Position numbers and translations under genes: made by a program. Shown here piece by piece: positions 1-64,000 of a stretch of DNA of 64,000 nt (position 1 is the stretch's first letter; each line of letters starts with the position of its first letter). Source of the stretch: Magnetospirillum sp. (lineage in GTDB: Bacteria > Pseudomonadota > Alphaproteobacteria > CACIAM-22H2); contig JAPZUA010000001.1 of the NCBI GenBank assembly GCA_027532905.1, positions 273,565 to 337,564 on the forward strand, in the 5' to 3' direction. A model generated the notes under the pieces. The model made no database searches. It had not been told where the DNA came from and was given only the letters and a program-made list of their open reading frames with translations.

Positions 1-94
1 CGCTATTTTTGTTTCAGGCGGCGCCGATGGCCACGGTCCGGCACAGGGCGGGCTTGTGGCCATTGTCGCCGACAAGCAGGATCGGCGCGTTTAA
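1..94 (+). CDS. C-terminal fragment of an unidentified protein
   Basis: An open frame enters from the left edge and stops with TAA at 92-94. The last 30 residues are Gly/Ala-rich (SGGADGHGPAQGG, then LVAIVADKQDRRV) and use GC-rich codons as in real genes here. The stop is only about 20 bp before the first tRNA-derived repeat, so this may be the last backbone gene outside the island. Too short to name a family. Confidence 0.35.
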   Translation, partial: AIFVSGGADGHGPAQGGLVAIVADKQDRRV

Positions 95-442
95 CGACCC
101 ACAGATTCGCCGATGGTCGGAGCGAGAGGATTCGAACCTCCGCCCCCTAGCTCCCGAATTCTCGGAATTTTCAATTAAATCAATGGCAGTTGGAAAATTT
201 CTGGACCGTTTTGGGGCAAGTTACAAAACACGGTCGCCCCGAACGGCGCATGTATCTGGGTCTGCTACAACACCTTTGCAGCCACGATGCATCGAGCAAA
301 ATCAAGTTCGCGAAGTTCGCTCGGAATGAACTGACTCAGGAGTGCCTTGCAACACATCTGGTACGTCGATCAGCGTAAGCAGGAGACCCCAATGACTGGA
401 GTTCTAGGAGTCGAGCCGACAGCGTTCTAGAGACAGTACCGA
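95..442. other. Gene-free stretch inside the left island end
   Basis: Apart from the repeat at 114-158 I see no credible gene. Short open frames here are translations of tRNA-derived sequence (they contain the REDSNLRPLAPE string typical of such artefacts) or have no recognisable content. The 159-220 segment resembles 39339-39400. Confidence 0.5.
114..158 (-). repeat. Attachment-site-like copy 1 of the tRNA-Pro 3' end
   Basis: These 45 bases match the 3' end of the tRNA-Pro gene at 58688-58732 (CCA, acceptor strand, T arm, part of the anticodon loop) with a single mismatch at 143. The match stops inside the anticodon loop, so this is not a functional tRNA. It lies in the same orientation as copies at 39294 and 58688. 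Sequence just inside (159-220) is still roughly 70% similar to that beside copy 2, ending in a shared TTTTGGGGCAA, as expected for ends of related integrative elements. Confidence 0.85.
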
Positions 443-1189
443 TCAGTAAGTCGCGCGCCCGCCCGACAGGTCGAATACGGCGCCGGTCGCAAAGCTGTTC
501 TGCTGCGTCGCGAGCCACACAATCATTTCGGCAGATTCGTCGACCTCCAGGAAACGTCCGCGCGGGATTTTCGAAAGCATGTAGTCGATATGTGTCTGCT
601 GCATCTGGTCGAAAATGCGCGTGCGCGCGGCAGCGGGTGTCACGCAGTTTACAGCGACGTTCACATCGGCAAGTTCCTTGCCCAGCGACTTCGTGAAACC
701 AATGACCCCCGCCTTCGACGCCGAATAGGCGCTGGCGTTGGGATTGCCCTCTTTGCCCGCGATCGAGGCAATGTTGACGATCCGGCCATAATTTCTCGCA
801 CGCATGCCAGGCACGACCGCTTTGTTGACATAGAACGTGCCGAGCAGATTGATCTGGACGATCTTCTCGAATTCGTCGATCGGATAATCGGCAACGGGCG
901 CGTTCATGCCGGCGATACCGGCGGAATTCACCAGTATGTCGGCGGCACCGAGTCGCGATTCGGTCTCGGCCAAGGCGGCTTGTATTGAACTCCAATCGGC
1001 CACGTCGGCCCGCACGGCGATGGCGCCGCCGCCGATCGCCGCGGCATGGGATGCCGCCAGAGTCGTGTCGAGATCCCACAGCGCCACCTTGGCACCGTTT
1101 GCCGCAAGCAATCTTGCAACTGCGCCACCGATCCCTTGGGCGCCGCCTGTAACGATCGCATTCTTTCCAGCAACATCGTATTTGTTCAT
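443..1189 (-). CDS. Short-chain dehydrogenase/reductase (SDR)
   Basis: Classical SDR of about 248 residues, probably an NAD(P)-dependent alcohol or keto-acid dehydrogenase in the cytoplasm. Seen: the TGGAQGIG dinucleotide-binding loop near the N-terminus, an NSAG strand-4 motif, the catalytic YSASK and a preceding NIAS. I chose the ATG at 1189 (MNKYDVAG) because a GGGAG precedes it; an upstream ATG at 1222 would add 11 residues without family support. It stands alone, separated by about 215 bp from the neighbouring operon. In context it could oxidise a 2-keto-3-deoxy sugar acid, as SDRs do in the non-phosphorylative fucose and rhamnose pathways, but substrate is inference. Confidence 0.85.
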   Translation of the reverse strand: MNKYDVAGKNAIVTGGAQGIGGAVARLLAANGAKVALWDLDTTLAASHAAAIGGGAIAVRADVADWSSIQAALAETESRLGAADILVNSAGIAGMNAPVADYPIDEFEKIVQINLLGTFYVNKAVVPGMRARNYGRIVNIASIAGKEGNPNASAYSASKAGVIGFTKSLGKELADVNVAVNCVTPAAARTRIFDQMQQTHIDYMLSKIPRGRFLEVDESAEMIVWLATQQNSFATGAVFDLSGGRATY

Positions 1190-1404
1190 TTTTTTCGCGC
1201 TCCCAGCTATCCGCCAATTCACGTGAGATAACAGTTTCTTTGAACCAACCCCATTGGAAGATTACGACACCATATCGACGTCGAAGAGATTGCCCTGAGC
1301 TTGCAAATGAGGTTTTAGGCAGTCACCGCTCTCCCAATCGCAAGCGCGCTCCATGAACAAAGGCGACCACCCAATCTGCGCGGTCAGATCGCCTCCCCTA
1401 AGTT

Positions 1405-2424
1405 TCAGCAAGGAACCGCCGCACCTTGCGCGGCCGCCGACGCAGCGATAGCCGTCGCGACCTGGAGTCCGGCGACGGCGTCCGTGGCCGTCGACTCGGA
1501 ACCAAGTTCGCCGACCAGTCCGGCGATCCAGCGCTTATGATGGCGTTCCCCGAAATGAGCTCCTTCAAACTTCTCGACTCTCCACTCCCGCTCGCCGTCG
1601 CATCGCCAGGCGAGCGCGCCGATCTCACTGCGCACCCAAATGGTTCCGTGGCTGCCGTAAAATTCCAGGCGAAACCGTTCGCAGCCCGCAACCTCGACAA
1701 ACGACATTTCGTGCGACGCAACGACGCCCGCCTCGCAGCGATAGACGGCCCACGCACTGTCCGGATTTTCGACGGTCACGCACCGCCCGTCGGCAAGCGT
1801 GCGGACCGGCTTCAGGATCGCCGTCGTGGCGCTGACGCTGGCGATCTCGCCCGCGACCAGGCGGACCAGGTCGATCCCGTGCACGCCAAGTTGGTGGACA
1901 ACGCCGCCCGACACGTTCGCGCGTTTGTAGAACCAATCGCCCCAGTCCGGGCCTGGCGTGGCATTGCGAATGCGGATACTCTGCAAGGCGCCAATGGCGC
2001 CGTCCGCGATAAGTTCGCGCGCGCGCAGAAACTCGTCGAAATAGCGATGCATGAAACTGACCTGGAGGTCGATCTTAGCCGCAGCGGCACGCGCAACGAT
2101 ACGTCGACACCCGGCCACATCGCCCGCCATCGGCTTTTGCAGCAGCAGCGCCTTGCCCGCAGTGGCCACCTGCGCTGCCAAATCTTCGTGCGTGTTGTCG
2201 GGTGTTGCCACGATCACCGCGTCGATATCGGCGCGCGCAAGCACCGCCGCCAGATTCGCGCTCGAAGCGCCAATGCCGTAGCGCTTGGCAAGTGTTGCTG
2301 CCTTGTCGGCATTGCGGCCGACGACGCACCGCATCTCCGCGCCCGGAACGGTCCCAATGCCGCCAATATGGTAATCCGCGATCGAGCCGGTTCCGACGAT
2401 CGCGACACCCAGGCGCCGCGTCAT
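1405..2424 (-). CDS. Gfo/Idh/MocA family oxidoreductase
   Basis: NAD(P)-dependent oxidoreductase of 339 residues. The N-terminal Rossmann fold begins VAIVGTGSIADYH; the EKP-like motif appears as LLQKPMAG near residue 95, with Gln in place of the usual Glu. The C-terminal alpha/beta substrate domain follows (GGVVHQLGVHGIDLVR, whose HGID resembles the family's Asp-x-x-x-His catalytic pair). Members act on sugars, inositols or sugar acids. It is the last gene of the long minus-strand operon and its ATG overlaps the stop of the next Gfo/Idh gene (ATGA at 2421-2424), so the two are translationally coupled and may form a two-step or heteromeric unit. Confidence 0.85.
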   Translation of the reverse strand: MTRRLGVAIVGTGSIADYHIGGIGTVPGAEMRCVVGRNADKAATLAKRYGIGASSANLAAVLARADIDAVIVATPDNTHEDLAAQVATAGKALLLQKPMAGDVAGCRRIVARAAAAKIDLQVSFMHRYFDEFLRARELIADGAIGALQSIRIRNATPGPDWGDWFYKRANVSGGVVHQLGVHGIDLVRLVAGEIASVSATTAILKPVRTLADGRCVTVENPDSAWAVYRCEAGVVASHEMSFVEVAGCERFRLEFYGSHGTIWVRSEIGALAWRCDGEREWRVEKFEGAHFGERHHKRWIAGLVGELGSESTATDAVAGLQVATAIAASAAAQGAAVPC

Positions 2425-3404
2425 GGCATCGCCTGCCCAATCGCAATGCTGGCCGAACCGTTGGTCGCCGAGGCGAATGCCGCCTCGACAATTTCGACAG
2501 ACAGCAAAGCCTCAGCAAAGCTGCACGAAACCTTCGCGCCGGTGCGCAGCGACGTCAAAAATTCGGTCGTGATTGCGCCTTCGTTGGGCGCGGCGGCCAG
2601 TTCCTCGCGCGCAGCACCGCGCTTGCTGTGCCAACCCATCGTCCAGCCCGTGGGCATCGCCAGCGGACGGCGCAGTTCAATCATGCCGTCTTCGCCGAAG
2701 ATCCGGATTTCGTCCCACATATGCCAGCCTTCTTCGATGCACGAGATCTGGCACTCGACGCCGGGGAAGCCAATCTCGATAAAACCACCAAGATCGGCGC
2801 GGCCCGGCGGGCCCGCGCGCAAGCGGCTGCGCACGTGCGTCGGCCGACTGTCGATCAGCCATGGCACGATATCGGCCATATGCGTGCCGCGCCCGGTATA
2901 GGCACCGCCGCCGCCGAGGGCAGGATCGAGAAACCAGCCGCTTCTTTCGTAGCCAAGTTGGATCGTCTGCACGAAGCGAACGGCACCGATCCCGCCCGCA
3001 CGCACGATGTCGCGTGCCCGCAGACAGCCGACATCCAGGCGCCGGTTGAACGCAACCGCGTTGGCAAGCTTCTTGGTGCTGGCACGTTCGATCAGACGCA
3101 TCGCGTCCGCGCGCGCCATGACAAAAGGTTTATCGACCAGCACGGCCCAGCCGCGCTCCAACGCCGCTGCCGCATGCCCCGCATGCAACATATGCGGCGT
3201 GGTCACTAGGACCGCGTCTGTATCCGGCATATCTTCAAGGCGTGCCACGAGCTTTGCACCGGTTTGTGCCGCAAGCGCCTTGACCGAGTCGCCCGCGTGC
3301 GGATCGAAGATCCCGACCAGCTTGACGCCTGCGTCGGCCAGAAGCGTCGGCACGTGGTAGCGGCGCGAAAAACCGCCACACCCGATCATCGCAAATCGAA
3401 TCAT
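2421..3404 (-). CDS. Gfo/Idh/MocA family oxidoreductase
   Basis: Second oxidoreductase of this family, 327 residues. MIRFAMIGCGGFSRRYH is the Rossmann start and VLVDKPFV the EKP-type motif (Asp instead of Glu). In the C-terminal domain GRGTHMADIVPWL carries the expected His and Asp. The start at 3404 is supported by a GGAGAGGAC upstream; a much longer open frame extends backward but only as the shadow of the preceding genes. It lies two bases downstream of the dienelactone hydrolase-like gene. Likely oxidises or epimerises a sugar derivative released by the sulfatases upstream in the operon; this is context only. Confidence 0.85.
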   Translation of the reverse strand: MIRFAMIGCGGFSRRYHVPTLLADAGVKLVGIFDPHAGDSVKALAAQTGAKLVARLEDMPDTDAVLVTTPHMLHAGHAAAALERGWAVLVDKPFVMARADAMRLIERASTKKLANAVAFNRRLDVGCLRARDIVRAGGIGAVRFVQTIQLGYERSGWFLDPALGGGGAYTGRGTHMADIVPWLIDSRPTHVRSRLRAGPPGRADLGGFIEIGFPGVECQISCIEEGWHMWDEIRIFGEDGMIELRRPLAMPTGWTMGWHSKRGAAREELAAAPNEGAITTEFLTSLRTGAKVSCSFAEALLSVEIVEAAFASATNGSASIAIGQAMP

Positions 3405-3406
3405 TT

Positions 3407-4144
3407 TCAAGTCCTCTCCAAATTCCGGCGAAACATTGCAAAAAGGCGCGACCAGACGCGTTCCGCAGCCTGTTTGTGATAGCAATAGCGCTCGGGAAAC
3501 GTGAAGCCGTGCTCGGCGCCTTTGTGGTGCTCGATGCGATAGCGCAGCCCGCGCGCGGCAAGCCCCGCTTCGACTGCATCGGCATGCGCGAGCGGCGCCA
3601 CAGGATCGTCCTGCGCCCAGCCGAAGTAACTTTCGGCGTTCGTGCGCGCGATTTGCAGATGCGGCGAGTCGGCATCTGCACTGACCAACCTTCCGCCATG
3701 GAGCGAGGCATAGGCCGCAATGCGGTCCGGACACGAAGCCGCTGCCGCCAGCGCATGGCGTCCCCCCATGCAATAGCCGACGGCTGCCGCACGCGCGCCG
3801 GCATTTGCATCGCGCGCGGCGAAGTCGAGCATCGCCTTCGTGTCTCTGGCGCTCATCGCCATCGACAGTGCGTCGTTGAGCGCCATCATCCGCGGATCGA
3901 GCACGCCGGTCGCCAGCACGCTTGGATCGAAGGACGGGCTGCCGTCGCGGTAGTAGAGATTGGCCAGCATCGTGTAGTAGCCCGCCGACGCAAAACGCCG
4001 CGCCATGTCGCGCAGTTCCTCGCGAATACCAAGCGCGTCCATGTAAACGAGCACGACCGGAAACGGACCGCCCTCGTCGGGATGGACAACAAAACACGGC
4101 ATGCGCCCGTCTGCCGTAGGGATATCGACATTCTGTTCGATCAT
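3407..4144 (-). CDS. Dienelactone hydrolase family protein
   Basis: Alpha/beta-hydrolase of 245 residues in the dienelactone hydrolase (DLH) family, cytoplasmic. The nucleophile elbow is GYCMGG with Cys at about 125; acid Asp179 or Asp180 (WAQDDPVAP) and His212 (GAEHGF) complete the Cys-Asp-His triad typical of DLH rather than Ser hydrolases. The ATG at 4144 overlaps the previous stop (ATGA). DLH enzymes open lactones or enol-lactones; within a sugar-acid operon a lactone or ester substrate is plausible. Not part of an aromatic pathway here, since no chlorocatechol genes are present. Confidence 0.85.
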   Translation of the reverse strand: MIEQNVDIPTADGRMPCFVVHPDEGGPFPVVLVYMDALGIREELRDMARRFASAGYYTMLANLYYRDGSPSFDPSVLATGVLDPRMMALNDALSMAMSARDTKAMLDFAARDANAGARAAAVGYCMGGRHALAAAASCPDRIAAYASLHGGRLVSADADSPHLQIARTNAESYFGWAQDDPVAPLAHADAVEAGLAARGLRYRIEHHKGAEHGFTFPERYCYHKQAAERVWSRLFAMFRRNLERT

Positions 4145-6261
4145 GTTTGCCCCATCCGAACGAAGATCGGGCTCGACCACGCGTAGGCTCCGTCCCATTG
4201 CCGCACGCGAACCCAATAGGCGTTCCAGCCCGGCTGCGGTGCTGGATCGCGCCAGGTGCCTGCCCAGTTCGACGCACCGAGAATCTCGGGCAGACGGCGA
4301 AGCTCAAGTTCGCGCAGCGGCTTGCTGTCGCCAAAATGCGCAGGAAGTTTGGCAACCGGAACCGTTGCGGATATCTGCGGCGTGCGGATCGACAGGACGG
4401 CGTCGTCTGCCGCCTCGAGCGGCACGACGATGCCGTCCCAATCGCCGCCCGTCATTGAGCGCCAGGTAATGCGTTGGGGCCCCGCTTCGACGATCCCCTC
4501 GTCGGGCGTGTCGAGCGCATAGAGCTCGGGCGCGCCGAAACGCCCGTGCGAGAGCGCGACCGAACCGTCCCAGCGCATGCGCGCCTTGCTGAAATTGCCC
4601 GGTGCGGTGGCCCCGCGCCATGCGATGCGAACGCGGTTGGACAGTTGGGCGTTTTCGTCGCGCAGCAAAGCCCTATGGACGATCCGTGTGCCGCGAAATA
4701 TCTCGACGGCCTCGAGCGGGCCGGTGCCGTCGATCCCGATCGACAGCAGCGGCGCATTGTCGGCATCGAACTCGCTTCCCATTGCATGGCCGTCGGCCGA
4801 ATACTCAAGACGGATACGCGCACCGTTGGTCGCATAGCAATTGCGCGCTCGCAATGCGTCCCACAGCCCCTGTCGCGATAGGCTCGACAGTGGTGCGGCG
4901 ACAAGACCGCCGCGCACGTTTCGCACCGACTGGCGACCGGGATGGCTCGCCCCCGGCCGGCCGTCGACGCCGTCGCTGCCCGCCGTGACGCCCATGCGAT
5001 AGCCGCGCTCCAGCGCTTCGAACAAAAACCATTCGGAGGTCGCGTGCGTCGAGTGGACTTCGATCAGCCGTTCGAGCGACGGTTCGTGCCAGCGCAGATC
5101 CGTCGTGCGTCCACCGACATGCAGCGCCACCAGCGTGTCGGTGCCGCGATACTTGGCGTGCAAAGCGTCTGCGTCGTCAAGATCACTCGCGGCATCGGAC
5201 GTGTCGGCAACATATTCGTGGCTGCAGCGTGTGATCGGCGCTTGGGCACTCGGAAAATAGAGATTGCGGTCGCCGCCTTTGGCCGTATCGGCCGACCATT
5301 CGAGACCCAATAGTGCTGCAAACCTACCGGTCTCGTTGTAGCGTTCGGTCACGGCTTCGGTTTCGTGCCATTCGGGCGTCGTAACCAGAAAGCAGTTGGC
5401 CTGGTGGCTTGCGAAGTCGAGCCGCGCATAATCGCGCGCATGCGCAAAGAAGGCGTCGAGCGTGCGCGCCCCGCAGCCAACCAAGCTTTGGGCATGGATA
5501 TCGCCCCACTGAATACGCCGCGTCGGCGCGCTTGCATGCACCATCGTCGGGTTCGAGACGATGCGCCCGAACGGACCTGCCTCGGCAATGAGGCGCATGC
5601 GACCGCTCGCTGCGAGCGTGATGCGCCAACGAAACACGCCCGGCAGATCGGGCAGTTGTTCGCCGTCGAGAGTCGGGCGTGTTGCGAGCTGGGCTGGATT
5701 GCCCCATTCGTCCTCGACGCGCAAAGCGGCTTCGAACGGCTCGCCTGCAACGATGTCGCTCGGCACCACCAGATCCAATCGATGCGCGGGGCCGCCAATA
5801 ATGCGCACGGCTGGGCGCGCGATCTCAACCCACGCGTTGTCGCCATGCCGCACACGCACCGACAGCGCGCAAGATTCTTCGATGAAAGTCTGCGCGCGCA
5901 GGCTGGACGCGATCAAAATTGTCGCGCCGCGCGGCAGTCCACCGATCGTCTCGATCTCGAAGACATGGTCAAACGGATGCCATTCGAGCGAGCGGCGCGT
6001 ACGCCAGCGAAACGCCGTTGGCGGGTCGATGGAAACAGTCGTGTAGCCTGGCGCGTCCGGCGTCTCGCATTGCGGCGTGTCCCAGTCGCTCGGCCAGCGC
6101 CGCACCAACGCAAGCGCGCTTCCCGGCGGCAGGCCGTCGGGTCCGACCGAATAGCGCAGTTCCCAGGGCGCGTGCGCGCCCGCGACGACCGGATCGGGTC
6201 CCGTCAAATCGGCGCGGCCCGATATTCCGGACGCGTCGAAAAGGATGGGCAGGCCGCTCAT
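4141..6261 (-). CDS. DUF3604-like protein with PHP-type metal-binding domain
   Basis: Protein of 706 residues without signal peptide. The N-terminal third looks like beta-sandwich repeats. From about residue 240 a PHP-like metal site can be traced: WGDIHAQS, DFASHQANC, GLEWS, ALHVGG, IEVHSTHA and AGSDGVDGRPGASH supply the His/Asp/Glu ligands in the order seen in DUF3604 and PHP phosphoesterases; a further beta domain ends the protein. Proteins of this kind recur beside sulfatases and sugar-acid genes but their reaction is not established. ATGA overlaps link it to the sulfatase upstream (6258-6261) and the hydrolase downstream. Confidence 0.65.
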   Translation of the reverse strand: MSGLPILFDASGISGRADLTGPDPVVAGAHAPWELRYSVGPDGLPPGSALALVRRWPSDWDTPQCETPDAPGYTTVSIDPPTAFRWRTRRSLEWHPFDHVFEIETIGGLPRGATILIASSLRAQTFIEESCALSVRVRHGDNAWVEIARPAVRIIGGPAHRLDLVVPSDIVAGEPFEAALRVEDEWGNPAQLATRPTLDGEQLPDLPGVFRWRITLAASGRMRLIAEAGPFGRIVSNPTMVHASAPTRRIQWGDIHAQSLVGCGARTLDAFFAHARDYARLDFASHQANCFLVTTPEWHETEAVTERYNETGRFAALLGLEWSADTAKGGDRNLYFPSAQAPITRCSHEYVADTSDAASDLDDADALHAKYRGTDTLVALHVGGRTTDLRWHEPSLERLIEVHSTHATSEWFLFEALERGYRMGVTAGSDGVDGRPGASHPGRQSVRNVRGGLVAAPLSSLSRQGLWDALRARNCYATNGARIRLEYSADGHAMGSEFDADNAPLLSIGIDGTGPLEAVEIFRGTRIVHRALLRDENAQLSNRVRIAWRGATAPGNFSKARMRWDGSVALSHGRFGAPELYALDTPDEGIVEAGPQRITWRSMTGGDWDGIVVPLEAADDAVLSIRTPQISATVPVAKLPAHFGDSKPLRELELRRLPEILGASNWAGTWRDPAPQPGWNAYWVRVRQWDGAYAWSSPIFVRMGQT

Positions 6262-7787
6262 GCCATGCCGATCGGCTGCGGTGGCGGGTCGCGCACGTCT
6301 TGCGGGCGGCTGCGGATCATGTCGGAAAGTTCGCGCTGGATCGCTGCCATCGCCGGATCGCTAAATCGATTGTCCATCTCGCTTGGGTCGTTTGCGAGGT
6401 CGTAGAACTCGCCCGCACCCGAATCGAGTTCGAGGGTAAGTTTGTGCGTCTTCGTTCGCACCGTGCGCAAACGCAGCGCCACGCCGCAACGCGAGGGATG
6501 CAGATCCCATTCGTTGTAGGCGAAGTCGCGGCTTGCCGTACCTTCGATGAGCGGGCGCAAGCTGCGCGAATGCAGCGCCCTTCCTGCCGACAAGCCCGCA
6601 TAGTCGTAGAAGGTCGAGGCAAAATCGAGCGTGGAGACCGGGTGTTGTACGATCTTGCCCGCCGGCACGCCGGGTCCGCGCACGATGCAGCCCACGCGCA
6701 GCAGCCCGTCGTAATGCATCGGCCCTTTGAGCAGCAGGCCATGGTCGCCGAGCCAGTCGCCATGGTCGGTCGAATAGACCACGAGCGTGTCGCGATCGAG
6801 CCCGAGTCGTTCGAGCCCGAGCAGGATGCGACCGACATTGTGGTCGATCAGCGAGATCATGCCGTAATAGTTGGCGATCAAATGGCGCAGCTGCAGATCG
6901 CTTTGCGCCGGCGTGCGCGACTGTTTGCTGCGAAAGGACTGCAGCTCTGGGTCGGCCAATTTCGGCGTGCCTTCCAAGCTCGCGCGATGCCACCATGGTC
7001 GTCGGTCGAGATCGAGCGTGCGATGCACGGGCAGATCGACCGCGTCGGGATGGTGCATGTAGCACCAGGGGCTGGGCGCATCGAACGGATGGTGGGGATC
7101 GGGGAACGACGCCCAGGCAAGCCACGGCGTATCTTTGTTCGCCTGGATAAAATCGAGCGTGCGGTCGCCGATCCATGTCGAATTGTGGAAGGCCGAGGGC
7201 AACGCGGAATTCCAGGTCTGTGCGGCGCCGACATCTGGCGGAAGCTTGGTCGAAAACAGTTTGTCGAGCCGGTCGCCGCGACCGTCTTTGTGGTACCACG
7301 CCTCGTATTGCAGCCCTTGCGGCGGCTTTTGCGGCAAAAACATGTTGTGGCCGGCAATCATCATATCGACATGCTGGAAACCCATATAGGGCCCGGACCA
7401 GTCGGCGCCATAATCCTGCGAGCTCGACCGGCATTCGGGCCGACCGCTTGGCTTGAACGTGTGGAACGTCGAGAAATGCGCTTTGCCGATGAAGCCGGTT
7501 CGCCACCCGCCGCGAGCAAACGTACCGCCGAAGCCCGCTTCGCCGATGTCAGTATCGAGATCGATGCCGTTGTCCCAGACGCCATGCGTGCGCGGCAGCA
7601 GCCCGGTCAAGATCGAGGCGCGCGACGGCTGGCAGACGACATTGGGCGTGATGCAGGCCGAAAAGCGCGTGCCCGACTGCGCCAGCATGTCGAGATGCGG
7701 CGTCAGCACTTTGCGTCCTTCGAAGCCGTAGCAGTCGCCGCGCTGCTGGTCGGACGTAATCAGCAGGATATTCGGTTTGCGTGCCAT
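6258..7787 (-). CDS. Type I sulfatase (Cys-type)
   Basis: Arylsulfatase/choline-sulfatase superfamily hydrolase of 509 residues that cleaves sulfate esters. Metal ligands appear in NILLITSDQQ at the N-terminus and STDHGD in the middle. The CQPSR motif at residues 52-56 carries the Cys expected to be converted to formylglycine. There is no signal peptide, so it should act in the cytoplasm on an imported small sulfated compound. I chose the ATG at 7787 (MARKPN) because the fold starts immediately after it. Four bases separate it from the sulfatase gene upstream. No formylglycine-generating enzyme gene is visible in the window, so the modifying enzyme must be elsewhere. Confidence 0.9.
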   Translation of the reverse strand: MARKPNILLITSDQQRGDCYGFEGRKVLTPHLDMLAQSGTRFSACITPNVVCQPSRASILTGLLPRTHGVWDNGIDLDTDIGEAGFGGTFARGGWRTGFIGKAHFSTFHTFKPSGRPECRSSSQDYGADWSGPYMGFQHVDMMIAGHNMFLPQKPPQGLQYEAWYHKDGRGDRLDKLFSTKLPPDVGAAQTWNSALPSAFHNSTWIGDRTLDFIQANKDTPWLAWASFPDPHHPFDAPSPWCYMHHPDAVDLPVHRTLDLDRRPWWHRASLEGTPKLADPELQSFRSKQSRTPAQSDLQLRHLIANYYGMISLIDHNVGRILLGLERLGLDRDTLVVYSTDHGDWLGDHGLLLKGPMHYDGLLRVGCIVRGPGVPAGKIVQHPVSTLDFASTFYDYAGLSAGRALHSRSLRPLIEGTASRDFAYNEWDLHPSRCGVALRLRTVRTKTHKLTLELDSGAGEFYDLANDPSEMDNRFSDPAMAAIQRELSDMIRSRPQDVRDPPPQPIGMA

Positions 7788-7791
7788 CGTT

Positions 7792-9267
7792 TCAAGCCTC
7801 GATCCGCGTTGCAAAAACGGGCTTCTGCCCCGGTGCGGGCGAATAGCCAAAATCGCCCCGCTTGATCAACGCATCGACGCCGCCGAACCGCGCGATCTTT
7901 GCTTCCTGGTCGGCAAAGGCGCGCGCGTTGACGGCCTCTGGATCGAGACGTTTGCGCAGTTCCGCCTCCATCGCCGCCAGCGTTTCGCGATGCGACGGGT
8001 CTTCGCTCAGATCCATGGTTTCGCCCGGATCGCTTTCGAGATCAAATAGCTCGGCGCGATAACCGACATGGTGGATGTACTTCCAGCGCCCCTTGCGTAC
8101 CATGTACATCGCCGTGATCGAGCCGGCAGCGTGATACTCCCCCAACGCGACGCGCTGCGCATCGTAGGATTCCTTCGCGATTGCAACTAGTGACCTGCCG
8201 GGAAGCTTTTCTTCCAGCGCGTCCGGTACCAGCCCTACGCTCTCGATGATCGTTGGATATACGTCGACCAATGTTACAGGCGTAGCACAGGTTTTTCCCG
8301 CAGGCACGCCGGGCCCGGCCACGATCATCGGTACGGCGGCCGCTTCTTCGTAGTGGATCGACTTGCCCCACATATGGCGGGTACCAAGATTGTCGCCATG
8401 GTCGCTCGAATAGACCACGCGCGTGCTGTCGCCGAGCCCGGCGGATTGGAGTGCTGCCAAGACGCGGCCGATATTGTCGTCGAGGAAACTCACCATTCCG
8501 AAGTACGCCGCAAGCGCCACGCGGACCTTCTCGGGCGTGAAAAAGTCGTCGTAGTTCATGCAGGCGCGTAACGCTGCGACCGAGGGATGTTTGGGATAGT
8601 CGTTTGGACCGGCAAGACGCGGCATCGGCAGCGTCTCGGGCGGATACATCGCATAGAACTCGGGCGGCGCGATCAGCGGAAAATGCGGCTTGACGAATGA
8701 CACGAACAGGCACCACGGCTTGGTCTGGCGTGCAGCGTGGTTGGTGAGCCACTCGACAGCACCGTCGCGAATGTTGCGGTCGTACGCCGCGTATGTCGAT
8801 TCGCCCGGCCCCGCCGCCTTGGCAAGATCGGGCATCCCGCCGCGCTTCGCGGCTTTGGGGCGGCGAATGAGTCCCAATAGATCGCCTTCGCCGTCCACCA
8901 CATGCAGCGGGACAATCTCCTCGACGAATCCGTTGTCGTCGCTCTGCGCGCGGAAATGCAGCTTGCCGATCGACATCGTGTGATGACCCGCCGCCTTCAA
9001 GCGATGCGCCCAGCTTCGTATCGAGCCGTCATAAGGATGCGCGTTGTCCCAGCACGCATTCTCCGCGACATATGTTCCGGTATGCAGGCTCGCGCGCGCG
9101 GGCACGCAAATCGGGCAGTTGGTGTACGCGGCCGTAAATTTGGTGCCGCGTGCCGCCAGCGCGTCAAGATGGGGCGTCTTGACGATTTTATGGCCGTAGC
9201 ACCCGGCGACATCGCGCGTGTGCTCGTCCGACAGAATAAAGAGAACGTTGGAGGCTGTGCCGCTCAT
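7792..9267 (-). CDS. Type I sulfatase (Cys-type)
   Basis: Sulfatase of 491 residues. NVLFILSDEH supplies the first metal-binding Asp, CVPAR at 54-58 is the formylglycine motif (Ala at the usual Ser position, still matching C-x-P-x-R), and YSSDHGD follows in the middle. C-terminal LFDLESDPGE is typical of the family. No export signal, so cytoplasmic. The ATG overlaps the stop of the DUF4432 gene (9264-9267). It diverges clearly from the neighbouring sulfatase at 6258-7787, so the pair probably differ in the sulfate position or sugar they accept rather than being a recent duplication. Confidence 0.9.
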   Translation of the reverse strand: MSGTASNVLFILSDEHTRDVAGCYGHKIVKTPHLDALAARGTKFTAAYTNCPICVPARASLHTGTYVAENACWDNAHPYDGSIRSWAHRLKAAGHHTMSIGKLHFRAQSDDNGFVEEIVPLHVVDGEGDLLGLIRRPKAAKRGGMPDLAKAAGPGESTYAAYDRNIRDGAVEWLTNHAARQTKPWCLFVSFVKPHFPLIAPPEFYAMYPPETLPMPRLAGPNDYPKHPSVAALRACMNYDDFFTPEKVRVALAAYFGMVSFLDDNIGRVLAALQSAGLGDSTRVVYSSDHGDNLGTRHMWGKSIHYEEAAAVPMIVAGPGVPAGKTCATPVTLVDVYPTIIESVGLVPDALEEKLPGRSLVAIAKESYDAQRVALGEYHAAGSITAMYMVRKGRWKYIHHVGYRAELFDLESDPGETMDLSEDPSHRETLAAMEAELRKRLDPEAVNARAFADQEAKIARFGGVDALIKRGDFGYSPAPGQKPVFATRIEA

Positions 9268-10454
9268 CGGATCCTCGGAAGCGAAGTGACAAAAGGCCCG
9301 CCGACCGGCTGGTCGGCGCGCTCGGGAAATTCGTCGCGCAGCTGCGGTTGGATCGCGTCGATGCGCTTGTCGAAGTCTGCGATACTTGCTGCGCCGTCGA
9401 TGGCCGACAGCGTCGTCGTATAGACCCGCGATTCGCCATGCTCAAGCCATACGGTCTCGTTGCGCGCATCCGCGCCAGCCCGGTCGCCCCATCGTGTCGA
9501 TGCTGGCTCAACTGCAAAGCCGTAGATGCCGTCGGCCAAACACTGCCATTGCTGCAAGCAAATGAAATTGTCGGCGCCGTATTCGACGCCAAATCCGAGC
9601 CCAAGTCGTTCGTTGAACAAAGCGGTCGGCACGCGGCCGTTTTTGTCGGCCACAGCTTCGTGGTCGAAAACCTGTTGGACAAAGCGCGCGCTCGGCGCTG
9701 CTTGCGTCCGATAACCGCTTTGCTGGCTTTCGCGCGGCATGTTGGCGGCCAAAGTGCGCTTGATGGGTGCTACGAACCTGGCTCCTTCGTCGAGCAACGG
9801 CCAACCGACATTGATATGGTAGAGCAGCATATGCGGGGTCTTCGAGAATCCACGATTCTCTATGCGATCGACGATGCGCACATCGCTGCCGCCGACAGCG
9901 ACTTCAATGCGCCGCACGAGCGCCAACGACTCGCCCATGGCCTGCGCCTGTACAACTGTGCCCTCGCACCACAATGTGCACTCGTCGCCGTCCCAGCGCG
10001 CGCCGTATCCGTCGAGACGGGCGGGCTGAAACGCGCCGCGCCCGTGCATCGGATAGGCAATTTCTTTGCGCAACGGCAAATCGAAGTGCGCCGCCGAGCC
10101 TTTGTCGGGCTGGCGTACATGGTCGAAACCGCACGTGCACAGCAGCCCCGAAAAGCCGCGCATAAAACCCGTGCCGCCGTCGCCCATGGGATCGAGAAAC
10201 GCCGGACTGCGGAAGCCGGTGGGCGACTGCCACGCAAACGGCACGCCTCGATAGTCGAAACGACCGATATCGAGCGAACGGTCGATCAGCACCGTAAACT
10301 CGAGCCCCGAGCCCGTGCGGAACTCGAGCGTGCGCACGCCCCGCTCGGGACCGTCGGCATATTCGAACAGTTCGACGCCCGCAATCTGGCCGAGCGTGCC
10401 CGAGCGACGTTCGAATTCGTGGCGCGTGAGTTTCTGACCGTACAAGATGGGCAT
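9264..10454 (-). CDS. DUF4432 / aldose-1-epimerase-like protein
   Basis: Protein of 396 residues with the galactose-mutarotase-like fold seen in DUF4432 proteins: near the N-terminus TLEFRTGSGLEFTVLIDRSL, then GFDHVRQ, AYPMHGRG and LLYHINVGWPLL, each rich in the His and Asp/Glu residues used by aldose epimerases. The start at 10454 (MPILYGQK) follows the permease stop by two bases. Likely acts on an imported sugar or sugar acid before desulfation or oxidation. Exact reaction unknown. Confidence 0.8.
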   Translation of the reverse strand: MPILYGQKLTRHEFERRSGTLGQIAGVELFEYADGPERGVRTLEFRTGSGLEFTVLIDRSLDIGRFDYRGVPFAWQSPTGFRSPAFLDPMGDGGTGFMRGFSGLLCTCGFDHVRQPDKGSAAHFDLPLRKEIAYPMHGRGAFQPARLDGYGARWDGDECTLWCEGTVVQAQAMGESLALVRRIEVAVGGSDVRIVDRIENRGFSKTPHMLLYHINVGWPLLDEGARFVAPIKRTLAANMPRESQQSGYRTQAAPSARFVQQVFDHEAVADKNGRVPTALFNERLGLGFGVEYGADNFICLQQWQCLADGIYGFAVEPASTRWGDRAGADARNETVWLEHGESRVYTTTLSAIDGAASIADFDKRIDAIQPQLRDEFPERADQPVGGPFVTSLPRIR

Positions 10455-10456
10455 GT

Positions 10457-11287
10457 CTATTTCACCGCACCAGCTGTGAGACCTTTGACGATGTAGCGCT
10501 GCCCGAACAGCAGGAACGCCAAGGCCGGGACCAGCGACAACGCGGCCGTGGCCGCCATCTCGCCGTATTTGATCTCGTAGCCTTGCGCGAATTTGGCGAT
10601 CGCAACCGGGATCGTGGCGGTCTGCTTCGCGGTCAAGTTGAGTGCGACGGCAAATTCGTTCCAGCTGAAAATGAACATTAAGATCGCGGTTGCCGCCAAG
10701 CCCGGGGCAACCAGCGGCACGACGATGCGCCAGATGAGGAAAGGCGTGGAGCACCCGTCGATGCGGGCCGCCTCTTCAAGCTCGATGGGCACGTCACGCA
10801 CGAAATTCGTCATGAGCCACAACGCCATCGGCAGATGCACGGCGACATGGGCCAAAACCAAGCCCAGATAGGTATTGTCGAGACCGATCTCGCGATAGAG
10901 CGGGAACCAGGCCGCAACCAGCGTGATCGGCGGCACCATATGGAATACGACGGCCCATCCCAACATCGTGTGCACCGCCCAGCGCGGCGTGCCCAGACGT
11001 TCTATCGCATAGCCGCCCAGCGTGGCTGCCACGAGAATGACAAGCGTGCTGCCGGCCGCTACGACAAGACTGTTGAACGTGTTCGACATGAATTCGGTCG
11101 AGCGCGAAAACAGCACCTCGCGAAAGCTTGCCAAGGTCGGCGTGAAAAACACCTCGCCCAGCAGCAGCGAAATCTGCGACTTGAATGCGGCTGCGATGAT
11201 CCAGACGAACGGGATCAGCACAAGGGCTGCGACAAGCAGCAAGCCCAGATGAAAAGCCGGAACCGCGCGTTTTTCCCAGGGATTCAT
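10457..11287 (-). CDS. Sugar ABC transporter permease (MalG/UgpE type)
   Basis: Inner-membrane permease of 276 residues with about six membrane segments. The cytoplasmic EAA loop EEAARIDGCSTPFLIWRIVVP docks the ATPase, and the C-terminus ends GLTAGAVK, typical of carbohydrate uptake family 1 permeases. ATGA overlap at 11284-11287 couples it to its partner permease. No ATPase gene is in this operon, so it must use one encoded elsewhere. Confidence 0.92.
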   Translation of the reverse strand: MNPWEKRAVPAFHLGLLLVAALVLIPFVWIIAAAFKSQISLLLGEVFFTPTLASFREVLFSRSTEFMSNTFNSLVVAAGSTLVILVAATLGGYAIERLGTPRWAVHTMLGWAVVFHMVPPITLVAAWFPLYREIGLDNTYLGLVLAHVAVHLPMALWLMTNFVRDVPIELEEAARIDGCSTPFLIWRIVVPLVAPGLAATAILMFIFSWNEFAVALNLTAKQTATIPVAIAKFAQGYEIKYGEMAATAALSLVPALAFLLFGQRYIVKGLTAGAVK

Positions 11288-12174
11288 GCGCGCGCTCCGT
11301 AGCGTCGGCTGGCGGCAAGCGAGCCGACGATCAGCAAAGAGATCCCGAACAGCACCGCGATCGACATGGCCGATCCGTAGCCCATGCGATCTTGCGTGAA
11401 GAACGTTCGGTAGATCGTGTAGCTCAGCACTTCGGTCGCCGACCCCGGGCCGCCGCCGGTCAGCAGATAGATTTCGTCGAACACTTTGAGCGACGTCACG
11501 AAGCGGAATAGGAACGTGACCACGATGACCGGCATCATCATCGGGATCAGCACATAACGCAGCTCGGTCCAGGTACCCGCCCCGTCGATGCGCGCGGCTT
11601 CCTGCACGTCTTGCGGCAGCGATTCGAAGCCCGCCAGAAGCAGCAGGAAGCAAAACGGCGTCCAGTGCCAGATATCGACCAGAATGACCGACGGCAACGC
11701 CCAAGCGCGTGTCCCCAGCCAATCGACGGGATGGAGACCGAGCAGCCCGACCGCCCCGTTGACCAAACCGAAATCGAAATTGAGCATGAGCTTCCACACC
11801 GCACCGATCAGAATGCCCGGCACCAGGATCGGCAGAATGAAGATCGTGCGATACAGCGTACGCCCCGATCGAATGCGCGACACCGCCCAGGCCAGGAAAA
11901 AGCCAAGAACGACTTGGATCGTCACGCCGACAACCGCGAAGATCGCCGTGTTGCCTATGCCAGCTTGCAGCAGTTCATCCTCGGCAAGGCGGCGATAATG
12001 CGTAAACCCGACATAGCTCCACACCGAGTGGCCGGCGACCCATTTGATCTCGTGCACGCTCATCGCCATCAGGTTCAAAACCGGCAGCAGCGACATTGCG
12101 ACGAAGATCACGGCTGCGGGCGTGAGCGCAATAGCGCGCCATTTGCGGTCGATTTGAATGCCCTGTGCGGTCAT
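11284..12174 (-). CDS. Sugar ABC transporter permease (MalF/UgpA type)
   Basis: Inner-membrane permease of 296 residues, about six membrane segments. EEAARIDGAG-like EAA loop (QEAARIDGAGTWTELRYV) and LTGGGPGSATEVL are hallmarks of the UgpA/MalF side of carbohydrate importers. It partners the following permease and the substrate-binding protein upstream. A strong hairpin at 12185-12237 lies between it and that gene. Confidence 0.92.
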   Translation of the reverse strand: MTAQGIQIDRKWRAIALTPAAVIFVAMSLLPVLNLMAMSVHEIKWVAGHSVWSYVGFTHYRRLAEDELLQAGIGNTAIFAVVGVTIQVVLGFFLAWAVSRIRSGRTLYRTIFILPILVPGILIGAVWKLMLNFDFGLVNGAVGLLGLHPVDWLGTRAWALPSVILVDIWHWTPFCFLLLLAGFESLPQDVQEAARIDGAGTWTELRYVLIPMMMPVIVVTFLFRFVTSLKVFDEIYLLTGGGPGSATEVLSYTIYRTFFTQDRMGYGSAMSIAVLFGISLLIVGSLAASRRYGARA

Positions 12175-12184
12175 GTCATGCGCC

Positions 12185-12237
12185 GTTCCGTCGGCCCGCT
12201 TGCTTGCCTTGGCAAGCTTGCGGGCCGAACTTGGAAC
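12185..12237. promoter_or_regulatory. Stem-loop between binding-protein and permease genes
   Basis: Extended inverted repeat: outer arms GTTCC/GGAAC, inner arms GGCCCGC/GCGGGCC, and CTTGCC/GGCAAG near the loop. There is no T-run. Hairpins at this position in importer operons commonly stabilise the upstream binding-protein message and lower permease output; that role is inferred here. Confidence 0.6.
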
Positions 12238-12246
12238 GCCCCTTTT

Positions 12247-13596
12247 CTACAAAGCCGCGATCTTGCCGGTACGATATCCGGCCCGCTCCATAATCGCGTG
12301 CGACTCCTCGGCGATCGCGTTGAGAGCGCGCGTCGTCGTCAGCTCGCCGATCACGGCTTGGTTCAAGCGCAGTTCGAGAACGTCGCCGATTTGCGCGCCC
12401 TCGGGCACGCTCCACATCAGCTTCACGAACTCCGAGCTTTGCGCCATCGCTCCCATCCAGCGATTCTTGGGCTCGCGCATCAGTCCGGCGTCCGAGAGCA
12501 CGTCCTGGCGCACGGGCGGAGCCCCCGCCGCCATGTATTTGAGCTGCGCATCGCGGGTCTGGAACCAGTTGAGGAACGCCAAGGCCGCTTCCTGGCGCGG
12601 GCGCGGCACGTTCTTGGGGATGCCGGCGAGCCAATGGCCCAAAACCGGAGCGGGCTTGCCGTTGGCCGAACCCGGCACGCGGGCAGCGTTGAGTTTGCCC
12701 ACGACTGCCGACTTGGTCGGATCGTCCAACTGCGACCAAGCGGCGATCACTAGCATGGCGTGTGCCGCGCGACCCGTGGCGAGGTTCTGGATGATCTGCG
12801 CTTGCGCAAGGCCGCCGGTCTGCGGATGGCCCGCTTCCTTGGCCATGCGAATGTAGAAATCGAGCGCTTCTTTGGCCTGCGGGCTGTTGATGGTGATGGT
12901 GTAGTCGCCCTTGGGCTCGTCGCGGAACAGACTGCCGCCATGGCTGTAGAGATAGGGCCACCAGTCGTAGGAAACGTCGTTGGGCGCACCGCGTGCACCG
13001 CGCTGCACGATGCCGTAGATGCGCGGCGGATTGTGCAGTTTCTTAGCGTTTTCGAGCAGCTGGTCCCAGGTTTCGGGAACCTTCAATTTGTGTTCCTCGT
13101 AGAGGTCGGCGCGATACAGCAGCAGCGGAATATTGCCGTTGACCGGCACCGACATGAGCTTGCCGTTCGGGTCGTGCGATTTGGCGGCTGCGTTCCAGTA
13201 GACCGTATTGTCGTAGCGGATCATCTGCGGATCGAGGCGGAAGGCCGGATCGATGTCGTTGATCGGCGTCAAGAAGCCGCCATGGTACATTTCCTGGTAG
13301 TAGAGGCCGTTCATGATCAGCAAATCGAACTGGCCGTCGCGCGCCCGCACCGAAGCACGCTGTTTTTCGAGGCTGCCGCCGAACGGATTGACGTCGAGAT
13401 TGACCTTATTGCCCGATTCTTTTTCATAGGCCTCGACGGCACCACGAAACCCGTCGAACCAAGGCGAGTTGTTGATGACGATAGTGAAAGGTGCGCGACG
13501 TGCAGCTTGCGCGCGTGCACCCGGCGTCCAGGCCAGCGCGGAAACGGCAGCACCGGCCCCGACAAGCATTTCGCGGCGATTGGGTCCTTGCGACAT
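12247..13596 (-). CDS. Sugar ABC transporter substrate-binding protein
   Basis: Extracytoplasmic solute-binding protein of 449 residues, family 1 (carbohydrate). The N-terminus carries a Tat-like RREMLVGAGAAVSALAW signal ending near ARAQA. The body shows the family features FDLLIMNGLYYQEM and PVNGNIPLLLYRADLYEE. ATG at 13596 has a GGGGAGA upstream and is preferred over one five codons earlier. First gene of the ABC block; TctC ends 46 bp upstream in the same direction, so transcription may continue from the tripartite transporter genes. Confidence 0.9.
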   Translation of the reverse strand: MSQGPNRREMLVGAGAAVSALAWTPGARAQAARRAPFTIVINNSPWFDGFRGAVEAYEKESGNKVNLDVNPFGGSLEKQRASVRARDGQFDLLIMNGLYYQEMYHGGFLTPINDIDPAFRLDPQMIRYDNTVYWNAAAKSHDPNGKLMSVPVNGNIPLLLYRADLYEEHKLKVPETWDQLLENAKKLHNPPRIYGIVQRGARGAPNDVSYDWWPYLYSHGGSLFRDEPKGDYTITINSPQAKEALDFYIRMAKEAGHPQTGGLAQAQIIQNLATGRAAHAMLVIAAWSQLDDPTKSAVVGKLNAARVPGSANGKPAPVLGHWLAGIPKNVPRPRQEAALAFLNWFQTRDAQLKYMAAGAPPVRQDVLSDAGLMREPKNRWMGAMAQSSEFVKLMWSVPEGAQIGDVLELRLNQAVIGELTTTRALNAIAEESHAIMERAGYRTGKIAAL

Positions 13597-13642
13597 TTGA
13601 TTTCTCCCCATTGTTTTTACTTTTTCGGATCGGCAGCGTAAG

Positions 13643-14587
13643 TCAGGTCGCCGTCACGTTATTGCGTTCAGCAAGTTTCTTCATCGCCTCGTATTGGCGC
13701 GCGATTTCAGCTTCGAGTTCGGCACCTTTGAGGAAGACCGCACTCATGTTGAACTCGGCGTATTTTTGCACAACCTCAGGATCGTTCATTGCGGTGCGCA
13801 GAGCATCCGCAAAGCGATCGACGCGTGCGCGCGGCGTCGCTTTCGGCATCCACCACCAGTAATTCAAGTTGAGCAGTAGGTCTGTGCCCTGCTCGCGCGC
13901 GGTCGCAAGGTTGGGCCAGCTCGCCAAACGCTGAGGAGCAAAGATCGCGACGATCTTCAGATCGCCCGAATCAACCAGCGGCTTGGCCTCGTTGACCGTA
14001 AGAAACGCGCAATCGACATGTCCGCCCGCAAGGGCCGTTCGCGTCGGGCCGCCGCCGCCCGTGTTGACGTAGCGGAACTTCGTGCCCGTCGCGTCACCGA
14101 GAGAGAGAAAAAGAAAATGGTTGATCGCGCCGATCTGCACGCCGGCCTTGAGATCGCCCGCCTTCGCTGCAGCCAGAAAAGCCGGCAGCGTCTGGTAGGG
14201 CGCCTTGCTGTTGACCACCACTGTCACGTATTCGGTCGCGACTTGGGCGACTTGGGCAAAGGCTTCGGGGCCGAAATCCATCACCTTGAGCGTCGCCGCC
14301 GTCAGCAACGCCTGGTGGATTGCAAGCACCGTGTGGCCGTCAGGGGCCGCATCCCGGACTTGGCGATTGCCGATCGATGTGCCGCCGCCAACGACGTTCG
14401 AGACCGCCAGCGGCTGGCCCAATGCCCTCTGTAAAGGTGCTTGAAAGAAGCGCGCGATGTAGTCAGCACTGCCGCCGGGTGGATTGGGCACGACGATGCG
14501 GACAGGTTTGTCGGGATAAGTTTGTGCCAAGGCGGGGACGGCCAGCGATACGGCCAGCGTTCCGGCAACAAAGTCTCTGCGCTTCAT
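13643..14587 (-). CDS. tctC: Tripartite tricarboxylate transporter binding protein (TctC)
   Basis: Periplasmic solute-binding receptor of 314 residues for a tripartite tricarboxylate transporter (TTT). Signal peptide MKRRDFVAGTLAVSLAVPALAQ, then the family opening YPDKPVRIVVPNPPGGSAD and AAPDGHT. GGGAG precedes the ATG at 14587. It serves the TctA/TctB membrane pair encoded just upstream. TTT receptors bind carboxylates, including dicarboxylates and sugar acids; the ligand cannot be read from the sequence. Confidence 0.9.
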   Translation of the reverse strand: MKRRDFVAGTLAVSLAVPALAQTYPDKPVRIVVPNPPGGSADYIARFFQAPLQRALGQPLAVSNVVGGGTSIGNRQVRDAAPDGHTVLAIHQALLTAATLKVMDFGPEAFAQVAQVATEYVTVVVNSKAPYQTLPAFLAAAKAGDLKAGVQIGAINHFLFLSLGDATGTKFRYVNTGGGGPTRTALAGGHVDCAFLTVNEAKPLVDSGDLKIVAIFAPQRLASWPNLATAREQGTDLLLNLNYWWWMPKATPRARVDRFADALRTAMNDPEVVQKYAEFNMSAVFLKGAELEAEIARQYEAMKKLAERNNVTAT

Positions 14588-14616
14588 GCGTTTTCTCCCG
14601 TTTCGTTGATTGGGCG

Positions 14617-16107
14617 TCAGGCGGGCATTGGTGCTTGCCGCTTGCGCCGATAGTCGCGCCAGAGCGGCCATGCAAACATCAGAACCGAGACAAAGAGAAA
14701 GAGGAGTGCCACCGGTCGTTCGACCAGCGGCATCAGTGAGCCGTTCGATCCCATCAGCCCGGCGCGCAACTGCGTTTCGGCCAGCGGCGCCAGTATCAGG
14801 CCGATCACGAACGGCCCCAACGGTACGGCCGCCAGCTCGAGCAGAAATCCGACCACGCCGAAGCCGATCATTGTCCAGACATCGAACATGCGGCCGTTTT
14901 CGGCGAGCGCCCCGATCACGCACAAGACGATGATGATCGGAAGCACGAACGCGCGCTGCACGTACATAAGGCGCGCGATCATCATGCAGCCGGCAACCAT
15001 CATGACGAACATCACAATGTGCGCCGCGAGATGCGTTGCCATCAAAGCGCTGACGACTTCGGGCGAATTCGTGAACAGCGTCGGCCCCGGCTGCACGTTG
15101 TGCATGAGCAACCCCGCCAGCAGGATCGACGCCGCCGGGCTGCCGGGAATCCCGAGCGTGATCATCGGAATGAGCGCGCCGCCCGTATTGGCATTGTTGG
15201 CCGTTTCCGAGGCCACGATGCCGTCTTCGAATCCGGTGCCGAATTTTTCGGGCGTCTTCGACATGTTCTTGGCGGTCGAATAGGCCACGATCGAACTGAT
15301 GCTGGCGCCCACGCCCGGCAATATCCCGATCCAGACGCCGATGACCGCCGACCGCGCGATATTGAAGGCCTGTCCCAGATAGTCCTTGGGCGACAGAAAA
15401 ATCCCCTTAACGCTGGGGTCGAGCCGTTCAAACTTTTGGCGCGCGTGCATCGCATCGGCAAGGACCTGGCTGATCGCAAATGCGCCCAGGATGACCGCAA
15501 GGTAACTAAACCCGCCGACCATTTCTTCGTATCCGAACGTCAGACGCATTTGGCCCGAGGTTTCGTCGATGCCCGGATACGAAACGAGCATGCCAAACAG
15601 GCCCGACAGCAATCCCTTGACGACCGAGCCCTGGCTCAATGCTGCGATCAGCACGAGCGCCATGAAGACCAGCGCAAAATTCTCGAACGGCCCGAACACC
15701 AAGGCGAGCCGCGCCATCGCCGGCGCCAGTGTCACGAGGGCCACCCACGACAGCACCCCGCCGATTAGCGACGCTGAAATTCCGAGCCCCAAGGCGCGGC
15801 CGGGCCTGCCGCCGCGCGCCATCGGAAATCCGTCGAGCGTGGTAACGACCGAAGCGGGTTCGCCCGGAATGCGCATCAACGTTGCGGTAATGAGCCCGCC
15901 GGAAATGCCGCCGACATACATCGAGGTCATCAAGATGACGCCATCGACGCTGCTCATGCGGTAAGTGAACGGCAAGGACAGCGCGAGCAACGCTCCACCC
16001 GTCAGCCCTGGCAGAGCCCCCACGACGATCCCCAGAAACGTCCCGACAAGCAGAAGCAACAGCGGCCCGCCGCTCACCAGATGCAAGAAACCCTGGACAA
16101 GATCCAT
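14617..16107 (-). CDS. tctA: Tripartite tricarboxylate transporter large membrane subunit (TctA)
   Basis: Inner-membrane protein of 496 residues with about twelve hydrophobic segments. Family landmarks are GALPGLTGG, TLMRIPGEPASVVTTLDG, GILPGVGASISS and ITLGIPGSPAASILL. It forms the cation-coupled translocation channel, receiving ligand from TctC. Eleven bases follow the TctB stop, and TctC is next downstream, so gene order is B-A-C in transcription. Confidence 0.95.
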   Translation of the reverse strand: MDLVQGFLHLVSGGPLLLLLVGTFLGIVVGALPGLTGGALLALSLPFTYRMSSVDGVILMTSMYVGGISGGLITATLMRIPGEPASVVTTLDGFPMARGGRPGRALGLGISASLIGGVLSWVALVTLAPAMARLALVFGPFENFALVFMALVLIAALSQGSVVKGLLSGLFGMLVSYPGIDETSGQMRLTFGYEEMVGGFSYLAVILGAFAISQVLADAMHARQKFERLDPSVKGIFLSPKDYLGQAFNIARSAVIGVWIGILPGVGASISSIVAYSTAKNMSKTPEKFGTGFEDGIVASETANNANTGGALIPMITLGIPGSPAASILLAGLLMHNVQPGPTLFTNSPEVVSALMATHLAAHIVMFVMMVAGCMMIARLMYVQRAFVLPIIIVLCVIGALAENGRMFDVWTMIGFGVVGFLLELAAVPLGPFVIGLILAPLAETQLRAGLMGSNGSLMPLVERPVALLFLFVSVLMFAWPLWRDYRRKRQAPMPA

Positions 16108-16118
16108 ATCCGCGGCTC

Positions 16119-16625
16119 CTAGGGTAAGTCGATCAGGAGGGCGCGGAAGCCATAGTCGAGTCCGACGCTACCGAGCAGAGCGACCACGGCCACGACGGCA
16201 AGCGATCGCGGCGTGCGATCGCAAAGCGCCGCACCGAAGACCAACATAAAGAGCACCGAGGCCGCCGCAAAGCCGGCCAGCGGGATCAGCGCCACATACA
16301 AAAACGACAGGACCACGGCATAGACCGAAAAGCGCGGAACGACCGCATAGCTGTCGTCGATCGCTTCGGACATCGTGAACAGCGACATTGCAGCGCCGCG
16401 CGTCGAATGCTTCAGCAGTACGCGCACGAGCAACGCGCTCGCCAGCACCAGCACCGATACCGCCGTCCAAAACGGCACCGCCGCCGCACCAACCGGATCG
16501 TACGGTGCGCGCGGCTGGTTGCGCACGCCCCACATGGTCATCAGAGCTACCGCCATCATTGCCAGCGCGAACAGCGCGTCGGCACGCGCGGATTTCGGTT
16601 CCTCTGTCGCGGACGGATCGCTCAT
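16119..16625 (-). CDS. tctB: Tripartite tricarboxylate transporter small membrane subunit (TctB)
   Basis: Small membrane protein of 168 residues with four predicted membrane segments, matching the TctB size and layout. The conserved-looking PYDPVGAAAVPFW sits after the first helix. Start taken at ATG 16625 (MSDPSATEE); no clear ribosome site is visible, and longer forms would add an Arg-rich stretch without family support. First gene of the long minus-strand operon, divergent from a LysR gene 140 bp away. Confidence 0.82.
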   Translation of the reverse strand: MSDPSATEEPKSARADALFALAMMAVALMTMWGVRNQPRAPYDPVGAAAVPFWTAVSVLVLASALLVRVLLKHSTRGAAMSLFTMSEAIDDSYAVVPRFSVYAVVLSFLYVALIPLAGFAAASVLFMLVFGAALCDRTPRSLAVVAVVALLGSVGLDYGFRALLIDLP

Positions 16626-16764
16626 CGAAGCGCGCGGCGCTGCATTGTTGCCCCTCCCCGTTCGATCGGCCGCTTTGCGGCTCGATCTCAGTTCTTGCAA
16701 AACCCTCGCATAGCAGTCAGAACCGCACAACGCCCATCTGGTCCCAAATCCATAACCATAGGGA

Positions 16765-17751
16765 ATGTCGATGCAGCTTCAGCAGATGCGCCATGTCGTG
16801 GCCGTCATCGAACAGCGCAGCCTGGCAGCGGCGGCAAAGACGCTCGGCATTTCACAGCCCGCCCTCAGCAAAAGCCTCCGGCGGCTCGAAGCATATCTTG
16901 GTGTCAAACTGTTCGAACGCACGCCGCGCGGCATGCTGGCGACCGAGTTCGGACGGGAGTTCGCGCAGCATGCGCGCGCGATAGCGCTCGAAGTGAACGA
17001 GGCCGAGCGCGCGGTCGGCGCCATTCGCGACGGGCGCGAGGGTCGCATCGCGATCGGTTCGGCGCCCAGCGTGATCGCGAGCGTTCTGCCCGTCGCGACC
17101 GCGCGCCTGATCAAGAGCCGCAACGCGCTCAAAATCACCGTCGTCGGCGGGCTGCACGACAGGCTATTCGAATGGCTGCGGGCGGGCGAGATCGACGCCG
17201 TCATTTCCAATCTGGTCGATCAGCCCGACAATTCGGATCTGGTGCAGGAAACCCTGTTCATCGATACCGTCGTCGTCGCATGTCGGCCCGGACATCCACT
17301 CCTCGAAAAGCCCAATGCGTCGCGAAAGACGCTCGAGCAGTTCCGCTGGATCCTGCCCGCAAGCACAATCGTCACGCGCCAGCATCTGGAAATAGCGCTC
17401 AAATCGCACGGGCTGGCGGTGCCCAATCTGGCGATCGAAACGAATTCGCTCGCCTTCATGCGCGCAATGATTCTCGAGACCGACTTTCTTGGCTACCTGC
17501 CGTCGGTGACGATGGCGCCGGGCCGCGAGTGTGCGGGCGCCATCCCGGCTGGCATCGACTGGCTGGACTGGCATCGGCCTGTCGGCCTTACCTTGCGCGC
17601 CAAAGGCGTGCTGTCACCCGCGTGCCGGCGCCTGATCGCGGAATTGCGCAGGGCGTGCGCGGAGCAGTTTCCGACAAACCACAAGACGACCGCGCTCAAG
17701 GTCACGCGCAGCGCAAGCGCCAAGACCGCCGACCGGCACGGACTTGTGTGA
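16765..17751 (+). CDS. LysR family transcriptional regulator
   Basis: Regulator of 328 residues. The N-terminal winged helix-turn-helix spans roughly residues 5-62 (LAAAAKTLGISQPALSKSLRR, then LGVKLFERTPRGM); the rest is the periplasmic-binding-like effector domain. It is divergently placed from tctB, the usual arrangement for LysR control of an adjacent operon, so it probably senses a substrate of the transporter/catabolic operon on its left. The C-terminal 20 residues after the effector domain are Lys/Thr/Ala-rich and unremarkable. Confidence 0.92.
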   Translation: MSMQLQQMRHVVAVIEQRSLAAAAKTLGISQPALSKSLRRLEAYLGVKLFERTPRGMLATEFGREFAQHARAIALEVNEAERAVGAIRDGREGRIAIGSAPSVIASVLPVATARLIKSRNALKITVVGGLHDRLFEWLRAGEIDAVISNLVDQPDNSDLVQETLFIDTVVVACRPGHPLLEKPNASRKTLEQFRWILPASTIVTRQHLEIALKSHGLAVPNLAIETNSLAFMRAMILETDFLGYLPSVTMAPGRECAGAIPAGIDWLDWHRPVGLTLRAKGVLSPACRRLIAELRRACAEQFPTNHKTTALKVTRSASAKTADRHGLV

Positions 17752-17778
17752 CGAAGGCTGCCCCGGCCGGAAGTTGGG

Positions 17779-18963
17779 TTAGCGCGGATAGGGGCGATGC
17801 AGCGCGCACGCGGGATTGAGACGCACGCCGAAACCCGGCTTGTCGAGCGCCGAGACTTTCATGCGGCCTCCGACCGGTACGGGTTCGTCGAGCAGCAACG
17901 GCGAAAACATCGGCACAATCCGGTCCGCCTGCGGCGCCATCATCAGAAACTCGGCGAACGGACTGTTCGTGCGCGTCGCGACGAAATGGTAGCTGTAGAC
18001 GCTCGAGCCGTGCGGCACCACAAGTGCGCCGTGCGCATCGGCAAGCGCCGAAATCTTGACGAGTTCGGTCATGCCGCCGCACCAGTTGACGTCGGGCTGG
18101 ATGATGTCGCAACAGCCCATTTCCAGCAGCAGCCGGAAGCCCCAGCGCGTGGCCTCGTGCTCGCCCGTCGTCACCAGCATGCCGCGCGGCACGTTGCGGC
18201 GCAGCTCCGCGTAGCCCCAATAGTCGTCGGGCGACAGGCACTCCTCGATCCATTTGAGGCCGTAAGGCGCGCACGCGTGCGCAAGGCGCATGGCATAGTT
18301 CAAATCCAGTGCCATCCAGCAATCGAACATCAGCCAAAATTCGTCGCCCACGCGCGCGCGCATCGCCGCCAGTTTCTCGACGTTTTTGCGCAGGCCGGCT
18401 TCGCCTTCAGCCGGACCGTGCTGCAGCGGCATTTTGCCGCCCACGAACCCCATCTCCTTGGCGAGGTCGGGGCGGGCGGTCGTCGCGTAGAAGGTAAACT
18501 CATCGCGCACCGGTCCGCCCAGCAAGGCATGGACCGGCTCGCCGCGGATCTTGGCCAGCAAGTCCCACAGCGCCAGATCGACGCCCGAGATCGTGTTGAG
18601 CACGACGCCCTTGCGACCGTAGAACTGCGTCGCGAAATACATCTGGTCCCAGATTTTTTCGATCTCGGTCACGCAGCGCCCTTCAACGAAGCGCGCGAGG
18701 TGCTTCTCCACGATGAAGGCACCGATCTCGCCGGCCGTAGTGACCGCGAAGCCAACAGTACCGTCGCTTGCCTCGATCTCGACGACCAGCGTGCCGAGCA
18801 CGTTGATGCCGAACGACTGACGGCTCTGTCGGTACTCGGGGTATCTCGCCATCGGCGTGGCGATATGGTCGTCGATCCAATGGTCGCGGCTTTGGTCGTG
18901 ATAGTCGGCCCCGCCGCCACGCACCGTGAAAGCGCGAATATGCTTGATGGTCGGCATGGCCAT
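17779..18963 (-). CDS. rhmD: L-rhamnonate dehydratase
   Basis: Enolase-superfamily dehydratase of 394 residues (mandelate racemase subgroup) that removes water from L-rhamnonate to give 2-keto-3-deoxy-L-rhamnonate. Near-complete agreement with the RhmD/YfaW family from memory: [103 protein letters not shown] and [14 protein letters not shown]. Mg ligands are Asp, Glu and Glu in the MFDCW, IEE and GEHE segments. AGGGAGA precedes the ATG. It is transcribed alone, divergently from a GntR regulator that probably controls it. Confidence 0.95.
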
Positions 18964-19078
18964 GCGCAGATCTCCCTGAATTTTTGATCAAAGATTGACT
19001 CTTCTTGTGTATCGACTAACATAATCACGGGGAAAAATTCAAATGATTGACATTTCTTGATCAATCTCGGGGGCGTTG
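18964..19078. promoter_or_regulatory. Divergent rhmD / gntR promoter region with paired palindromes
   Basis: The AT-rich gap contains two copies of the 8-bp palindrome TTGATCAA (18984-18991 and 19057-19064) whose starts are 73 bp apart, about seven helical turns, one near each start codon. Between them lies the imperfect palindrome TGTGTATCGACTAACA at 19006-19021, centred on TCGA. These are candidate operators for the GntR protein; the central one also resembles the LacI-like sites at 31935 and 35884. Confidence 0.45.
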
Positions 19079-19744
19079 ATGTCGGTTGCGATCGCAGCAG
19101 GGTCGGTGTGTGCGCAGTTGCGCAAAGACATTCTGGCGGGACTATTTGCCTTCGGCGGTCGGCTAAAGATCGACGATCTAGCCGCGCGCTACGCAACTAG
19201 CCACATGCCGATCCGCGAAGCGCTGCGCCAACTGCAGGGCGAGGGGCTCGTCACGGTCGAACCCAATCGGGGCGCGCGCGTGCGCAGCATCGACATCGAA
19301 TTCATCCGCGACATTTTCGACCTTCGCGTGGCGCTGGAGGGCATGCTGGCGCGGCGCGCTGCCGAGCGCATCACCGTTGTGCAGATCGCACGCATGGCCG
19401 CCATCGAAGAAAAGCTCGAAGCGAGTGCCGCACGCAAGGATTTCACAGCCGTACTTGCGGCGAATCAGGCGTTCCACGCCGTCATCAACGAGGCGGCCGG
19501 CAATGTCGAAGCGATCCGCGTACTCGAAGTGCACTGGAACCTGATCATCGCTCTGTGGGGCCGCCACGGCTACGGCACAGACCGTGCGGCGGGTGTCATC
19601 TCGGACCATCGCCAGTTGCTCGTCGCGTTGCGCGCGCGCGATGCCGAGGGGGCGGTGATGCTGGCAAGTGCCCATGCCGTCAAAGCCAAGCAAGAAATGC
19701 TTCGCCGTTTCGAAGCCAGCGCCAAATCGACCAAGGCCGCATGA
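19079..19744 (+). CDS. GntR family (FadR/FCD-type) transcriptional regulator
   Basis: Regulator of 221 residues: N-terminal winged helix (IDDLAARYATSHMPIREALRQLQGEGL region, residues about 30-60) and an all-helical FCD effector domain with RVALEGMLARRAAE and the metal/ligand His residues in NQAFHAVI and DHRQLL. ATG 19079 follows GGGGG; a TTG one codon earlier is possible. First gene of a plus-strand operon (enolase-family enzyme, sulfatase, TctC-B-A) and divergent from rhmD. The next gene overlaps its stop by ATGA at 19741. FCD regulators in this setting respond to sugar acids. Confidence 0.9.
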   Translation: MSVAIAAGSVCAQLRKDILAGLFAFGGRLKIDDLAARYATSHMPIREALRQLQGEGLVTVEPNRGARVRSIDIEFIRDIFDLRVALEGMLARRAAERITVVQIARMAAIEEKLEASAARKDFTAVLAANQAFHAVINEAAGNVEAIRVLEVHWNLIIALWGRHGYGTDRAAGVISDHRQLLVALRARDAEGAVMLASAHAVKAKQEMLRRFEASAKSTKAA

Positions 19745-20883
19745 CACGAACGATCACCACCATCGAACTGCTTGGATTTCGCGCCAGCGACAAGACGGTA
19801 TGGGTGTTTTTGCGCGTCGCAGACAGTGCAGGCGCCGTGGGCTGGGGCGAGGCGACGCTCGCGGGGCAAGAGTCGCAGCTTGCGGCGGCCCATGCAAAGC
19901 TCGAACCTGCTTTGCGCGGAACCGCGGCCGATTCCCGGCGCAATTTGTTGATCGAGTTTGGCGCGACCGTGTCCGACCGAGCGACCGCCGCGATCGTCAG
20001 CGCCGTCGATCAAGCCTTATGGGATCTCGACGGCCAGCATGCCGGCACGGCGTTGCACGTGATGCTTGGCGCAAACCCGCGCAGCCAAGTGCCGCTCTAC
20101 GCCAATATCAATCGTCGGACGCGCACGCGCACGCCCGACGGGTTCGCTGCAAGTGCGCAGAAAGCGATGGCGGACGGGTTCGGCACGTTCAAGATCGCAC
20201 CGTTCGATGGCGTTGCGCCCGGCAGCGCTTCTGGCGCCGAGCACGGGCTTGCCTGCGCAAGGGCTGTGCGCGACGCGATCGGGCCCGCGCGCGCGCTCTA
20301 TGTCGATTGCCATTGGCGTTTCGACGAGGCCAACGCCGTCAATGCGCTCGACGCCCTCGCTGAGATCGGCATTGGCTGGTTCGAATGTCCGCTGCCCGAA
20401 CGCCCAGAAAACTTCGCGGCACTCGGCCGGTTGCGAAAGAAAGCCAATGCGCGCGGCATTTTACTGGCGGGCTGCGAAACCGAAACCGCATTGGCCGGCT
20501 TCATGCCCTATATCGAACGCGGGCTCTACGACGTGCTCATGCCCGACGTCAAATATGCGGGCGGACTTGCCGAGATGGCGCGCCTATCCAATTACGCCGC
20601 ACGTCACGGTGTCGCGATAGCGCCCCACAATCCGAGCGGGCCGATTTCGCACGCGTATAGTCTGCATCTGGGCGCAACACTCGCCGGATTTTCGACGCTC
20701 GAACACCAGTATGACGAAACACCGGCGTTTTTCGACATTGCGACTGGCGACCTGCCGCGCCCGATCAATGGCGCAAGTCGCCTGCCGGGCACGGAGGGTT
20801 TGGGGGTGGGACTCGACCAGGCCGCGTTGACAGATATCGGATCGACCACACGCGGAGCGCACGAACGGGAGACGGCCGGATGA
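19741..20883 (+). CDS. Mandelate racemase/muconate lactonizing enzyme family protein
   Basis: Enolase-superfamily protein of 380 residues, probably a sugar-acid dehydratase. The N-terminal capping domain includes GWGEATLAGQES; barrel ligands are Asp in YVDCHW, Glu in WFECPLPE and Glu in AGCETE; a His base sits in IAPHNPSGPI, reminiscent of galactonate-dehydratase-like enzymes. The usual K-x-K pair is reduced to a single Lys in FKIAP. It lies directly behind the GntR gene (ATGA overlap) and overlaps the sulfatase start at 20880, so it is tightly coupled to both. It differs from rhmD and from the 33793 paralogue. Confidence 0.88.
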   Translation: MTRTITTIELLGFRASDKTVWVFLRVADSAGAVGWGEATLAGQESQLAAAHAKLEPALRGTAADSRRNLLIEFGATVSDRATAAIVSAVDQALWDLDGQHAGTALHVMLGANPRSQVPLYANINRRTRTRTPDGFAASAQKAMADGFGTFKIAPFDGVAPGSASGAEHGLACARAVRDAIGPARALYVDCHWRFDEANAVNALDALAEIGIGWFECPLPERPENFAALGRLRKKANARGILLAGCETETALAGFMPYIERGLYDVLMPDVKYAGGLAEMARLSNYAARHGVAIAPHNPSGPISHAYSLHLGATLAGFSTLEHQYDETPAFFDIATGDLPRPINGASRLPGTEGLGVGLDQAALTDIGSTTRGAHERETAG

Positions 20884-22352
20884 ACGATCCGAATCGCCCG
20901 AACCTGCTGTTTTTGTTTTCCGACCAGCATGCGCGCCACGTGACGGGTTGCTACGGCAATACGGTCGTTGCAACGCCCCATCTCGATCGTCTGGCGGCAG
21001 GCGGCCTGGTTTTCGACAACGCCTACTGCCCCTCGCCGATTTGCGTGCCGAGCCGCATGTCGATGCTGACCGGCTGCTATCCGAGCCAGCAAGATTGCTG
21101 GACCAACGACGATTTTCTTGCCTCCGATCGCGCAACATGGCTGCATGCGGTAGCTGCCGCCGACTATCGCCCGATACTTGTCGGCCGGTTGCACGCGATG
21201 GGACCCGACCAGATGCATGGCTACGCCGCACGCGAGATCGGCGACCACAGCCCCAACTGGGCCGGCATCAAGCGCCACAATCTGGGTGTACTTGCGAACG
21301 CCAACGATCCGTACCGGGCGAGCCTCACGGCCTCCGGCATTGGGCAGAGTGCCTACGAAGTCAAAGACATCGACGCGACGCAGGCGGCGTGTTCGGCGCT
21401 TGACCGGTTTGCGGGCGGGGCTGAGCCGTTTTGCCTCAGCGTCGGTTTCATCTTGCCGCATCCGCCCTATGTGGCACGGCCCGAAGACTATGCACGGTTC
21501 GAAACGAGCGTCGGCTTGCCGCGCCTGCGGGTTCCCGACGAAGAGCACCCGTGGCTTGCGTGGTGGCGGCGCGATCGCGGCATCGCGGACGCGACGGCGG
21601 AAGAGACGCGGCGCGCGCGGCGCGCCTACTTCGCGCTCGTCACGCGCCTCGATGCAATGATCGGACAGATCCTCGACAAGCTCGAAGCAACCGGCCTCGC
21701 CCGCAACACCCTTGTCGTCTACAGCTCCGACCATGGCGACCAGCTGGGCGAGCGCGGCCTGTGGTGGAAACATACATTCTATGAAGAGTCCGTCGCTGTA
21801 CCATTGATCTTGCGCTGGCCCGGGCGACTGGCCGCTGGCGAGCGACGCAAACAGATCGTTAATCTGACCGACGTCAGCGCGACCATGCTCGATGCGTTGA
21901 GTGCGCCCGCCTTGCCCAATGCATCGGGCCGAAGTTTCCTTGGCGTCGCGCGCAATGCGACTGCTTCTTGGGACGATCAGACCTTCTCAGAATACTGCAC
22001 CGATGCAGTGCCCGCCTGGACCGGTGGCCAAGCCGTGCGCCAGCGCATGATCCGCCGCGGGCGCTGGAAGCTTGTCTATTATCACGGCTACGCGCCGCAG
22101 CTCTTCGATCTTGTTGCAGACCCCGACGAATACCGCGATTGCGCCGCCGACCCAACCTATGCCGAGACCCGCGCCGAATTGACAACGCGCCTGCTGGCCG
22201 ATTGGGATCCGGACGAGATCGAGCGGCGCATGCGCCGTCGACGCGCCGACAAAGACCTGATCGGTACATGGGCACAAAAGACTGCACCCGGCGACCAGTA
22301 TCGCTGGGAGATGCGTGCCGACCAAAATCGCCTCGACGCATCGCCGCCATGA
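20880..22352 (+). CDS. Type I sulfatase (Cys-type)
   Basis: Third sulfatase, 490 residues. NLLFLFSDQH provides the first metal ligand, CVPSR at 55-59 is the formylglycine motif, and YSSDHGDQLGERGLW carries the second Asp-His pair. No signal peptide; cytoplasmic action expected. Closest in layout to the 7792-9267 gene (same HxxxV(A/T)GCYG start), but the C-termini differ, ending here in an Arg-rich helix. ATGA overlap with the dehydratase gene upstream implies that desulfation and dehydration products are made together. Confidence 0.92.
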   Translation: MNDPNRPNLLFLFSDQHARHVTGCYGNTVVATPHLDRLAAGGLVFDNAYCPSPICVPSRMSMLTGCYPSQQDCWTNDDFLASDRATWLHAVAAADYRPILVGRLHAMGPDQMHGYAAREIGDHSPNWAGIKRHNLGVLANANDPYRASLTASGIGQSAYEVKDIDATQAACSALDRFAGGAEPFCLSVGFILPHPPYVARPEDYARFETSVGLPRLRVPDEEHPWLAWWRRDRGIADATAEETRRARRAYFALVTRLDAMIGQILDKLEATGLARNTLVVYSSDHGDQLGERGLWWKHTFYEESVAVPLILRWPGRLAAGERRKQIVNLTDVSATMLDALSAPALPNASGRSFLGVARNATASWDDQTFSEYCTDAVPAWTGGQAVRQRMIRRGRWKLVYYHGYAPQLFDLVADPDEYRDCAADPTYAETRAELTTRLLADWDPDEIERRMRRRRADKDLIGTWAQKTAPGDQYRWEMRADQNRLDASPP

Positions 22353-22417
22353 CACGTGACAAAAGCCGCTGACGTGTCATGCTTGGAGCCGAAAAAAGAC
22401 AAAAGGGAGGAATGAAA

Positions 22418-23374
22418 ATGGTCAGAAAACTCGCTGCAGCCTTGGTCGCCATGTTTTTTGCCGCGACGCCCGCGCTGGCCCAATGGCCCGAGAAACCGAT
22501 TCGCGTGATCGTGCCGTTCGGCCCCGGCGGGACGACGGACATTCTCGCGCGCACGATGCAAAAGGTGATCGACGAGAAGAAGATCGTCGCACAGCCGGTC
22601 GTCATTCAGAATGTCGGCGGCCATTTCTCGGTCGGCGCGCGCCAAGTCATGACGGCGGCACCCGACGGCTACACGTTCCTCGCCATCCATTTGGCGCTGC
22701 TCTCGGGCGAGATCGTCGATCCCAGTCGCGGCATTTCCTACCGCAACTTCGAACCGGTGGCACTGACCGGCGGCTTCTGCTTCCATCCGATCGTGCGCGC
22801 GGACGCGCCTTACCGCACGCTCACGGAGTTGCTGACGGCGGCCAAAGAACGGCCGAACACGCTCGTTGCGGGCGTCAATATCGGCGCACTCAACCATATG
22901 GGCGGCCTGTTCTTGGAGCAGGGTTTTCCGGGCGCCAAATTCCGCTACGCGCAGATCGGCGGCGGCGGCGAAAACTTCGCGGCCATTATGGGTGGCCACA
23001 CACAAATGACGATCCTGTCGAGTTCGGAATACCAGACCTACAAAGCCAACGGCGTGCGGGCACTGGGCTATACCGGCCCCGCGCGACTGGCTCTCGAGCC
23101 CGACATCCAGACGACGCGCGAGCTTGGCCTTGGATTCGACTATTGCGCCGAAAACTTCTGGTTCGCACCCAAAGGGACGCCCGCTGCCGCGATCGAAGGG
23201 ATGGCCAACGCGCTCGAACGCGCTACGGCAACGCCCGAGATGAAAGACTTCTTCAATAAGCAAGCCCAGACCGGTCAGTTCCTGCGCGGCGCTGCCTTCG
23301 CCAAGCACCTCGTCGATATCTACCAAATGATCGAACCGGTCGCCAAACTCGCAACACCGCCCCAACAGCGCTAG
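22418..23374 (+). CDS. tctC: Tripartite tricarboxylate transporter binding protein (TctC)
   Basis: Periplasmic receptor of 318 residues. Signal peptide MVRKLAAALVAMFFAATPALA; family opening WPEKPIRVIVPFGPGGTTD and TAAPDGYTFL. The ATG at 22418 sits seven bases after GGAGG, better than the ATG at 22412 or the distant one at 22379. Paired with TctB and TctA immediately downstream. Only moderately similar to the TctC at 13643, so the two systems probably carry different acids. Confidence 0.9.
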   Translation: MVRKLAAALVAMFFAATPALAQWPEKPIRVIVPFGPGGTTDILARTMQKVIDEKKIVAQPVVIQNVGGHFSVGARQVMTAAPDGYTFLAIHLALLSGEIVDPSRGISYRNFEPVALTGGFCFHPIVRADAPYRTLTELLTAAKERPNTLVAGVNIGALNHMGGLFLEQGFPGAKFRYAQIGGGGENFAAIMGGHTQMTILSSSEYQTYKANGVRALGYTGPARLALEPDIQTTRELGLGFDYCAENFWFAPKGTPAAAIEGMANALERATATPEMKDFFNKQAQTGQFLRGAAFAKHLVDIYQMIEPVAKLATPPQQR

Positions 23375-23385
23375 ACGGACCGGCC

Positions 23386-23892
23386 GTGCCCGATAGCCAA
23401 GCGGCAAAAGAACGCAAACTCGACGCGGTCGGCGGCGCCGTCGTCGTCGCCATCGCAGCAATCATGTACGTCGCCGCGAGCAGGGAACCGCCCGCCTTCT
23501 ACGATCCGCTCGGGCCAGGTTCGATCCCGATGGCGGTGTCGGCATTGCTAGGCTTGCTTGGTCTCGTGCTGCTAGGCCGCGCGGTGCTCGGCTGGCGCAC
23601 GGGCCAAGCCACGCAAGCGATGATCTTGGGGCTCGATAGCGACGAGTCCGTCGATTACGCGCTGCGGCCGGGCTTGGCTGCGTTCTGCTTTGCGATGACG
23701 GCGGCATACACGGTGGCACTTGAATTCCAAGTGCCATTCATGTGGGCGACGTTCACCTTTCTGTTCGTATCGGGAGCAGCGATGGCCGGATTCAAGCGTC
23801 GCGAAACCGCTTGGGTTCTGGCCGCCTCGATCGCCGGTACCGGGGTTTCTGTCTATCTGTTCCAGTACGTGCTGCAGGTGAACCTGCCATGA
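23386..23892 (+). CDS. tctB: Tripartite tricarboxylate transporter small membrane subunit (TctB)
   Basis: Membrane protein of 168 residues with four hydrophobic segments and the FYDPLGPGSIPM segment matching PYDPVGAAAVPFW in the other TctB. GTG start at 23386, eleven bases behind tctC. The following TctA gene starts inside its stop (ATGA at 23889). Confidence 0.88.
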   Translation: MPDSQAAKERKLDAVGGAVVVAIAAIMYVAASREPPAFYDPLGPGSIPMAVSALLGLLGLVLLGRAVLGWRTGQATQAMILGLDSDESVDYALRPGLAAFCFAMTAAYTVALEFQVPFMWATFTFLFVSGAAMAGFKRRETAWVLAASIAGTGVSVYLFQYVLQVNLP

Positions 23893-25373
23893 CGTTGCTC
23901 GATGCCTTCCAGCATTTGATCGAGCCGGCGCCATTCCTGCTGATGATGATCGGCGTAACTGTCGGCATTGCGGTGGGCGTCATGCCGGGCATTACGGCCG
24001 GCATGTTGATGGCGCTGACCTTGCCCTTCACCTATGCGATGGCGCCGGTCGATGCGATCATTCTGCTGATCTCGATGTTCGTAGGCGGCGTGTCCGGCGG
24101 CCTTGTGACCGCGACCCTAATGCGCATTCCAGGCGAGCCGTCGGCGATCATGACCACGCTCGACGGCTACCCGCTCGCCAAAAAGGGTTTTCCAGGACGC
24201 GCGTTGGGTCTTGGCAATGCCGCTTCGATCGTCGGCGGCATCGTCGGCTGGATCGCTCTTGTTATGCTGACCCGGCCAATCGCAGATTTTGCCGTGCAGC
24301 TCGGACCGTGGGAGAATTTCTCGCTGGTCCTCACAGCACTCGTGCTCGTCTCGTCGCTTAGTCGCGGCTCGTTCCTCAAGGGCATGATCTCGGCCCTGCT
24401 GGGCGTGCTGCTCGCCCTTCCCGGCGTCGACCAGACGTCGGGTCTTGTGCGCCTGACCTTCGGGTTTGACGCGATGACCAACGGGTTTCAGTTGCTGCCC
24501 GTCGTCATCGGTCTGTTTGCGATGTCGCAGCTCGTCGCCGATACGATGCATGTGAACCAAGGAACCGACCATATCCGTGCCAACATGAAGGGCGTGCTGA
24601 TCGCATTGAAGGACTACACAACACACGGCTGGAACATGCTGCGCTCGTCGCTGATCGGGTTGTGGATCGGGATCCATCCGGGTGTGGGCGCAACGGTTTC
24701 GTCGATCGTCGCCTACACGGTCGCCAAAAACATGTCGAAAACGCCCGAAGAGTTCGGCAAAGGCAGCGAGGAAGCAATCGTCGCGGCCGAAAGCGCCAAC
24801 AACGCCACGACGGGCGGCACGCTCATTCCGCTGCTGGCGCTCGGAATTCCCGGTGGCATTGCCGATGCGATTCTGCTCGCAGCGTTGGTGATGCACAATC
24901 TACGGCCGGGGCCTCTACTGTTCACGACCAATCCCGAAATCGTCAACACGATCATGGCAACGCATCTGGTGGCGCATCTGGCGATGTTCGCGACGATGAC
25001 GCTTGGCACGCTCGTCTTCGCGCGCCTAATGCTGATTCCGCGTGCGATTCTGTTTCCGCTGATCATCGTCTTCTGCGCGATCGGCGCTTTTGCCATGGAC
25101 GGCCAGATCTCCGACGTTTGGATCATGCTGCTGTTCGGCCTTGTGGGGCTTGCAATGGAGATCGCGCGCTTCCCGCTTGCCCCGTTCGTGATCGGCTTCG
25201 TGCTTGCACCCTTGGCCGAAGGCAAACTGCGCTCGGCCCTCATGATCTCGGATGGGTCGCTATGGCCGCTCGTGACGCGGCCGATTTCGCTGCTGTTGCT
25301 GCTCGTGTCGGTCGCGTGTTTCGTGTGGCCAATCTGGCGCGAATGGCGCCAGCGCCGCAGATCTACTGCTTGA
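23889..25373 (+). CDS. tctA: Tripartite tricarboxylate transporter large membrane subunit (TctA)
   Basis: Membrane protein of 494 residues, about twelve hydrophobic segments, with the family landmarks GVMPGITAG, TLMRIPGEPSAIMTTLDG, GIHPGVGATVSS and LALGIPGGIADAILL. Gene order C-B-A differs from the other set (B-A-C in transcription). Its 3' end overlaps the convergent permease gene by 11 bp (25363-25373), leaving no room for a terminator. Confidence 0.95.
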   Translation: MTLLDAFQHLIEPAPFLLMMIGVTVGIAVGVMPGITAGMLMALTLPFTYAMAPVDAIILLISMFVGGVSGGLVTATLMRIPGEPSAIMTTLDGYPLAKKGFPGRALGLGNAASIVGGIVGWIALVMLTRPIADFAVQLGPWENFSLVLTALVLVSSLSRGSFLKGMISALLGVLLALPGVDQTSGLVRLTFGFDAMTNGFQLLPVVIGLFAMSQLVADTMHVNQGTDHIRANMKGVLIALKDYTTHGWNMLRSSLIGLWIGIHPGVGATVSSIVAYTVAKNMSKTPEEFGKGSEEAIVAAESANNATTGGTLIPLLALGIPGGIADAILLAALVMHNLRPGPLLFTTNPEIVNTIMATHLVAHLAMFATMTLGTLVFARLMLIPRAILFPLIIVFCAIGAFAMDGQISDVWIMLLFGLVGLAMEIARFPLAPFVIGFVLAPLAEGKLRSALMISDGSLWPLVTRPISLLLLLVSVACFVWPIWREWRQRRRSTA

Positions 25374-26190
25374 CAGATCCCGCTGCCAAGCCCGCGACCA
25401 TGTAGCGCTGCAATGGCAAGAACATGAGCAGCGTCGGTAGCGTCGTGAGTGCGGCACCCGCCATCACGTTGCCCCAATCGGTTACGTTCTCGCCGAAATA
25501 GATGTAGAGCGCGAGCGGCATTGTCTTCATCTCTTCGCGAGTCAGGATCGCGACCGAAAAAAGATACTCCGACCAACACAGCAAAAACGCGTAGGTCGCT
25601 GTCGCCACGATGCCTGGAAACATGATCGGGAAAATCACGCGCCAGACGACTTGGACATAGCTCGCTCCGTCCATGATTGCCGCCTCGTCGAGGCTGCGCG
25701 GCACCGAGCGCAGATATCCAACCAGCAGATAGATCGAGAACGGCACAGATACGGCGATATAGACAAAAATCATGCTGATCCAACTATTGAGAAGCCCCAT
25801 GCGCGCGAACAGAATAAAGATCGGCGTCACAAGAATGATCCACGGAAAGGTCTGGCCGAGCAGAATTGCGCCAAACAGCGTGTCGCGCCCGCGAAAGCGC
25901 AGTCGCGAGAACGCATAAGCCGCATTGACCGAAATGACGGTCGATAGCACGACGGCCGTCGTGCAAAGAAAAAGGCTGTTGAAAATGTTGTGGCCAAATC
26001 CGGCATCCATCAAACGCGTATAGTTGGCAATTGTCCAATCCCAGTTTCGCGCCGAAAACATCGTCTCAGGTGTCTTGAGCGACGCGACGAACACCCAGAA
26101 TGTGGGATAGACAAGAAAAGCCAGTATCGCGGCCGTGGCGGCCACCGTGGCAAGTTCTCCCGCCCAATTTTTGGCGTCGCGCAGGCGCAT
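25363..26190 (-). CDS. Sugar ABC transporter permease (MalG type)
   Basis: Inner-membrane permease of 275 residues with about six membrane segments and the EAA loop DEAAIMDGASYVQVVWRVIFP. The C-terminus ends AGLAAGSVKQ as in carbohydrate permeases. TGATG overlap at 26188-26192 couples it to the partner permease. No ATPase follows; transcription would run into the convergent tctA. Confidence 0.92.
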   Translation of the reverse strand: MRLRDAKNWAGELATVAATAAILAFLVYPTFWVFVASLKTPETMFSARNWDWTIANYTRLMDAGFGHNIFNSLFLCTTAVVLSTVISVNAAYAFSRLRFRGRDTLFGAILLGQTFPWIILVTPIFILFARMGLLNSWISMIFVYIAVSVPFSIYLLVGYLRSVPRSLDEAAIMDGASYVQVVWRVIFPIMFPGIVATATYAFLLCWSEYLFSVAILTREEMKTMPLALYIYFGENVTDWGNVMAGAALTTLPTLLMFLPLQRYMVAGLAAGSVKQ

Positions 26191-27098
26191 CACTTGCTCT
26201 CCTCGACAAGTTCGCGCTTTGCGATGACGCGCAGATAGACAAGCCCGAAAAGCGTCATGACCGTCGCCATGACGACGCCTGTCGCGGCGCTGTAGCCGAG
26301 CCGCCCGTCGATAAATCCCTTGATGTAGATTTCGGTCGCCATCACGTTCGTGTAAAGCCCTGGCCCCGCACCAGTCGTCAGCCACACATAGACGAAATTG
26401 TTGAAGGTCCAGAAGGTCGACATCAGGACCATCACGATGATGGCCGGCTTCAGATGCGGCAGATAGATGTAACGCAGCAATTGCAGCGGGCCCGCGCCGT
26501 CGATCTCGGCCGCTTCGACCAGCTCGGCCGACAGCGACTGCAGGCTCGCCAAGAACGTGAGCGTAACAAGCGGCAACGTGTTCCACGTAATGATCAGCAG
26601 GATGGCTGGCCACACCCAGTTTGCGTCCGACAGAAACGGGATTGCCTGGTCTACGACGCCCGTCGCCGTCAATGCGGCATTAATCGACCCGACACGCGGA
26701 TCGAGCATCCAGCGCCACACAATGATCGCGACTACCGGCGGCGTTGCCCAGGGCACGATGAGCAGCAGACGGGCCGCCGTTGTCAGGCGCCATTTCCGCA
26801 AAGTCCGGCTGTTGAGCAAGAACGCAAGCGCGAGCCCCAGCACGATCCTGACCGTTACGCCCGCAAGTGTGAGCCAGACGACCGTGTTGAACAGTACGCG
26901 CCGAAAATCAGGACTGGTCAGCAGTTCGACGTAGTTCTCGACGCCGATCCAGTCGCCGCCACGACGCAATGTGAATATTCCAAGATCGGTCAGGCTCGTT
27001 TGGATATTGAAGACGCTCGGATAGACATAGAAGCACGCCAGAAAAAAGAAAGCGGGCAACAACGCAAAGACGAGAAAGCCGCGTGGTGTTGTATGCAT
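26190..27098 (-). CDS. Sugar ABC transporter permease (MalF type)
   Basis: Inner-membrane permease of 302 residues, about six membrane segments, EAA loop VEAAEIDGAGPLQLLRYIYLP and TTGAGPGLYTNVM at the usual LTGGGP position. The start is taken at ATG 27098 (MHTTPRG), directly before the first membrane helix; the open frame extends upstream but over the binding-protein gene's tail. Partner of the 25363 permease and the binding protein at 27127. Confidence 0.9.
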   Translation of the reverse strand: MHTTPRGFLVFALLPAFFFLACFYVYPSVFNIQTSLTDLGIFTLRRGGDWIGVENYVELLTSPDFRRVLFNTVVWLTLAGVTVRIVLGLALAFLLNSRTLRKWRLTTAARLLLIVPWATPPVVAIIVWRWMLDPRVGSINAALTATGVVDQAIPFLSDANWVWPAILLIITWNTLPLVTLTFLASLQSLSAELVEAAEIDGAGPLQLLRYIYLPHLKPAIIVMVLMSTFWTFNNFVYVWLTTGAGPGLYTNVMATEIYIKGFIDGRLGYSAATGVVMATVMTLFGLVYLRVIAKRELVEESK

Positions 27099-27126
27099 CG
27101 TTCCCGCTTCCGTTTCGTCGAACCGA

Positions 27127-28443
27127 TCAGCGTTGCGTGCGCGCCAATTCGCGCGCGATCGTCTCGTGCAGTTCGGCCGCCGCGACCGCCGGGGTTTTTT
27201 CGCCAATGAAAACCGACCCGGCCGCACGCCCGACCGCGTTCCACATGAACGGGATTGGCACGGGTCCGGTTGCGTAGGGCCCCCAACTGCGGGAATTGGC
27301 GAGTTGGCGCGGATACCCCGCCAGTTCCGGCGCCCAGTTGCGGCTCGTCAGCGCCGAGCGCTGGGCGGGCGTGTAGTTCGTGTAGTGCTTCGTGAAGGTC
27401 GGCTCGGGCGTAACCAGGAAGCGGATCAAGCGCCACGCCTGCTCGACATTGCGGGCATTCGGGCTGATGCCCAACATGCGACCGCCGAAATTCGTGACCG
27501 ACCCGTTGCGCCCGCCCGGATGCGGCGCGGTCGCGAAGGGTGCTTTTTTGCCGGGATTGCGCTGCTCCCACTTGGCGAGAATTTCCATCGCGACCGTGTC
27601 GGGGACGCTGGCGATGGCCGTGTTGCCGGACAGCATCGCTTCGACGAGTTCGGGAGCACCCCACAAACAGACCGACATATTGCTGCGCGGATTGTGGCCC
27701 TCGTCAATATAGCTTTTGAAGTACTCGAGCGCTTCTTGCGCTTGAGCGGGTGTCACGCCCATGACGTATTTTCCATCGGCGGCTTTGTCGATCCAGCCCG
27801 GTCCATTCGACCAGAAGAAATAGTTGATGTAGAACCAAATCGACGGCGTGGCGCAGCTCCCCGCCGGAAAGCCCCAGCCGGCTTTGCCCGTGCGCTGCGC
27901 CACCGTGCGGCTCGCCGCGCGCAACCCGTCCCAACTCGTCGGAAAGGCAGTGATGCCGGCCTGGGCGAACATCTCGGTGTTGTACATCATCGTGAAGGTG
28001 TCGGTCGTCCACGGCACGGCATAGATTTTTCCGTCGGCACCTTCGGCCAAATCGCGCGCGAAGAAATCTTCCCAACCTTTGGCGCCGAGCGACGCGCCGT
28101 CGCGCTTGATCAGATCGTCGAGGGCGCGCAACGCCCCGCCGCCGCCAAACGAGCGCGGTTGGACGAAGGAGATGTGCACGACGTCGGGCGCGGTTCCGGT
28201 CGCGGCTTCGCGCAAATACTGGGCCTGCATGTCGGCCCAGCTGATGCGCTGCATGTTGACCTTGATCGTCGGATTGGCCCGTTCGAACTCGTCGAGAGCG
28301 GCACGCATCTGCGGCGCTTCGGGATCGTTGAAGCGGAACGTGATCGTCGTCGGCGTCTGCGCCCGAATGGCGGGTGCGGCGAGAATTCCGGCGGCCGCAG
28401 CGCTACCAACGACAAAACTGCGGCGGGCGATTTTCTGGTGCAT
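27127..28443 (-). CDS. Sugar ABC transporter substrate-binding protein
   Basis: Family 1 solute-binding protein of 438 residues. N-terminal RRSFVVGSAAAAGILAAPAIRAQ is a Tat-like signal. TGTAPDVVHISFVQPR and YAVPWTTDTFTMMYNTEMFAQAG are typical ligand-binding-protein segments. GGGAGG precedes the ATG at 28443. It is the first of three transport genes, 30 bp behind the aldo/keto reductase, so import and first oxidation are co-transcribed with the upstream lyase genes. Confidence 0.92.
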   Translation of the reverse strand: MHQKIARRSFVVGSAAAAGILAAPAIRAQTPTTITFRFNDPEAPQMRAALDEFERANPTIKVNMQRISWADMQAQYLREAATGTAPDVVHISFVQPRSFGGGGALRALDDLIKRDGASLGAKGWEDFFARDLAEGADGKIYAVPWTTDTFTMMYNTEMFAQAGITAFPTSWDGLRAASRTVAQRTGKAGWGFPAGSCATPSIWFYINYFFWSNGPGWIDKAADGKYVMGVTPAQAQEALEYFKSYIDEGHNPRSNMSVCLWGAPELVEAMLSGNTAIASVPDTVAMEILAKWEQRNPGKKAPFATAPHPGGRNGSVTNFGGRMLGISPNARNVEQAWRLIRFLVTPEPTFTKHYTNYTPAQRSALTSRNWAPELAGYPRQLANSRSWGPYATGPVPIPFMWNAVGRAAGSVFIGEKTPAVAAAELHETIARELARTQR

Positions 28444-28473
28444 GGTTTCCTCCCGAGTTGTTTTTTTTGGATT

Positions 28474-29496
28474 TCAGTTGGGCAAAGGCGCGTCGATGTC
28501 GACAAGTCCGTCGGCACGCAGTTTTTTCCAGAATTCTGCAGGAATAGTGGCGCTGCAGGCCGCCAGCGCCGTCGCGACTTCGGCTGGCGAGCGATATCCG
28601 GCAGCCACACTGGCAATCGCCGGATGGGCGAGTGGGAACTGCGTCGCTGCGGCTTGCAGCGAAATGCCGTGCTGCTTGCACAGCGTTTCAATGCGCCCAA
28701 CGCGCGCCAGGATGTCCGGCGGTGCGGGCGCATACCAATAGACCGCCCCGGGTACCGCCCCGGAAGCCAAGATTCCTGAATTATAGGGTGCTGCGAGCAC
28801 GATCGAAATGCGTTTGCGCACGCAAATCGGCAGCAAAGCGCCAAGCGCACTCGTATCAAGCAGCGTGTAGCGGCCGGCCAGCATGAAACAGTCGAAATCG
28901 CCGTCGGTAGCGTAACGCTCGAGAATGCCGACATCGTTGATGCCGACGCCGATGGCCCCAATGGTGCCCGCTGCACGCAGTTCGGCCAGCGCTTTGTAGG
29001 CGCCTGTCATCGACTCGACGTAGCGCTGTGCGAGCAAGTCGCCCTGCCATTTTGGCGTCATGTCGTGGATATAGACGATATCGATCCGTGCCATCCCCAA
29101 ACGTTGCAGGCTGTCTTCGATCGAACGCATCGCGCCGTCGTAGGAATAGTCGTAAACGATATCGAAAGGCAGCGTCGTCGAAAATGGCCCCACCGACCGC
29201 GAATGCTGCAATTGCGGCTTCAACAGTCGGCCAACCTTAGTCGACACCACGTAGCGCTCGCGCGCGTGGCCGCGCAAGGCTTCGCCCAAACGATGTTCGG
29301 AAAGTCCGTGCCCGTAGAAGGGTGCTGTGTCGAAATAGTTGATCCCGGCCGCCAACGCCGCATCGACGGCCGCACGCGTCGCATGGTCCGGCACGTCGGC
29401 CAGCAAGTTTCCAAACGGTGCCGCGCCAAAGCCGAGTTGCGAGACCGCCAGCCCCGTCCGACCGATCGTGCGCCGCTGACTCGGAGCGAAGCTCAT
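28474..29496 (-). CDS. Aldo/keto reductase, aldose dehydrogenase-like
   Basis: NAD(P)-dependent oxidoreductase of 340 residues with the AKR barrel. Catalytic Asp and Tyr are in NYFDTAPFYGHG, Lys in VVSTKVGR, His in YIHDM. LGFGAAPFGNL and the insertion around FDIVYDYSYDG match the D-threo-aldose / L-fucose dehydrogenase and pyridoxal 4-dehydrogenase branch rather than stress AKRs. Likely oxidises an aldose to its lactone, feeding the lactonases and dehydratases of the island. ATGA overlap with the small SAF-domain gene. Confidence 0.9.
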   Translation of the reverse strand: MSFAPSQRRTIGRTGLAVSQLGFGAAPFGNLLADVPDHATRAAVDAALAAGINYFDTAPFYGHGLSEHRLGEALRGHARERYVVSTKVGRLLKPQLQHSRSVGPFSTTLPFDIVYDYSYDGAMRSIEDSLQRLGMARIDIVYIHDMTPKWQGDLLAQRYVESMTGAYKALAELRAAGTIGAIGVGINDVGILERYATDGDFDCFMLAGRYTLLDTSALGALLPICVRKRISIVLAAPYNSGILASGAVPGAVYWYAPAPPDILARVGRIETLCKQHGISLQAAATQFPLAHPAIASVAAGYRSPAEVATALAACSATIPAEFWKKLRADGLVDIDAPLPN

Positions 29497-29795
29497 GGAA
29501 CGGCCTTCTTCGCACGGTTGCTCGCGACGTTGTGGACATGCACGTGTTGGCCCTCGGCGATGTCGCTTGTGGCAAGCGCGATCGCCGCGCCGTATTTCAG
29601 GACCGAAGCACCCTTGGCGATCGCGACCGTCGCTATCTTGTGGCCGAGCGCGATCGCGTCGATTGCCGTGACCTCGCGAATTCGTCCGTCGATCCGAACG
29701 GCGACACGCTCTCCCGCAGCAACATCGCGCAAGACCACCGCAACGCTATCGCCAGGGTGGATCGCAACGGCCGACCATGTGGCGCCCGCACTCAC
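29493..29795 (-). CDS. SAF-domain small subunit of a UxaA-family lyase
   Basis: Protein of 100 residues consisting of one SAF domain: GDSVAVVLRDVAAGERV, then ALGHKIATVAIAKGASVLKYG and a C-terminal EGQHVHVHN. This is the N-terminal part of altronate dehydratase (UxaA) as a separate chain, the same split found in sulfolactate sulfo-lyase (SuyA). It should pair with the large subunit at 30699. The GTG start at 29795 overlaps the preceding stop (GTGA) and the stop overlaps the AKR start (ATGA). Substrate cannot be chosen between a sugar acid and a sulfonate from sequence alone. Confidence 0.85.
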   Translation of the reverse strand: MSAGATWSAVAIHPGDSVAVVLRDVAAGERVAVRIDGRIREVTAIDAIALGHKIATVAIAKGASVLKYGAAIALATSDIAEGQHVHVHNVASNRAKKAVP

Positions 29796-30688
29796 GATGC
29801 GGTCCTTACCTTCACGCCCGCCTTCTCTTCGCGCATCTTGACGAAGACGCCGACATCGTTGGCGCCGAAACCCTTGTCGAGCCCTTCTTGGCATGCCGCC
29901 AAAGTCGCGCGTCCGATCGGCGCGTCGAGCCCCATCGCGTCGATCATCTGCATTGCGATGCGGCAATCCTTGTGCGCCAAGCGCAGCATGAAGCCCGGCG
30001 CGAAATCGCCCTTCAGCGGGCGCAAAGGAAACGCCACGGCCAGCTGGCTGTTCCACGCCATCGTCTTTTGCATGACGCTGGTCATCGTCTCTAGCGTGAG
30101 GCCCGCCTTGATTCCGGCGGCCAGAATTTCGGCGTTCAAGGCGACCAGCGTTGTCGCCAGGAGATTGTTCGTCGCCTTCATCGCGTGCCCGTTGCCGAGC
30201 GCGCCGCACGCAAAGAAGTCCGTGCCCATGCAGTCGAGGATCGGGCGGGCGCGGGTCACCGCCTCCGGCGCTCCGCCCACCATCAAAGTCAGCGTGCCGG
30301 TCACGGCGTGGTCGGCCGTCTTGCCGACCGGACTGTCGACCATTGCGCAGCCTTTCGCCGCAAGGGCCGCACCGATCTTGCGCGTCGTCTCCGGGGCACT
30401 TGTGCTCATGTCGATCATCATGGAGCCGGGCTTGATGCCCGCCAAAATCCCATCCGGCCCGAGGGCGACGCGTTCAACATCCGGTGCGTCGGGCAGCATA
30501 GTGATCGTGAACGCACTCTCAGCAGCAAGTGCTGCAGGGGACGCGGCCGCGGCCGCCCCAAGTGCCACCAAACGCGCGACAGCAGACGCATCGATGTCGA
30601 AAACCCCGACGCGGTGCCCCTTCTTCAGCAGGTTCGCCGCCATAGGCGCCCCCATGATTCCAAGGCCGATGAAACCGACATTTGCCAT
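29792..30688 (-). CDS. 3-hydroxyisobutyrate dehydrogenase-like NAD(P) oxidoreductase
   Basis: Beta-hydroxyacid dehydrogenase of 298 residues. VGFIGLGIMGAPMAANLLKKGH is the N-terminal nucleotide-binding signature, MIDMSTSAPETTRKI and DSPVGKTADHAVTGTLTLM match the substrate motif, and the catalytic Lys is in GHAMKATNNLL. GGGAGG lies before the ATG. Sits between the two subunits of the UxaA-type lyase, implying it reduces or oxidises a small hydroxy acid or aldehyde in that pathway (tartronate-semialdehyde-like or sulfolactaldehyde-like enzymes belong to the same family). Confidence 0.9.
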   Translation of the reverse strand: MANVGFIGLGIMGAPMAANLLKKGHRVGVFDIDASAVARLVALGAAAAASPAALAAESAFTITMLPDAPDVERVALGPDGILAGIKPGSMMIDMSTSAPETTRKIGAALAAKGCAMVDSPVGKTADHAVTGTLTLMVGGAPEAVTRARPILDCMGTDFFACGALGNGHAMKATNNLLATTLVALNAEILAAGIKAGLTLETMTSVMQKTMAWNSQLAVAFPLRPLKGDFAPGFMLRLAHKDCRIAMQMIDAMGLDAPIGRATLAACQEGLDKGFGANDVGVFVKMREEKAGVKVRTAS

Positions 30689-30698
30689 CTTCGCCTCC

Positions 30699-31844
30699 CT
30701 ACATCGACGCGCCGACGCGCACGAATGCTTCCCCGCCCTCGCCGTGGATTTCGCCCCACGTCGCAGCGCCTGACGCAACCGCCAGAACCGTTTCGAACAA
30801 GCGCTCGCCGAGCGGTCCGATATCCTCGCGCCCGAGAAACGCAGCACTTGCATCGAAGTCGATCTGGTCGGGCAGCAACTTTGCCGTCTGCGGTCGACCG
30901 GTAATCTTCACAGTCGGTGCGATCGCACTGCAGAAACTGTTCCCCGCACCCGTCGTGAATAGCATCAGTTGCGCGCCCGACGCCGCAAAGCCCGTCAGCG
31001 ACTCGGGCGAAAAACTCGGCCCGTCCATCAGATGCAATCCCGGTACGCTCGGCCGCTCGGCCACTTGCAACAGACCGCGAATTGGCCGCGCGCCCGTCTT
31101 GGCAATGGCGCCAAGCGATTTCTCTTCGATCGACGACAAACCGCCACGAATGTTTTCGCTGCCTGGATTGTTGCCGGTAAGGCTTTGACCGCTTGCCGCG
31201 ACTTCGGCTTCGCGGCGAAGCACGGCGGCAACGATCGCCTCGGCGACCATTGGCGTCGCGGCGCGGCGCGCCAGAATATGCTCGGCGCCGAGCCATTCCA
31301 CCGTCTCGCCGACGACAGCCGTGCCGCCCGCATCGACAAGCCGATCGACACAACTGCCCGCAACGGGATTCGCGACGAGCCCCGATGTTGCGTCCGAGTG
31401 GCCGCATTCGACGCCCAAGAAGAGACGCGACGCAGGCTGGCGCGTGCGCTGAAGACGCGAGGCCGCATGCACCAGTTCGCCCGCAATGCGAATGCCCGCC
31501 GCACTCGCCGCAAGCGAATCTTCGTGGGTGTCGTCGAGGGCGACGATGCGCACCGGCTTGCCGCCCGATGCGGCCAAGGCCGCGATATCGTCGACTGCGC
31601 GACGGTCGGCGCCAACGATCAAGACTGCCGCGACATTGGGGTTGAGACACAGCCCTCCCAGTACGGCGCGATGCAGGGTTTTGTCGGCGCCATACTGCCC
31701 GCGCCCGTAGGGCGTTTCGACCAGCAATGTGCCTGCGACAGAATCCGCAATGCGCGCGGCAACGCGGTTGACGAGCCCCAGAATGGAGACAACTAGAACA
31801 TGGTTACGCACGCCCACACTGCCGTCGGCACGCAGATATCCCAT
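30699..31844 (-). CDS. UxaA-family lyase large subunit
   Basis: Large chain, 381 residues, equivalent to the C-terminal part of altronate dehydratase or to sulfolactate sulfo-lyase SuyB. GYLRADGSVGVRNHVLVV opens the domain; LFLGVECGHSDATSGLVANPV and TTGAGNSFCSAIAPTVKITG carry the Cys/Asp/His residues conserved for the metal site. I took ATG 31844; ATG 31883 would add 13 residues and neither has a clear ribosome site. First gene of a seven-gene operon running to 25363, divergent from the LacI regulator, with a LacI-type operator between them. Confidence 0.85.
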   Translation of the reverse strand: MGYLRADGSVGVRNHVLVVSILGLVNRVAARIADSVAGTLLVETPYGRGQYGADKTLHRAVLGGLCLNPNVAAVLIVGADRRAVDDIAALAASGGKPVRIVALDDTHEDSLAASAAGIRIAGELVHAASRLQRTRQPASRLFLGVECGHSDATSGLVANPVAGSCVDRLVDAGGTAVVGETVEWLGAEHILARRAATPMVAEAIVAAVLRREAEVAASGQSLTGNNPGSENIRGGLSSIEEKSLGAIAKTGARPIRGLLQVAERPSVPGLHLMDGPSFSPESLTGFAASGAQLMLFTTGAGNSFCSAIAPTVKITGRPQTAKLLPDQIDFDASAAFLGREDIGPLGERLFETVLAVASGAATWGEIHGEGGEAFVRVGASM

Positions 31845-31934
31845 GAATGTCGCCGACAGGCCGTCCGACAAAGCGCCCCCCATACCGGCCCGATGCGCAC
31901 TGCATCGCACCACAAGTTTCTTGATATTTCCTCA

Positions 31935-31950
31935 ATGTTAGCGCATACAT
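31935..31950. promoter_or_regulatory. Candidate LacI-family operator
   Basis: ATGTTAGCGCATACAT, an imperfect palindrome centred on CG with matching ATGT/ACAT ends, in the 150-bp gap between the divergent lyase operon and the lacI-type gene. A very similar site lies at 35884-35900. Best explained as the binding site of the adjacent regulator. Confidence 0.6.
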
Positions 31951-31994
31951 ATCAATAGGCAAGAAAAACATTTCCGAACGGCTGTCTCCGATAC

Positions 31995-33023
31995 ATGGCC
32001 CGCAAACAAGCCGCCCGACCGTTCGTATTGCGCCCGCGCCTGGCGGACGTGGCGCGCGACGCGGGCGTTTCGACCATGACGGTCGTCCGCGTGCTGCGCG
32101 ACCCAGACAAGGTGGCCAAAACCACGCGCGAGCGCGTTGCGGCATCGCTCCACAAAACCAAGTACACGCCCGATCTTGTCGCGCGTGCCCTCGTTTCGCG
32201 CCGCTCCGGTATCGTGGGCGCAATAGTGCCGACCTTGGCAAATTCACTGATTGCCGAGGTGATGCAAGGCATGACGGCTGAACTCGGTTTGCACGAACAG
32301 CAACTGATCGTCGGTACTTCGACCTACTCGGCGCGACACGAGGAAGCTCTTGTGCGCAGCTTCCTGTCGCGTCGCGTCGATGCAATCTACTTGACGGGCA
32401 CCAGCCACACGCCCGAGACCGTAAAGCTTCTGAAGGCTGCGGGCGTGCCGGTCGTCGAAGGCGGCAATTTGCCGCAAACGCCCATCGACCTTGCCGTCGG
32501 CCTGTCGAACTTTGCGGCGGCCGGCAGCGTGGTCGAGTATTTGCTGGCGCGCTACGGAACAAATCTTGGCTTTTTGGGCGGCTCCACGACCAACAACGAC
32601 CGCATGCGCGACCGGCGCCACGGTTTCAAAAAATGCCTCGCGCGCGCGGGCGTGCGACCGGACCCGCGATACATGATCGAGGTGCCGATCTCGATGGCGG
32701 GCGGACGTACCGGCATCGGGGCCTTGCTGGCGTTGGATCGACCACCGCGCGCCGTTTTCTGCGCGACAGACGTGATCGCAGCCGGTGCCGTGCTGGAATG
32801 TCGGCGCCGCTCGATCGACGTGCCCGGCGATATCGCGATCGCCGGCTACGACGACCTCGATATTGCATCCGAGCTCGTTCCGTCGCTGACGACGGTGCGG
32901 TCGCCGCGCTACGAGATCGGGCGCAAGTCGGCGCAGCTGATGCATCTCTGCCTCACGGGCAATCGTCCGCAGCAAAGCATTTTCGACTTAGGCTTCGTGC
33001 TTATGCCGCGCGAAAGCGCCTGA
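31995..33023 (+). CDS. LacI family transcriptional regulator
   Basis: Regulator of 342 residues: helix-turn-helix and hinge in residues about 14-60 (LADVARDAGVSTMTVVRVLR, then YTPDLVARALVSRRS), followed by a periplasmic-binding-like core (VGAIVPTLANSLIAEVMQGM; VFCATDVIAAGAVLE; IAGYDDLDIASELVPSLTTV). GntR-like members of this family sense gluconate or other sugar acids. Likely represses the divergent lyase/importer operon and, through the matching operator, the lactonase promoters at 35.9 kb. Confidence 0.93.
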   Translation: MARKQAARPFVLRPRLADVARDAGVSTMTVVRVLRDPDKVAKTTRERVAASLHKTKYTPDLVARALVSRRSGIVGAIVPTLANSLIAEVMQGMTAELGLHEQQLIVGTSTYSARHEEALVRSFLSRRVDAIYLTGTSHTPETVKLLKAAGVPVVEGGNLPQTPIDLAVGLSNFAAAGSVVEYLLARYGTNLGFLGGSTTNNDRMRDRRHGFKKCLARAGVRPDPRYMIEVPISMAGGRTGIGALLALDRPPRAVFCATDVIAAGAVLECRRRSIDVPGDIAIAGYDDLDIASELVPSLTTVRSPRYEIGRKSAQLMHLCLTGNRPQQSIFDLGFVLMPRESA

Positions 33024-33039
33024 AAAGGGAGAACGGAAA

Positions 33040-33789
33040 GTGACAAGAACGCTAGTCGTAACCGGTGCAAGCCGCGGCATCGGTGCCGCCACCGCCATCG
33101 CGGCCGCCAAACAAGGCTGGCAGGTCTGCATCCATTGCAACAGCCACGAAGAAGACGCGCTTGGCGTGCTGCGCGCCGTCGAAGCGACAGGCGGCAAAGG
33201 CATCGTCGTCAAGGCCGATGCGGCCGACGAAGGCGCACTTGGCGCCATGTTCGCGCGCTGCGATCGCGAACTCGCACCGCTCGGCGGGCTTGTCAACAAC
33301 GCGGGTTTCCTCGGCGGCGAAAGCGACATCGAGGCGTTCGACGCGAACGCCATGCGGCGCCTGTGGGACGTCAATGTCGTGGCGTATTTTGTTTGCGCGC
33401 GCGAGGCCGTGAAACGCATGTCGACCAAAAACGGCGGCCGAGGTGGGGCCATCGTCAACGTGTCGTCGATGTCGGCCGACAGCGGCGGCATTGGCCCGCG
33501 TATTCACTACGCCACCACCAACGGAGCGCGCCGCACGTTCACGTTCGGCCTTGCCAAGCAGTCGGGACCCAAGGGCATTCGTGTGAACGGCGTGATGCCC
33601 GGCGTTATCGACACAAATTTCAACGACAGCTTCGACAATGAAGGCCGCAACGCGCGCCTGCAGCCGTTGATCCCCGTCGGGCGCGTGGGCGTCGCCCCCG
33701 ACGTTGCGTCGACCATTGTTTGGCTGCTGTCGGACGACGCTGCCTATGTGAACGGCGCCGTCATCCCGGTCAATGGCGGGTTCTTCTAG
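33040..33789 (+). CDS. SDR family protein with altered catalytic lysine
   Basis: Short-chain dehydrogenase fold, 249 residues: TGASRGIG loop, NNAG, VNVSSMS with the catalytic Ser, and Tyr157. The normally invariant YxxxK reads YATTN, so residue 161 is Asn (codon AAC at 33520-33522; Lys would be AAA or AAG). The rest, including GIRVNGVMPGVIDT and VNGAVIPVNGG, is intact and the frame is open, so it is not an obvious pseudogene. GTG start after GGGAG, 16 bp behind lacI. It may be inactive, binding-only, or use an altered mechanism. Confidence 0.85.
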   Translation: MTRTLVVTGASRGIGAATAIAAAKQGWQVCIHCNSHEEDALGVLRAVEATGGKGIVVKADAADEGALGAMFARCDRELAPLGGLVNNAGFLGGESDIEAFDANAMRRLWDVNVVAYFVCAREAVKRMSTKNGGRGGAIVNVSSMSADSGGIGPRIHYATTNGARRTFTFGLAKQSGPKGIRVNGVMPGVIDTNFNDSFDNEGRNARLQPLIPVGRVGVAPDVASTIVWLLSDDAAYVNGAVIPVNGGFF

Positions 33790-33792
33790 CGC

Positions 33793-34917
33793 CTAAGCCA
33801 ACGGCAGATCGAGCAACGCCGGATCCACGCCCAAGCCTGGCGCTTCGCCAAGGCATGCGACGCCGTCGTCGAGTTTCAGCCGATCGCCAACGATGCGTTC
33901 GCGCCACGGGTTGGGATTGGTATCGATCTCGAGCAAGCCGGTGCCCCCCGCAGCCGCCAGCAAATGCGCCGACGCCAACAATCCGATGCCGCCGCCCAAA
34001 TAGTGCGGACAATAGACTCGGCCAGCAGCCACCGCCTGGCGCGCGACGGCAAGGCAGCCCGACATGCCGCCCCATTTGGCGGCGTCGGGCTGGATGTAGG
34101 CAATCGCGCTGCTTGAGATTGCCGCATCAAACTCGGTATGCGAATTGAGATTCTCGCCCGCCGCGATCGGGATGCCCGTGCTTGCCGCAAGCTTGACCCA
34201 CTCCGCCATCGGCCGATCGGCCGCCATCGGCTCTTCGAGCCATGTGAGAGCGAATTCGTCGAGCGACGGCATGTGCACAGCGGCTTGCGCAAGGTTCCAG
34301 GCTTGGTTGGCGTCGGCCATCATCTGGCAATCGCGCCCAATTTGCTGACGCAGCCTTTTCAATCCGTCGCGGTCGACTGCATCGCCAAATCCGATTTTGA
34401 GCTTGAAGGCGCGATGGCCCGCCGCCAGTTCGCGCGGTGCGACGACATCGACATCTTCGCACGCGATGCCGCTTGCATAGACCGGAATACGGTCCGAGAC
34501 TCCGCCAAGGAACCGCCACAGCGGCAGGCCCGCCCGGCGCGCGGCCAGATCGTGGCATGCGATGTCGATCGCAGCGCAGACTTGGCGAAACGGACCGAAC
34601 TCGCCCGACTGCAGGACCATGATGTGGAAACGTTTCATCAGCCGCGCGAACAGACCGGCCAGCGGCTGCTCGCCTTGCATACACAGAACGGGGCCGACCA
34701 ATTCGTTGACCAGCCGCGCGCGATGCTCGGCCCCGACAGGCGGGAAGTTGCACCAAGCTTCGCCCCACCCGACATGGCCCGCACGGTCGCGCACACGCAC
34801 GAACACGGCCGGCCGATTGCGCATCTCGCCAAAGGAACTGCGCACCGGCACAGCGATAGGTGCGCGCAGCGCCCAAGCTTCGACTTTCGCAAGATCAATC
34901 GTGACTGCCGTTGGCAT
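33793..34917 (-). CDS. Mandelate racemase/muconate lactonizing enzyme family protein
   Basis: Enolase-superfamily protein of 374 residues with a full active-site set: K-x-K in FKLKIG, Mg ligands Asp in ADANQAW, Glu in LEEPM and Glu in AAGENL, and a His in CPHYLGGG. Probably an acid-sugar dehydratase. ATG at 34917 preceded by GGGGAGAG. It follows the amidohydrolase gene by 20 bp, so lactone hydrolysis and dehydration of the resulting acid would be encoded together, as in fucose/rhamnose/arabinose oxidative pathways. Converges tail-to-tail with the SDR, three bases apart. Confidence 0.88.
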   Translation of the reverse strand: MPTAVTIDLAKVEAWALRAPIAVPVRSSFGEMRNRPAVFVRVRDRAGHVGWGEAWCNFPPVGAEHRARLVNELVGPVLCMQGEQPLAGLFARLMKRFHIMVLQSGEFGPFRQVCAAIDIACHDLAARRAGLPLWRFLGGVSDRIPVYASGIACEDVDVVAPRELAAGHRAFKLKIGFGDAVDRDGLKRLRQQIGRDCQMMADANQAWNLAQAAVHMPSLDEFALTWLEEPMAADRPMAEWVKLAASTGIPIAAGENLNSHTEFDAAISSSAIAYIQPDAAKWGGMSGCLAVARQAVAAGRVYCPHYLGGGIGLLASAHLLAAAGGTGLLEIDTNPNPWRERIVGDRLKLDDGVACLGEAPGLGVDPALLDLPLA

Positions 34918-34937
34918 CGACGCTCTCCCCTGGCTTT

Positions 34938-35825
34938 CTAGAAACGATAGAGCCGACGGCACGTACGCCCGAAGAGATCGGCCGATTCGTCCGGGCTCAA
35001 AGTCGACAAAATTGCCTGCAACGTTTCGACTTGGCGCGCCATCGTGCACATCGACCGCTCAATCGGCAGGTTGCTGCCATAGAGACAGCGCGCGGGTCCG
35101 AACAGCTCGACCGCCGTTTCGACCCAGAGCGAAAGGGCAGCACGGTTCCAGGCCCGATCAATCGGCCACAGTCCCGAGATTTTGAGCGCGACGTTGGGCA
35201 AACGCGCCAACAAGCGCATGCCCGAGCGCCATTGCAGAAACCCATCGCGCGACACATCCAACGGCCAGCCGAGATGGTTGATGACAAAAGTCAGCTCCGG
35301 AACCGCCGCGCAAAGCTGTGCCGCTTCTTCCATCTGGCTTGGAAAGAGACTGAGTTCGAACAGCCAACCGCGGGCGGCGATGCGCCGCAACCCATCGGCA
35401 AATTCCGCGCGCGACAAAATCGCCGGATCGTCGATCACAGAGCGACCATGCTGCAAATCGAAATTGACGCGCAGCCGCACGCCGCGCACAGGTCCCGCCG
35501 CTTCATGCGCCGCAAGCTCGGCATCGAGATCGGGCGAGCGCGGATCGACCCGAACGACCAGCACGAACGGGCGACCCATTGCAGGCGCTTGAGCGGCGAG
35601 CCAACGCGTTTCGTCGAGCGCGGTGTTGGGCGCGCACTCGGCCTGCACATGCACGCTGGCCAAAAGATCGAGGCCGTGCGCGTCGGCTGCGTAGTCGGCG
35701 GGCAAATAGGGACCCGCAATCGGCGCTTTGTCGCCGAACGGCGGATTGGGTGCCGCCGGCGCAAGCCACGGATAGGCAAGCATCCGCGGATCCCATAAAT
35801 GATGATGCGCATCGACGATCTGCAT
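34938..35825 (-). CDS. Amidohydrolase family protein, L-fuconolactonase-like
   Basis: Metal-dependent TIM-barrel hydrolase of 295 residues. IVDAHHHLWDP is the N-terminal His-x-His metal motif of the COG3618 branch (lactonases for fucono-, rhamnono- and similar lactones, and pyrone dicarboxylate lactonase); FVINHLGWPL and YGSNLPIE supply later ligands. Start at ATG 35825. Likely opens a sugar-acid lactone made by the dehydrogenases. Divergent from the SMP-30 lactonase, 110 bp apart, with a LacI-type operator between. Confidence 0.87.
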   Translation of the reverse strand: MQIVDAHHHLWDPRMLAYPWLAPAAPNPPFGDKAPIAGPYLPADYAADAHGLDLLASVHVQAECAPNTALDETRWLAAQAPAMGRPFVLVVRVDPRSPDLDAELAAHEAAGPVRGVRLRVNFDLQHGRSVIDDPAILSRAEFADGLRRIAARGWLFELSLFPSQMEEAAQLCAAVPELTFVINHLGWPLDVSRDGFLQWRSGMRLLARLPNVALKISGLWPIDRAWNRAALSLWVETAVELFGPARCLYGSNLPIERSMCTMARQVETLQAILSTLSPDESADLFGRTCRRLYRF

Positions 35826-35883
35826 GCCTGCCTTGATTCGCGAGCAGCCCGTTGCTTGACGTAGGATACCGATTATGTGCCAT

Positions 35884-35900
35884 ATGTTAGCGAATAACAT
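35884..35900. promoter_or_regulatory. Candidate LacI-family operator
   Basis: ATGTTAGCGAATAACAT, with perfect 6-bp arms ATGTTA/TAACAT, in the divergent promoter region of the amidohydrolase and SMP-30 genes. Shares ATGTTAGCG with the site at 31935 beside the lacI gene. Supports assigning the downstream SMP-30 start to 35935, since an earlier start would put the site inside the gene. Confidence 0.6.
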
Positions 35901-35934
35901 CAAGATTTCGAGGATATTCAAAGGGCTGCACGCC

Positions 35935-36828
35935 ATGGCGCACGCGACGATCGTCAGTGCCGAAGTTTTTGGGCTTCACCATGCCCATGCCATGACCGGC
36001 GAAGCGCCTTGCTGGGATGCACGGACCGGAGTTTTGTGGTGGATCGATATTCAAGGCCAGCGTCTGCTTGGCCATATGCCGGAAAGCGGTGTCAATCTGG
36101 AGTACGCGCTGCCGAGCATGCCAGGGCTCGTCGTGTGCCGTCGTCAGGGCGGACTGGTACTGGGCCTTGAAGACGGGCTCTATCCGTTCGCGCTGCAAGA
36201 CGGGCTCGGGACGCGCCTTGTCGCGATTGAGGCCGACGATCCCCGGACGCGCATCAACGACGGCAAACCAGATCCCCGAGGGCGCCTATGGTTCGGCACG
36301 ATGGACAAGACCGGGGCCGGAACGCCGATCGGCGCGCTCTATCGTCTCGACCTCGACGGCACCCTCGAGAAGATCCGCACCGACATTCGCATTCCCAATG
36401 CGATCGATTTTTCGCCCGATGGATCGCATTTTTATTTCTGCGACACACAGACGCATCTTATCGAGCGATTCGCGTATACCCCCGCAACCGGGACGCTGGG
36501 CCCGGCCACGGTTTTCGCAGCCTATCCCGACACGATCTCGCCCGATGGAATCTGCGTCGATCGCGACGGCGGCGTGTGGATCGCCCTTGTCGATGCGGCA
36601 CGCCTCGAAAGACGCTTGCCCGACGGCACGCTCGATACCGTCGTCGAACTTCCTGTGTCGCGCCCGACCATGCCGATGCTCGGCGGGAGCGACGGACGCA
36701 CCCTTTTCGTCGTCTCGCAGCGTCGTTTTTTGCCGGCACCGCAATTGGCACGCCAACCGCTGGCGGGCGATTTGCTGGCCTTGCGCGTCCGCATACCGGC
36801 CAAGGAAGCGTGCTTCGCATCCATCTAA
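35935..36828 (+). CDS. SMP-30/gluconolactonase family protein
   Basis: Six-bladed propeller lactonase of 297 residues, cytoplasmic. Divalent-metal ligands: Glu in TGEAPCWD, Asn/Asp in RINDGKPDPRGRLWFGTM, Asn in IPNAIDFSPDG and Asp in SPDGICVDRDGG. These match gluconolactonase, xylonolactonase and arabinolactonase. Starts a plus-strand operon with an SDR and an unrecognised protein. With the divergent amidohydrolase there are two unrelated lactonases under one promoter region, which may handle gamma- versus delta-lactones or two sugars. Confidence 0.9.
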   Translation: MAHATIVSAEVFGLHHAHAMTGEAPCWDARTGVLWWIDIQGQRLLGHMPESGVNLEYALPSMPGLVVCRRQGGLVLGLEDGLYPFALQDGLGTRLVAIEADDPRTRINDGKPDPRGRLWFGTMDKTGAGTPIGALYRLDLDGTLEKIRTDIRIPNAIDFSPDGSHFYFCDTQTHLIERFAYTPATGTLGPATVFAAYPDTISPDGICVDRDGGVWIALVDAARLERRLPDGTLDTVVELPVSRPTMPMLGGSDGRTLFVVSQRRFLPAPQLARQPLAGDLLALRVRIPAKEACFASI

Positions 36829-36849
36829 CGTCTCCAAAGGAGCCTCGGT

Positions 36850-37641
36850 ATGTCGGATATTTTTTCGATGCGCGGGCGTACAGCCCTTGTCACAGGCGGC
36901 AGCGTGTCGATCGGTCGCGCGATAGCACTCGGTTTTGCCGCGCACGGCGCATCGGTTGCCGTCCAATCTGCAGCGAAGGCCGATGCAGTCTTCGGCTTGC
37001 CCGATGCCGCGCGCGATACGGCCGTCGATATCGCCAAACTCGGCGTCGCAGGGCATGCGATCGACGCCGATTTCGCGGAACCGGATGGCCCGCGCCGCAC
37101 CTTCGACGCTGCAATTGCAGCACTTGGTCGCGTCGATGTGCTGGTACTGTGCGCGTCGATCCAGACGCGCGTGGCCTTCGACGACATCACGCCGGCCCAG
37201 TTGGCGCTCGAGATGCGCATCAACCTGGAAGCGTCGATCGAGTTGCTGCAACTCGCCGTGCCGCCGATGCGCGAACGCCGCTGGGGCCGCGTGCTGACGA
37301 TCGGCAGCATCAACCAGGTGCGGCCCGAGCCGCAGCTTGCGACCTACGCGGCACTCAAAAGCGCCCAATGCAATATTGCAATGAACCTCGCCAAGCAGTC
37401 CGCGTGCGACAATGTCATGATCAACAATCTGTCGCCCGGGATTGTGGCGACCGAGCGAAATCGGTGGCGACGCAAAGATGCCGCCGAATGGCAAGCCATC
37501 CAGCAGAAAGCTGCCGGTACCGTCGGCCGCGCGGCGCAGCCGTCGGAAATGGTCGGGGCTGCACTTCTGCTGTGCTCGGATGCCGGCAGCTACATCGCGG
37601 GCGTCGATCTTATGGTAACGGCCGGCGCGCATCTTCCCTGA
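36850..37641 (+). CDS. SDR family oxidoreductase
   Basis: Short-chain dehydrogenase of 263 residues. The catalytic YAALK and GSIN are intact. The nucleotide loop reads TGGSVSIG, with Ser where the second glycine of TGxxxGxG is expected, a possible change in cofactor affinity. AAGGAG before ATG 36850. Ends GVDLMVTAGAHLP. Lies 21 bp behind the SMP-30 lactonase, so it probably oxidises the sugar that yields the lactone or a downstream keto-deoxy acid. Confidence 0.88.
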   Translation: MSDIFSMRGRTALVTGGSVSIGRAIALGFAAHGASVAVQSAAKADAVFGLPDAARDTAVDIAKLGVAGHAIDADFAEPDGPRRTFDAAIAALGRVDVLVLCASIQTRVAFDDITPAQLALEMRINLEASIELLQLAVPPMRERRWGRVLTIGSINQVRPEPQLATYAALKSAQCNIAMNLAKQSACDNVMINNLSPGIVATERNRWRRKDAAEWQAIQQKAAGTVGRAAQPSEMVGAALLLCSDAGSYIAGVDLMVTAGAHLP

Positions 37642-37701
37642 TCGACCCGACTGGTCTGACGGCGGCCCGTCAAATTCCGAATTTGAAAGGCGAACACCCA
37701 A

Positions 37702-39087
37702 ATGAAGCGCGACCTTGGAATCATCGTGTTTCCCGAATTCTTCCAGACCGAGGGCGTCGCGCAAGTGCTCGACAATCTCCAACAGCGCACCGGTCTCGCT
37801 GCGATCGCAACGTCGCCCTATGTGATGCGGCCAACACTTGACGGCGACGGCGGACGCGAACCGCCGATCGACGGTGGTGCGGGATCGGTTCGCCTGCTCG
37901 ATCGACCCTTGTGGGGTCGGCGCGAATTGTTCGTACGAACATCCGTCGCCTACGAACCCAACCGCGCGTTTTATGAAGGACTGCGCTATCAGCCGCCGGC
38001 ACCCGACAGCCATACGTCGGCGGACGGCGCCCTGGTCGGCAAAGCCTTGGCGCAGGCGCGCCAACGCGGTTTGCGCACCTATTTGCAGATCCAAGCGGCG
38101 ATTCCTCCAGGCTACCGCGTGCAGTTTGGCGGCCCCGATCCGGACGACGAGCCGCGCCATGTCGATGGCCGCATCGTTGGGGACCGGCTCGACAAAAACG
38201 GCTCCCTGGCGAGCCCCCATATCCGCGACTACACGGTGGCACTGCTGAAAGATCTGGCGCACGCCTATCCCGACATCGACGGGTTTCATATCGATTGGCC
38301 GGAATATCCCCCCTACACGCTCGACAGTGCATTTTTGGATTTCGGCACCCACGCCCAGGCGGCGGCAGCGCGAATGGGGCTCGATTTTGACGCAATGGTC
38401 GCCGACGCGACGCGCTGCCACGCTTGGCTCACGCAACGTCTGACGCTAGACGAACTCGCGCGCGGCATGACTGCCGTCGCCGACTATCCGGGCGTTGTCG
38501 CCATGTGTGGCTTGAAGGCCCGTCTGGCTGCCGAATGCGCGGCCGCTTGGCGCACGGCGGTTCCCGATAAACAAATCGTGTTGCGAAGTTTTCCGCCGCC
38601 TTGGACGGCGATCTCTGGATTCTCCTTCGAAGCAATGGCGCCGTTTGCCGACGCCATATCGGTTAAACTTTTCACGATGCATTGGCCGATGATGGTGGGA
38701 TCGTGGACCGCGCGTCTGCTGCGCGACAACCCGGCGCTCGGCTCCGCAAAAAGCGTTGCTCCGCTTGTCGCAAAAATTTTCGATGTCGCGGACACGCCCG
38801 AGGAATTTGGCGATGCCATCGGCCAGTATCCGGATCCGGAGGCGCCGCATCCGGTCGGTGCGGCGGCCATGGCGCGCAAAATCGAAGCGGCGCGGCGCCG
38901 GAGCGCGCCGACTTCCGTCTACGCGATGGCGCACGGCTACGGTCCCGTCGACGATTTTCGCGCGCGGCTGTCGACTGCCTGGGCTTCCTCGGCCCACAAA
39001 GTGTGGATCAATCGGTACGGGTATCTTTCCGACGAAAAACTCGACGCGATTGGGCTGGTTTGTCGGCCGCCGATGCTGCCGACTTGA
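37702..39087 (+). CDS. Unrecognised protein, possible TIM-barrel glycoside-hydrolase-like
   Basis: Protein of 461 residues without signal peptide or membrane segments; I do not recognise the family. Visible: RGLRTYLQIQAAIPPG, then PDIDGFHIDWPEYPPYT and IVLRSFPPPWTAISGF, spaced like strands of a barrel with acidic catalytic residues, and HKVWINRYGYLSDEKLDAIG at the end, resembling the closing strand of glycosidase-like barrels. It is the last gene of the lactonase/SDR operon and the last of island 1. A role in splitting a glycoside imported intact is possible but unproven. Confidence 0.55.
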   Translation: MKRDLGIIVFPEFFQTEGVAQVLDNLQQRTGLAAIATSPYVMRPTLDGDGGREPPIDGGAGSVRLLDRPLWGRRELFVRTSVAYEPNRAFYEGLRYQPPAPDSHTSADGALVGKALAQARQRGLRTYLQIQAAIPPGYRVQFGGPDPDDEPRHVDGRIVGDRLDKNGSLASPHIRDYTVALLKDLAHAYPDIDGFHIDWPEYPPYTLDSAFLDFGTHAQAAAARMGLDFDAMVADATRCHAWLTQRLTLDELARGMTAVADYPGVVAMCGLKARLAAECAAAWRTAVPDKQIVLRSFPPPWTAISGFSFEAMAPFADAISVKLFTMHWPMMVGSWTARLLRDNPALGSAKSVAPLVAKIFDVADTPEEFGDAIGQYPDPEAPHPVGAAAMARKIEAARRRSAPTSVYAMAHGYGPVDDFRARLSTAWASSAHKVWINRYGYLSDEKLDAIGLVCRPPMLPT

Positions 39088-39293
39088 GCCTTGCGCATTT
39101 CGACGCGACGGCGGTTGACTGATATGGACACCGGCAATTGCAGTGTTCGCTACGCGAGCCGTCGGCCGCTTTCTTGTACGAATATGCACTGTGCCGAAGC
39201 TCGATGGCGCCCCAAGATTTCGGATCGTGGATGTCTCCGACAATCCGTTTTAGGGGCGGCTTAAAACCGTTTTCCAACGAACGGCTCTGCCGA

Positions 39294-39338
39294 TGGTCGG
39301 AGCGAGAGGATTCGAACCTCCGGCCCCTAGCTCCCGAA
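39294..39338 (-). repeat. Attachment-site-like copy 2 of the tRNA-Pro 3' end
   Basis: Identical over 45 bases to 58688-58732, the 3' half of tRNA-Pro including the CCA end and T arm. The similarity ends in the anticodon loop. Same orientation as the other two copies. It forms the junction between islands 1 and 2. Confidence 0.88.
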
Positions 39339-39685
39339 CTATTGGGCTTTCCAGTGAAATCAATATGAGTTGGAAGATTTTCGGACCTTTTTGGGGCAAA
39401 CTTCGGTTCCCCTGCGCTTGACCACCCGTTCCAAAACTTCTGCTCAGCTCGAATGCCTTCGCCATCCTCAACGTGCGTCCGTGCCCGCGCATGGCCGTTG
39501 CGAGAAAAATTAGACTGTCAGCAAAGTATGCACCTGAAGCGTTGCGCTGCAGACAGCGGAAATCGAGCAAGACGAGCTACCCTACAGCCACGATCATCGG
39601 CACGGCGATGCCTGCAGCGAATGCGGACGTGATTTTGTCGAACTCGGACACGAACAGACTAATAAACGGATTCGCCTGGATCGCG

Positions 39686-39714
39686 GCGTCACGGGACCGT
39701 AACATAACTGTCAT
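39686..39714 (+). promoter_or_regulatory. PHO-box-like repeats upstream of phoX
   Basis: Three 7-mers at exact 11-bp spacing: GCGTCAC (39686), CCGTAAC (39697) and CTGTCAT (39708), the pattern bound by PhoB. If the first two form the box, CATAAT at 39712-39717 is a suitably placed -10 element and the leader is short, just covering the GGGAGGGG ribosome site. Confidence 0.65.
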
Positions 39715-39734
39715 AATTTGAGTGGGAGGGGAAA

Positions 39735-41672
39735 ATGGCGAATTCAAACGATGATCCCGAAATGCACGGCATCGAACGGCCGATGGGTCGCGTCTTCGCC
39801 GATATTGCGGCTGAACGCCTGTCGCGCCGCACTGTGCTTGCCGGTGCCGCTTCGATAGCTGTCGGCGCAGCCATGCCCGCCGAAGCGCAGACGCGGCGGA
39901 ACGCCTTGCGCTTTGCCGATGCGACGAGCGATCTCGACGGGAACGACCATGTGTCGCCCGGCTACAAGCGCCAAGTCGTGGTGCGCTGGGGCGACCCGCT
40001 CTTCGTCGACGCGCCCGAATTCGATCCAACCACCCAGACCGGCGCCAAACAGGAGCGCCAGTTCGGCTACAACAACGACTTTATGTGGTTCTTTCCCCTA
40101 CCCTACGGCTCACGCAGTTCGACGCGCGGCCTGCTGCATGCGAACCACGAATACTGCAACGGCAATCTGATGTTCCCGGGCATCGGCGAGCGTGGCAACC
40201 AGACCAAAGCACAGTGCGACGTCGAGATGGCGGCACACGGACTAAGCACGGTCGAAATCGCCAAGATCGACGGGGCTTGGCGCGTGGTCAAAGACAGCCG
40301 ATACAATCGCCGCCTCAGTGCGGCGGGTTCGGCGTTCCGTGTTTCGGGTCCGGCCGCTGGCCATCCGCGGCTGCGCTCGAACGAGGACCGCACGGGCACG
40401 CTCGTCGTGGGCACCCTGAACAACTGCGCGGGCGGCGTCACGCCGTGGGGAACGGTTCTGTCGGGCGAGGAGAACTTCAACGGTTATTTCGGCGGCGACG
40501 CGTCCAAGACGCCGGAAGCAGCCAACCATCGCCGCTACGGCGTTTCGCCGTGGCAAGGGGCACCCTGGGCCAATTACTTCGAACGCTTCCAGGTCGAGAC
40601 GAATTGGAACGAACCCAATCGCTTCGGCTGGGTCGTCGAATACGATCCCTACGATCCGCAGTCGACGCCGGTCAAACGCACGGCATTGGGGCGCTTCAAG
40701 CACGAAGGTGCGACTTGCGTCGTGTGTCCCGACGGGCGCGTCGCGGTCTATTCGGGCGACGACGAGCGGTTCGAGTATGTCTACCGCTTCGTCACGCGCG
40801 GCACCTACGATCCCAAGAACCGGCGCGCCAACCGCGACCTGCTCGACGACGGCACGCTGTCGGTCGCGCAGTTCCAAGCCGACGGCACGCTGCGCTGGCT
40901 GCCGCTGGTGCACGGCCAAGGACCGCTGACGGCCGCCAACGGTTTTGCGAGCCAAGCCGACGTGCTGATCGAAGCGCGCCGTGCCGCCGATCTCGTCGGT
41001 GCCACGCCGATGGATCGGCCCGAAGACGTCGAAACCGATCCCGTCACGGGGCGCACCTACGTGGTGTGCACCTACAACGAACGCCGTGCAGCGGCCGACG
41101 CCAGCGATGCGCGCGCACGCGCGAACGGCCCGAACCCGCGCGCCGACAACCGCACGGGCCACATCGTCGAGATGATTCCGCCGGGCGGCCGCGGGCCGCG
41201 CGCCGACCATGCGGCCGATGTGTTTCGCTGGGACATTCTGCTGCTTGCGGGCGACCCCGCCGATCCGGCCGCGCGCGCCAAATACGGGCCGGGCGTGGGT
41301 CCGCACGGATGGCTCGCAGCGCCCGACAACATCGCCTTCGACCCGAAAGGGCGCATGTGGATCGCGACCGACGGCATGCCGACCCAAGCCGTGCCCGCCC
41401 GCTCGGACGGCATCTTCGGCACCGAACTCGAAGGGCCCGGCCGCGCCGTGACCAAACGCCTCTACGGCGCGCCGTCGGGGGCAGAGGTTTGCGGGCCCTG
41501 CTTCACGCCCGACGGCAAGACGCTGTTTCTGGCGATCCAACATCCGGGCGAAGCGCGCGGTTCGAACTTCGAAAATCCATCGACGCGATGGCCCGATTTC
41601 CGCCCCGACATGCCGCCGCGTCCGTCGGTCGTCGCGATCGAGAAAATCGACGGCGGCGAAATCGGCAGCTAG
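39735..41672 (+). CDS. phoX: PhoX family alkaline phosphatase
   Basis: Secreted phosphatase of 645 residues (DUF839/PhoX). A Tat signal RLSRRTVLAGAASIAVGAA is preceded by a 28-residue N-terminal stretch, as in other PhoX proteins. Family motifs: LLHANHEYCNGNLMFPG, NNCAGGVTPWGTVLSGEENFNGYF, RFKHEGA and RPEDVETDPVTGRTYV. PhoX binds iron and calcium and releases phosphate from organic esters in the periplasm under phosphate starvation. Strong GGGAGGGG before ATG 39735 and PHO-box-like repeats upstream. A 19-bp-arm hairpin ends the gene. Confidence 0.93.
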   Translation: MANSNDDPEMHGIERPMGRVFADIAAERLSRRTVLAGAASIAVGAAMPAEAQTRRNALRFADATSDLDGNDHVSPGYKRQVVVRWGDPLFVDAPEFDPTTQTGAKQERQFGYNNDFMWFFPLPYGSRSSTRGLLHANHEYCNGNLMFPGIGERGNQTKAQCDVEMAAHGLSTVEIAKIDGAWRVVKDSRYNRRLSAAGSAFRVSGPAAGHPRLRSNEDRTGTLVVGTLNNCAGGVTPWGTVLSGEENFNGYFGGDASKTPEAANHRRYGVSPWQGAPWANYFERFQVETNWNEPNRFGWVVEYDPYDPQSTPVKRTALGRFKHEGATCVVCPDGRVAVYSGDDERFEYVYRFVTRGTYDPKNRRANRDLLDDGTLSVAQFQADGTLRWLPLVHGQGPLTAANGFASQADVLIEARRAADLVGATPMDRPEDVETDPVTGRTYVVCTYNERRAAADASDARARANGPNPRADNRTGHIVEMIPPGGRGPRADHAADVFRWDILLLAGDPADPAARAKYGPGVGPHGWLAAPDNIAFDPKGRMWIATDGMPTQAVPARSDGIFGTELEGPGRAVTKRLYGAPSGAEVCGPCFTPDGKTLFLAIQHPGEARGSNFENPSTRWPDFRPDMPPRPSVVAIEKIDGGEIGS

Positions 41673-41686
41673 GCGGAAAGCTTCCA

Positions 41687-41733
41687 GTCGGCGGCCATTC
41701 GTCGCGGCTACGTGGCGACAAATGGCCGCCGAC
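41687..41733. terminator. Bidirectional terminator between phoX and the convergent ABC operon
   Basis: Inverted repeat with 19-bp arms, GTCGGCGGCCATTCGTCGC against GCGACAAATGGCCGCCGAC, one mismatch, 9-base loop. It sits between two converging transcription units, with no long T-run on either side. Confidence 0.75.
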
Positions 41734-41767
41734 AGAACTTGACGAGTGCATGCATACACCCTGCCGC

Positions 41768-42862
41768 TTAAGCGGTCAGGAACTGCATGCGCTCCGGCGC
41801 CAACGAGACGGCGACCAAAGCGCCAACCTCGATCAGACCCGACACACTTTGGAAGGGTGCTTCGACCGTCACTTCGCTGCGGCCCAGGGCCACATTGTAA
41901 CGGACCGCGGCGCCCAGAAACTCGCGATGGACCACCTTGCCCGTCAGCGCATTATCGGCACCGTCGTCCTTTGCGCGCACCAGTTCGGCATATTGCGGAC
42001 GAAAGACCAGCCGTGCAGCGTGAGTCGCAGTCACGCTCGGCGGGATCGGCAATCTGGCGCCGCCTTTGATCTCGAACATGCGATCTGCACCGTCGGTCAA
42101 CACCTCGCCCTCGAGAATATTGGCAGCCCCCAAAAAGCCGGCGACAAACAAGTTTGCTGGCTTTTCGTAGAGTTCCATTGGCGTACCGACTTGCTGTACA
42201 ATACCGTCATTCATTACGGCGATACGATCGCAGATCGTGTTGGCCTCTTCCTGGTCGTGGGTTACGAAGATTGTCGTGAGCCCCAAACGCTGCTGCAGAT
42301 CGCGAAGCTCGCGGCGCACCTGCACGCGCATCTTGGCGTCCAGGTTCGACAATGGCTCGTCGAGCAGCAACACCTTGGGTTCGACGACCACGGTCCGCGC
42401 CACGGCCACACGCTGCTGCTGCCCACCCGAGAGTTGCGAAGGCCGACGTTCGGCAAGATGGCCAAGGCCGACGAGGTCGAGTGCTGCTGCCACGCGCCGA
42501 GCGATTTCGGCCTTCGGCAACCTGCGTTCTTCGAGTCCAAAGGCAACGTTCTTTGCCACCGTCATATGCGGCCATAGCGCATAAGATTGGAAGACCATCC
42601 CGACATCGCGCTTCCACGGCGGCAGCGCCGAAATGTCGCTGTCGCCGATCATCACGCGGCCCGACTGGGCGACGTTGAATCCGGCGATGAGCCGCAACAA
42701 TGTCGTTTTGCCGCAGCCGGACGGCCCAAGAAAAGCGAAGAACTCGCCCGGCTTCACTTCAAGATTGATGTTCTTGAGAACATGCGTGGCGCCGTAGGAG
42801 AGGTTCACCTCCTCGACCAAAACGCCTGAGGCATTGGCTCGGGCTGGTGCTTCGACAAACAT
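41768..42862 (-). CDS. ABC transporter ATP-binding protein (AfuC/PotA type)
   Basis: ATPase of 364 residues. Walker A GPSGCGKTT, signature LSGGQQQR, Walker B LLLDEPLSNLD and switch His in VTHDQEEA. After residue 240 a TOBE-like regulatory domain follows, as in Fe3+, polyamine, phosphonate and hexose-phosphate importers. It energises the two-domain permease just upstream (gap of 9 bp). Last gene of the operon. Confidence 0.92.
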   Translation of the reverse strand: MFVEAPARANASGVLVEEVNLSYGATHVLKNINLEVKPGEFFAFLGPSGCGKTTLLRLIAGFNVAQSGRVMIGDSDISALPPWKRDVGMVFQSYALWPHMTVAKNVAFGLEERRLPKAEIARRVAAALDLVGLGHLAERRPSQLSGGQQQRVAVARTVVVEPKVLLLDEPLSNLDAKMRVQVRRELRDLQQRLGLTTIFVTHDQEEANTICDRIAVMNDGIVQQVGTPMELYEKPANLFVAGFLGAANILEGEVLTDGADRMFEIKGGARLPIPPSVTATHAARLVFRPQYAELVRAKDDGADNALTGKVVHREFLGAAVRYNVALGRSEVTVEAPFQSVSGLIEVGALVAVSLAPERMQFLTA

Positions 42863-42871
42863 GACGATGCC

Positions 42872-44584
42872 TCAATGTTTGACTGCACCCGACCGTTCAC
42901 GGTCAAGCAGCCAGTGGGAGAGAAAAGTACACAAACCGACGATGATGACCGCGATCATGCCAAGGGCAGCGCCCGGGCCGCGGCCCGCAGGGGATTGCAT
43001 GTAGACGTAAAGCCCATAGGCCAACGGCGCATCGGAAGTGTTCTGCACCAGCATCATCGTGGCCGAAAGCTCGACCGAGGCAGTGGCAAAGGCAGTGACG
43101 AAGCCCGCGAGCATGCCGCCGACCATCAGCGGCAGCAAGATCCGGCGCACCGTACGCGCCTTTGTTGCCCCAAGATTCTCGGCCGCCTCTTCGAGTTGCG
43201 GCGAAACCTGCTGCAAGCCGGCTGTACAGGCGCGCAAAGCGTAGGGAAGCCGCCGAACCGCCAGCGCGACGACGATGATGACCCAGAACGTCGCAAGCGA
43301 CTGGCCGGACGGCAACGTCACGCCGTAATAGGTGCGCAGGTAGCCGATGCCGATCACCACGCCAGGCACGGCAAGCGCACCCATCGCCAGATAGTCGAGC
43401 ATCTGTCGGCCCGGAATCTTCGTGCGCTGCACAAGCCATGCAATCGCCGATCCAACAATGACGGCGATGATTCCCGCCAATGTCGAATAGATAAGCGTGT
43501 TCCAGATAAACTGCGGGCTCTCGGTCAGGACTTTGCCGTAGTGCGCAAGCGTGTAGTCGTCGGGCAACGGCGCAAAAGACCAGACCGTGGCGAACGAGAG
43601 CAAGATCAGCCCAATATGGGGTGCGAGCGTCAAAGCGAGGATCAGAAACACGACGCCATAGGCCGCGACCTTGTCGATCCCCTTCATCTCGCGCTTGGCA
43701 AGACCGCCGCCGCCACGCTGGACGGTGGCGTAGTCGCGCCCGCGCGTCGCAAAGGTAGCGATCCACATAGCGATCATCGACACCGAAATAAGCACGACTG
43801 AAATGACGTAGCCCATCGGATCGTTCAATCCGATCGAAGTGATGCGCAGATAGGCTTGCGGTGCAAGCAGGTCCTTGGCGTTGAGCAGCAGCGGCGTGGC
43901 AAGGTCGTCGAAAACCTTAATGAAGACGAGGCTGGCTCCCGCCACGTAGCCCGGCATGGCGAGAGGGAAAACGACTTTGGCGAAGAGCCGGAAGCCCGAC
44001 GCGCCAAGATTCTGTGCACTTTCCTCCATCGCTCGGTCGATATTGGCAAGTGATGCCGAGACGTTGAGCAAGATGAACGGAAAGTAATGAACGGCCTGCA
44101 ACAGAATGACGCCGTTCAAACCCTCCATGAACGGAATGTTGATGTCGAACCAGTCGCCGAGCAGCAGATTGAAGGTGCCATTCCGCCCGAACAGCAGTTG
44201 CATGGCAACCGCACCGGCAAAGGGCGGCATGATGAGCGGCACGACACCCAGCGTCTGGATTAATACTGCGCCCCGAAACTGGAAGCGCGAGGTGATATAG
44301 GCCAGCGGAAGCGCAAACACCGTGCCCCAAAGAACCGACATCGTCGAAACATAGACCGAGTTCCAGAGCGAGCGGACGAACAGATCGTTGCGCAGGAAAT
44401 CGGCAAAGTTTACGAGCGTGAAACCGCCTGTGCGCGGATCAACGAAGGCGACGACCACGACAGTTGCGACTGGAACTACCAGAAACAGAAGAAGAAATGC
44501 CGCCACTGCCCCGGCCAGCAGATACTGACCGAGTGGAATCGATTGCCTGCGCGATGCGGCAGCGGCGGCGGCAGTTGCGCTCAA
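42872..44584 (-). CDS. ABC transporter permease, fused two-domain (AfuB/PhnU-V like)
   Basis: Inner-membrane protein of 570 residues with about twelve membrane segments, two binding-protein-dependent permease domains in one chain. Two EAA loops are visible: EESAQNLGASGFRLFAKVVFP and EEAAENLGATKARTVRRILLP. This architecture is typical of iron, 2-aminoethylphosphonate and sugar-phosphate importers. The start is TTG at 44584, overlapping the binding-protein stop (TTGA), so translation is coupled. Confidence 0.9.
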   Translation of the reverse strand: MSATAAAAAASRRQSIPLGQYLLAGAVAAFLLLFLVVPVATVVVVAFVDPRTGGFTLVNFADFLRNDLFVRSLWNSVYVSTMSVLWGTVFALPLAYITSRFQFRGAVLIQTLGVVPLIMPPFAGAVAMQLLFGRNGTFNLLLGDWFDINIPFMEGLNGVILLQAVHYFPFILLNVSASLANIDRAMEESAQNLGASGFRLFAKVVFPLAMPGYVAGASLVFIKVFDDLATPLLLNAKDLLAPQAYLRITSIGLNDPMGYVISVVLISVSMIAMWIATFATRGRDYATVQRGGGGLAKREMKGIDKVAAYGVVFLILALTLAPHIGLILLSFATVWSFAPLPDDYTLAHYGKVLTESPQFIWNTLIYSTLAGIIAVIVGSAIAWLVQRTKIPGRQMLDYLAMGALAVPGVVIGIGYLRTYYGVTLPSGQSLATFWVIIVVALAVRRLPYALRACTAGLQQVSPQLEEAAENLGATKARTVRRILLPLMVGGMLAGFVTAFATASVELSATMMLVQNTSDAPLAYGLYVYMQSPAGRGPGAALGMIAVIIVGLCTFLSHWLLDRERSGAVKH

Positions 44585-45933
44585 GGTGCGAGCCGCGCCG
44601 CCTCGGCGGTCTTGGCCATCGCGGCGGCATACTTCTCCTTAGCGAAGCTCGACCATTGCTGCTCGAGCTCGGCTTGACGCGGGGCTTTGGCCTGCGGCGT
44701 GCTTGCTTGAAAGGATGCGCGGATCTCTTCCGACACAGCTTGCTCTGCCGTAATGGGCATGGCTGAGATCAGGGCGCGTGCCTCGGCGAGTCGAGCCCGC
44801 GCGGCCGGATTGTCGCGGCGCGCAAGACGCGCTTCAACGTCGTGGATCGCCTTGGTCACGGCTTTCAAAGGCTCGAGATTGAAGGTGATCAATTGATCGA
44901 ACAACACGTCGACAACCGCGTAGCGGCGCTCGGAAACGCCGACATCGAATTCGAATCCTGGCAGCCCGATGGCGCCGGTGAACGGATTGGGATAGCCCTC
45001 CGGCGCCTTGGCATAGGTCGCCGGATTCACAGGCAAGCGGCTGATCGCCGGGGTAAGCAGAAGTTCTTGACCTGCGTCCGACAGAAGAAAATCGACGAAG
45101 GCGCGCGCTGCAGCCTGATTGGGCGCATTGGCGATGATGCCGACATTGGCTGGCACAACGGTCGAGACGGTCGGGTAGACGAACCTGACAGGGAAGTTTG
45201 CGGCGCGTGCCGAAAAGGCAAAAAAGTCGATGACGACGCCCAGTCCGACCTGTCCTGAGTTGACGGCATCGGGCACGCCAAAGGAGCGATCGGTGATCGC
45301 GCGCATGTTTCCCGACATTGCCTTCAGTGTCGCCCAGCCTTTTTCCCAGCCTTCGCCCTGCAATATCGTCTCCACCGTCAGATGGGTGGTTCCCGAGCGC
45401 GACGGCGTGGTGATCATGGCGTGATCGAAATAGACGGCTTTGCCAAGATCGGACCATTCCTTGGGATCTGGCAGACGGTTGGCGCGGGTATAGCGCTCGT
45501 TCCACATGATGCCGTAGCCCGACGCGGCAAAACCGAAAAACATGCCGTCGGGATCGTTGATGTTGTAGGGACCGAGCTTTGCCGGGATGCCCGGCGCATT
45601 CGGCTTGTGGGCCTGGAGAAGCCCCGCGCGCTTGAGGACCTCGAACGCATCGGGTGCCGACGCCCAGAAAAGATCGACTTGGTTATTGGCGCGTGTTTCC
45701 TGGACGAAACGCACGCCCGCATTCGTATTGCGGTTCTGCACCTCAAGCGTGACGCCCGGCACGGCCGTTTCAAAGGCCTTTTTGAAAGGGTCCGTTACGT
45801 CCTTCGAAAAGGAAGTCACCACGGTTACCTTGCCGCTCGGGGCTTGCGCCTGGGCGTTGCCGAGGGAAAAACCGAGTGCCAGCACAGCGGCGGTCGCAGC
45901 GGTCACAAAGATTGCAAAGCGTCGGTTCGACAT
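44581..45933 (-). CDS. ABC transporter substrate-binding protein (AfuA/PhnS-like)
   Basis: Periplasmic binding protein of 450 residues. Signal peptide MSNRRFAIFVTAATAAVLALG ending around AQAQA; body opens VTVVTSFSKDVTDPFKKAF and contains RANNQVDLFWASAPDAF and SGYGIMWNERY, typical of family 1 iron/phosphonate-type receptors. A C-terminal helical extension rich in Ala, Arg and Glu (from about residue 370) is longer than usual. It follows the Na/Pi cotransporter in the same direction by 110 bp, so both may be read from one Pho-controlled promoter. Ligand most likely an organophosphorus compound by context. Confidence 0.85.
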   Translation of the reverse strand: MSNRRFAIFVTAATAAVLALGFSLGNAQAQAPSGKVTVVTSFSKDVTDPFKKAFETAVPGVTLEVQNRNTNAGVRFVQETRANNQVDLFWASAPDAFEVLKRAGLLQAHKPNAPGIPAKLGPYNINDPDGMFFGFAASGYGIMWNERYTRANRLPDPKEWSDLGKAVYFDHAMITTPSRSGTTHLTVETILQGEGWEKGWATLKAMSGNMRAITDRSFGVPDAVNSGQVGLGVVIDFFAFSARAANFPVRFVYPTVSTVVPANVGIIANAPNQAAARAFVDFLLSDAGQELLLTPAISRLPVNPATYAKAPEGYPNPFTGAIGLPGFEFDVGVSERRYAVVDVLFDQLITFNLEPLKAVTKAIHDVEARLARRDNPAARARLAEARALISAMPITAEQAVSEEIRASFQASTPQAKAPRQAELEQQWSSFAKEKYAAAMAKTAEAARLAP

Positions 45934-46043
45934 GGGGGGCTTTCCTCTTTGGTTTCGACTTCTTGCAGCCATCGACGGCTGCCAAGTCATTTCAGAAAAA
46001 GATACAGTCAGCTTGGATGCAGCGAAAGAGCCATGAGATGCAG

Positions 46044-47699
46044 CTAGGCTGCGGGCGACGTCAAACGCGAACCGCGCAACTCCCCGGCGGCTTCAAGAAT
46101 GGGGTGGGCAACGCTGACAAGATGCGCATTGATGCGCTTGAGGTCGCGCAGGATGTCGAGATGCAGAGAGCTCGTCTCGAGCGAAGCGACTGCACCTTCG
46201 CGCAATCGCGCAAGATGGCTTTCCATCGCCGCTCGTTCGGCAGACCGGATCTGATCCTTCTCGCGGATCAGCTCGCGTGCCATCTCCGGATCGTTCGTCA
46301 TGAAAACTGCGATAGCAAGCTTGAGCTGCTTGACGACGCGGGCATGGAATTCGTTCAGTTCGCGCCAACCTTCGGGCGAGAACGAAACGCCCGAGCGTCG
46401 GCGCTTGGCTGCGAGTTCGAGCAGGCTCTTGTCGATGATATCGCCGACATGTTCGAGATTCGTGGTGAAAAGAATAAGGTCGAACGCCCGCCGCGCGTCG
46501 GCTTCGGCCAAAGGCTGGCGCGTTAGGCGCGTGAGATAAAGCTTGATGGCATCCTGAAATCCGTCGACTTCGTCGTCGAGCTTGCGAATCGCCTTGAGGC
46601 GGGCTCCGTCCGCCTCGTTAAAGGTCAGCATCGTCTCGCCAAGCATGGTCTCGACCCGCTCGGCTTGCCGCAGCACCTCGCGCGACGCCGCCCCAAGCGC
46701 CAGATGCGGCGTGGTCAGCAGCGCTTCGTCGAGATGCAGCACCTTGTATTCGCCGGCTGCCTTCTCGTCGGCAGCGACAAGCCGGACCAAAAGCCGCGCC
46801 GCCGGCCCGACAAACGGGAGAAAAACAACAAGAAGCGCGAAATTGAAGCCGACATGGGCCGCCGCCAACTGCTGTGCAGGCGGCCAGTCGATCGGCGCCA
46901 TCAGCGGCCACGCAAACGGCAAAACTGCAAGCGCCAAGACCACGCCGAGCAGGCGGAAGCCAAGATTGCCAAGAGCGATTCGGCGCGCGATGGCGGATTC
47001 ACGCCAGACGAGGGCCAGCGCAGTCAGGCCCGACCCGATATTGGCGCCCAGAACCAGATACAGCCCAATTTGAACCGACACCACACCCGACGTCGACAGC
47101 GCAAGTACGAGCAGAACAAACGCCACGCTCGAGTGCATCGCCCATGCCAGCAAAGCTGCAATGACGACCGCCAAGACCGGCTCGTCGCCGAGACGCGACA
47201 ACACGATGTCGAGCGTGCCGCCGCCGCGCCAATCCGCGGTTGCCGCCGCGATCATGCTGAGCGACAGCACGATCAAGCACAAGCCGATGCCGATCCGTCC
47301 GATCTTGCGCACGCGGGCCGAGCTTGAGATCATGAACGCGGCTATGCTCGCCGTCAGCAGCGCTGGAACCAGCGCTTTGAGATCGTACGTCAATATCTGC
47401 ACCACGAGGCTGGAGCCCACGTCGGCACCGAGCATCACCGCAATCGCTGGGGCAAGCGCGATAAAACCACGCGTCGCCAAGGATGTCAGAAGCAACGCCG
47501 TGGCAGTCGAGCTTTGCAACGCCAACGCGATTCCCAATCCAAGACCGGCGGCGCGCGGTGCGTTGCCCGCTGCATGGGCCAAGATAACGCGCAATTCGCT
47601 GCCGAAGGCCCGAACCACACCGCTTTTGACCAGATGCGTGGCCCATAGAAGCAGTGCGATCGCGCCGAGAAGCGCCAGGAAGCCGGTCGGATAGATCAC
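46044..47699 (-). CDS. Na/Pi cotransporter family protein with PhoU-like domain
   Basis: Inorganic phosphate transporter of 551 residues (NptA/PNaS family). The N-terminal membrane part has inverted repeats with the QSSTAT motif at 62-67 and a degenerate partner HSSVAF; the C-terminal 200 residues are helical and PhoU-like (FTTNLEHVGDIIDKSLLELA). Imports phosphate with sodium; the PhoU tail is thought to tune activity. GTG start at 47699 with a GGAG upstream. Divergent from phnD, with PHO-box-like repeats in the shared gap. Confidence 0.92.
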   Translation of the reverse strand: MIYPTGFLALLGAIALLLWATHLVKSGVVRAFGSELRVILAHAAGNAPRAAGLGLGIALALQSSTATALLLTSLATRGFIALAPAIAVMLGADVGSSLVVQILTYDLKALVPALLTASIAAFMISSSARVRKIGRIGIGLCLIVLSLSMIAAATADWRGGGTLDIVLSRLGDEPVLAVVIAALLAWAMHSSVAFVLLVLALSTSGVVSVQIGLYLVLGANIGSGLTALALVWRESAIARRIALGNLGFRLLGVVLALAVLPFAWPLMAPIDWPPAQQLAAAHVGFNFALLVVFLPFVGPAARLLVRLVAADEKAAGEYKVLHLDEALLTTPHLALGAASREVLRQAERVETMLGETMLTFNEADGARLKAIRKLDDEVDGFQDAIKLYLTRLTRQPLAEADARRAFDLILFTTNLEHVGDIIDKSLLELAAKRRRSGVSFSPEGWRELNEFHARVVKQLKLAIAVFMTNDPEMARELIREKDQIRSAERAAMESHLARLREGAVASLETSSLHLDILRDLKRINAHLVSVAHPILEAAGELRGSRLTSPAA

Positions 47700-47757
47700 T
47701 TTTTCGTTTAACTCCGAAGTTGCTTTGTCGAATTGCCAAGCGGCGGCGCTTGTCAGG

Positions 47758-47786
47758 TTTGTTATAAACTGTCATAAAACCGTAAC
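47758..47786. promoter_or_regulatory. PHO-box-like repeats in the shared Na/Pi - phnD promoter
   Basis: CTGTCAT at 47769-47775 and CCGTAAC at 47780-47786 are spaced 11 bp apart, the same two 7-mers as upstream of phoX in reverse order; a weaker TTTGTTA precedes them. Oriented toward phnD, whose ATG is 50 bp away; the same site could serve the divergent transporter. Confidence 0.65.
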
Positions 47787-47835
47787 ATAAGCGGCGCTAG
47801 GCCGAAAGAGCAGTGATTTGAGGGAGAAGAAAACC

Positions 47836-48921
47836 ATGACGTTCATCCAAGTGCGCTTGGGCGTGATCGCGGTTGCTATGCTCGCATCTGTGGGCCCGTT
47901 TGTGTCGCGCGAAGCCGCGGCACAGGATACGTGCTCCAATCGCGGCCAACTCGACACGCTGTATTGCGACGCCAACAACGATCTTGTTGCTGACCTCCCG
48001 GCCACCAACCGTCAACGCGATCCCTCGACGATGATCTTTGCCTATACGCCCGTCGAGGACCCAGCCGTCTATGCCAACATTTTTAAGCCCTTGATGGACT
48101 ATTTGGGTACATGCACGAGCAAGCGCTGGGTGTATTTCCCAGTTCAGTCGAATTCCGCCCAAATCGAGGCGATGCGCTCGGGCCGCCTGCATGTGGCCGG
48201 TTTCTCGACGGGCCCAACAGGCTTTGCCGTGAATATCGCAGGTGCGGTGCCGTTCGCTGCGAAGGGTTCGAACGAGGGTGTGCGGGGGTACCATCTTCTG
48301 GCCATCGTCAAAGCCGATTCGCCGTTCCAGAAATTGGCCGACCTCAAAGGCCGCAAAGTGGCACACACATCGCCGTCGTCGAACTCAGGCAATCTTGCGC
48401 CGCGCGCCCTTTTCCCGGCAGAGGGTCTGACCCCGGGGACCGACTACCAGCCGATCATGTCGGGCGGGCACGACCGTTCGGTGTTGGGCGTCAACACAGG
48501 CGACTACGACATGGGTGCCGTTGCGTCCGATGTTTTCGATCGCATGGGCAATCGCGGCACCGTGAAGGCCGACAATTTCCGCATCATCTACAAGAGCACG
48601 GTCTTCCCGACCTCGTCCTTTGCCCACGCGCACGACCTTGCGCCGACCCTGGCGGCGAAGGTCAAGCAATGTTTCTACGATTTCAAATTCCCGGCCGAGA
48701 TGGTCAAGGAGTTCAACGGCGACGACCGCTTCTTGCCGATCACGTACCTGAAAGATTGGGCGCCTGTGCGCGAGGTCGCCGAAAAGACCAATACCCCCTA
48801 CAACCGAGCTGCGTATGATGCCGAAGCGCGGCGTGAGGCCGAAGCCGCCGCGCGCCGTGCCGCACCGCCGGCAGCGGCGCCAGCACCTGCCGCTCCGGCA
48901 CCCGCAGCCCCACGGCCGTGA
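47836..48921 (+). CDS. phnD: Phosphate/phosphonate ABC transporter binding protein (PhnD-like)
   Basis: Periplasmic receptor of 361 residues. Signal peptide ends near [31 protein letters not shown] and [19 protein letters not shown], with [10 protein letters not shown], are the PhnD/PtxB family landmarks lining the phosphonate pocket. The last 30 residues are an Ala/Pro-rich low-complexity tail, unusual for this family. ATG 47836 preceded by GGGAGA. First of four genes; PhnC overlaps its stop (GTGA). No C-P lyase genes are present, so transport of phosphonate, phosphite or phosphate cannot be separated. Confidence 0.88.
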
Positions 48922-49715
48922 GGGTTGCCGAACGAGAGGGACGGCCGCACGCGGTGAACCGCGACGTTGCGATCCGTGCTTTGCGCAAAGAATATCGCGC
49001 AGGCCAGCCGGTTCTGCGCGACGTTTCGGTGACAATCGCCGGGCGCGGACTGACGGCTATCATCGGCCCGTCGGGGACCGGCAAATCGACGTTGATCCGC
49101 TGCATCAATCGTCTCGTCGATCCGACGGCGGGCGAAATCCTTTTCATGGGGCGCGATCTTGCGACCCTCAAAGGCGCCGAGTTGCGCGCCGCACGCCGCA
49201 CCATCGGCATGGTGTTTCAAGAGTACAATCTGGTCGAGCGGCTGTCGGTAATCGAGAACCTGCTGTGCGGCCGGCTCGGCTATATCCCGTGGTGGCGTGC
49301 GATGCTGCGCCGCTTCTCGGCCGAAGACGTGGAACGCGCCTTTGCGCTTCTCGATGCCGTCGGCTTGGGCGACATGGCGACGCGCCGGGCCGATGCGCTT
49401 TCGGGCGGCCAGCGCCAGCGGGTCGGGATTTGCCGTGCGATCATGCAGAATCCGGATTTAATTCTGGCCGACGAACCGACCTCCTCGCTCGATCCTAAAA
49501 CCTCGGTCGAAATCATGGAGATTCTCGAAAAGCTGGCGGCTGAGCGCGACATTCCGGTTGTCGTCAATATCCATAACGTCGATCTCGCCAAGCGTTTTGC
49601 CGACCGCATCATCGGGATGTCCAAGGGTGCGATCGTGTTCGACGGCAATCCGTCGGCGCTGGAGGAGCGACACCTGATCGAAATCTACGGCGGCAAGGAT
49701 TGGCTGCAGGAATGA
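48918..49715 (+). CDS. phnC: Phosphonate ABC transporter ATP-binding protein (PhnC-like)
   Basis: ATPase of 265 residues: Walker [11 protein letters not shown]-loop MVFQEYNLV, signature LSGGQRQR, Walker [13 protein letters not shown], switch His in VNIHNVDLA. The [16 protein letters not shown] segment and GRLGY are characteristic of PhnC. GTG start at 48918 overlaps phnD; a GTG at 48954 is an alternative. ATGA overlap with the next gene. Confidence 0.92.
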
Positions 49716-50512
49716 GCGCTGTCGGAGCCGGTCGTACCCTGCGCGATGCGTTTCCGACCAATTGGAAGGTGCGCGCGCTCTGGCTAGGGCTTGTGCTCTA
49801 CGTCGCGCATGCGGCAGGCATTTTGCAGATCACTTGGGCGCGCTTTGTCATCGGACTCGATCAAGGCGAACGGTTTCTTGGCCGCATGTGGCCGCCAAAC
49901 GTCCAGGCACAGAAAGTCCAGCTTATCGTCGATGGCATGCTCGAGAGTCTTCAGATCGCCGTGCTGTCGACAGCGTTTGGGGTGTTGCTGGCGCTGCCAC
50001 TCGGACTGCTTGCGGCGCGCAATTTGACGCCAGCATGGGTATCGTGGGCGGCGCGCGCGTTCATCGCGCTCTTGCGCACGTTCCATCCGGTGATCGTTGC
50101 GATCCTGTTCGTCAAGGCGGTAGGTTTTGGTGCGCTTGCAGGCGTACTCGCACTCGTCGTTGCCTCGATGGGCTTTGTGGGAAAACTCTTTGCCGAAGCG
50201 ATAGAAGAAATCTCAATGAAACAGGTCGAGGCCGTACGCGCTACGGGCGCCGGCTTCCTGAGCGTGCTGATTATGGGCGTGCTGCCCCAAGTCATGGCGC
50301 GCTTCGTCGGTTTCGTCATCTACCAGCTCGATTCCAATCTACGGAACTCGACCATGGTCGGCATCGTCGGCGGCGGCGGCATTGGCGCGACTTTGTTCAC
50401 CGCGTACCAGCGCTTCGACTACGACGTTGTGCTGACCATTCTTCTGGCGATCATCGCCATCATCATGCTGTTCGAAGTGGTCTCGACACGCATTCGCCGG
50501 GTGTTCCAGTGA
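49712..50512 (+). CDS. phnE: Phosphonate ABC transporter permease (PhnE-like)
   Basis: Inner-membrane permease of 266 residues with about six membrane segments. [27 protein letters not shown] is the PhnE cytoplasmic loop and [20 protein letters not shown] the C-terminal signature. Starts inside the phnC stop and is overlapped by the second permease (GTGA). Confidence 0.92.
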
Positions 50513-51318
50513 GTGCGGCCGTCGGCACCGGAATTTCCCGCGTGTGGCAGCGCTTCACGCCCGCCGAGCGGATGGCGCGCTATGCCGTCTATGTGGCGAG
50601 CGTCATGGCCATCCTTTGGTCGTTGCGCACGATCGAGGTGATCCCGGAGTTTCTCTACGACGCGCCGGCACAGTCCGCCGATCTGTTCCAGCGCATGTGG
50701 CCGTTCGACTGGCGCTTTTGGCCGACCGTGTGGACCGGGCTGGTCGAAACGCTGCATACCGCGACGCTCGGAACCTTGATCGCATTGGTGCTGGCTGCAC
50801 CCGTGGCGCTGCTGGCTTCCCGCACCATCACGAAGTCGGTGTTGCTGAACCAATTTGCCAATCTCATTCTCGTGTCTTCGCGCTCGGTCAATTCGCTGAT
50901 ATGGGCGCTGCTGTTTGTCGCAATCTTTGGCCCCGGCGCATTGGCGGGCACGCTCGCGATCGCGTTTCGCTCCATCGGATTTGTCGGCAAGCTGTTGAGC
51001 GAGGCGATCGACGAAACGCATGTCGGGCCGATCGAAGCGCTGACCGCGACGGGCGCTTCGCGGCCTGCCATTCTGCTCAAAGGGTTTTGGCCGCAGGTGG
51101 AGCCGTCCTTCTGGTCGGTGGCGCTGTTCCGGTGGGACATCAATGTTCGGGAAAGCGCCGTGCTGGGGCTGGTGGGTGCGGGCGGCATTGGCGTAGCCCT
51201 CGATACTGCAATCAGCAATCTCTATTGGGACCAAGCCGGGCTGGTGCTTGCCACGATCTTCGCCGTGGTCGTGCTCACCGAGATCGTCACGTCCCGCATT
51301 CGCTCGAAGATCATCTAG
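50509..51318 (+). CDS. phnE: Phosphonate ABC transporter permease (second PhnE-like)
   Basis: Second permease of 269 residues, same layout: FVGKLLSEAIDETHVGPIEALTATGAS and NVRESAVLGLVGAGGIGVAL. The two differ enough to act as a heterodimer. GTG start at 50509. Last gene of phnDCEE; the decayed IS element begins just after its stop. Confidence 0.92.
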   Translation: MSAAVGTGISRVWQRFTPAERMARYAVYVASVMAILWSLRTIEVIPEFLYDAPAQSADLFQRMWPFDWRFWPTVWTGLVETLHTATLGTLIALVLAAPVALLASRTITKSVLLNQFANLILVSSRSVNSLIWALLFVAIFGPGALAGTLAIAFRSIGFVGKLLSEAIDETHVGPIEALTATGASRPAILLKGFWPQVEPSFWSVALFRWDINVRESAVLGLVGAGGIGVALDTAISNLYWDQAGLVLATIFAVVVLTEIVTSRIRSKII

Positions 51319-51349
51319 GGCTAACGCGATATTCAAAGAACAGTTTCCC

Positions 51350-51825
51350 GCGAAGAAAGCGATGAGCTCCAGGCGAAGAGCCCAGCGACGTCGAGGCGGT
51401 AGAACTGGTACGGGATCGCGGCGCGTCCATCGTGCAGGTGGAGCGCGGTCTGGCTATCAACGAAAACTTGCTCCGTACACCGACTCAACAGAGGCAACCG
51501 AGCCGAAGGGCGCGTTCCCAGAAAAAAGAAAGAGAAAGCTCGAGCATCTGGACATCGAGCCGCCGCGCAGCGAAATCGTGGAGCTATCTAAACAAAAGCC
51601 GCGGCTTGCTTCGCGAAGGGGGCTCGGCGACGGCGCCAGATACGTCGATCACCGGTCCCTGTTGGCCGCCGAGCTAGAGAAGATTGCCGATGCGATAGAG
51701 AAAATCGAAGCCTATCGAATCGATTACAATGCGAGGCGGCCGTATAGCGCGATCGGCAAATCTATTGCAGACCGCATTGTGCAATCTGCGCCCGCTTTGC
51801 AAGCCCCTAAGTCTGAGACGCAAAT
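51350..51825 (+). pseudogene. Decayed IS3-family transposase remnant (OrfA plus OrfB tail)
   Basis: Three fragments of an IS3-type transposase lie in order but in different frames. VELVRDRGASIVQVERGLAINENLLR (51399-51480) is the OrfA helix-turn-helix; GAFPEKRKRKLEHLD after about 51505, one frame over, is the OrfA middle; IEKIEAYRIDYNARRPYSAIG (51699-51760) is the OrfB C-terminus. Most of OrfB with the DDE residues is missing, so the element cannot move. It directly abuts the convergent HAD gene. Confidence 0.65.
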
Positions 51826-52569
51826 CTATCGCCTCGCCGCTTCGATCTGGTGCCACTCCCCGACGAAATCGCGTACGACCCGCCCGGCGCCGACGGCCAG
51901 AAGCGGGTGTCCTTCGATGGGATGGTGACCTGCGGCATCGACTCCTATGGTCGCTATTCCAGCCGCAACAGAAGACGTAACGCCGACTATCGAATCTTCG
52001 TAGGCAAGAGCCTGCCCAGCTTCGACGCCAAGCTGCATCAACCCTTCGGCATAGGGCATTGGGTCCGGCTTGCCGCGCGCCAACTCGTCGCCACTGATCA
52101 ATGTCTGAAACACGTCGCGAAGCGCCAACCCGGACAGCATGCGCTCGGCATTGGCGCGCGGCGCGTTTGTAACGGCTGCAACGCGGATTCCAGCGGCCAA
52201 GATGCGTTCGAGAAACGCGACGAGCCCCTTTGTCGGCGTGAGCGCCGACAGTTTGGTGCGAAAAAGAGATTCTTTGCGCTCCGGCAGGCTTTCGCGAGCC
52301 GCTGCGGGCAAATGCGCAAAGTTGCGCAGCACGATATCGACGCTCGTCAGCCCGACGAAATTCAGATCGTAGTGCCTGCGATCCAGCACCATTTCATATT
52401 CCGTCAGTATCTCGTTCCAGCTCGCGAAATGAAGGTCTTCGGTATCGACCAGCGTGCCGTCGATGTCGAACAATACGGCCTGGATCGACGGCAGGTAAAA
52501 GTTGGATTTTTCGCTCAAGAGACACCGCAATAAAAACCGCCATGCAGGCAGAACTGCCGCACAACACAT
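51826..52569 (-). CDS. HAD superfamily phosphatase (beta-phosphoglucomutase-like)
   Basis: Hydrolase of about 247 residues (230 if the TTG at 52518 is the start). FDIDGTLVDTE is the catalytic Asp motif, TNAPRANAE motif II, KPDPMPYAEG motif III Lys and YEDSIVG motif IV, with a helical cap between residues 35 and 95. Members cleave or isomerise small sugar phosphates. It follows the ABC ATPase by about 30 bp, so the operon pairs an importer with a phosphatase. Start uncertain: no clear ribosome site at either candidate. Confidence 0.85.
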   Translation of the reverse strand: MCCAAVLPAWRFLLRCLLSEKSNFYLPSIQAVLFDIDGTLVDTEDLHFASWNEILTEYEMVLDRRHYDLNFVGLTSVDIVLRNFAHLPAAARESLPERKESLFRTKLSALTPTKGLVAFLERILAAGIRVAAVTNAPRANAERMLSGLALRDVFQTLISGDELARGKPDPMPYAEGLMQLGVEAGQALAYEDSIVGVTSSVAAGIATIGVDAAGHHPIEGHPLLAVGAGRVVRDFVGEWHQIEAARR

Positions 52570-52598
52570 GTCCGACGCGATCTGAACGCCGATTTCAT

Positions 52599-53672
52599 CT
52601 AAGGCCGCACAAGGATTGCGCCCTTTGGATCGAGCATAACGCGCACGCGCGAGCCGACAGGACGAAACTGCGCGGCGCGCGGGACGACGGCGAACAGGTC
52701 GCCGAGTGCCGTGTCCACATGGTATTCGACATGCGAACCCATGAACGTCGCACGGGCAACCTGCCCTTCCAAAGCATCTGCAGCCGCATCCGGATCCACG
52801 AACGAGATCGCCTCGGGCCGAATAACCAAATCGACTGGACCCAGCGGAAGATCGCGATGCGGCAGCGTCACGAACGCGCGGTCGAGTGCCACGCGTCCGG
52901 CAGCGCCGTCCTTTGCATCCAGATTGCCGCGCACATGGTTCGCCTCGCCCATGAACGTCGCAACGAAAACATCGCATGGCGCGTCGTAGAGTTCTGCCGG
53001 AGTTCCGGCCTGGGCGATCTCGGCTGCGCGCATCACCACGATCGTGTCGGAAACAGCCAAAGCCTCGCTTTGGTCATGCGTGACGTAGATGGCCGTAAGT
53101 CCCAACTTCTGCTGGAGTGCGCGGATCTCTTCGCGCATCGACCGGCGCAATCGCGCGTCAAGATTCGACAGCGGTTCGTCGAAAAGCAGCACGTCGGGCT
53201 CGAGCACGAGGGCGCGCGCCACGGCAACGCGCTGCTGTTGGCCGCCGGACATTTCCGAAGGCAATCGCTCACCGTAGCCAGAAAGCCCGACCGTCTCCAA
53301 TGCCCGCGCCGCCTTTGCCGCCGCGTCGGATTTGTTGAAGCCGCTCGAGATGAGGCCGTACGCGACGTTTTCCGCAACGTTCATATGCGGGAAAAGCGCG
53401 TAGGACTGAAAAACCATCGACACGTTTCGCTCGCGCGCAGACAGCCCGGTCACGTCCGCGCCGCCGATTTCGATACGGCCTTCGCTCGGAGTTTCGAGCC
53501 CCGCGACCATTCGCAAAAGCGTCGTTTTGCCGCAGCCCGAGGGCCCCAGAAGCGTCACGAGCGTGCCTGGCTTGATCTCCAACGACAGTTTCTTGACCGC
53601 AACCACGCTGCCATATCGTTTGACGATACCCTCGAGCCGGACACCGGCATTCTCGCGTTTTACGTCCCTCAT
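52599..53672 (-). CDS. ABC transporter ATP-binding protein (AfuC/FbpC type)
   Basis: ATPase of 357 residues: GPSGCGKTT, MSGGQQQR, LLFDEPLSNLD, VTHDQSEA, followed by a TOBE-like C-terminal domain. Second of this type in the island and clearly paralogous to the 41768 gene. ATGA overlap at 53669-53672 with its permease. Confidence 0.92.
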   Translation of the reverse strand: MRDVKRENAGVRLEGIVKRYGSVVAVKKLSLEIKPGTLVTLLGPSGCGKTTLLRMVAGLETPSEGRIEIGGADVTGLSARERNVSMVFQSYALFPHMNVAENVAYGLISSGFNKSDAAAKAARALETVGLSGYGERLPSEMSGGQQQRVAVARALVLEPDVLLFDEPLSNLDARLRRSMREEIRALQQKLGLTAIYVTHDQSEALAVSDTIVVMRAAEIAQAGTPAELYDAPCDVFVATFMGEANHVRGNLDAKDGAAGRVALDRAFVTLPHRDLPLGPVDLVIRPEAISFVDPDAAADALEGQVARATFMGSHVEYHVDTALGDLFAVVPRAAQFRPVGSRVRVMLDPKGAILVRP

Positions 53673-55879
53673 GCGCGCACTCCAGCGACTTGCGGTGTCG
53701 CACCCGCGGCGCGGCGCCCGATACGACGACGTCCGACCAAAAGCTGTATGAGGCCGATCGCCGCCATCATCAACACGATCAGCACGGTCGAATAGGCAAT
53801 GGCGATGCCGTAGTCGCCGTTGATCACGCGGTTGATGATGTAGACCGTTGCCATCTCATGCTGCGCCGAGACGAGGAAGATCACGGCGCTCACCGTGGTC
53901 ATCGCGCGCACGAAGCTGTAGACAAGTGCTGTGACGATAGCGGGCTTCAGCAGCGGCAGCACGACCTTGCGGAGCGTGCGCGCCGTCGAAGCGCGCAAGG
54001 TCGACGACGCTTCGTCGAGGCTGCGGTCGAGCTGGCTTATCGCCGCAAGGCCCGAGCGCACGCCCACCGGCATATTGCGGAACACGAAGCAGATGACGAG
54101 AATCGCTGCCGTTCCGGTGATCTCGACGGGCGGAATGTTGTAGGCGAGAATATAGGCAACGCCGATGACGGTACCGGGGACGCAGAAGCTAAGCATCAGT
54201 GCAAACTCGAGGACAGCGCGTCCAGCGAATCGCTGACGGGCGAGAACCCAGGCCGCGAGCAGCCCAAGTCCCGCCGTGACCGGTGCGGCAAGGGTCGCAA
54301 GCTGGATCGTCGTCCAGAACGAATTCCATGCGCCGCCAGACCACACAATGCCGCCGGCCGCGAATTCGAACGAAAAGGCGCGTTGAAAATGCGAGAGCGT
54401 CGGCGTCCAGTCGCGACCCCAGACCGTGACAAAGCCGCCTGCCAGGGCCAGCGTATAGACGACAACCGTCAGCGCCGCCCACGGCAACGCCAGCGCAAAT
54501 GCGACACGGCGGATCGGCGTCGGCAGCGGTGCCGCGAGCCCGGCGTCGCCCTTCCCGGACATCGAGACGTACGACCCCCGACCCACGATGTGCCGCTGCA
54601 GGAAGAAGGCGCCGAGTGCATAAACGAGAAGTATCGTTGCGAGCGTCGCCGAACGACCGAAATCGGCCTGGGCACCGACAACGGCGAAGAATATCTCGGT
54701 CGAGAGCACGCCGAACGAGCCGCCCAGCACGATCGGGTTGCCGAAATCCGCGATGCTCTCGATGAAAACAATAAGAAAAGCGTTAGCAAGCCCCGGTCGC
54801 ATCAACGGCAGCGTGACCGTAAAGAAGGATCGCATGCGGCTCGCACGCAGCGTCTGCGAGGCCTCTTCCATCGTCGGCGAAATACCCTCAACGACGCCGA
54901 TCAGGACAAGAAACGCCGTGGGTGTGAAGCTGAATACCTGCGCAAGCAGTACGCCCTCGAAGCCATAGATCCAACGGCCGAGATCGACGCCGAACCAAGC
55001 ACTCGCGGCCTGGTTTACGAGTCCCGAACGGCCGAAAATCAGGATAAGGCCGAGACTGATGACAAAGGGAGGGGTGATGATCGGCATTACCGTCAGCATG
55101 CGGAGCGGACGTTTGAAACGAAAACCGGTCCGCGTGACGACCAATGCGAATGCGAGCCCCAGCAGCGTGGCGCATGACGCCGTCGATAGCGCCAACACGA
55201 TCGTGTTCCAAGCGACGCCGCAGTTCGACGACGACACGACGCAGGCAAGGCTCCAGATCTTCGGCGCCAGAAGACGCTCGGCCGTCGCTTGCGCCAACGA
55301 GAGCCCTGAGGGCGCGGAGAAAACTTGGCCGAGGAGCGTCGCGACCGGCCACACGGTAAAGAGCGCGATCGACGCGACCAGGATCCCGATACTTGCCGAA
55401 ACGAACCGATCGCCGCCAAACCGCCCCTTCAGCGCCAGCCCATCCGTTACCATCATCATGAAACCGATGAATGCCAACGCACCGCCCCAGCCGATGCCAA
55501 ACTGGCGATCGTCCAGGGTGCCAAAGGTGCTTTCGATCCAGTCGTAGCGCCAACCGCGTACGCCGATCAGCCAGCCTTGTGCGGCGAGCATGGCGCACCC
55601 GACAAGTCCCGCAGCCAAAAGCCAGTTTGCCCGTTTGCCTCGCGACAGATCGAACACGAAGGCTGGCACTGCAAGCGCGAGTGCTGCGCCGACGGGCCAG
55701 AACCACCAGCGCCCGTGTGCTGCAGCCTGCGCGAGGGCGGACGCCGCTTCGACGTCATCCGCAAACGCTGCAAAGTAGCCAGCGAGCGCAAGTTTCTCCT
55801 GCGCCATGTGCCACGGCAGCACGGAAAAACCGAGAGCCGCGACAAGCCACCAAACGAAGGCAGGATCGATCCGCTTCAT
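53669..55879 (-). CDS. ABC transporter permease, fused two-domain (AfuB/FbpB type)
   Basis: Inner-membrane protein of 736 residues, about 170 longer than the 42872 paralogue because of an N-terminal block with about five extra hydrophobic segments (residues 5-170). Two permease domains follow with EAA loops EEASQTLRASRMRSFFTVTLP and DEASSTLRASTARTLRKVVLP. Some iron-type permeases have this enlarged form. Start at ATG 55879; the open frame upstream only shadows the binding-protein gene. Confidence 0.9.
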   Translation of the reverse strand: MKRIDPAFVWWLVAALGFSVLPWHMAQEKLALAGYFAAFADDVEAASALAQAAAHGRWWFWPVGAALALAVPAFVFDLSRGKRANWLLAAGLVGCAMLAAQGWLIGVRGWRYDWIESTFGTLDDRQFGIGWGGALAFIGFMMMVTDGLALKGRFGGDRFVSASIGILVASIALFTVWPVATLLGQVFSAPSGLSLAQATAERLLAPKIWSLACVVSSSNCGVAWNTIVLALSTASCATLLGLAFALVVTRTGFRFKRPLRMLTVMPIITPPFVISLGLILIFGRSGLVNQAASAWFGVDLGRWIYGFEGVLLAQVFSFTPTAFLVLIGVVEGISPTMEEASQTLRASRMRSFFTVTLPLMRPGLANAFLIVFIESIADFGNPIVLGGSFGVLSTEIFFAVVGAQADFGRSATLATILLVYALGAFFLQRHIVGRGSYVSMSGKGDAGLAAPLPTPIRRVAFALALPWAALTVVVYTLALAGGFVTVWGRDWTPTLSHFQRAFSFEFAAGGIVWSGGAWNSFWTTIQLATLAAPVTAGLGLLAAWVLARQRFAGRAVLEFALMLSFCVPGTVIGVAYILAYNIPPVEITGTAAILVICFVFRNMPVGVRSGLAAISQLDRSLDEASSTLRASTARTLRKVVLPLLKPAIVTALVYSFVRAMTTVSAVIFLVSAQHEMATVYIINRVINGDYGIAIAYSTVLIVLMMAAIGLIQLLVGRRRIGRRAAGATPQVAGVRA

Positions 55880-55928
55880 CGTGCGCTTCCTGTTCGCGGC
55901 CGAGCGCAGCTGCGCCGACCGACGGCTC

Positions 55929-56963
55929 TCAGCGCGGCAGCGACCCGATGTCCTTGTCCCACTTCGCCAGCAGACGACGCCGTTCCGACGCCTGGCCGTA
56001 CTTGACGAAGTCGTACTCGACAAGACGCAACTTCGAGAGGTCGGGCGCATTGGGCGGCAGCGGCGCCGACTTGTTGGAAGGCATCTGCAATTGGCCGGCT
56101 GCTTCGAAGCCAAGGCGCTGGGCTTCGGGCGTCAGCGCCCAGTCGTAGAAGCGGCGCGCCTGCGCGATATTGCGCGCACCGCGCACGATCGACATCGACC
56201 CGATTTCGTATCCCGTACCTTCGCTCGGCGTTGCCCAGCCGACCGGAAATCCTGCGTTGGCTTCCGTCACGGCATCGTGCACGAACGAAATCGAGACCGC
56301 CGTTTCGCCCCGCGCGACTGCCTTGATAGGGCCGGTCCCGGAGCGGGCATATGCGTTGATGTTCTTGTGGAGAGCAGCGAGATACTCGAACGCGTTCGCT
56401 TCGCCCATCAACTGCACGAGCGTCGCGATCACGACATAAGCGGTACCCGACGAATTCGGATTGGCGATCTGAACTTCGCCCTTGTAGACGGGCTTCAAAA
56501 GATCCGACCAGCTCGAGGGTGCGGGAATGTTTTTCTTGGCGAGCAGTTCTTTGTTGAAACCGAATCCAACGGCGCCCGAATAGATCCCGATCGACCGACC
56601 TTTGGATATCTCGTATTGGCGCAACGCCCACGGCTGCAGTTGATCGTTGGCTGCCGACCGGTATTCGACCGTTAGGTTCTCCTCCGCCGCGATCAAATGC
56701 GGATCTCCGGTGCCGCCGAACCACACGTCGGTGCGCGGGTTCTGCGCTTCGGCACGCAACTGCGCCAGGGCTTCGCCCGAACCGCGCTGCGTCATGTTGA
56801 CGGTAACGCCTGTCGCCACCTGGAAGCGCGTGGCGACAGCCTGGCACCACTCGACCTGCACCGAACACGCAAGATTGAGGGTTCCTTGCGCCGACGCGGG
56901 GTTTGCCGACACGGCGCACCAGCCAAGCGCCACGACAGTCATCGCAATCGATTTTCTGACCAT
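55929..56963 (-). CDS. ABC transporter substrate-binding protein (AfuA/FbpA-like)
   Basis: Periplasmic receptor of 344 residues. Signal peptide MVRKSIAMTVVALGWCAVSA ending near ASAQ; LNLACSVQVEWCQAVATRFQ and DVWFGGTGDPHLIAAEEN, YSGAVGFGFNKELL and WSDLLKPVYKGEVQIANPNSSGTA match the AfuA/FbpA group, whose members bind Fe3+, 2-aminoethylphosphonate or hexose phosphates. GGAGG precedes the ATG. First gene of a four-gene operon (receptor, permease, ATPase, HAD phosphatase); PHO-like repeats upstream favour a phosphorus-containing ligand over iron. Confidence 0.87.
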   Translation of the reverse strand: MVRKSIAMTVVALGWCAVSANPASAQGTLNLACSVQVEWCQAVATRFQVATGVTVNMTQRGSGEALAQLRAEAQNPRTDVWFGGTGDPHLIAAEENLTVEYRSAANDQLQPWALRQYEISKGRSIGIYSGAVGFGFNKELLAKKNIPAPSSWSDLLKPVYKGEVQIANPNSSGTAYVVIATLVQLMGEANAFEYLAALHKNINAYARSGTGPIKAVARGETAVSISFVHDAVTEANAGFPVGWATPSEGTGYEIGSMSIVRGARNIAQARRFYDWALTPEAQRLGFEAAGQLQMPSNKSAPLPPNAPDLSKLRLVEYDFVKYGQASERRRLLAKWDKDIGSLPR

Positions 56964-57009
56964 GATTTCCTCCGCTTCGGAGCCTGCGCGAGTCGCGACA
57001 CGCTCTCTG

Positions 57010-57085
57010 TAGTTTTGTTACGTTTTTGACAACGAGGCGCGCGGGTGACCCGCATTTCGTCATAAAACTGTCATAAACTTAAATG
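57010..57085. promoter_or_regulatory. PHO-box-like repeats upstream of the AfuA-like gene
   Basis: Plus strand: TCGTCAT (57057) and CTGTCAT (57068) at 11-bp spacing, pointing away from the binding-protein gene, with a weak third repeat. Minus strand, correctly oriented for that gene: TTGTCAAAAACGTAAC around 57014-57030, an imperfect box about 50 bp before its ATG. Which one is used is unclear. Confidence 0.5.
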
Positions 57086-57195
57086 TAAGGTCAAAGCAAG
57101 CCTATTATTTCGGCAAGCCCGTATTGATCGACAAACGTAATAAAACTAGATTTTAGTGCGTTCGCTGCTCGACCACACGCCAAATCGTGCCAAGA

Positions 57196-58092
57196 TCATC
57201 GACCAGCGAGCACGCGAGCCTCGCGCCGAAACAGCGCGCCAAGTGCGTCGGCGGCACGCCGAACCGCGGCGACCCGACGGAGATCACGGTGCACCACCAT
57301 GTACATGTCTTCGTCGAGCTCGGGGATCGGCTTGGTCAAGCGCACGAGACCCGGCTGGCCGTCACCCAGATGGCAAGGCAGTAGTGCAGCGCCAAGGCCG
57401 TCGCTGGCAGCCTGCACGCGCAGTACAGTCTCCGAAACACGCATAATGGTGCGAACGCGGCCTGCGATGGTGCGCGAAAAGCGCGCTTGCGGCGAATCTT
57501 CGGACCCGGTTTCCCGCGCGACGTAATCGATCCCGTCGATGCCGTCGCTTTCGCATCGCCCCGTTCGAGCAAGATAGCTTTGCGCCGCATAGACGGCGTT
57601 CGCCACGCGCGCCACCTTTCGTCCGGTCAGATCCGGCGCATCGGGGAGACGCAACATGCGCAAGGCGATGTCCGCCTCCCGCCGCGCCAAATCGACGGGC
57701 TGGCGCGTGGCCGTAAACACAAGAACAACCCCACCCAGCTCGGCTTCCAGCGCTCCGAAACGACGAACCAGAAACCAGGCGATCGAATTGACCGAGGTGA
57801 CCACGACGGGCCTGCGCTCCGGCTCGCTGGCGAGTTTCGCGCGGCGCAGGATCGTGGCAGCCCCGTCGTCCATCGCGCGCGCGCCGTCGAGCACTTCGCG
57901 CCCGAGAGGCGTCAAACGCAAAGCGTTCGGTAGTCTATCGAAGAGCGGCGCGCCCAGACGCACCTCGAGCGCTCGCACATGGCGGCCGAGCGTGGTTTGG
58001 CTGAGTCGGCTCGCTTTGGCGGCCTTCGCAAGGCTGCCTGCGCGCGCGACCGCCAGAAATGCGCGGATATCGTCCCAATCGGTCTCGCTCAT
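57196..58092 (-). CDS. LysR family transcriptional regulator
   Basis: Regulator of 298 residues. Helix-turn-helix AKAAKASRLSQTTLGRHVRALE near residues 20-42, then LGAPLFDRLPNALRLTPLG; effector domain follows (RREADIALRM, then LVRLTKPIPELDEDMYMVVH). This pattern (AGSLAKAAKASRLSQTTLGRHV) fits the GcvA-like/VtlR-like alphaproteobacterial branch. Start at ATG 58092; ATG 58101 or 58134 are alternatives. Not divergent from any gene, so its target is not indicated; it is the last gene inside island 2. Confidence 0.88.
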   Translation of the reverse strand: MSETDWDDIRAFLAVARAGSLAKAAKASRLSQTTLGRHVRALEVRLGAPLFDRLPNALRLTPLGREVLDGARAMDDGAATILRRAKLASEPERRPVVVTSVNSIAWFLVRRFGALEAELGGVVLVFTATRQPVDLARREADIALRMLRLPDAPDLTGRKVARVANAVYAAQSYLARTGRCESDGIDGIDYVARETGSEDSPQARFSRTIAGRVRTIMRVSETVLRVQAASDGLGAALLPCHLGDGQPGLVRLTKPIPELDEDMYMVVHRDLRRVAAVRRAADALGALFRREARVLAGR

Positions 58093-58687
58093 CGGCGCCA
58101 TCGTCGCGCAATCCAAGCGACCAGGGAAGGCCAATGCGGCAAAGGCAAGAGGACGGCTTCGCCGACGCGCGGACAGCCCTGTCCTCCGGGGCCGGTACCT
58201 AGATCGAAGAAAGGTGCGTATTTCATGTGCCCGAGCATGCCCGGACCTCGCGCCCTGGCGGCCCCGACAAGTTCGGGACCCTCCCCTTCACAACTGAGGG
58301 GCTCGGTGTCGCGATACGGCACTTCGACGCAGTCGGAAGATAGACGACACAGCCGGTCTAGACGCGCAGCGGAAGAGCAGGCATCGACGATCGCGACGTT
58401 GCCCGGCGTAGGCGGGACTGCCGTCTTTTGTCGCCGGGCTCAGTCAACGAGTATCCCGTCGGCGACGCATTCTTACAAGCCGACACAAGGCGCGCTTGCA
58501 GCGCCTTGAGGCCAGCGCTGCGGCGCGCAAGCCCGCAAAACTGATCCGCAATTGCGAAACGCTGTAGCAACACCGTGTGTCTGGATCGTGCCACGAATGG
58601 GCTTGTAGAGGCCTAATTCGTACCCGGTTCCGACCAAGACGCCTTGTGCCTTGGCCTGCAAGAAATGCAGGTTCTCTCGGGAATTGT
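58093..58687. other. Gene-free stretch at the tRNA-proximal island end
   Basis: About 600 bp where an integrase gene would be expected but none is found. Minus-strand frames at 58089-58322 and 58473-58661 have no recognisable features and may be decayed coding sequence. Confidence 0.45.
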
Positions 58688-58764
58688 TGGTCGGAGCGAG
58701 AGGATTCGAACCTCCGGCCCCTAGCTCCCGAAGCTAGTGCTCTACCAGGCTGAGCTACGCTCCG
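58688..58764 (-). tRNA. tRNA-Pro, anticodon CGG
   Basis: On the minus strand the gene starts CGGAGCG, has D-arm GCTCAGCCTGGTAGAGC, anticodon stem CTAGC/GCTAG around loop TTCGGGA (anticodon CGG), T-arm GGAGG-TTCGAAT-CCTCT, acceptor CGCTCCG, discriminator A and an encoded CCA. All four stems pair. Its 3' end faces the islands and its last 45 bases are repeated at 39294 and 114, so it is the integration target and remains intact. Confidence 0.97.
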
Positions 58765-58772
58765 ACCGATCG

Positions 58773-58793
58773 GGAGCGCTCGTATAGCGCTCC
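58773..58793. promoter_or_regulatory. Perfect hairpin upstream of tRNA-Pro
   Basis: GGAGCGCT and AGCGCTCC, perfect 8-bp arms with a 5-base loop, nine bases beyond the 5' end of the tRNA and 75 bp before the divergent transglycosylase gene. No T-run; could separate the divergent units or be an operator. Confidence 0.45.
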
Positions 58794-58867
58794 TCGCCGG
58801 GGCGCGCAAGCCTTGCGCTTCGTAAGGGTCTCGGGCTTGGCATGGGGGTTGCTGTACCGAGGGGGCC

Positions 58868-59626
58868 ATGATCGAAAAAACCGCCCAGAGCCCCGCCCAG
58901 ACACCCCGCGTGTCCCCGCAGATCGCCAGCGCCTTGGCCGAGCCCGCCAAACGCGGCAAGGCCGGCTTCGACGAGCTTTTGGCCATCGCCAATCGCGAAA
59001 GTGCATTGAAACCCAACGCCCAAAGCAAAAACTCGTCGGCGACGGGCTTGTTCCAATTCACCGAACAGACCTGGCTCGACCTCGTGCGCAGCCACGGCGC
59101 CAAATACGGCATCGGCGATCTCGCCAAAAAGATCGCGAAGAACCAGACCACCGGCCGGAACGAAGTGCCGAGCCAGGAAGACCGGGCGGCAATTCTTGCC
59201 CTGCGCAAGGACCCCAAAATGGCGGCCGCCATGGCGGGCGAACTGACCGAGAAGAACCGCACCTCGCTGCAGAAGGTGCTCGGCCGCGAACCCACCTACC
59301 AGGAAGTCTACGCCGCCCATTTCCTGGGTGCGCGCGGGGCCATCCGGCTCATCAAAGCGGCGGAAGAATCGCCCGATACGCCCTCCAACAAATTGCTGCC
59401 CGCCGCCGCCAACGCGAACCGCGCCGTGTTCCACGACCGCGAAGCGCGCCGCTTCCGCACGGCGGGCGAAGTGGCCCAGCGCCTCGAAGTGGCGCAGACC
59501 CAAGCACCTTCAGCCCAGACTTCAGCGCAGCCCGCGAGGCGCGACTATCTCGACGGCATTGCGACAGTGCGGGGATCCCAAGCGCCCGTGCTGTCCTCGC
59601 TGCTGCAAGCGCAGCTCGCGAGTTAG
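58868..59626 (+). CDS. Lytic transglycosylase-like (lysozyme fold) protein
   Basis: Protein of 252 residues with an SLT-type muramidase domain in its first half: FDELLAIANRESALKPNAQ includes the catalytic Glu, and SSATGLFQFTEQTWL is the family's second motif; YAAHFLGARGAIRLI follows. No signal peptide is evident. The C-terminal third is Gln/Ala-rich and probably flexible. Cleaves peptidoglycan, perhaps to open the wall for a machine such as the flagellum. First gene of the backbone beyond the tRNA. Confidence 0.82.
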   Translation: MIEKTAQSPAQTPRVSPQIASALAEPAKRGKAGFDELLAIANRESALKPNAQSKNSSATGLFQFTEQTWLDLVRSHGAKYGIGDLAKKIAKNQTTGRNEVPSQEDRAAILALRKDPKMAAAMAGELTEKNRTSLQKVLGREPTYQEVYAAHFLGARGAIRLIKAAEESPDTPSNKLLPAAANANRAVFHDREARRFRTAGEVAQRLEVAQTQAPSAQTSAQPARRDYLDGIATVRGSQAPVLSSLLQAQLAS

Positions 59627-59636
59627 GGTTCGCGAG

Positions 59637-60671
59637 CTAATAGCCGCGCTGGATCGCGAAATCCACGAGTTCGACCAAAGCGCGCTTCTCCGGCCCGTCG
59701 GCGAAGATGCCGAGCGCATCGCGCGCGATGCGACCGTAATGGCGCGCCCGCTCAATCGTGTCGTCGAGCGCCCGGTGCTTGCGCATGAGCTCAAGCGCAT
59801 GGGCGAAATCGCCCTCTTTCTGATCGAGCTCTTCGAGCGTGCGGCGCCAGAACACGCGCTCGCTTTCCTCGCCGCGCAGGAACGAGAGAACCACCGGCAG
59901 CGTGATCTTGCCGTCGCGGAAATCGTCGCCGCTGTTTTTGCCCATGTCGGCGCTCGAAGCGCCGTAGTCGAGCACGTCGTCGACGAGCTGGAAGGCGATG
60001 CCGAGATTGAGGCCGTAGGTTTCGAGCGCGTCTTCCTCGGCCTTGGGCCGGTCGGCGACGGCAGCACCCACGCGACACGCCGCCGCGAACAAGGCGGCCG
60101 TCTTGGCGCTGACGACTTCGAGATAGGCCTGCTCCGAAGTTTCGGTGTCGTTGGCGGTGGCAAGCTGCAGAACTTCGCCCTCCGCGATCGTGGCCGACGC
60201 GGTCGAAAGGATGCCGAGCACGGCAAGCGAGCCGTCTTCGACCATCAGCTGGAACGAGCGGCTGAACAGGAAATCGCCGACCAACACGCTCGCCTTGTTG
60301 CCCCACAGCGCGTTGGCCGTGGCGCGGCCGCGGCGCAGATCGCTTTCGTCGACGACGTCGTCGTGCAGCAGCGTGGCCGTGTGGATGAACTCGACGCAAG
60401 CCGCAAGCTGGATGTGCCGGTCGCCGCGATAGCCGCACATGCGGGCTGCCGCCAGCGTCAGCATCGGGCGCATGCGCTTGCCGCCGGCCGCCACGATGTG
60501 GCTCGCGAGCTGCGGGATCAGCGGCACCGAAGAATGCATGCGCCGCAGGATCGCTTCGTTGACCGCTTTGATGTCTTCCGCGCACAACGCGACCAGCGCA
60601 TCGAGACCGTTTTTCGCGGCCCCGCGCGCGTTGCGCCCACGCTCGCCTTCGAGATTTACGACGACTGCCAC
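59637..60671 (-). CDS. ispB: Octaprenyl (polyprenyl) diphosphate synthase
   Basis: Trans-isoprenyl diphosphate synthase of 344 residues that builds the ubiquinone side chain. First Asp-rich motif DDVVD at 104-108, second DDVLD at 231-235, GGKRMRP at the IPP site and LWGNKASVLVGDFL between. GTG start at 60671 with AGGGGAG upstream. Converges with the transglycosylase gene and diverges from the methyltransferase. A housekeeping gene, marking chromosomal backbone. Confidence 0.95.
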   Translation of the reverse strand: MAVVVNLEGERGRNARGAAKNGLDALVALCAEDIKAVNEAILRRMHSSVPLIPQLASHIVAAGGKRMRPMLTLAAARMCGYRGDRHIQLAACVEFIHTATLLHDDVVDESDLRRGRATANALWGNKASVLVGDFLFSRSFQLMVEDGSLAVLGILSTASATIAEGEVLQLATANDTETSEQAYLEVVSAKTAALFAAACRVGAAVADRPKAEEDALETYGLNLGIAFQLVDDVLDYGASSADMGKNSGDDFRDGKITLPVVLSFLRGEESERVFWRRTLEELDQKEGDFAHALELMRKHRALDDTIERARHYGRIARDALGIFADGPEKRALVELVDFAIQRGY

Positions 60672-60785
60672 CGGCTGCTCCCCCTTGCCGCTTGACGCGG
60701 CCTGCTACCGCGACCGAGCATAGGCGCTGAGGCGCAGAATTCAAGTCTCGCCTTCGCCTGCCCTCTTGCCGAAACGCTGCCCCTT

Positions 60786-61532
60786 TTGAGCGATCCTGCC
60801 TTCACCGACGACCGACTGCTCGACGGCCGCGTGGCGCTGCGCCAGAGTGCCGACGGCTATCGTGCGGCCATCGATCCCGTCCTTCTCGCAGCTGCAATCC
60901 CATTGTCGATACGCCATGCGCTCGAGCTTGGCTGCGGTGCCGGGGCTGCGAGTCTGTGCGCCCTTGCGCGCCTGCCGGATTTGCGCATCCTCGGCCTCGA
61001 ACGCGATGCGGGCACAGCCGAACTTGCGCGCACCAACGCCGCAGCGAACGACATGGCCCAGCGCTTCGAAGTCGAGATCGGCGACGTACGCAGCTTCGCA
61101 AAAACCGGCTTCGATCTTGTGTTCGCAAACCCGCCCTATCTGCCGCCGCAGCGCGCGCAAGCCTCGCCGCACGCGGCACGCGCGACCGCCAATGTCGAAG
61201 GCGATGCGACCCTTGGCCACTGGATCGCGGCTGCCTTGCGCGCCGTGGCGCCGCGTGGGCATGTGCTGTTCGTGCAGCGCGCCGACCGGCTCGACGATCT
61301 CATCGCAGGTTTGCACGGCCATGCCGGCGAAATCGTGGTGTTTCCGCTATGGCCCAAAACAGGCGTGCCCGCCAAACGCATCCTCGTGCGTGCGCGCAAA
61401 GGTATCGCGACCCCGCTGCGCCTCGCCGCCGGCCTCGTGCTGCACGAAGCCGACGGCAGCTACACGGCGGCAGCCGATGCGGTTCTGCGCGGCCGTTCGG
61501 CACTGGCTCTCGATGCACCCGAGCGTGTATAG
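60786..61532 (+). CDS. TrmN6-like N6-adenine tRNA methyltransferase
   Basis: SAM-dependent methyltransferase of 248 residues. LELGCGAGAAS (47-56) binds SAM and NPPY (115-118) is the N6-adenine catalytic motif; the N-terminal half resembles tRNA1(Val) A37 methyltransferase. TTG start at 60786 by frame limits; no ATG lies in the N-terminal region. The C-terminal ADGSYTAAADAVLRG is common in alphaproteobacterial members. Next to ispB and the S49 peptidase, a familiar alphaproteobacterial neighbourhood. Confidence 0.87.
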   Translation: MSDPAFTDDRLLDGRVALRQSADGYRAAIDPVLLAAAIPLSIRHALELGCGAGAASLCALARLPDLRILGLERDAGTAELARTNAAANDMAQRFEVEIGDVRSFAKTGFDLVFANPPYLPPQRAQASPHAARATANVEGDATLGHWIAAALRAVAPRGHVLFVQRADRLDDLIAGLHGHAGEIVVFPLWPKTGVPAKRILVRARKGIATPLRLAAGLVLHEADGSYTAAADAVLRGRSALALDAPERV

Positions 61533-61543
61533 ATAGGCGGAAG

Positions 61544-62395
61544 ATGAATCTCCGCGACACGATCGAACGTTTTCTCGGCCGCACGCCGCCCGCGCGCGTG
61601 GCGGTCCTGCGCCTCGAAGGCGCCATCGGCATGGGCGGTTCGCGCGGGCTATCGCTTGCCCGGCTTGCAGGCCCGCTCGAAGCCGCGTTCAAGGCCGAGG
61701 ATTACGCTGCCGTGGCCCTCATCCTCAATTCGCCGGGCGGCTCGGCCGCACAATCTGCGTTGATCGGCAGCCGCATTCGCGCCCTTGCCGACGAACACAA
61801 AAAGCCGGTCTACGCCTATGTCGAGGATGTGGCGGCCTCGGGCGGCTATTGGCTTGCCTGTGCCGCCGACGAGATCATGGCCGACGCCAACTCGGTCGTG
61901 GGCTCGATCGGCGTGATCGCAGCCGGCTTCGGCTTTGCCGAGGCGATCGCGCGCCTGGGCGTGGAGCGCCGCCTCTACACGGCGGGCCGCAACAAATCGC
62001 TGCTCGATCCGTTTGTGCCTGCCAAACAAGAAGACATCGACCGCCTCAAGGCGCTGCAGGCCGAGATCCACGCCAATTTCATCGCCTGGGTGCGGAACAG
62101 GCGCGGGACCCGCCTTGCGGGCGACGACGCCACCTTGTTCGAAGGCGCTTTCTGGACCGGTGCGCAGGCCAAACAACTGGGCCTCATCGACGCGCTCGGC
62201 GACGCGCGCAGCGATCTGCGTCGGCGCTTCGGCGACAAGGTGCGCTTTCGCCGCTTCGGGGCGCGCGACGGCGCTTTGCGGCGCTGGATCGGGCTTGCGC
62301 AAGGCAATCCCTTCGGTGCGGGTGCTGCCGCCTGGCCGCAGGAGGCGCTCGAAGCGCTCGAGACGCGCGCTTTGTGGGCGCGCTACGGGCTCTGA
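61544..62395 (+). CDS. S49 family serine peptidase (SohB/SppA-like)
   Basis: Peptidase of 283 residues. Nucleophile Ser99 in VAASGGYW and general-base Lys151 in AGRNKSLLDPF give the Ser-Lys dyad; LILNSPGGSA forms the oxyanion part. No clear N-terminal membrane anchor, so shorter than SppA. ATG at 61544 eleven bases behind the methyltransferase, AGGCGGA upstream. Probably degrades membrane-derived peptides. Confidence 0.92.
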   Translation: MNLRDTIERFLGRTPPARVAVLRLEGAIGMGGSRGLSLARLAGPLEAAFKAEDYAAVALILNSPGGSAAQSALIGSRIRALADEHKKPVYAYVEDVAASGGYWLACAADEIMADANSVVGSIGVIAAGFGFAEAIARLGVERRLYTAGRNKSLLDPFVPAKQEDIDRLKALQAEIHANFIAWVRNRRGTRLAGDDATLFEGAFWTGAQAKQLGLIDALGDARSDLRRRFGDKVRFRRFGARDGALRRWIGLAQGNPFGAGAAAWPQEALEALETRALWARYGL

Positions 62396-62417
62396 CGGCG
62401 ATGGAGAAAATTTAACC

Positions 62418-62666
62418 ATGGGCTTTTCCTTCGCCAAACTCCTGCTGCTGATCGTGGTGCTGGCCGCCGTGTGGTTCGGCTGGCGCTACTTGCGCATCCG
62501 CGAGAAGGAGCAGGAGATCGCGGCCGAACGCGCGCGCCAGGGCGGTGTAGCCAAAGCCGCCCTCAAAGAAGAGGCCGAAATCCTGGCCCCCTGCCGCGTG
62601 TGCAAGGCGTTTGTCGCCAAAGGCTCCGCCCCGTGCGCCCGCCAAGACTGCCCGCAACGCGGCTGA
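62418..62666 (+). CDS. Small membrane-anchored protein with four cysteines
   Basis: Protein of 82 residues: one membrane helix (LLLLIVVLAAVWFGW), a basic/acidic helix, then C59-x-x-C62 and C73-x4-C78, a likely zinc-ribbon pair. 22 bp behind the S49 peptidase in the same direction. Function unknown; the layout resembles small conserved alphaproteobacterial proteins rather than a random frame. Confidence 0.75.
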   Translation: MGFSFAKLLLLIVVLAAVWFGWRYLRIREKEQEIAAERARQGGVAKAALKEEAEILAPCRVCKAFVAKGSAPCARQDCPQRG

Positions 62667-63089
62667 AATAGGTTACCAAACGCGACAAACAGCGACGGTC
62701 GCCGATTTAACCCATTGATATTTCACAAATGTAACCACGACGACGATTCGAGGTTACATATTGCGGCGGCCGGTTTACGGGGCCACTGCCGTTCGTCTTT
62801 CTTTACATTTCAAACAGCGCACGCCGCTGGGCACGCCCCCGACAACGATGGCTGATTCGACTATAGCGTATCGATTTTATCAAGAACAAAGTAACTAATC
62901 CAAAATAGGTAAATAACCTTATCAAATACGCGAAAACCGCAATTGCGCGAATAAAGCACCTATATCCCGCTGCGTTCGGGACCAAACGTCGCTGGTAGTC
63001 ACAGCAGCTAACCTCGCGTGCGTTGGAGTCAAGTTTCGTGACCCCGCAAACTTGCGTCCTTGTGACGTGGGAGTAGATCAAAGTCGCGA
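62667..63089. other. AT-richer intergenic stretch without genes
   Basis: Base composition drops noticeably after 62670. Repeated GGTTAC/GTAACC words occur (62690, 62730, 62750) but no clear structure. The minus-strand frame at 62803-63096 has no family features. Confidence 0.5.
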
Positions 63090-63183
63090 TTGTCACAAAG
63101 ACAACTATAGGGTAAATTCATATTCTCATCCTCTCCTCCCCCCGGTCGTGCGTCCGTCCAAAGCCGTGCGACCGGGGTTTCTA
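63090..63183 (+). ncRNA. Candidate small RNA with promoter and terminator
   Basis: A sigma70-like promoter TTGTCA (63090) - 17 bp - TAAATT (63113-63118) is followed after about seven bases by a CU-rich leader (CTCTCCTCCCCCC) and a hairpin CCCCGGTCG (63140-63148) / CGACCGGGG (63169-63177) ending TTTCTATTT, a good intrinsic terminator. The RNA would be about 60 nt from around 63125. The CUCCUCC word can pair with ribosome-binding sites and is a hallmark of several alphaproteobacterial sRNAs. Confidence 0.5.
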
Positions 63184-63227
63184 TTTGAACAATGCGATTG
63201 GAGCCGCACGCGGCCATGGTCTGCTAA

Positions 63228-63797
63228 TTGCGAATTCTCAAAGAGAGTCTCTTTATCGGATTCGATAGAAACTTGATGGAAGAATTGCCTTTGAGGAATG
63301 CACCTATACAAAGCAATTGCGGAAGAAGTACTAAAAGAGACTCCCAAAGTTCCACTGGAAACGGTGGGGTTTTTCATTCGTTTAAATATGGAGTGTGGCA
63401 ATACCCAACTCCCTTTAATCCATCCGATTGGTTCGGCTTTGTATATCGCATAACGGAACTTGATACTGGCCACGAATACATCGGCAAGAAGAACTTTACG
63501 CGGACCAACCGAAAGAAGGTCGCTGGGAGGAAGAATCGTAAACGTGTCGTATCCGAATCAGACTGGCGGACATATACGGGTTCATCGACGTACTTAAATG
63601 AAGCAATCCAAAAGCGGGGGATCGACGGGTATAAGTTCGAGATAATCTAACTGCATAAAACGAAGGGTTCACTTCATTACGCAGAAGTTCGCCAGTTGAT
63701 ATTGGAGGATGCACTGCGCGCGACATTGCCTGACGGCGCACGAAAGTTCTATAATCAGATGGTGAACTCGGTACGTTTCATTCCACCGATGGATTGA
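63228..63797 (+). pseudogene. SegE-like GIY-YIG nuclease gene with an in-frame stop
   Basis: The frame encodes WFGFVYRITELDTGHEYIGKKNF, the GFVY...YIGKK start of phage Seg-like GIY-YIG nucleases, then RVVSESDWRTYTGSS and a C-terminus. A TAA at 63648-63650 interrupts it, but the same frame continues with LHKTKGSLHYAEVRQLI and ends at TGA 63795-63797, exactly as family members do. A single substitution would restore it. The true start is unclear; ATG at 63228 or 63273. The family is phage-associated. Confidence 0.65.
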
Positions 63798-63802
63798 ATG
63801 TG

Positions 63803-64000
63803 ATGTCGAAAAGCAATTGGTCTGAACGGATCAAACCACTCAGCATAGCCCTCATATTGTGCTTTTTCTTCGCCTTACTGGCATTATCCAGTATCGTATT
63901 CATATGTCTGTGGTGGGCCTCAGACGACAACGAAGCAAAACTACAGGCAATCGCCTCACTACTTGGAAACGCATTGGGTATTATCGGTGCTGTATTCGCA
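63803..64000 (+). CDS. Small membrane protein, cut by the window edge
   Basis: Open from ATG 63803 to the end. MSKSNWSERIKPL is followed by a strong membrane helix (SIALILCFFFALLALSSIVF), an acidic loop (WASDDNEAKLQAIAS) and the start of a second helix. AT-rich codon use like the preceding gene. Resembles small phage- or island-borne membrane proteins of unknown role. Confidence 0.6.
   Translation, partial: MSKSNWSERIKPLSIALILCFFFALLALSSIVFICLWWASDDNEAKLQAIASLLGNALGIIGAVFA

Follow-up and report, generated by a model that had tools for sequence, protein, structure and literature searches.

The window analysed here is a 64,000-nucleotide stretch of the genome of Magnetospirillum sp. (assembly GCA_027532905.1), and the gene under study, designated P0001, is an open reading frame of 461 residues whose coordinates agree exactly with those of an earlier first-pass annotation made from the sequence. 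The genes and features of the window on which the argument depends are as follows, in order of position.

114 to 142, reverse strand: boundary repeat, 3′ end of tRNA-Pro, 29 bp identical.
6258 to 7787, reverse strand: third sulfatase-family gene (CQPSRASILTG), no signal peptide seen.
7792 to 9267, reverse strand: second sulfatase-family gene (CVPARASLHTG, a CxPAR variant), no signal peptide seen.
17779 to 18963, reverse strand: L-rhamnonate dehydratase (777 bits, equivalog cut-off 393).
19741 to 20883, forward strand: enolase-superfamily dehydratase-like gene, overlapping the start of the next gene by 4 bp.
20880 to 22352, forward strand: sulfatase-family (S1-type) gene, the product of which has no visible signal peptide and opens with the core itself; the most conserved partner of P0001.
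22412 to 23374, forward strand: TctC-type solute receptor (TctC, 4e-28).
23386 to 23892, forward strand: TctB.
23889 to 25373, forward strand: TctA (4.6e-134).
29493 to 29795, reverse strand: partner resembling a small subunit, with a match to the N-terminal end of galactarate dehydratase.
30699 to 31883, reverse strand: UxaA/galactarate-dehydratase-type large subunit (scanned as 30699-31913).
31995 to 33023, forward strand: LacI-family regulator, GntR-like (NCBIfam).
33040 to 33789, forward strand: SDR dehydrogenase (NCBIfam).
33793 to 34917, reverse strand: enolase-superfamily sugar-acid dehydratase-like gene (scanned as 33793-35049).
34938 to 35936, reverse strand: amidohydrolase-type lactonase, resembling L-fucono-1,5-lactonase (111 bits, cut-off 400).
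35935 to 36828, forward strand: SMP-30/gluconolactonase-type lactonase (SGL, 3.6e-70; scanned as 35875-36828, the start being that of a home-made gene caller).
36850 to 37641, forward strand: SDR dehydrogenase (adh_short), 60 bp upstream of P0001.
37702 to 39087, forward strand: P0001, 461 residues, ATG to TGA, a glycosidase-like TIM-barrel protein without a library family.
38281 to 38325, forward strand: b4 motif GFHIDWPEYPPYTLD (residues 194-208 of P0001), a putative catalytic acid site, with a strand at 194-198 in the model.
39294 to 39338, reverse strand: direct repeat, 3′ end of tRNA-Pro, 45 bp identical, beginning after a 206-bp gap from the P0001 stop; island boundary.

The tRNA-Pro(CGG) gene lies at 58688-58764, and its final 25 bases recur as exact copies in the same orientation at 114-138 and 39294-39318 (0 in 100 shuffles), and a further copy of this 3′-end repeat lies upstream at C1:231863. 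The 39-kb segment that the repeats bound (114-39318) holds the sulfatase-family gene, TctCBA, the L-rhamnonate dehydratase and two lactonases, with P0001 as its last gene. Therefore, the catabolic cluster occupies a single repeat-bounded segment within a tandem array, and the word "island", which had been applied to these surroundings of P0001, is justified. In genome G002, too, the repeat is present 40 bp behind the stop codon of the P0001 homologue. Phage-type integrases gave 11 matches in the source genome, 10 of them over the cut-off; the stretch of contig 1 that the outermost repeats enclose has none, and the GC content is alike between segments (0.625, 0.617 and 0.619). The next repeat-bounded segment (39735-58134) looks like a phosphorus/phosphonate island, with genes for a PhoX phosphatase, a Na/Pi cotransporter, a phosphonate-binding protein, a HAD hydrolase and ABC transporter parts. 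Within the same island as P0001, positions 4141-6261 encode a 706-residue protein with a partial Pfam match to DUF3604 (64 residues).

Breakdown of sulfoquinovose was considered as a role for the island genes and rejected: the reductase at 29792-30688 matched sulfolactaldehyde 3-reductase best, but with 252 bits against a cut-off of 348, and the only NCBIfam match of the UxaA-type large protein was galactarate dehydratase.

Twelve homologues, one of which is truncated at a contig end, align with P0001 at 51 to 94% identity, and comparison with the two closest copies gave dN/dS values of 0.031/0.48 and 0.055/0.55; for two more distant copies in this test the silent sites were near saturation. 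Therefore, P0001 is not a chance open reading frame but a gene on which purifying selection is strong. In the AlphaFold2 model described below, the first barrel strand occupies residues 4-9, right at the start of the sequence. This leaves no space for a signal peptide, the absence of which had been proposed from the sequence, and P0001 is probably cytoplasmic.

The earlier statement that no family could be recognised holds in Pfam, NCBIfam, PHROGs and the PDB sequences. It was found that P0001 had a single match in Pfam at E≤10 (TAF1C, E 0.17), none in NCBIfam at E≤1, and a single match in PHROGs (E 0.23); the best E value against PDB sequences was 0.42, among matches to flavivirus envelope proteins at E 0.4 to 2.3, and the family profile had no match to PDB sequences at E≤10. 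The TAF1C, PHROG and envelope protein matches were all taken as chance. A search of phage and plasmid collections with P0001 gave zero matches. A profile match to a characterised family, which the first-pass annotation had named as evidence against an undescribed enzyme, was thus not obtained in the libraries searched. Among the papers listed in searches of the open-licence literature, no title or abstract opening names a family of this type, and nothing was found that joins a sulfatase, rhamnose, a TTT transporter and alphaproteobacteria.

Homologues of P0001 were present in 14 of 61 genomes searched, the source genome (G000) included, although three of them are cut by contig ends (G001, G012 and G021, the match in G021 being 26 residues). 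All 14 belong to the 23 genomes of the source's own family, and the 38 other genomes had none. In the species-level genome collection, matches were found at 10 loci, and a profile search of 398 genomes drawn from the phylum found, besides the source genome, only a distant protein in G238. One close family member lies outside the taxonomic family of the source, in G662. The P0001 family proper is narrow. A second, truncated copy of the C terminus, 94% identical, was seen at a contig start in G002 (G002:C34:3-317; L010/L025).

Structure prediction and a fold search had been suggested as a check on the proposal that P0001 has a glycosidase-type barrel. An AlphaFold2 model built from 9 sequences is a TIM barrel (pLDDT 83.4, pTM 0.87), in which we read the eight strands of the alpha/beta barrel at residues 4-9, 34-37, 125-131, 194-198, 291-296, 318-322, 405-411 and 433-437, with two further short strands (40-45 and 77-82) within an insert. 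Foldseek placed GH156, GH42, Cwp19 and GH66 proteins among the top rows (best E 1.3e-7), with low TM-scores (0.2-0.5 by query) and rmsd mostly of 7-12 Å; the rows also include two pyruvate phosphate dikinases, a phage N4 tail chain and a non-catalytic beta-amylase. VIA-align, which only re-ranks the chains supplied by Foldseek, placed the PgaB glycosidase domain at the top (Z 25.3, rmsd 3.5 Å, 314 residues aligned, 9% identity) and then Cwp19 (Z 22.8, rmsd 3.4, 291 aligned), both against the predicted model, and GH42 enzymes and the alpha-L-fucosidase 6tvk, which we take to be of family GH151, reached Z values of about 21. Most of the best 50 rows of the two programs are glycoside hydrolases or relatives. 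Stretches 54-64 and 135-142 of P0001 are among the most conserved, yet have the lowest model confidence, so that the model does not fix the active site.

These results support a glycosidase-type TIM barrel as the fold of P0001, nearest to glycoside hydrolases, and the non-enzymatic fold that had been named beforehand as an outcome against an enzyme was not obtained. The description of P0001 as an undescribed enzyme is therefore upheld as far as fold and family are concerned. The glycosidase resemblance of a TIM barrel alone does not prove that P0001 hydrolyses glycosides.

The best structural match is GH153, the C-terminal domain of PgaB, a poly-beta-1,6-glucosamine hydrolase, and the probable catalytic residue of PgaB is given as D474 (PMC5933820). 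In our reading, D474 lies at the end of b4 like D198 of P0001; this mapping follows strand position, because comparison by hhalign of the P0001 family profile with a single E. coli PgaB sequence found no relation (30 columns, E 0.44, probability 0.1%). Unlike P0001, PgaB is periplasmic, carries a deacetylase domain and is part of polymer export. The GHL10 protein Cwp19 of Clostridioides difficile, described as an S-layer protein (PMC5765458), shares the TIM-barrel fold (the Z of 22.8 extends over 291 residues), whereas P0001 is a single-domain protein that lacks a signal peptide, and P0001 has no match at E≤10 to Pfam GHL10 (PF02638), the cut-off of which is 27.9 bits. The barrel is also shared with GH18 chitinases, several of which are among the VIA-align rows, and the b4 sequence of P0001 (DGxxxDW-EYP) resembles the GH18 motif at b4, DxxDxDxE. 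However, residues 193-202 of P0001 are DGFHIDWPEY, in which the middle Asp is missing and the Glu is preceded by an additional residue (WPE), and there is no Pfam match to GH18. Enzymes of clan GH-A have a catalytic Glu at the ends of both b4 and b7; GH42, other barrels of the clan GH-A type and 6tvk have a fold like that of P0001, but P0001 has no Pfam match to them, and it has E201 near b4 and lacks a Glu where b7 ends.

The distant protein of G238, designated P0007, provides a bridge to a named family. P0007 matched Pfam GHL10 at E 1.5e-4 with 21.5 bits, below the cut-off of 27.9, and GHL6 at E 0.07, and its relative in the source genome matched GHL10 more weakly still (16.8 bits). With P0007 as the query, five of 385 genomes of the class were matched: relatives of 64% identity were found in the source genome (C2:646434-647837) and in G002, one of 27% in G620, and the P0001 family member of G662 was reached at E 1.7e-6 (L048, the same place as L007), whereas the match in G647, 63 residues in an open reading frame of methyltransferase-type appearance, was taken as chance. 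The P0007-type family (A3) and the P0001 family each find the other in genome searches, and their alignments matched in hhalign at E 8.9e-15 with a probability of 98.4% over 425 columns, although A3 members have 18-20% identity to P0001. By this profile comparison the two families share ancestry. Through the A3 bridge, P0001 belongs to a wide and mostly uncharacterised set of GHL-like barrels, although not to GHL10 by score. A3 itself (L046, which is the source-genome locus, L045 and L034) is a second undescribed barrel family of alphaproteobacteria, which adjoins an aminotransferase gene and, in G238, also an amidohydrolase gene.

Two motifs had been singled out in the sequence as hints of a glycosidase-type barrel, GFHIDWPEYPP (residues 194-204) and RYGYLSD (residues 438-444), and both are located at strand ends of the predicted barrel, b4 and b8, in our own numbering of the strands of the AlphaFold2 model. 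The sequence DWPEYPPY at the end of strand 4 is common to all 13 aligned sequences (P0001 and the 12 homologues), as are D57, D198 and E201. D57, in the largely invariant stretch 50-86, is invariant too in the joint alignment of the P0001 and A3 families. Near b4, the A3 family keeps a Glu close by (CNER in P0007, EFEG in L047), and the position of D198, as counted from the DG/EG of strand 4, is C in P0007 and E in L047, the MAFFT alignment of the two families being gapped in this region. Strand b7 (405-411) is followed by GYGPVDDF, which has no Glu but contains D417 and D418. On the basis of the invariance of DWPEYPPY, the Glu of A3 and D474 of PgaB, we propose E201 as the general acid of P0001 with D198 assisting, and D57 is a candidate for the second carboxylate.

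The gene neighbourhood was compared in 17 distinct homologue-bearing genomes, namely the 14 of 61 (G000 included) and L004, L005 and L007. Duplicates were merged (L001 with G002, L002 with G004, L003 with G008, L006 with G009, L007 with G662, L008 with G012 and L009 with G001, L010 being the second fragment in G002), and the homologues cut by contig ends (G001, G012 and G021) were counted among the 17. Gene order in the relatives was obtained with a home-made gene caller and BLAST against the window proteins, over stretches of about 20 kb at most and shorter at contig ends; the L033 homologue, where the gene calls contained a spurious overlapping open reading frame, was placed by its genome-search coordinates.

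It was found that a sulfatase-family gene lies within 4 kb of the P0001 homologue in 11 of the 17 genomes (G001, G005, G007, G008, G009, G013, G021, G022, L004, L005 and L007) and adjoins it in six (G007, G013, G021, L004, L005 and L007), with an overlap of 4 bp in L004 and G007. The distance is 7 kb in G016 and 15 kb in the window, and in G002, G012 and G017 the sulfatase orthologue and the P0001 homologue are on different contigs. Genome G004 has a homologue of 90% identity and no match to the window sulfatase (20880-22352) at E≤0.001, and in G008 the place is taken by a sulfatase-family gene of another subfamily (arylsulfatase, 370 bits in NCBIfam against a cut-off of 481, with a CxPAR signature). 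Among the 61 genomes, 12 have both P0001 and the sulfatase orthologue, two have P0001 only (G004 and G008), one has the sulfatase only (G019) and 46 have neither, where an orthologue is a match of at least 60% identity, a line placed once the list was known, in the gap between matches of 61% or more and those of 38% or less. The corresponding Fisher values, which ignore shared ancestry, are 6.5e-10 for the 61 genomes and 7.3e-4 for the 23 genomes of the family. Tct genes, with orthology assigned by BLAST to the window Tct proteins, were present on the examined stretch in 11 of the 17 genomes. One 14.6-kb run (5702-20327) of Tagaea sp. CACIAM 22H2 (L006) is made up of the sulfatase, the P0001 homologue, TctCBA, lactonases, SDRs, a regulator and a UxaA-type gene. 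In L035 (14341-18067), genes for an NMT1-type ABC importer (Pfam) follow the sulfatase, possibly as a second uptake route, and similarly sized genes follow the sulfatase in L028, L032 and L033.

P0001 had been described as ending a lactonase operon, and genes for an SMP-30 lactonase and an SDR do precede it on its strand; however, an orthologue of that lactonase (35935-36828) is on the examined stretch in only three of the 17 genomes (G000, G005 and G009). In the co-occurrence check that had been suggested, lactonase and SDR genes therefore did not turn out to be conserved partners, whereas sulfatase-family and Tct genes did. The context of P0001 is thus probably sulfated-sugar catabolism rather than a lactonase operon, and because its relatives are often found near a sulfatase-like gene and a small-acid transporter, we read P0001 as an enzyme of sulfated sugars.

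The explanation that we favour, with a probability of about 0.5, is that P0001 is the first member to be noticed of a family of cytoplasmic glycoside-hydrolase-like TIM barrels, which is so far undescribed and has no name in the libraries searched, and that it acts in a module that breaks down a small sulfated glycoside. In this explanation, TctABC would import a small anionic sulfated glycoside, the sulfatase would strip the sulfate from it, and P0001 would cleave the glycosidic bond after desulfation, with acid catalysis from the end of b4 (E201, with D198) and possibly D57 of stretch 50-86 as the second carboxylate. The dehydrogenases, lactonases and sugar-acid dehydratases would then oxidise, delactonise and dehydrate the freed sugar or sugars by a non-phosphorylative route, which in the source genome would include the L-rhamnonate dehydratase. 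The gene, its predicted fold, its family, the conserved neighbourhood and the ends of the island are what the analysis shows; the hydrolase activity, the neighbour as an active sulfatase, the order of the steps, the substrate and the residues are what we infer within this explanation. A pathway of this type is plausible in view of SAR202 bacteria, for which non-phosphorylative use of rhamnose and fucose, many enolase-superfamily enzymes and sulfatases in the genome have been described (PMC10444878).

The alternative that survives best, although we consider it improbable, is that P0001 acts in the same pathway not as a hydrolase but as a glycoside lyase, an isomerase or another sugar-modifying TIM-barrel enzyme. 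In favour of such a role, P0001 does not clearly show the catalytic carboxylates that mark known GH clans, and its neighbours are sugar-acid enzymes, but most of its best-row structural neighbours are glycoside hydrolases, and the A3 bridge leads to GHL10.

The favoured explanation also takes the neighbouring gene to encode an active sulfatase. The gene at 20880-22352 matched PF00884 with 146.4 bits against a cut-off of 25, and its product contains CVPSRMSMLTG, in agreement with the S1 sulfatase signature, C-x-P-S-R-x(3)-L-T-G. Sulfatases of this type need a formylglycine that is made from the signature Cys by a maturase. No sulfatase maturase was recognised in the source genome, the assembly of which is 95.7% complete: the anaerobic sulfatase-maturase model TIGR03942 had no match, and the only match to PF03781, considered as a formylglycine-generating enzyme, was rejected because it is the ergothioneine enzyme EgtB (529 bits, cut-off 360). 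Either the maturase is in the missing part of the assembly, or maturation takes another route, or the neighbour is inactive as a sulfatase, and the result lowers our confidence in the sulfated-glycoside explanation. The gene could accordingly be a phosphodiester- or phosphonate-type ester hydrolase, or have an unmodified Cys, in a module that degrades other ester-bearing glycosides. Enzymes of the sulfatase superfamily are promiscuous, and the PehA model, a phosphoric/sulfuric ester hydrolase, does match, at 158 bits and far under its cut-off of 900. We nevertheless hold this to be unlikely, since choline-sulfatase is the best model for the gene and five relatives (279-301 bits, below the cut-off of 433), and all 12 neighbour sulfatases checked in relatives retain the signature Cys, as do all three sulfatase-family genes of the window.

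It is similarly doubtful that P0001 is specifically an alpha-L-rhamnosidase, which would free L-rhamnose from a desulfated uronate-rhamnose disaccharide of ulvan-like or cyanobacterial origin. The L-rhamnonate dehydratase, two lactonases and SDRs are in the same island, neither the GH78 catalytic domain nor GH106 had a match in the source genome, and transporters of the Tct type are associated with carboxylates. However, the L-rhamnonate dehydratase scored over its cut-off only in the source window and was below it in five enolase-superfamily proteins of four other loci, so that rhamnose may not be the shared sugar, and no uronate- or ulvan-specific enzyme was found among the island genes scanned. 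That P0001 is a non-catalytic barrel that binds sugars as a sensor or scaffold is very improbable, for although some GH-like barrels only bind, and the chitinase-like agglutinin 4uri is among the VIA-align rows, the polar stretches of P0001 are highly invariant and its position recurs in a catabolic module.

We return to the reading of P0001 as a glycoside-hydrolase-like enzyme for a sulfated glycoside. In a more specific and tentative form of it, P0001 may represent a new GH family with unusual catalysis, in which a WPE acid at b4 and a second carboxylate from the long and largely invariant b2-b3 stretch would cleave sulfated or just-desulfated glycosides inside the cell. TctABC, sulfatase and P0001 would then be a portable route for the uptake of intact small sulfated sugars by alphaproteobacteria, and the sulfatase of this route would be matured by neither of the maturases searched for.

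The sulfated sugars of algae and cyanobacteria are a large carbon pool that is slowly used, and in the route usually described, secreted sulfatases and hydrolases act first, outside the cell. If the favoured explanation is true, the module would represent another strategy for the use of sulfated sugars, being compact and intracellular, with a transporter of its own and a barrel enzyme that is so far undescribed, and a function would be given to a protein family that the searched annotation libraries leave without a name.
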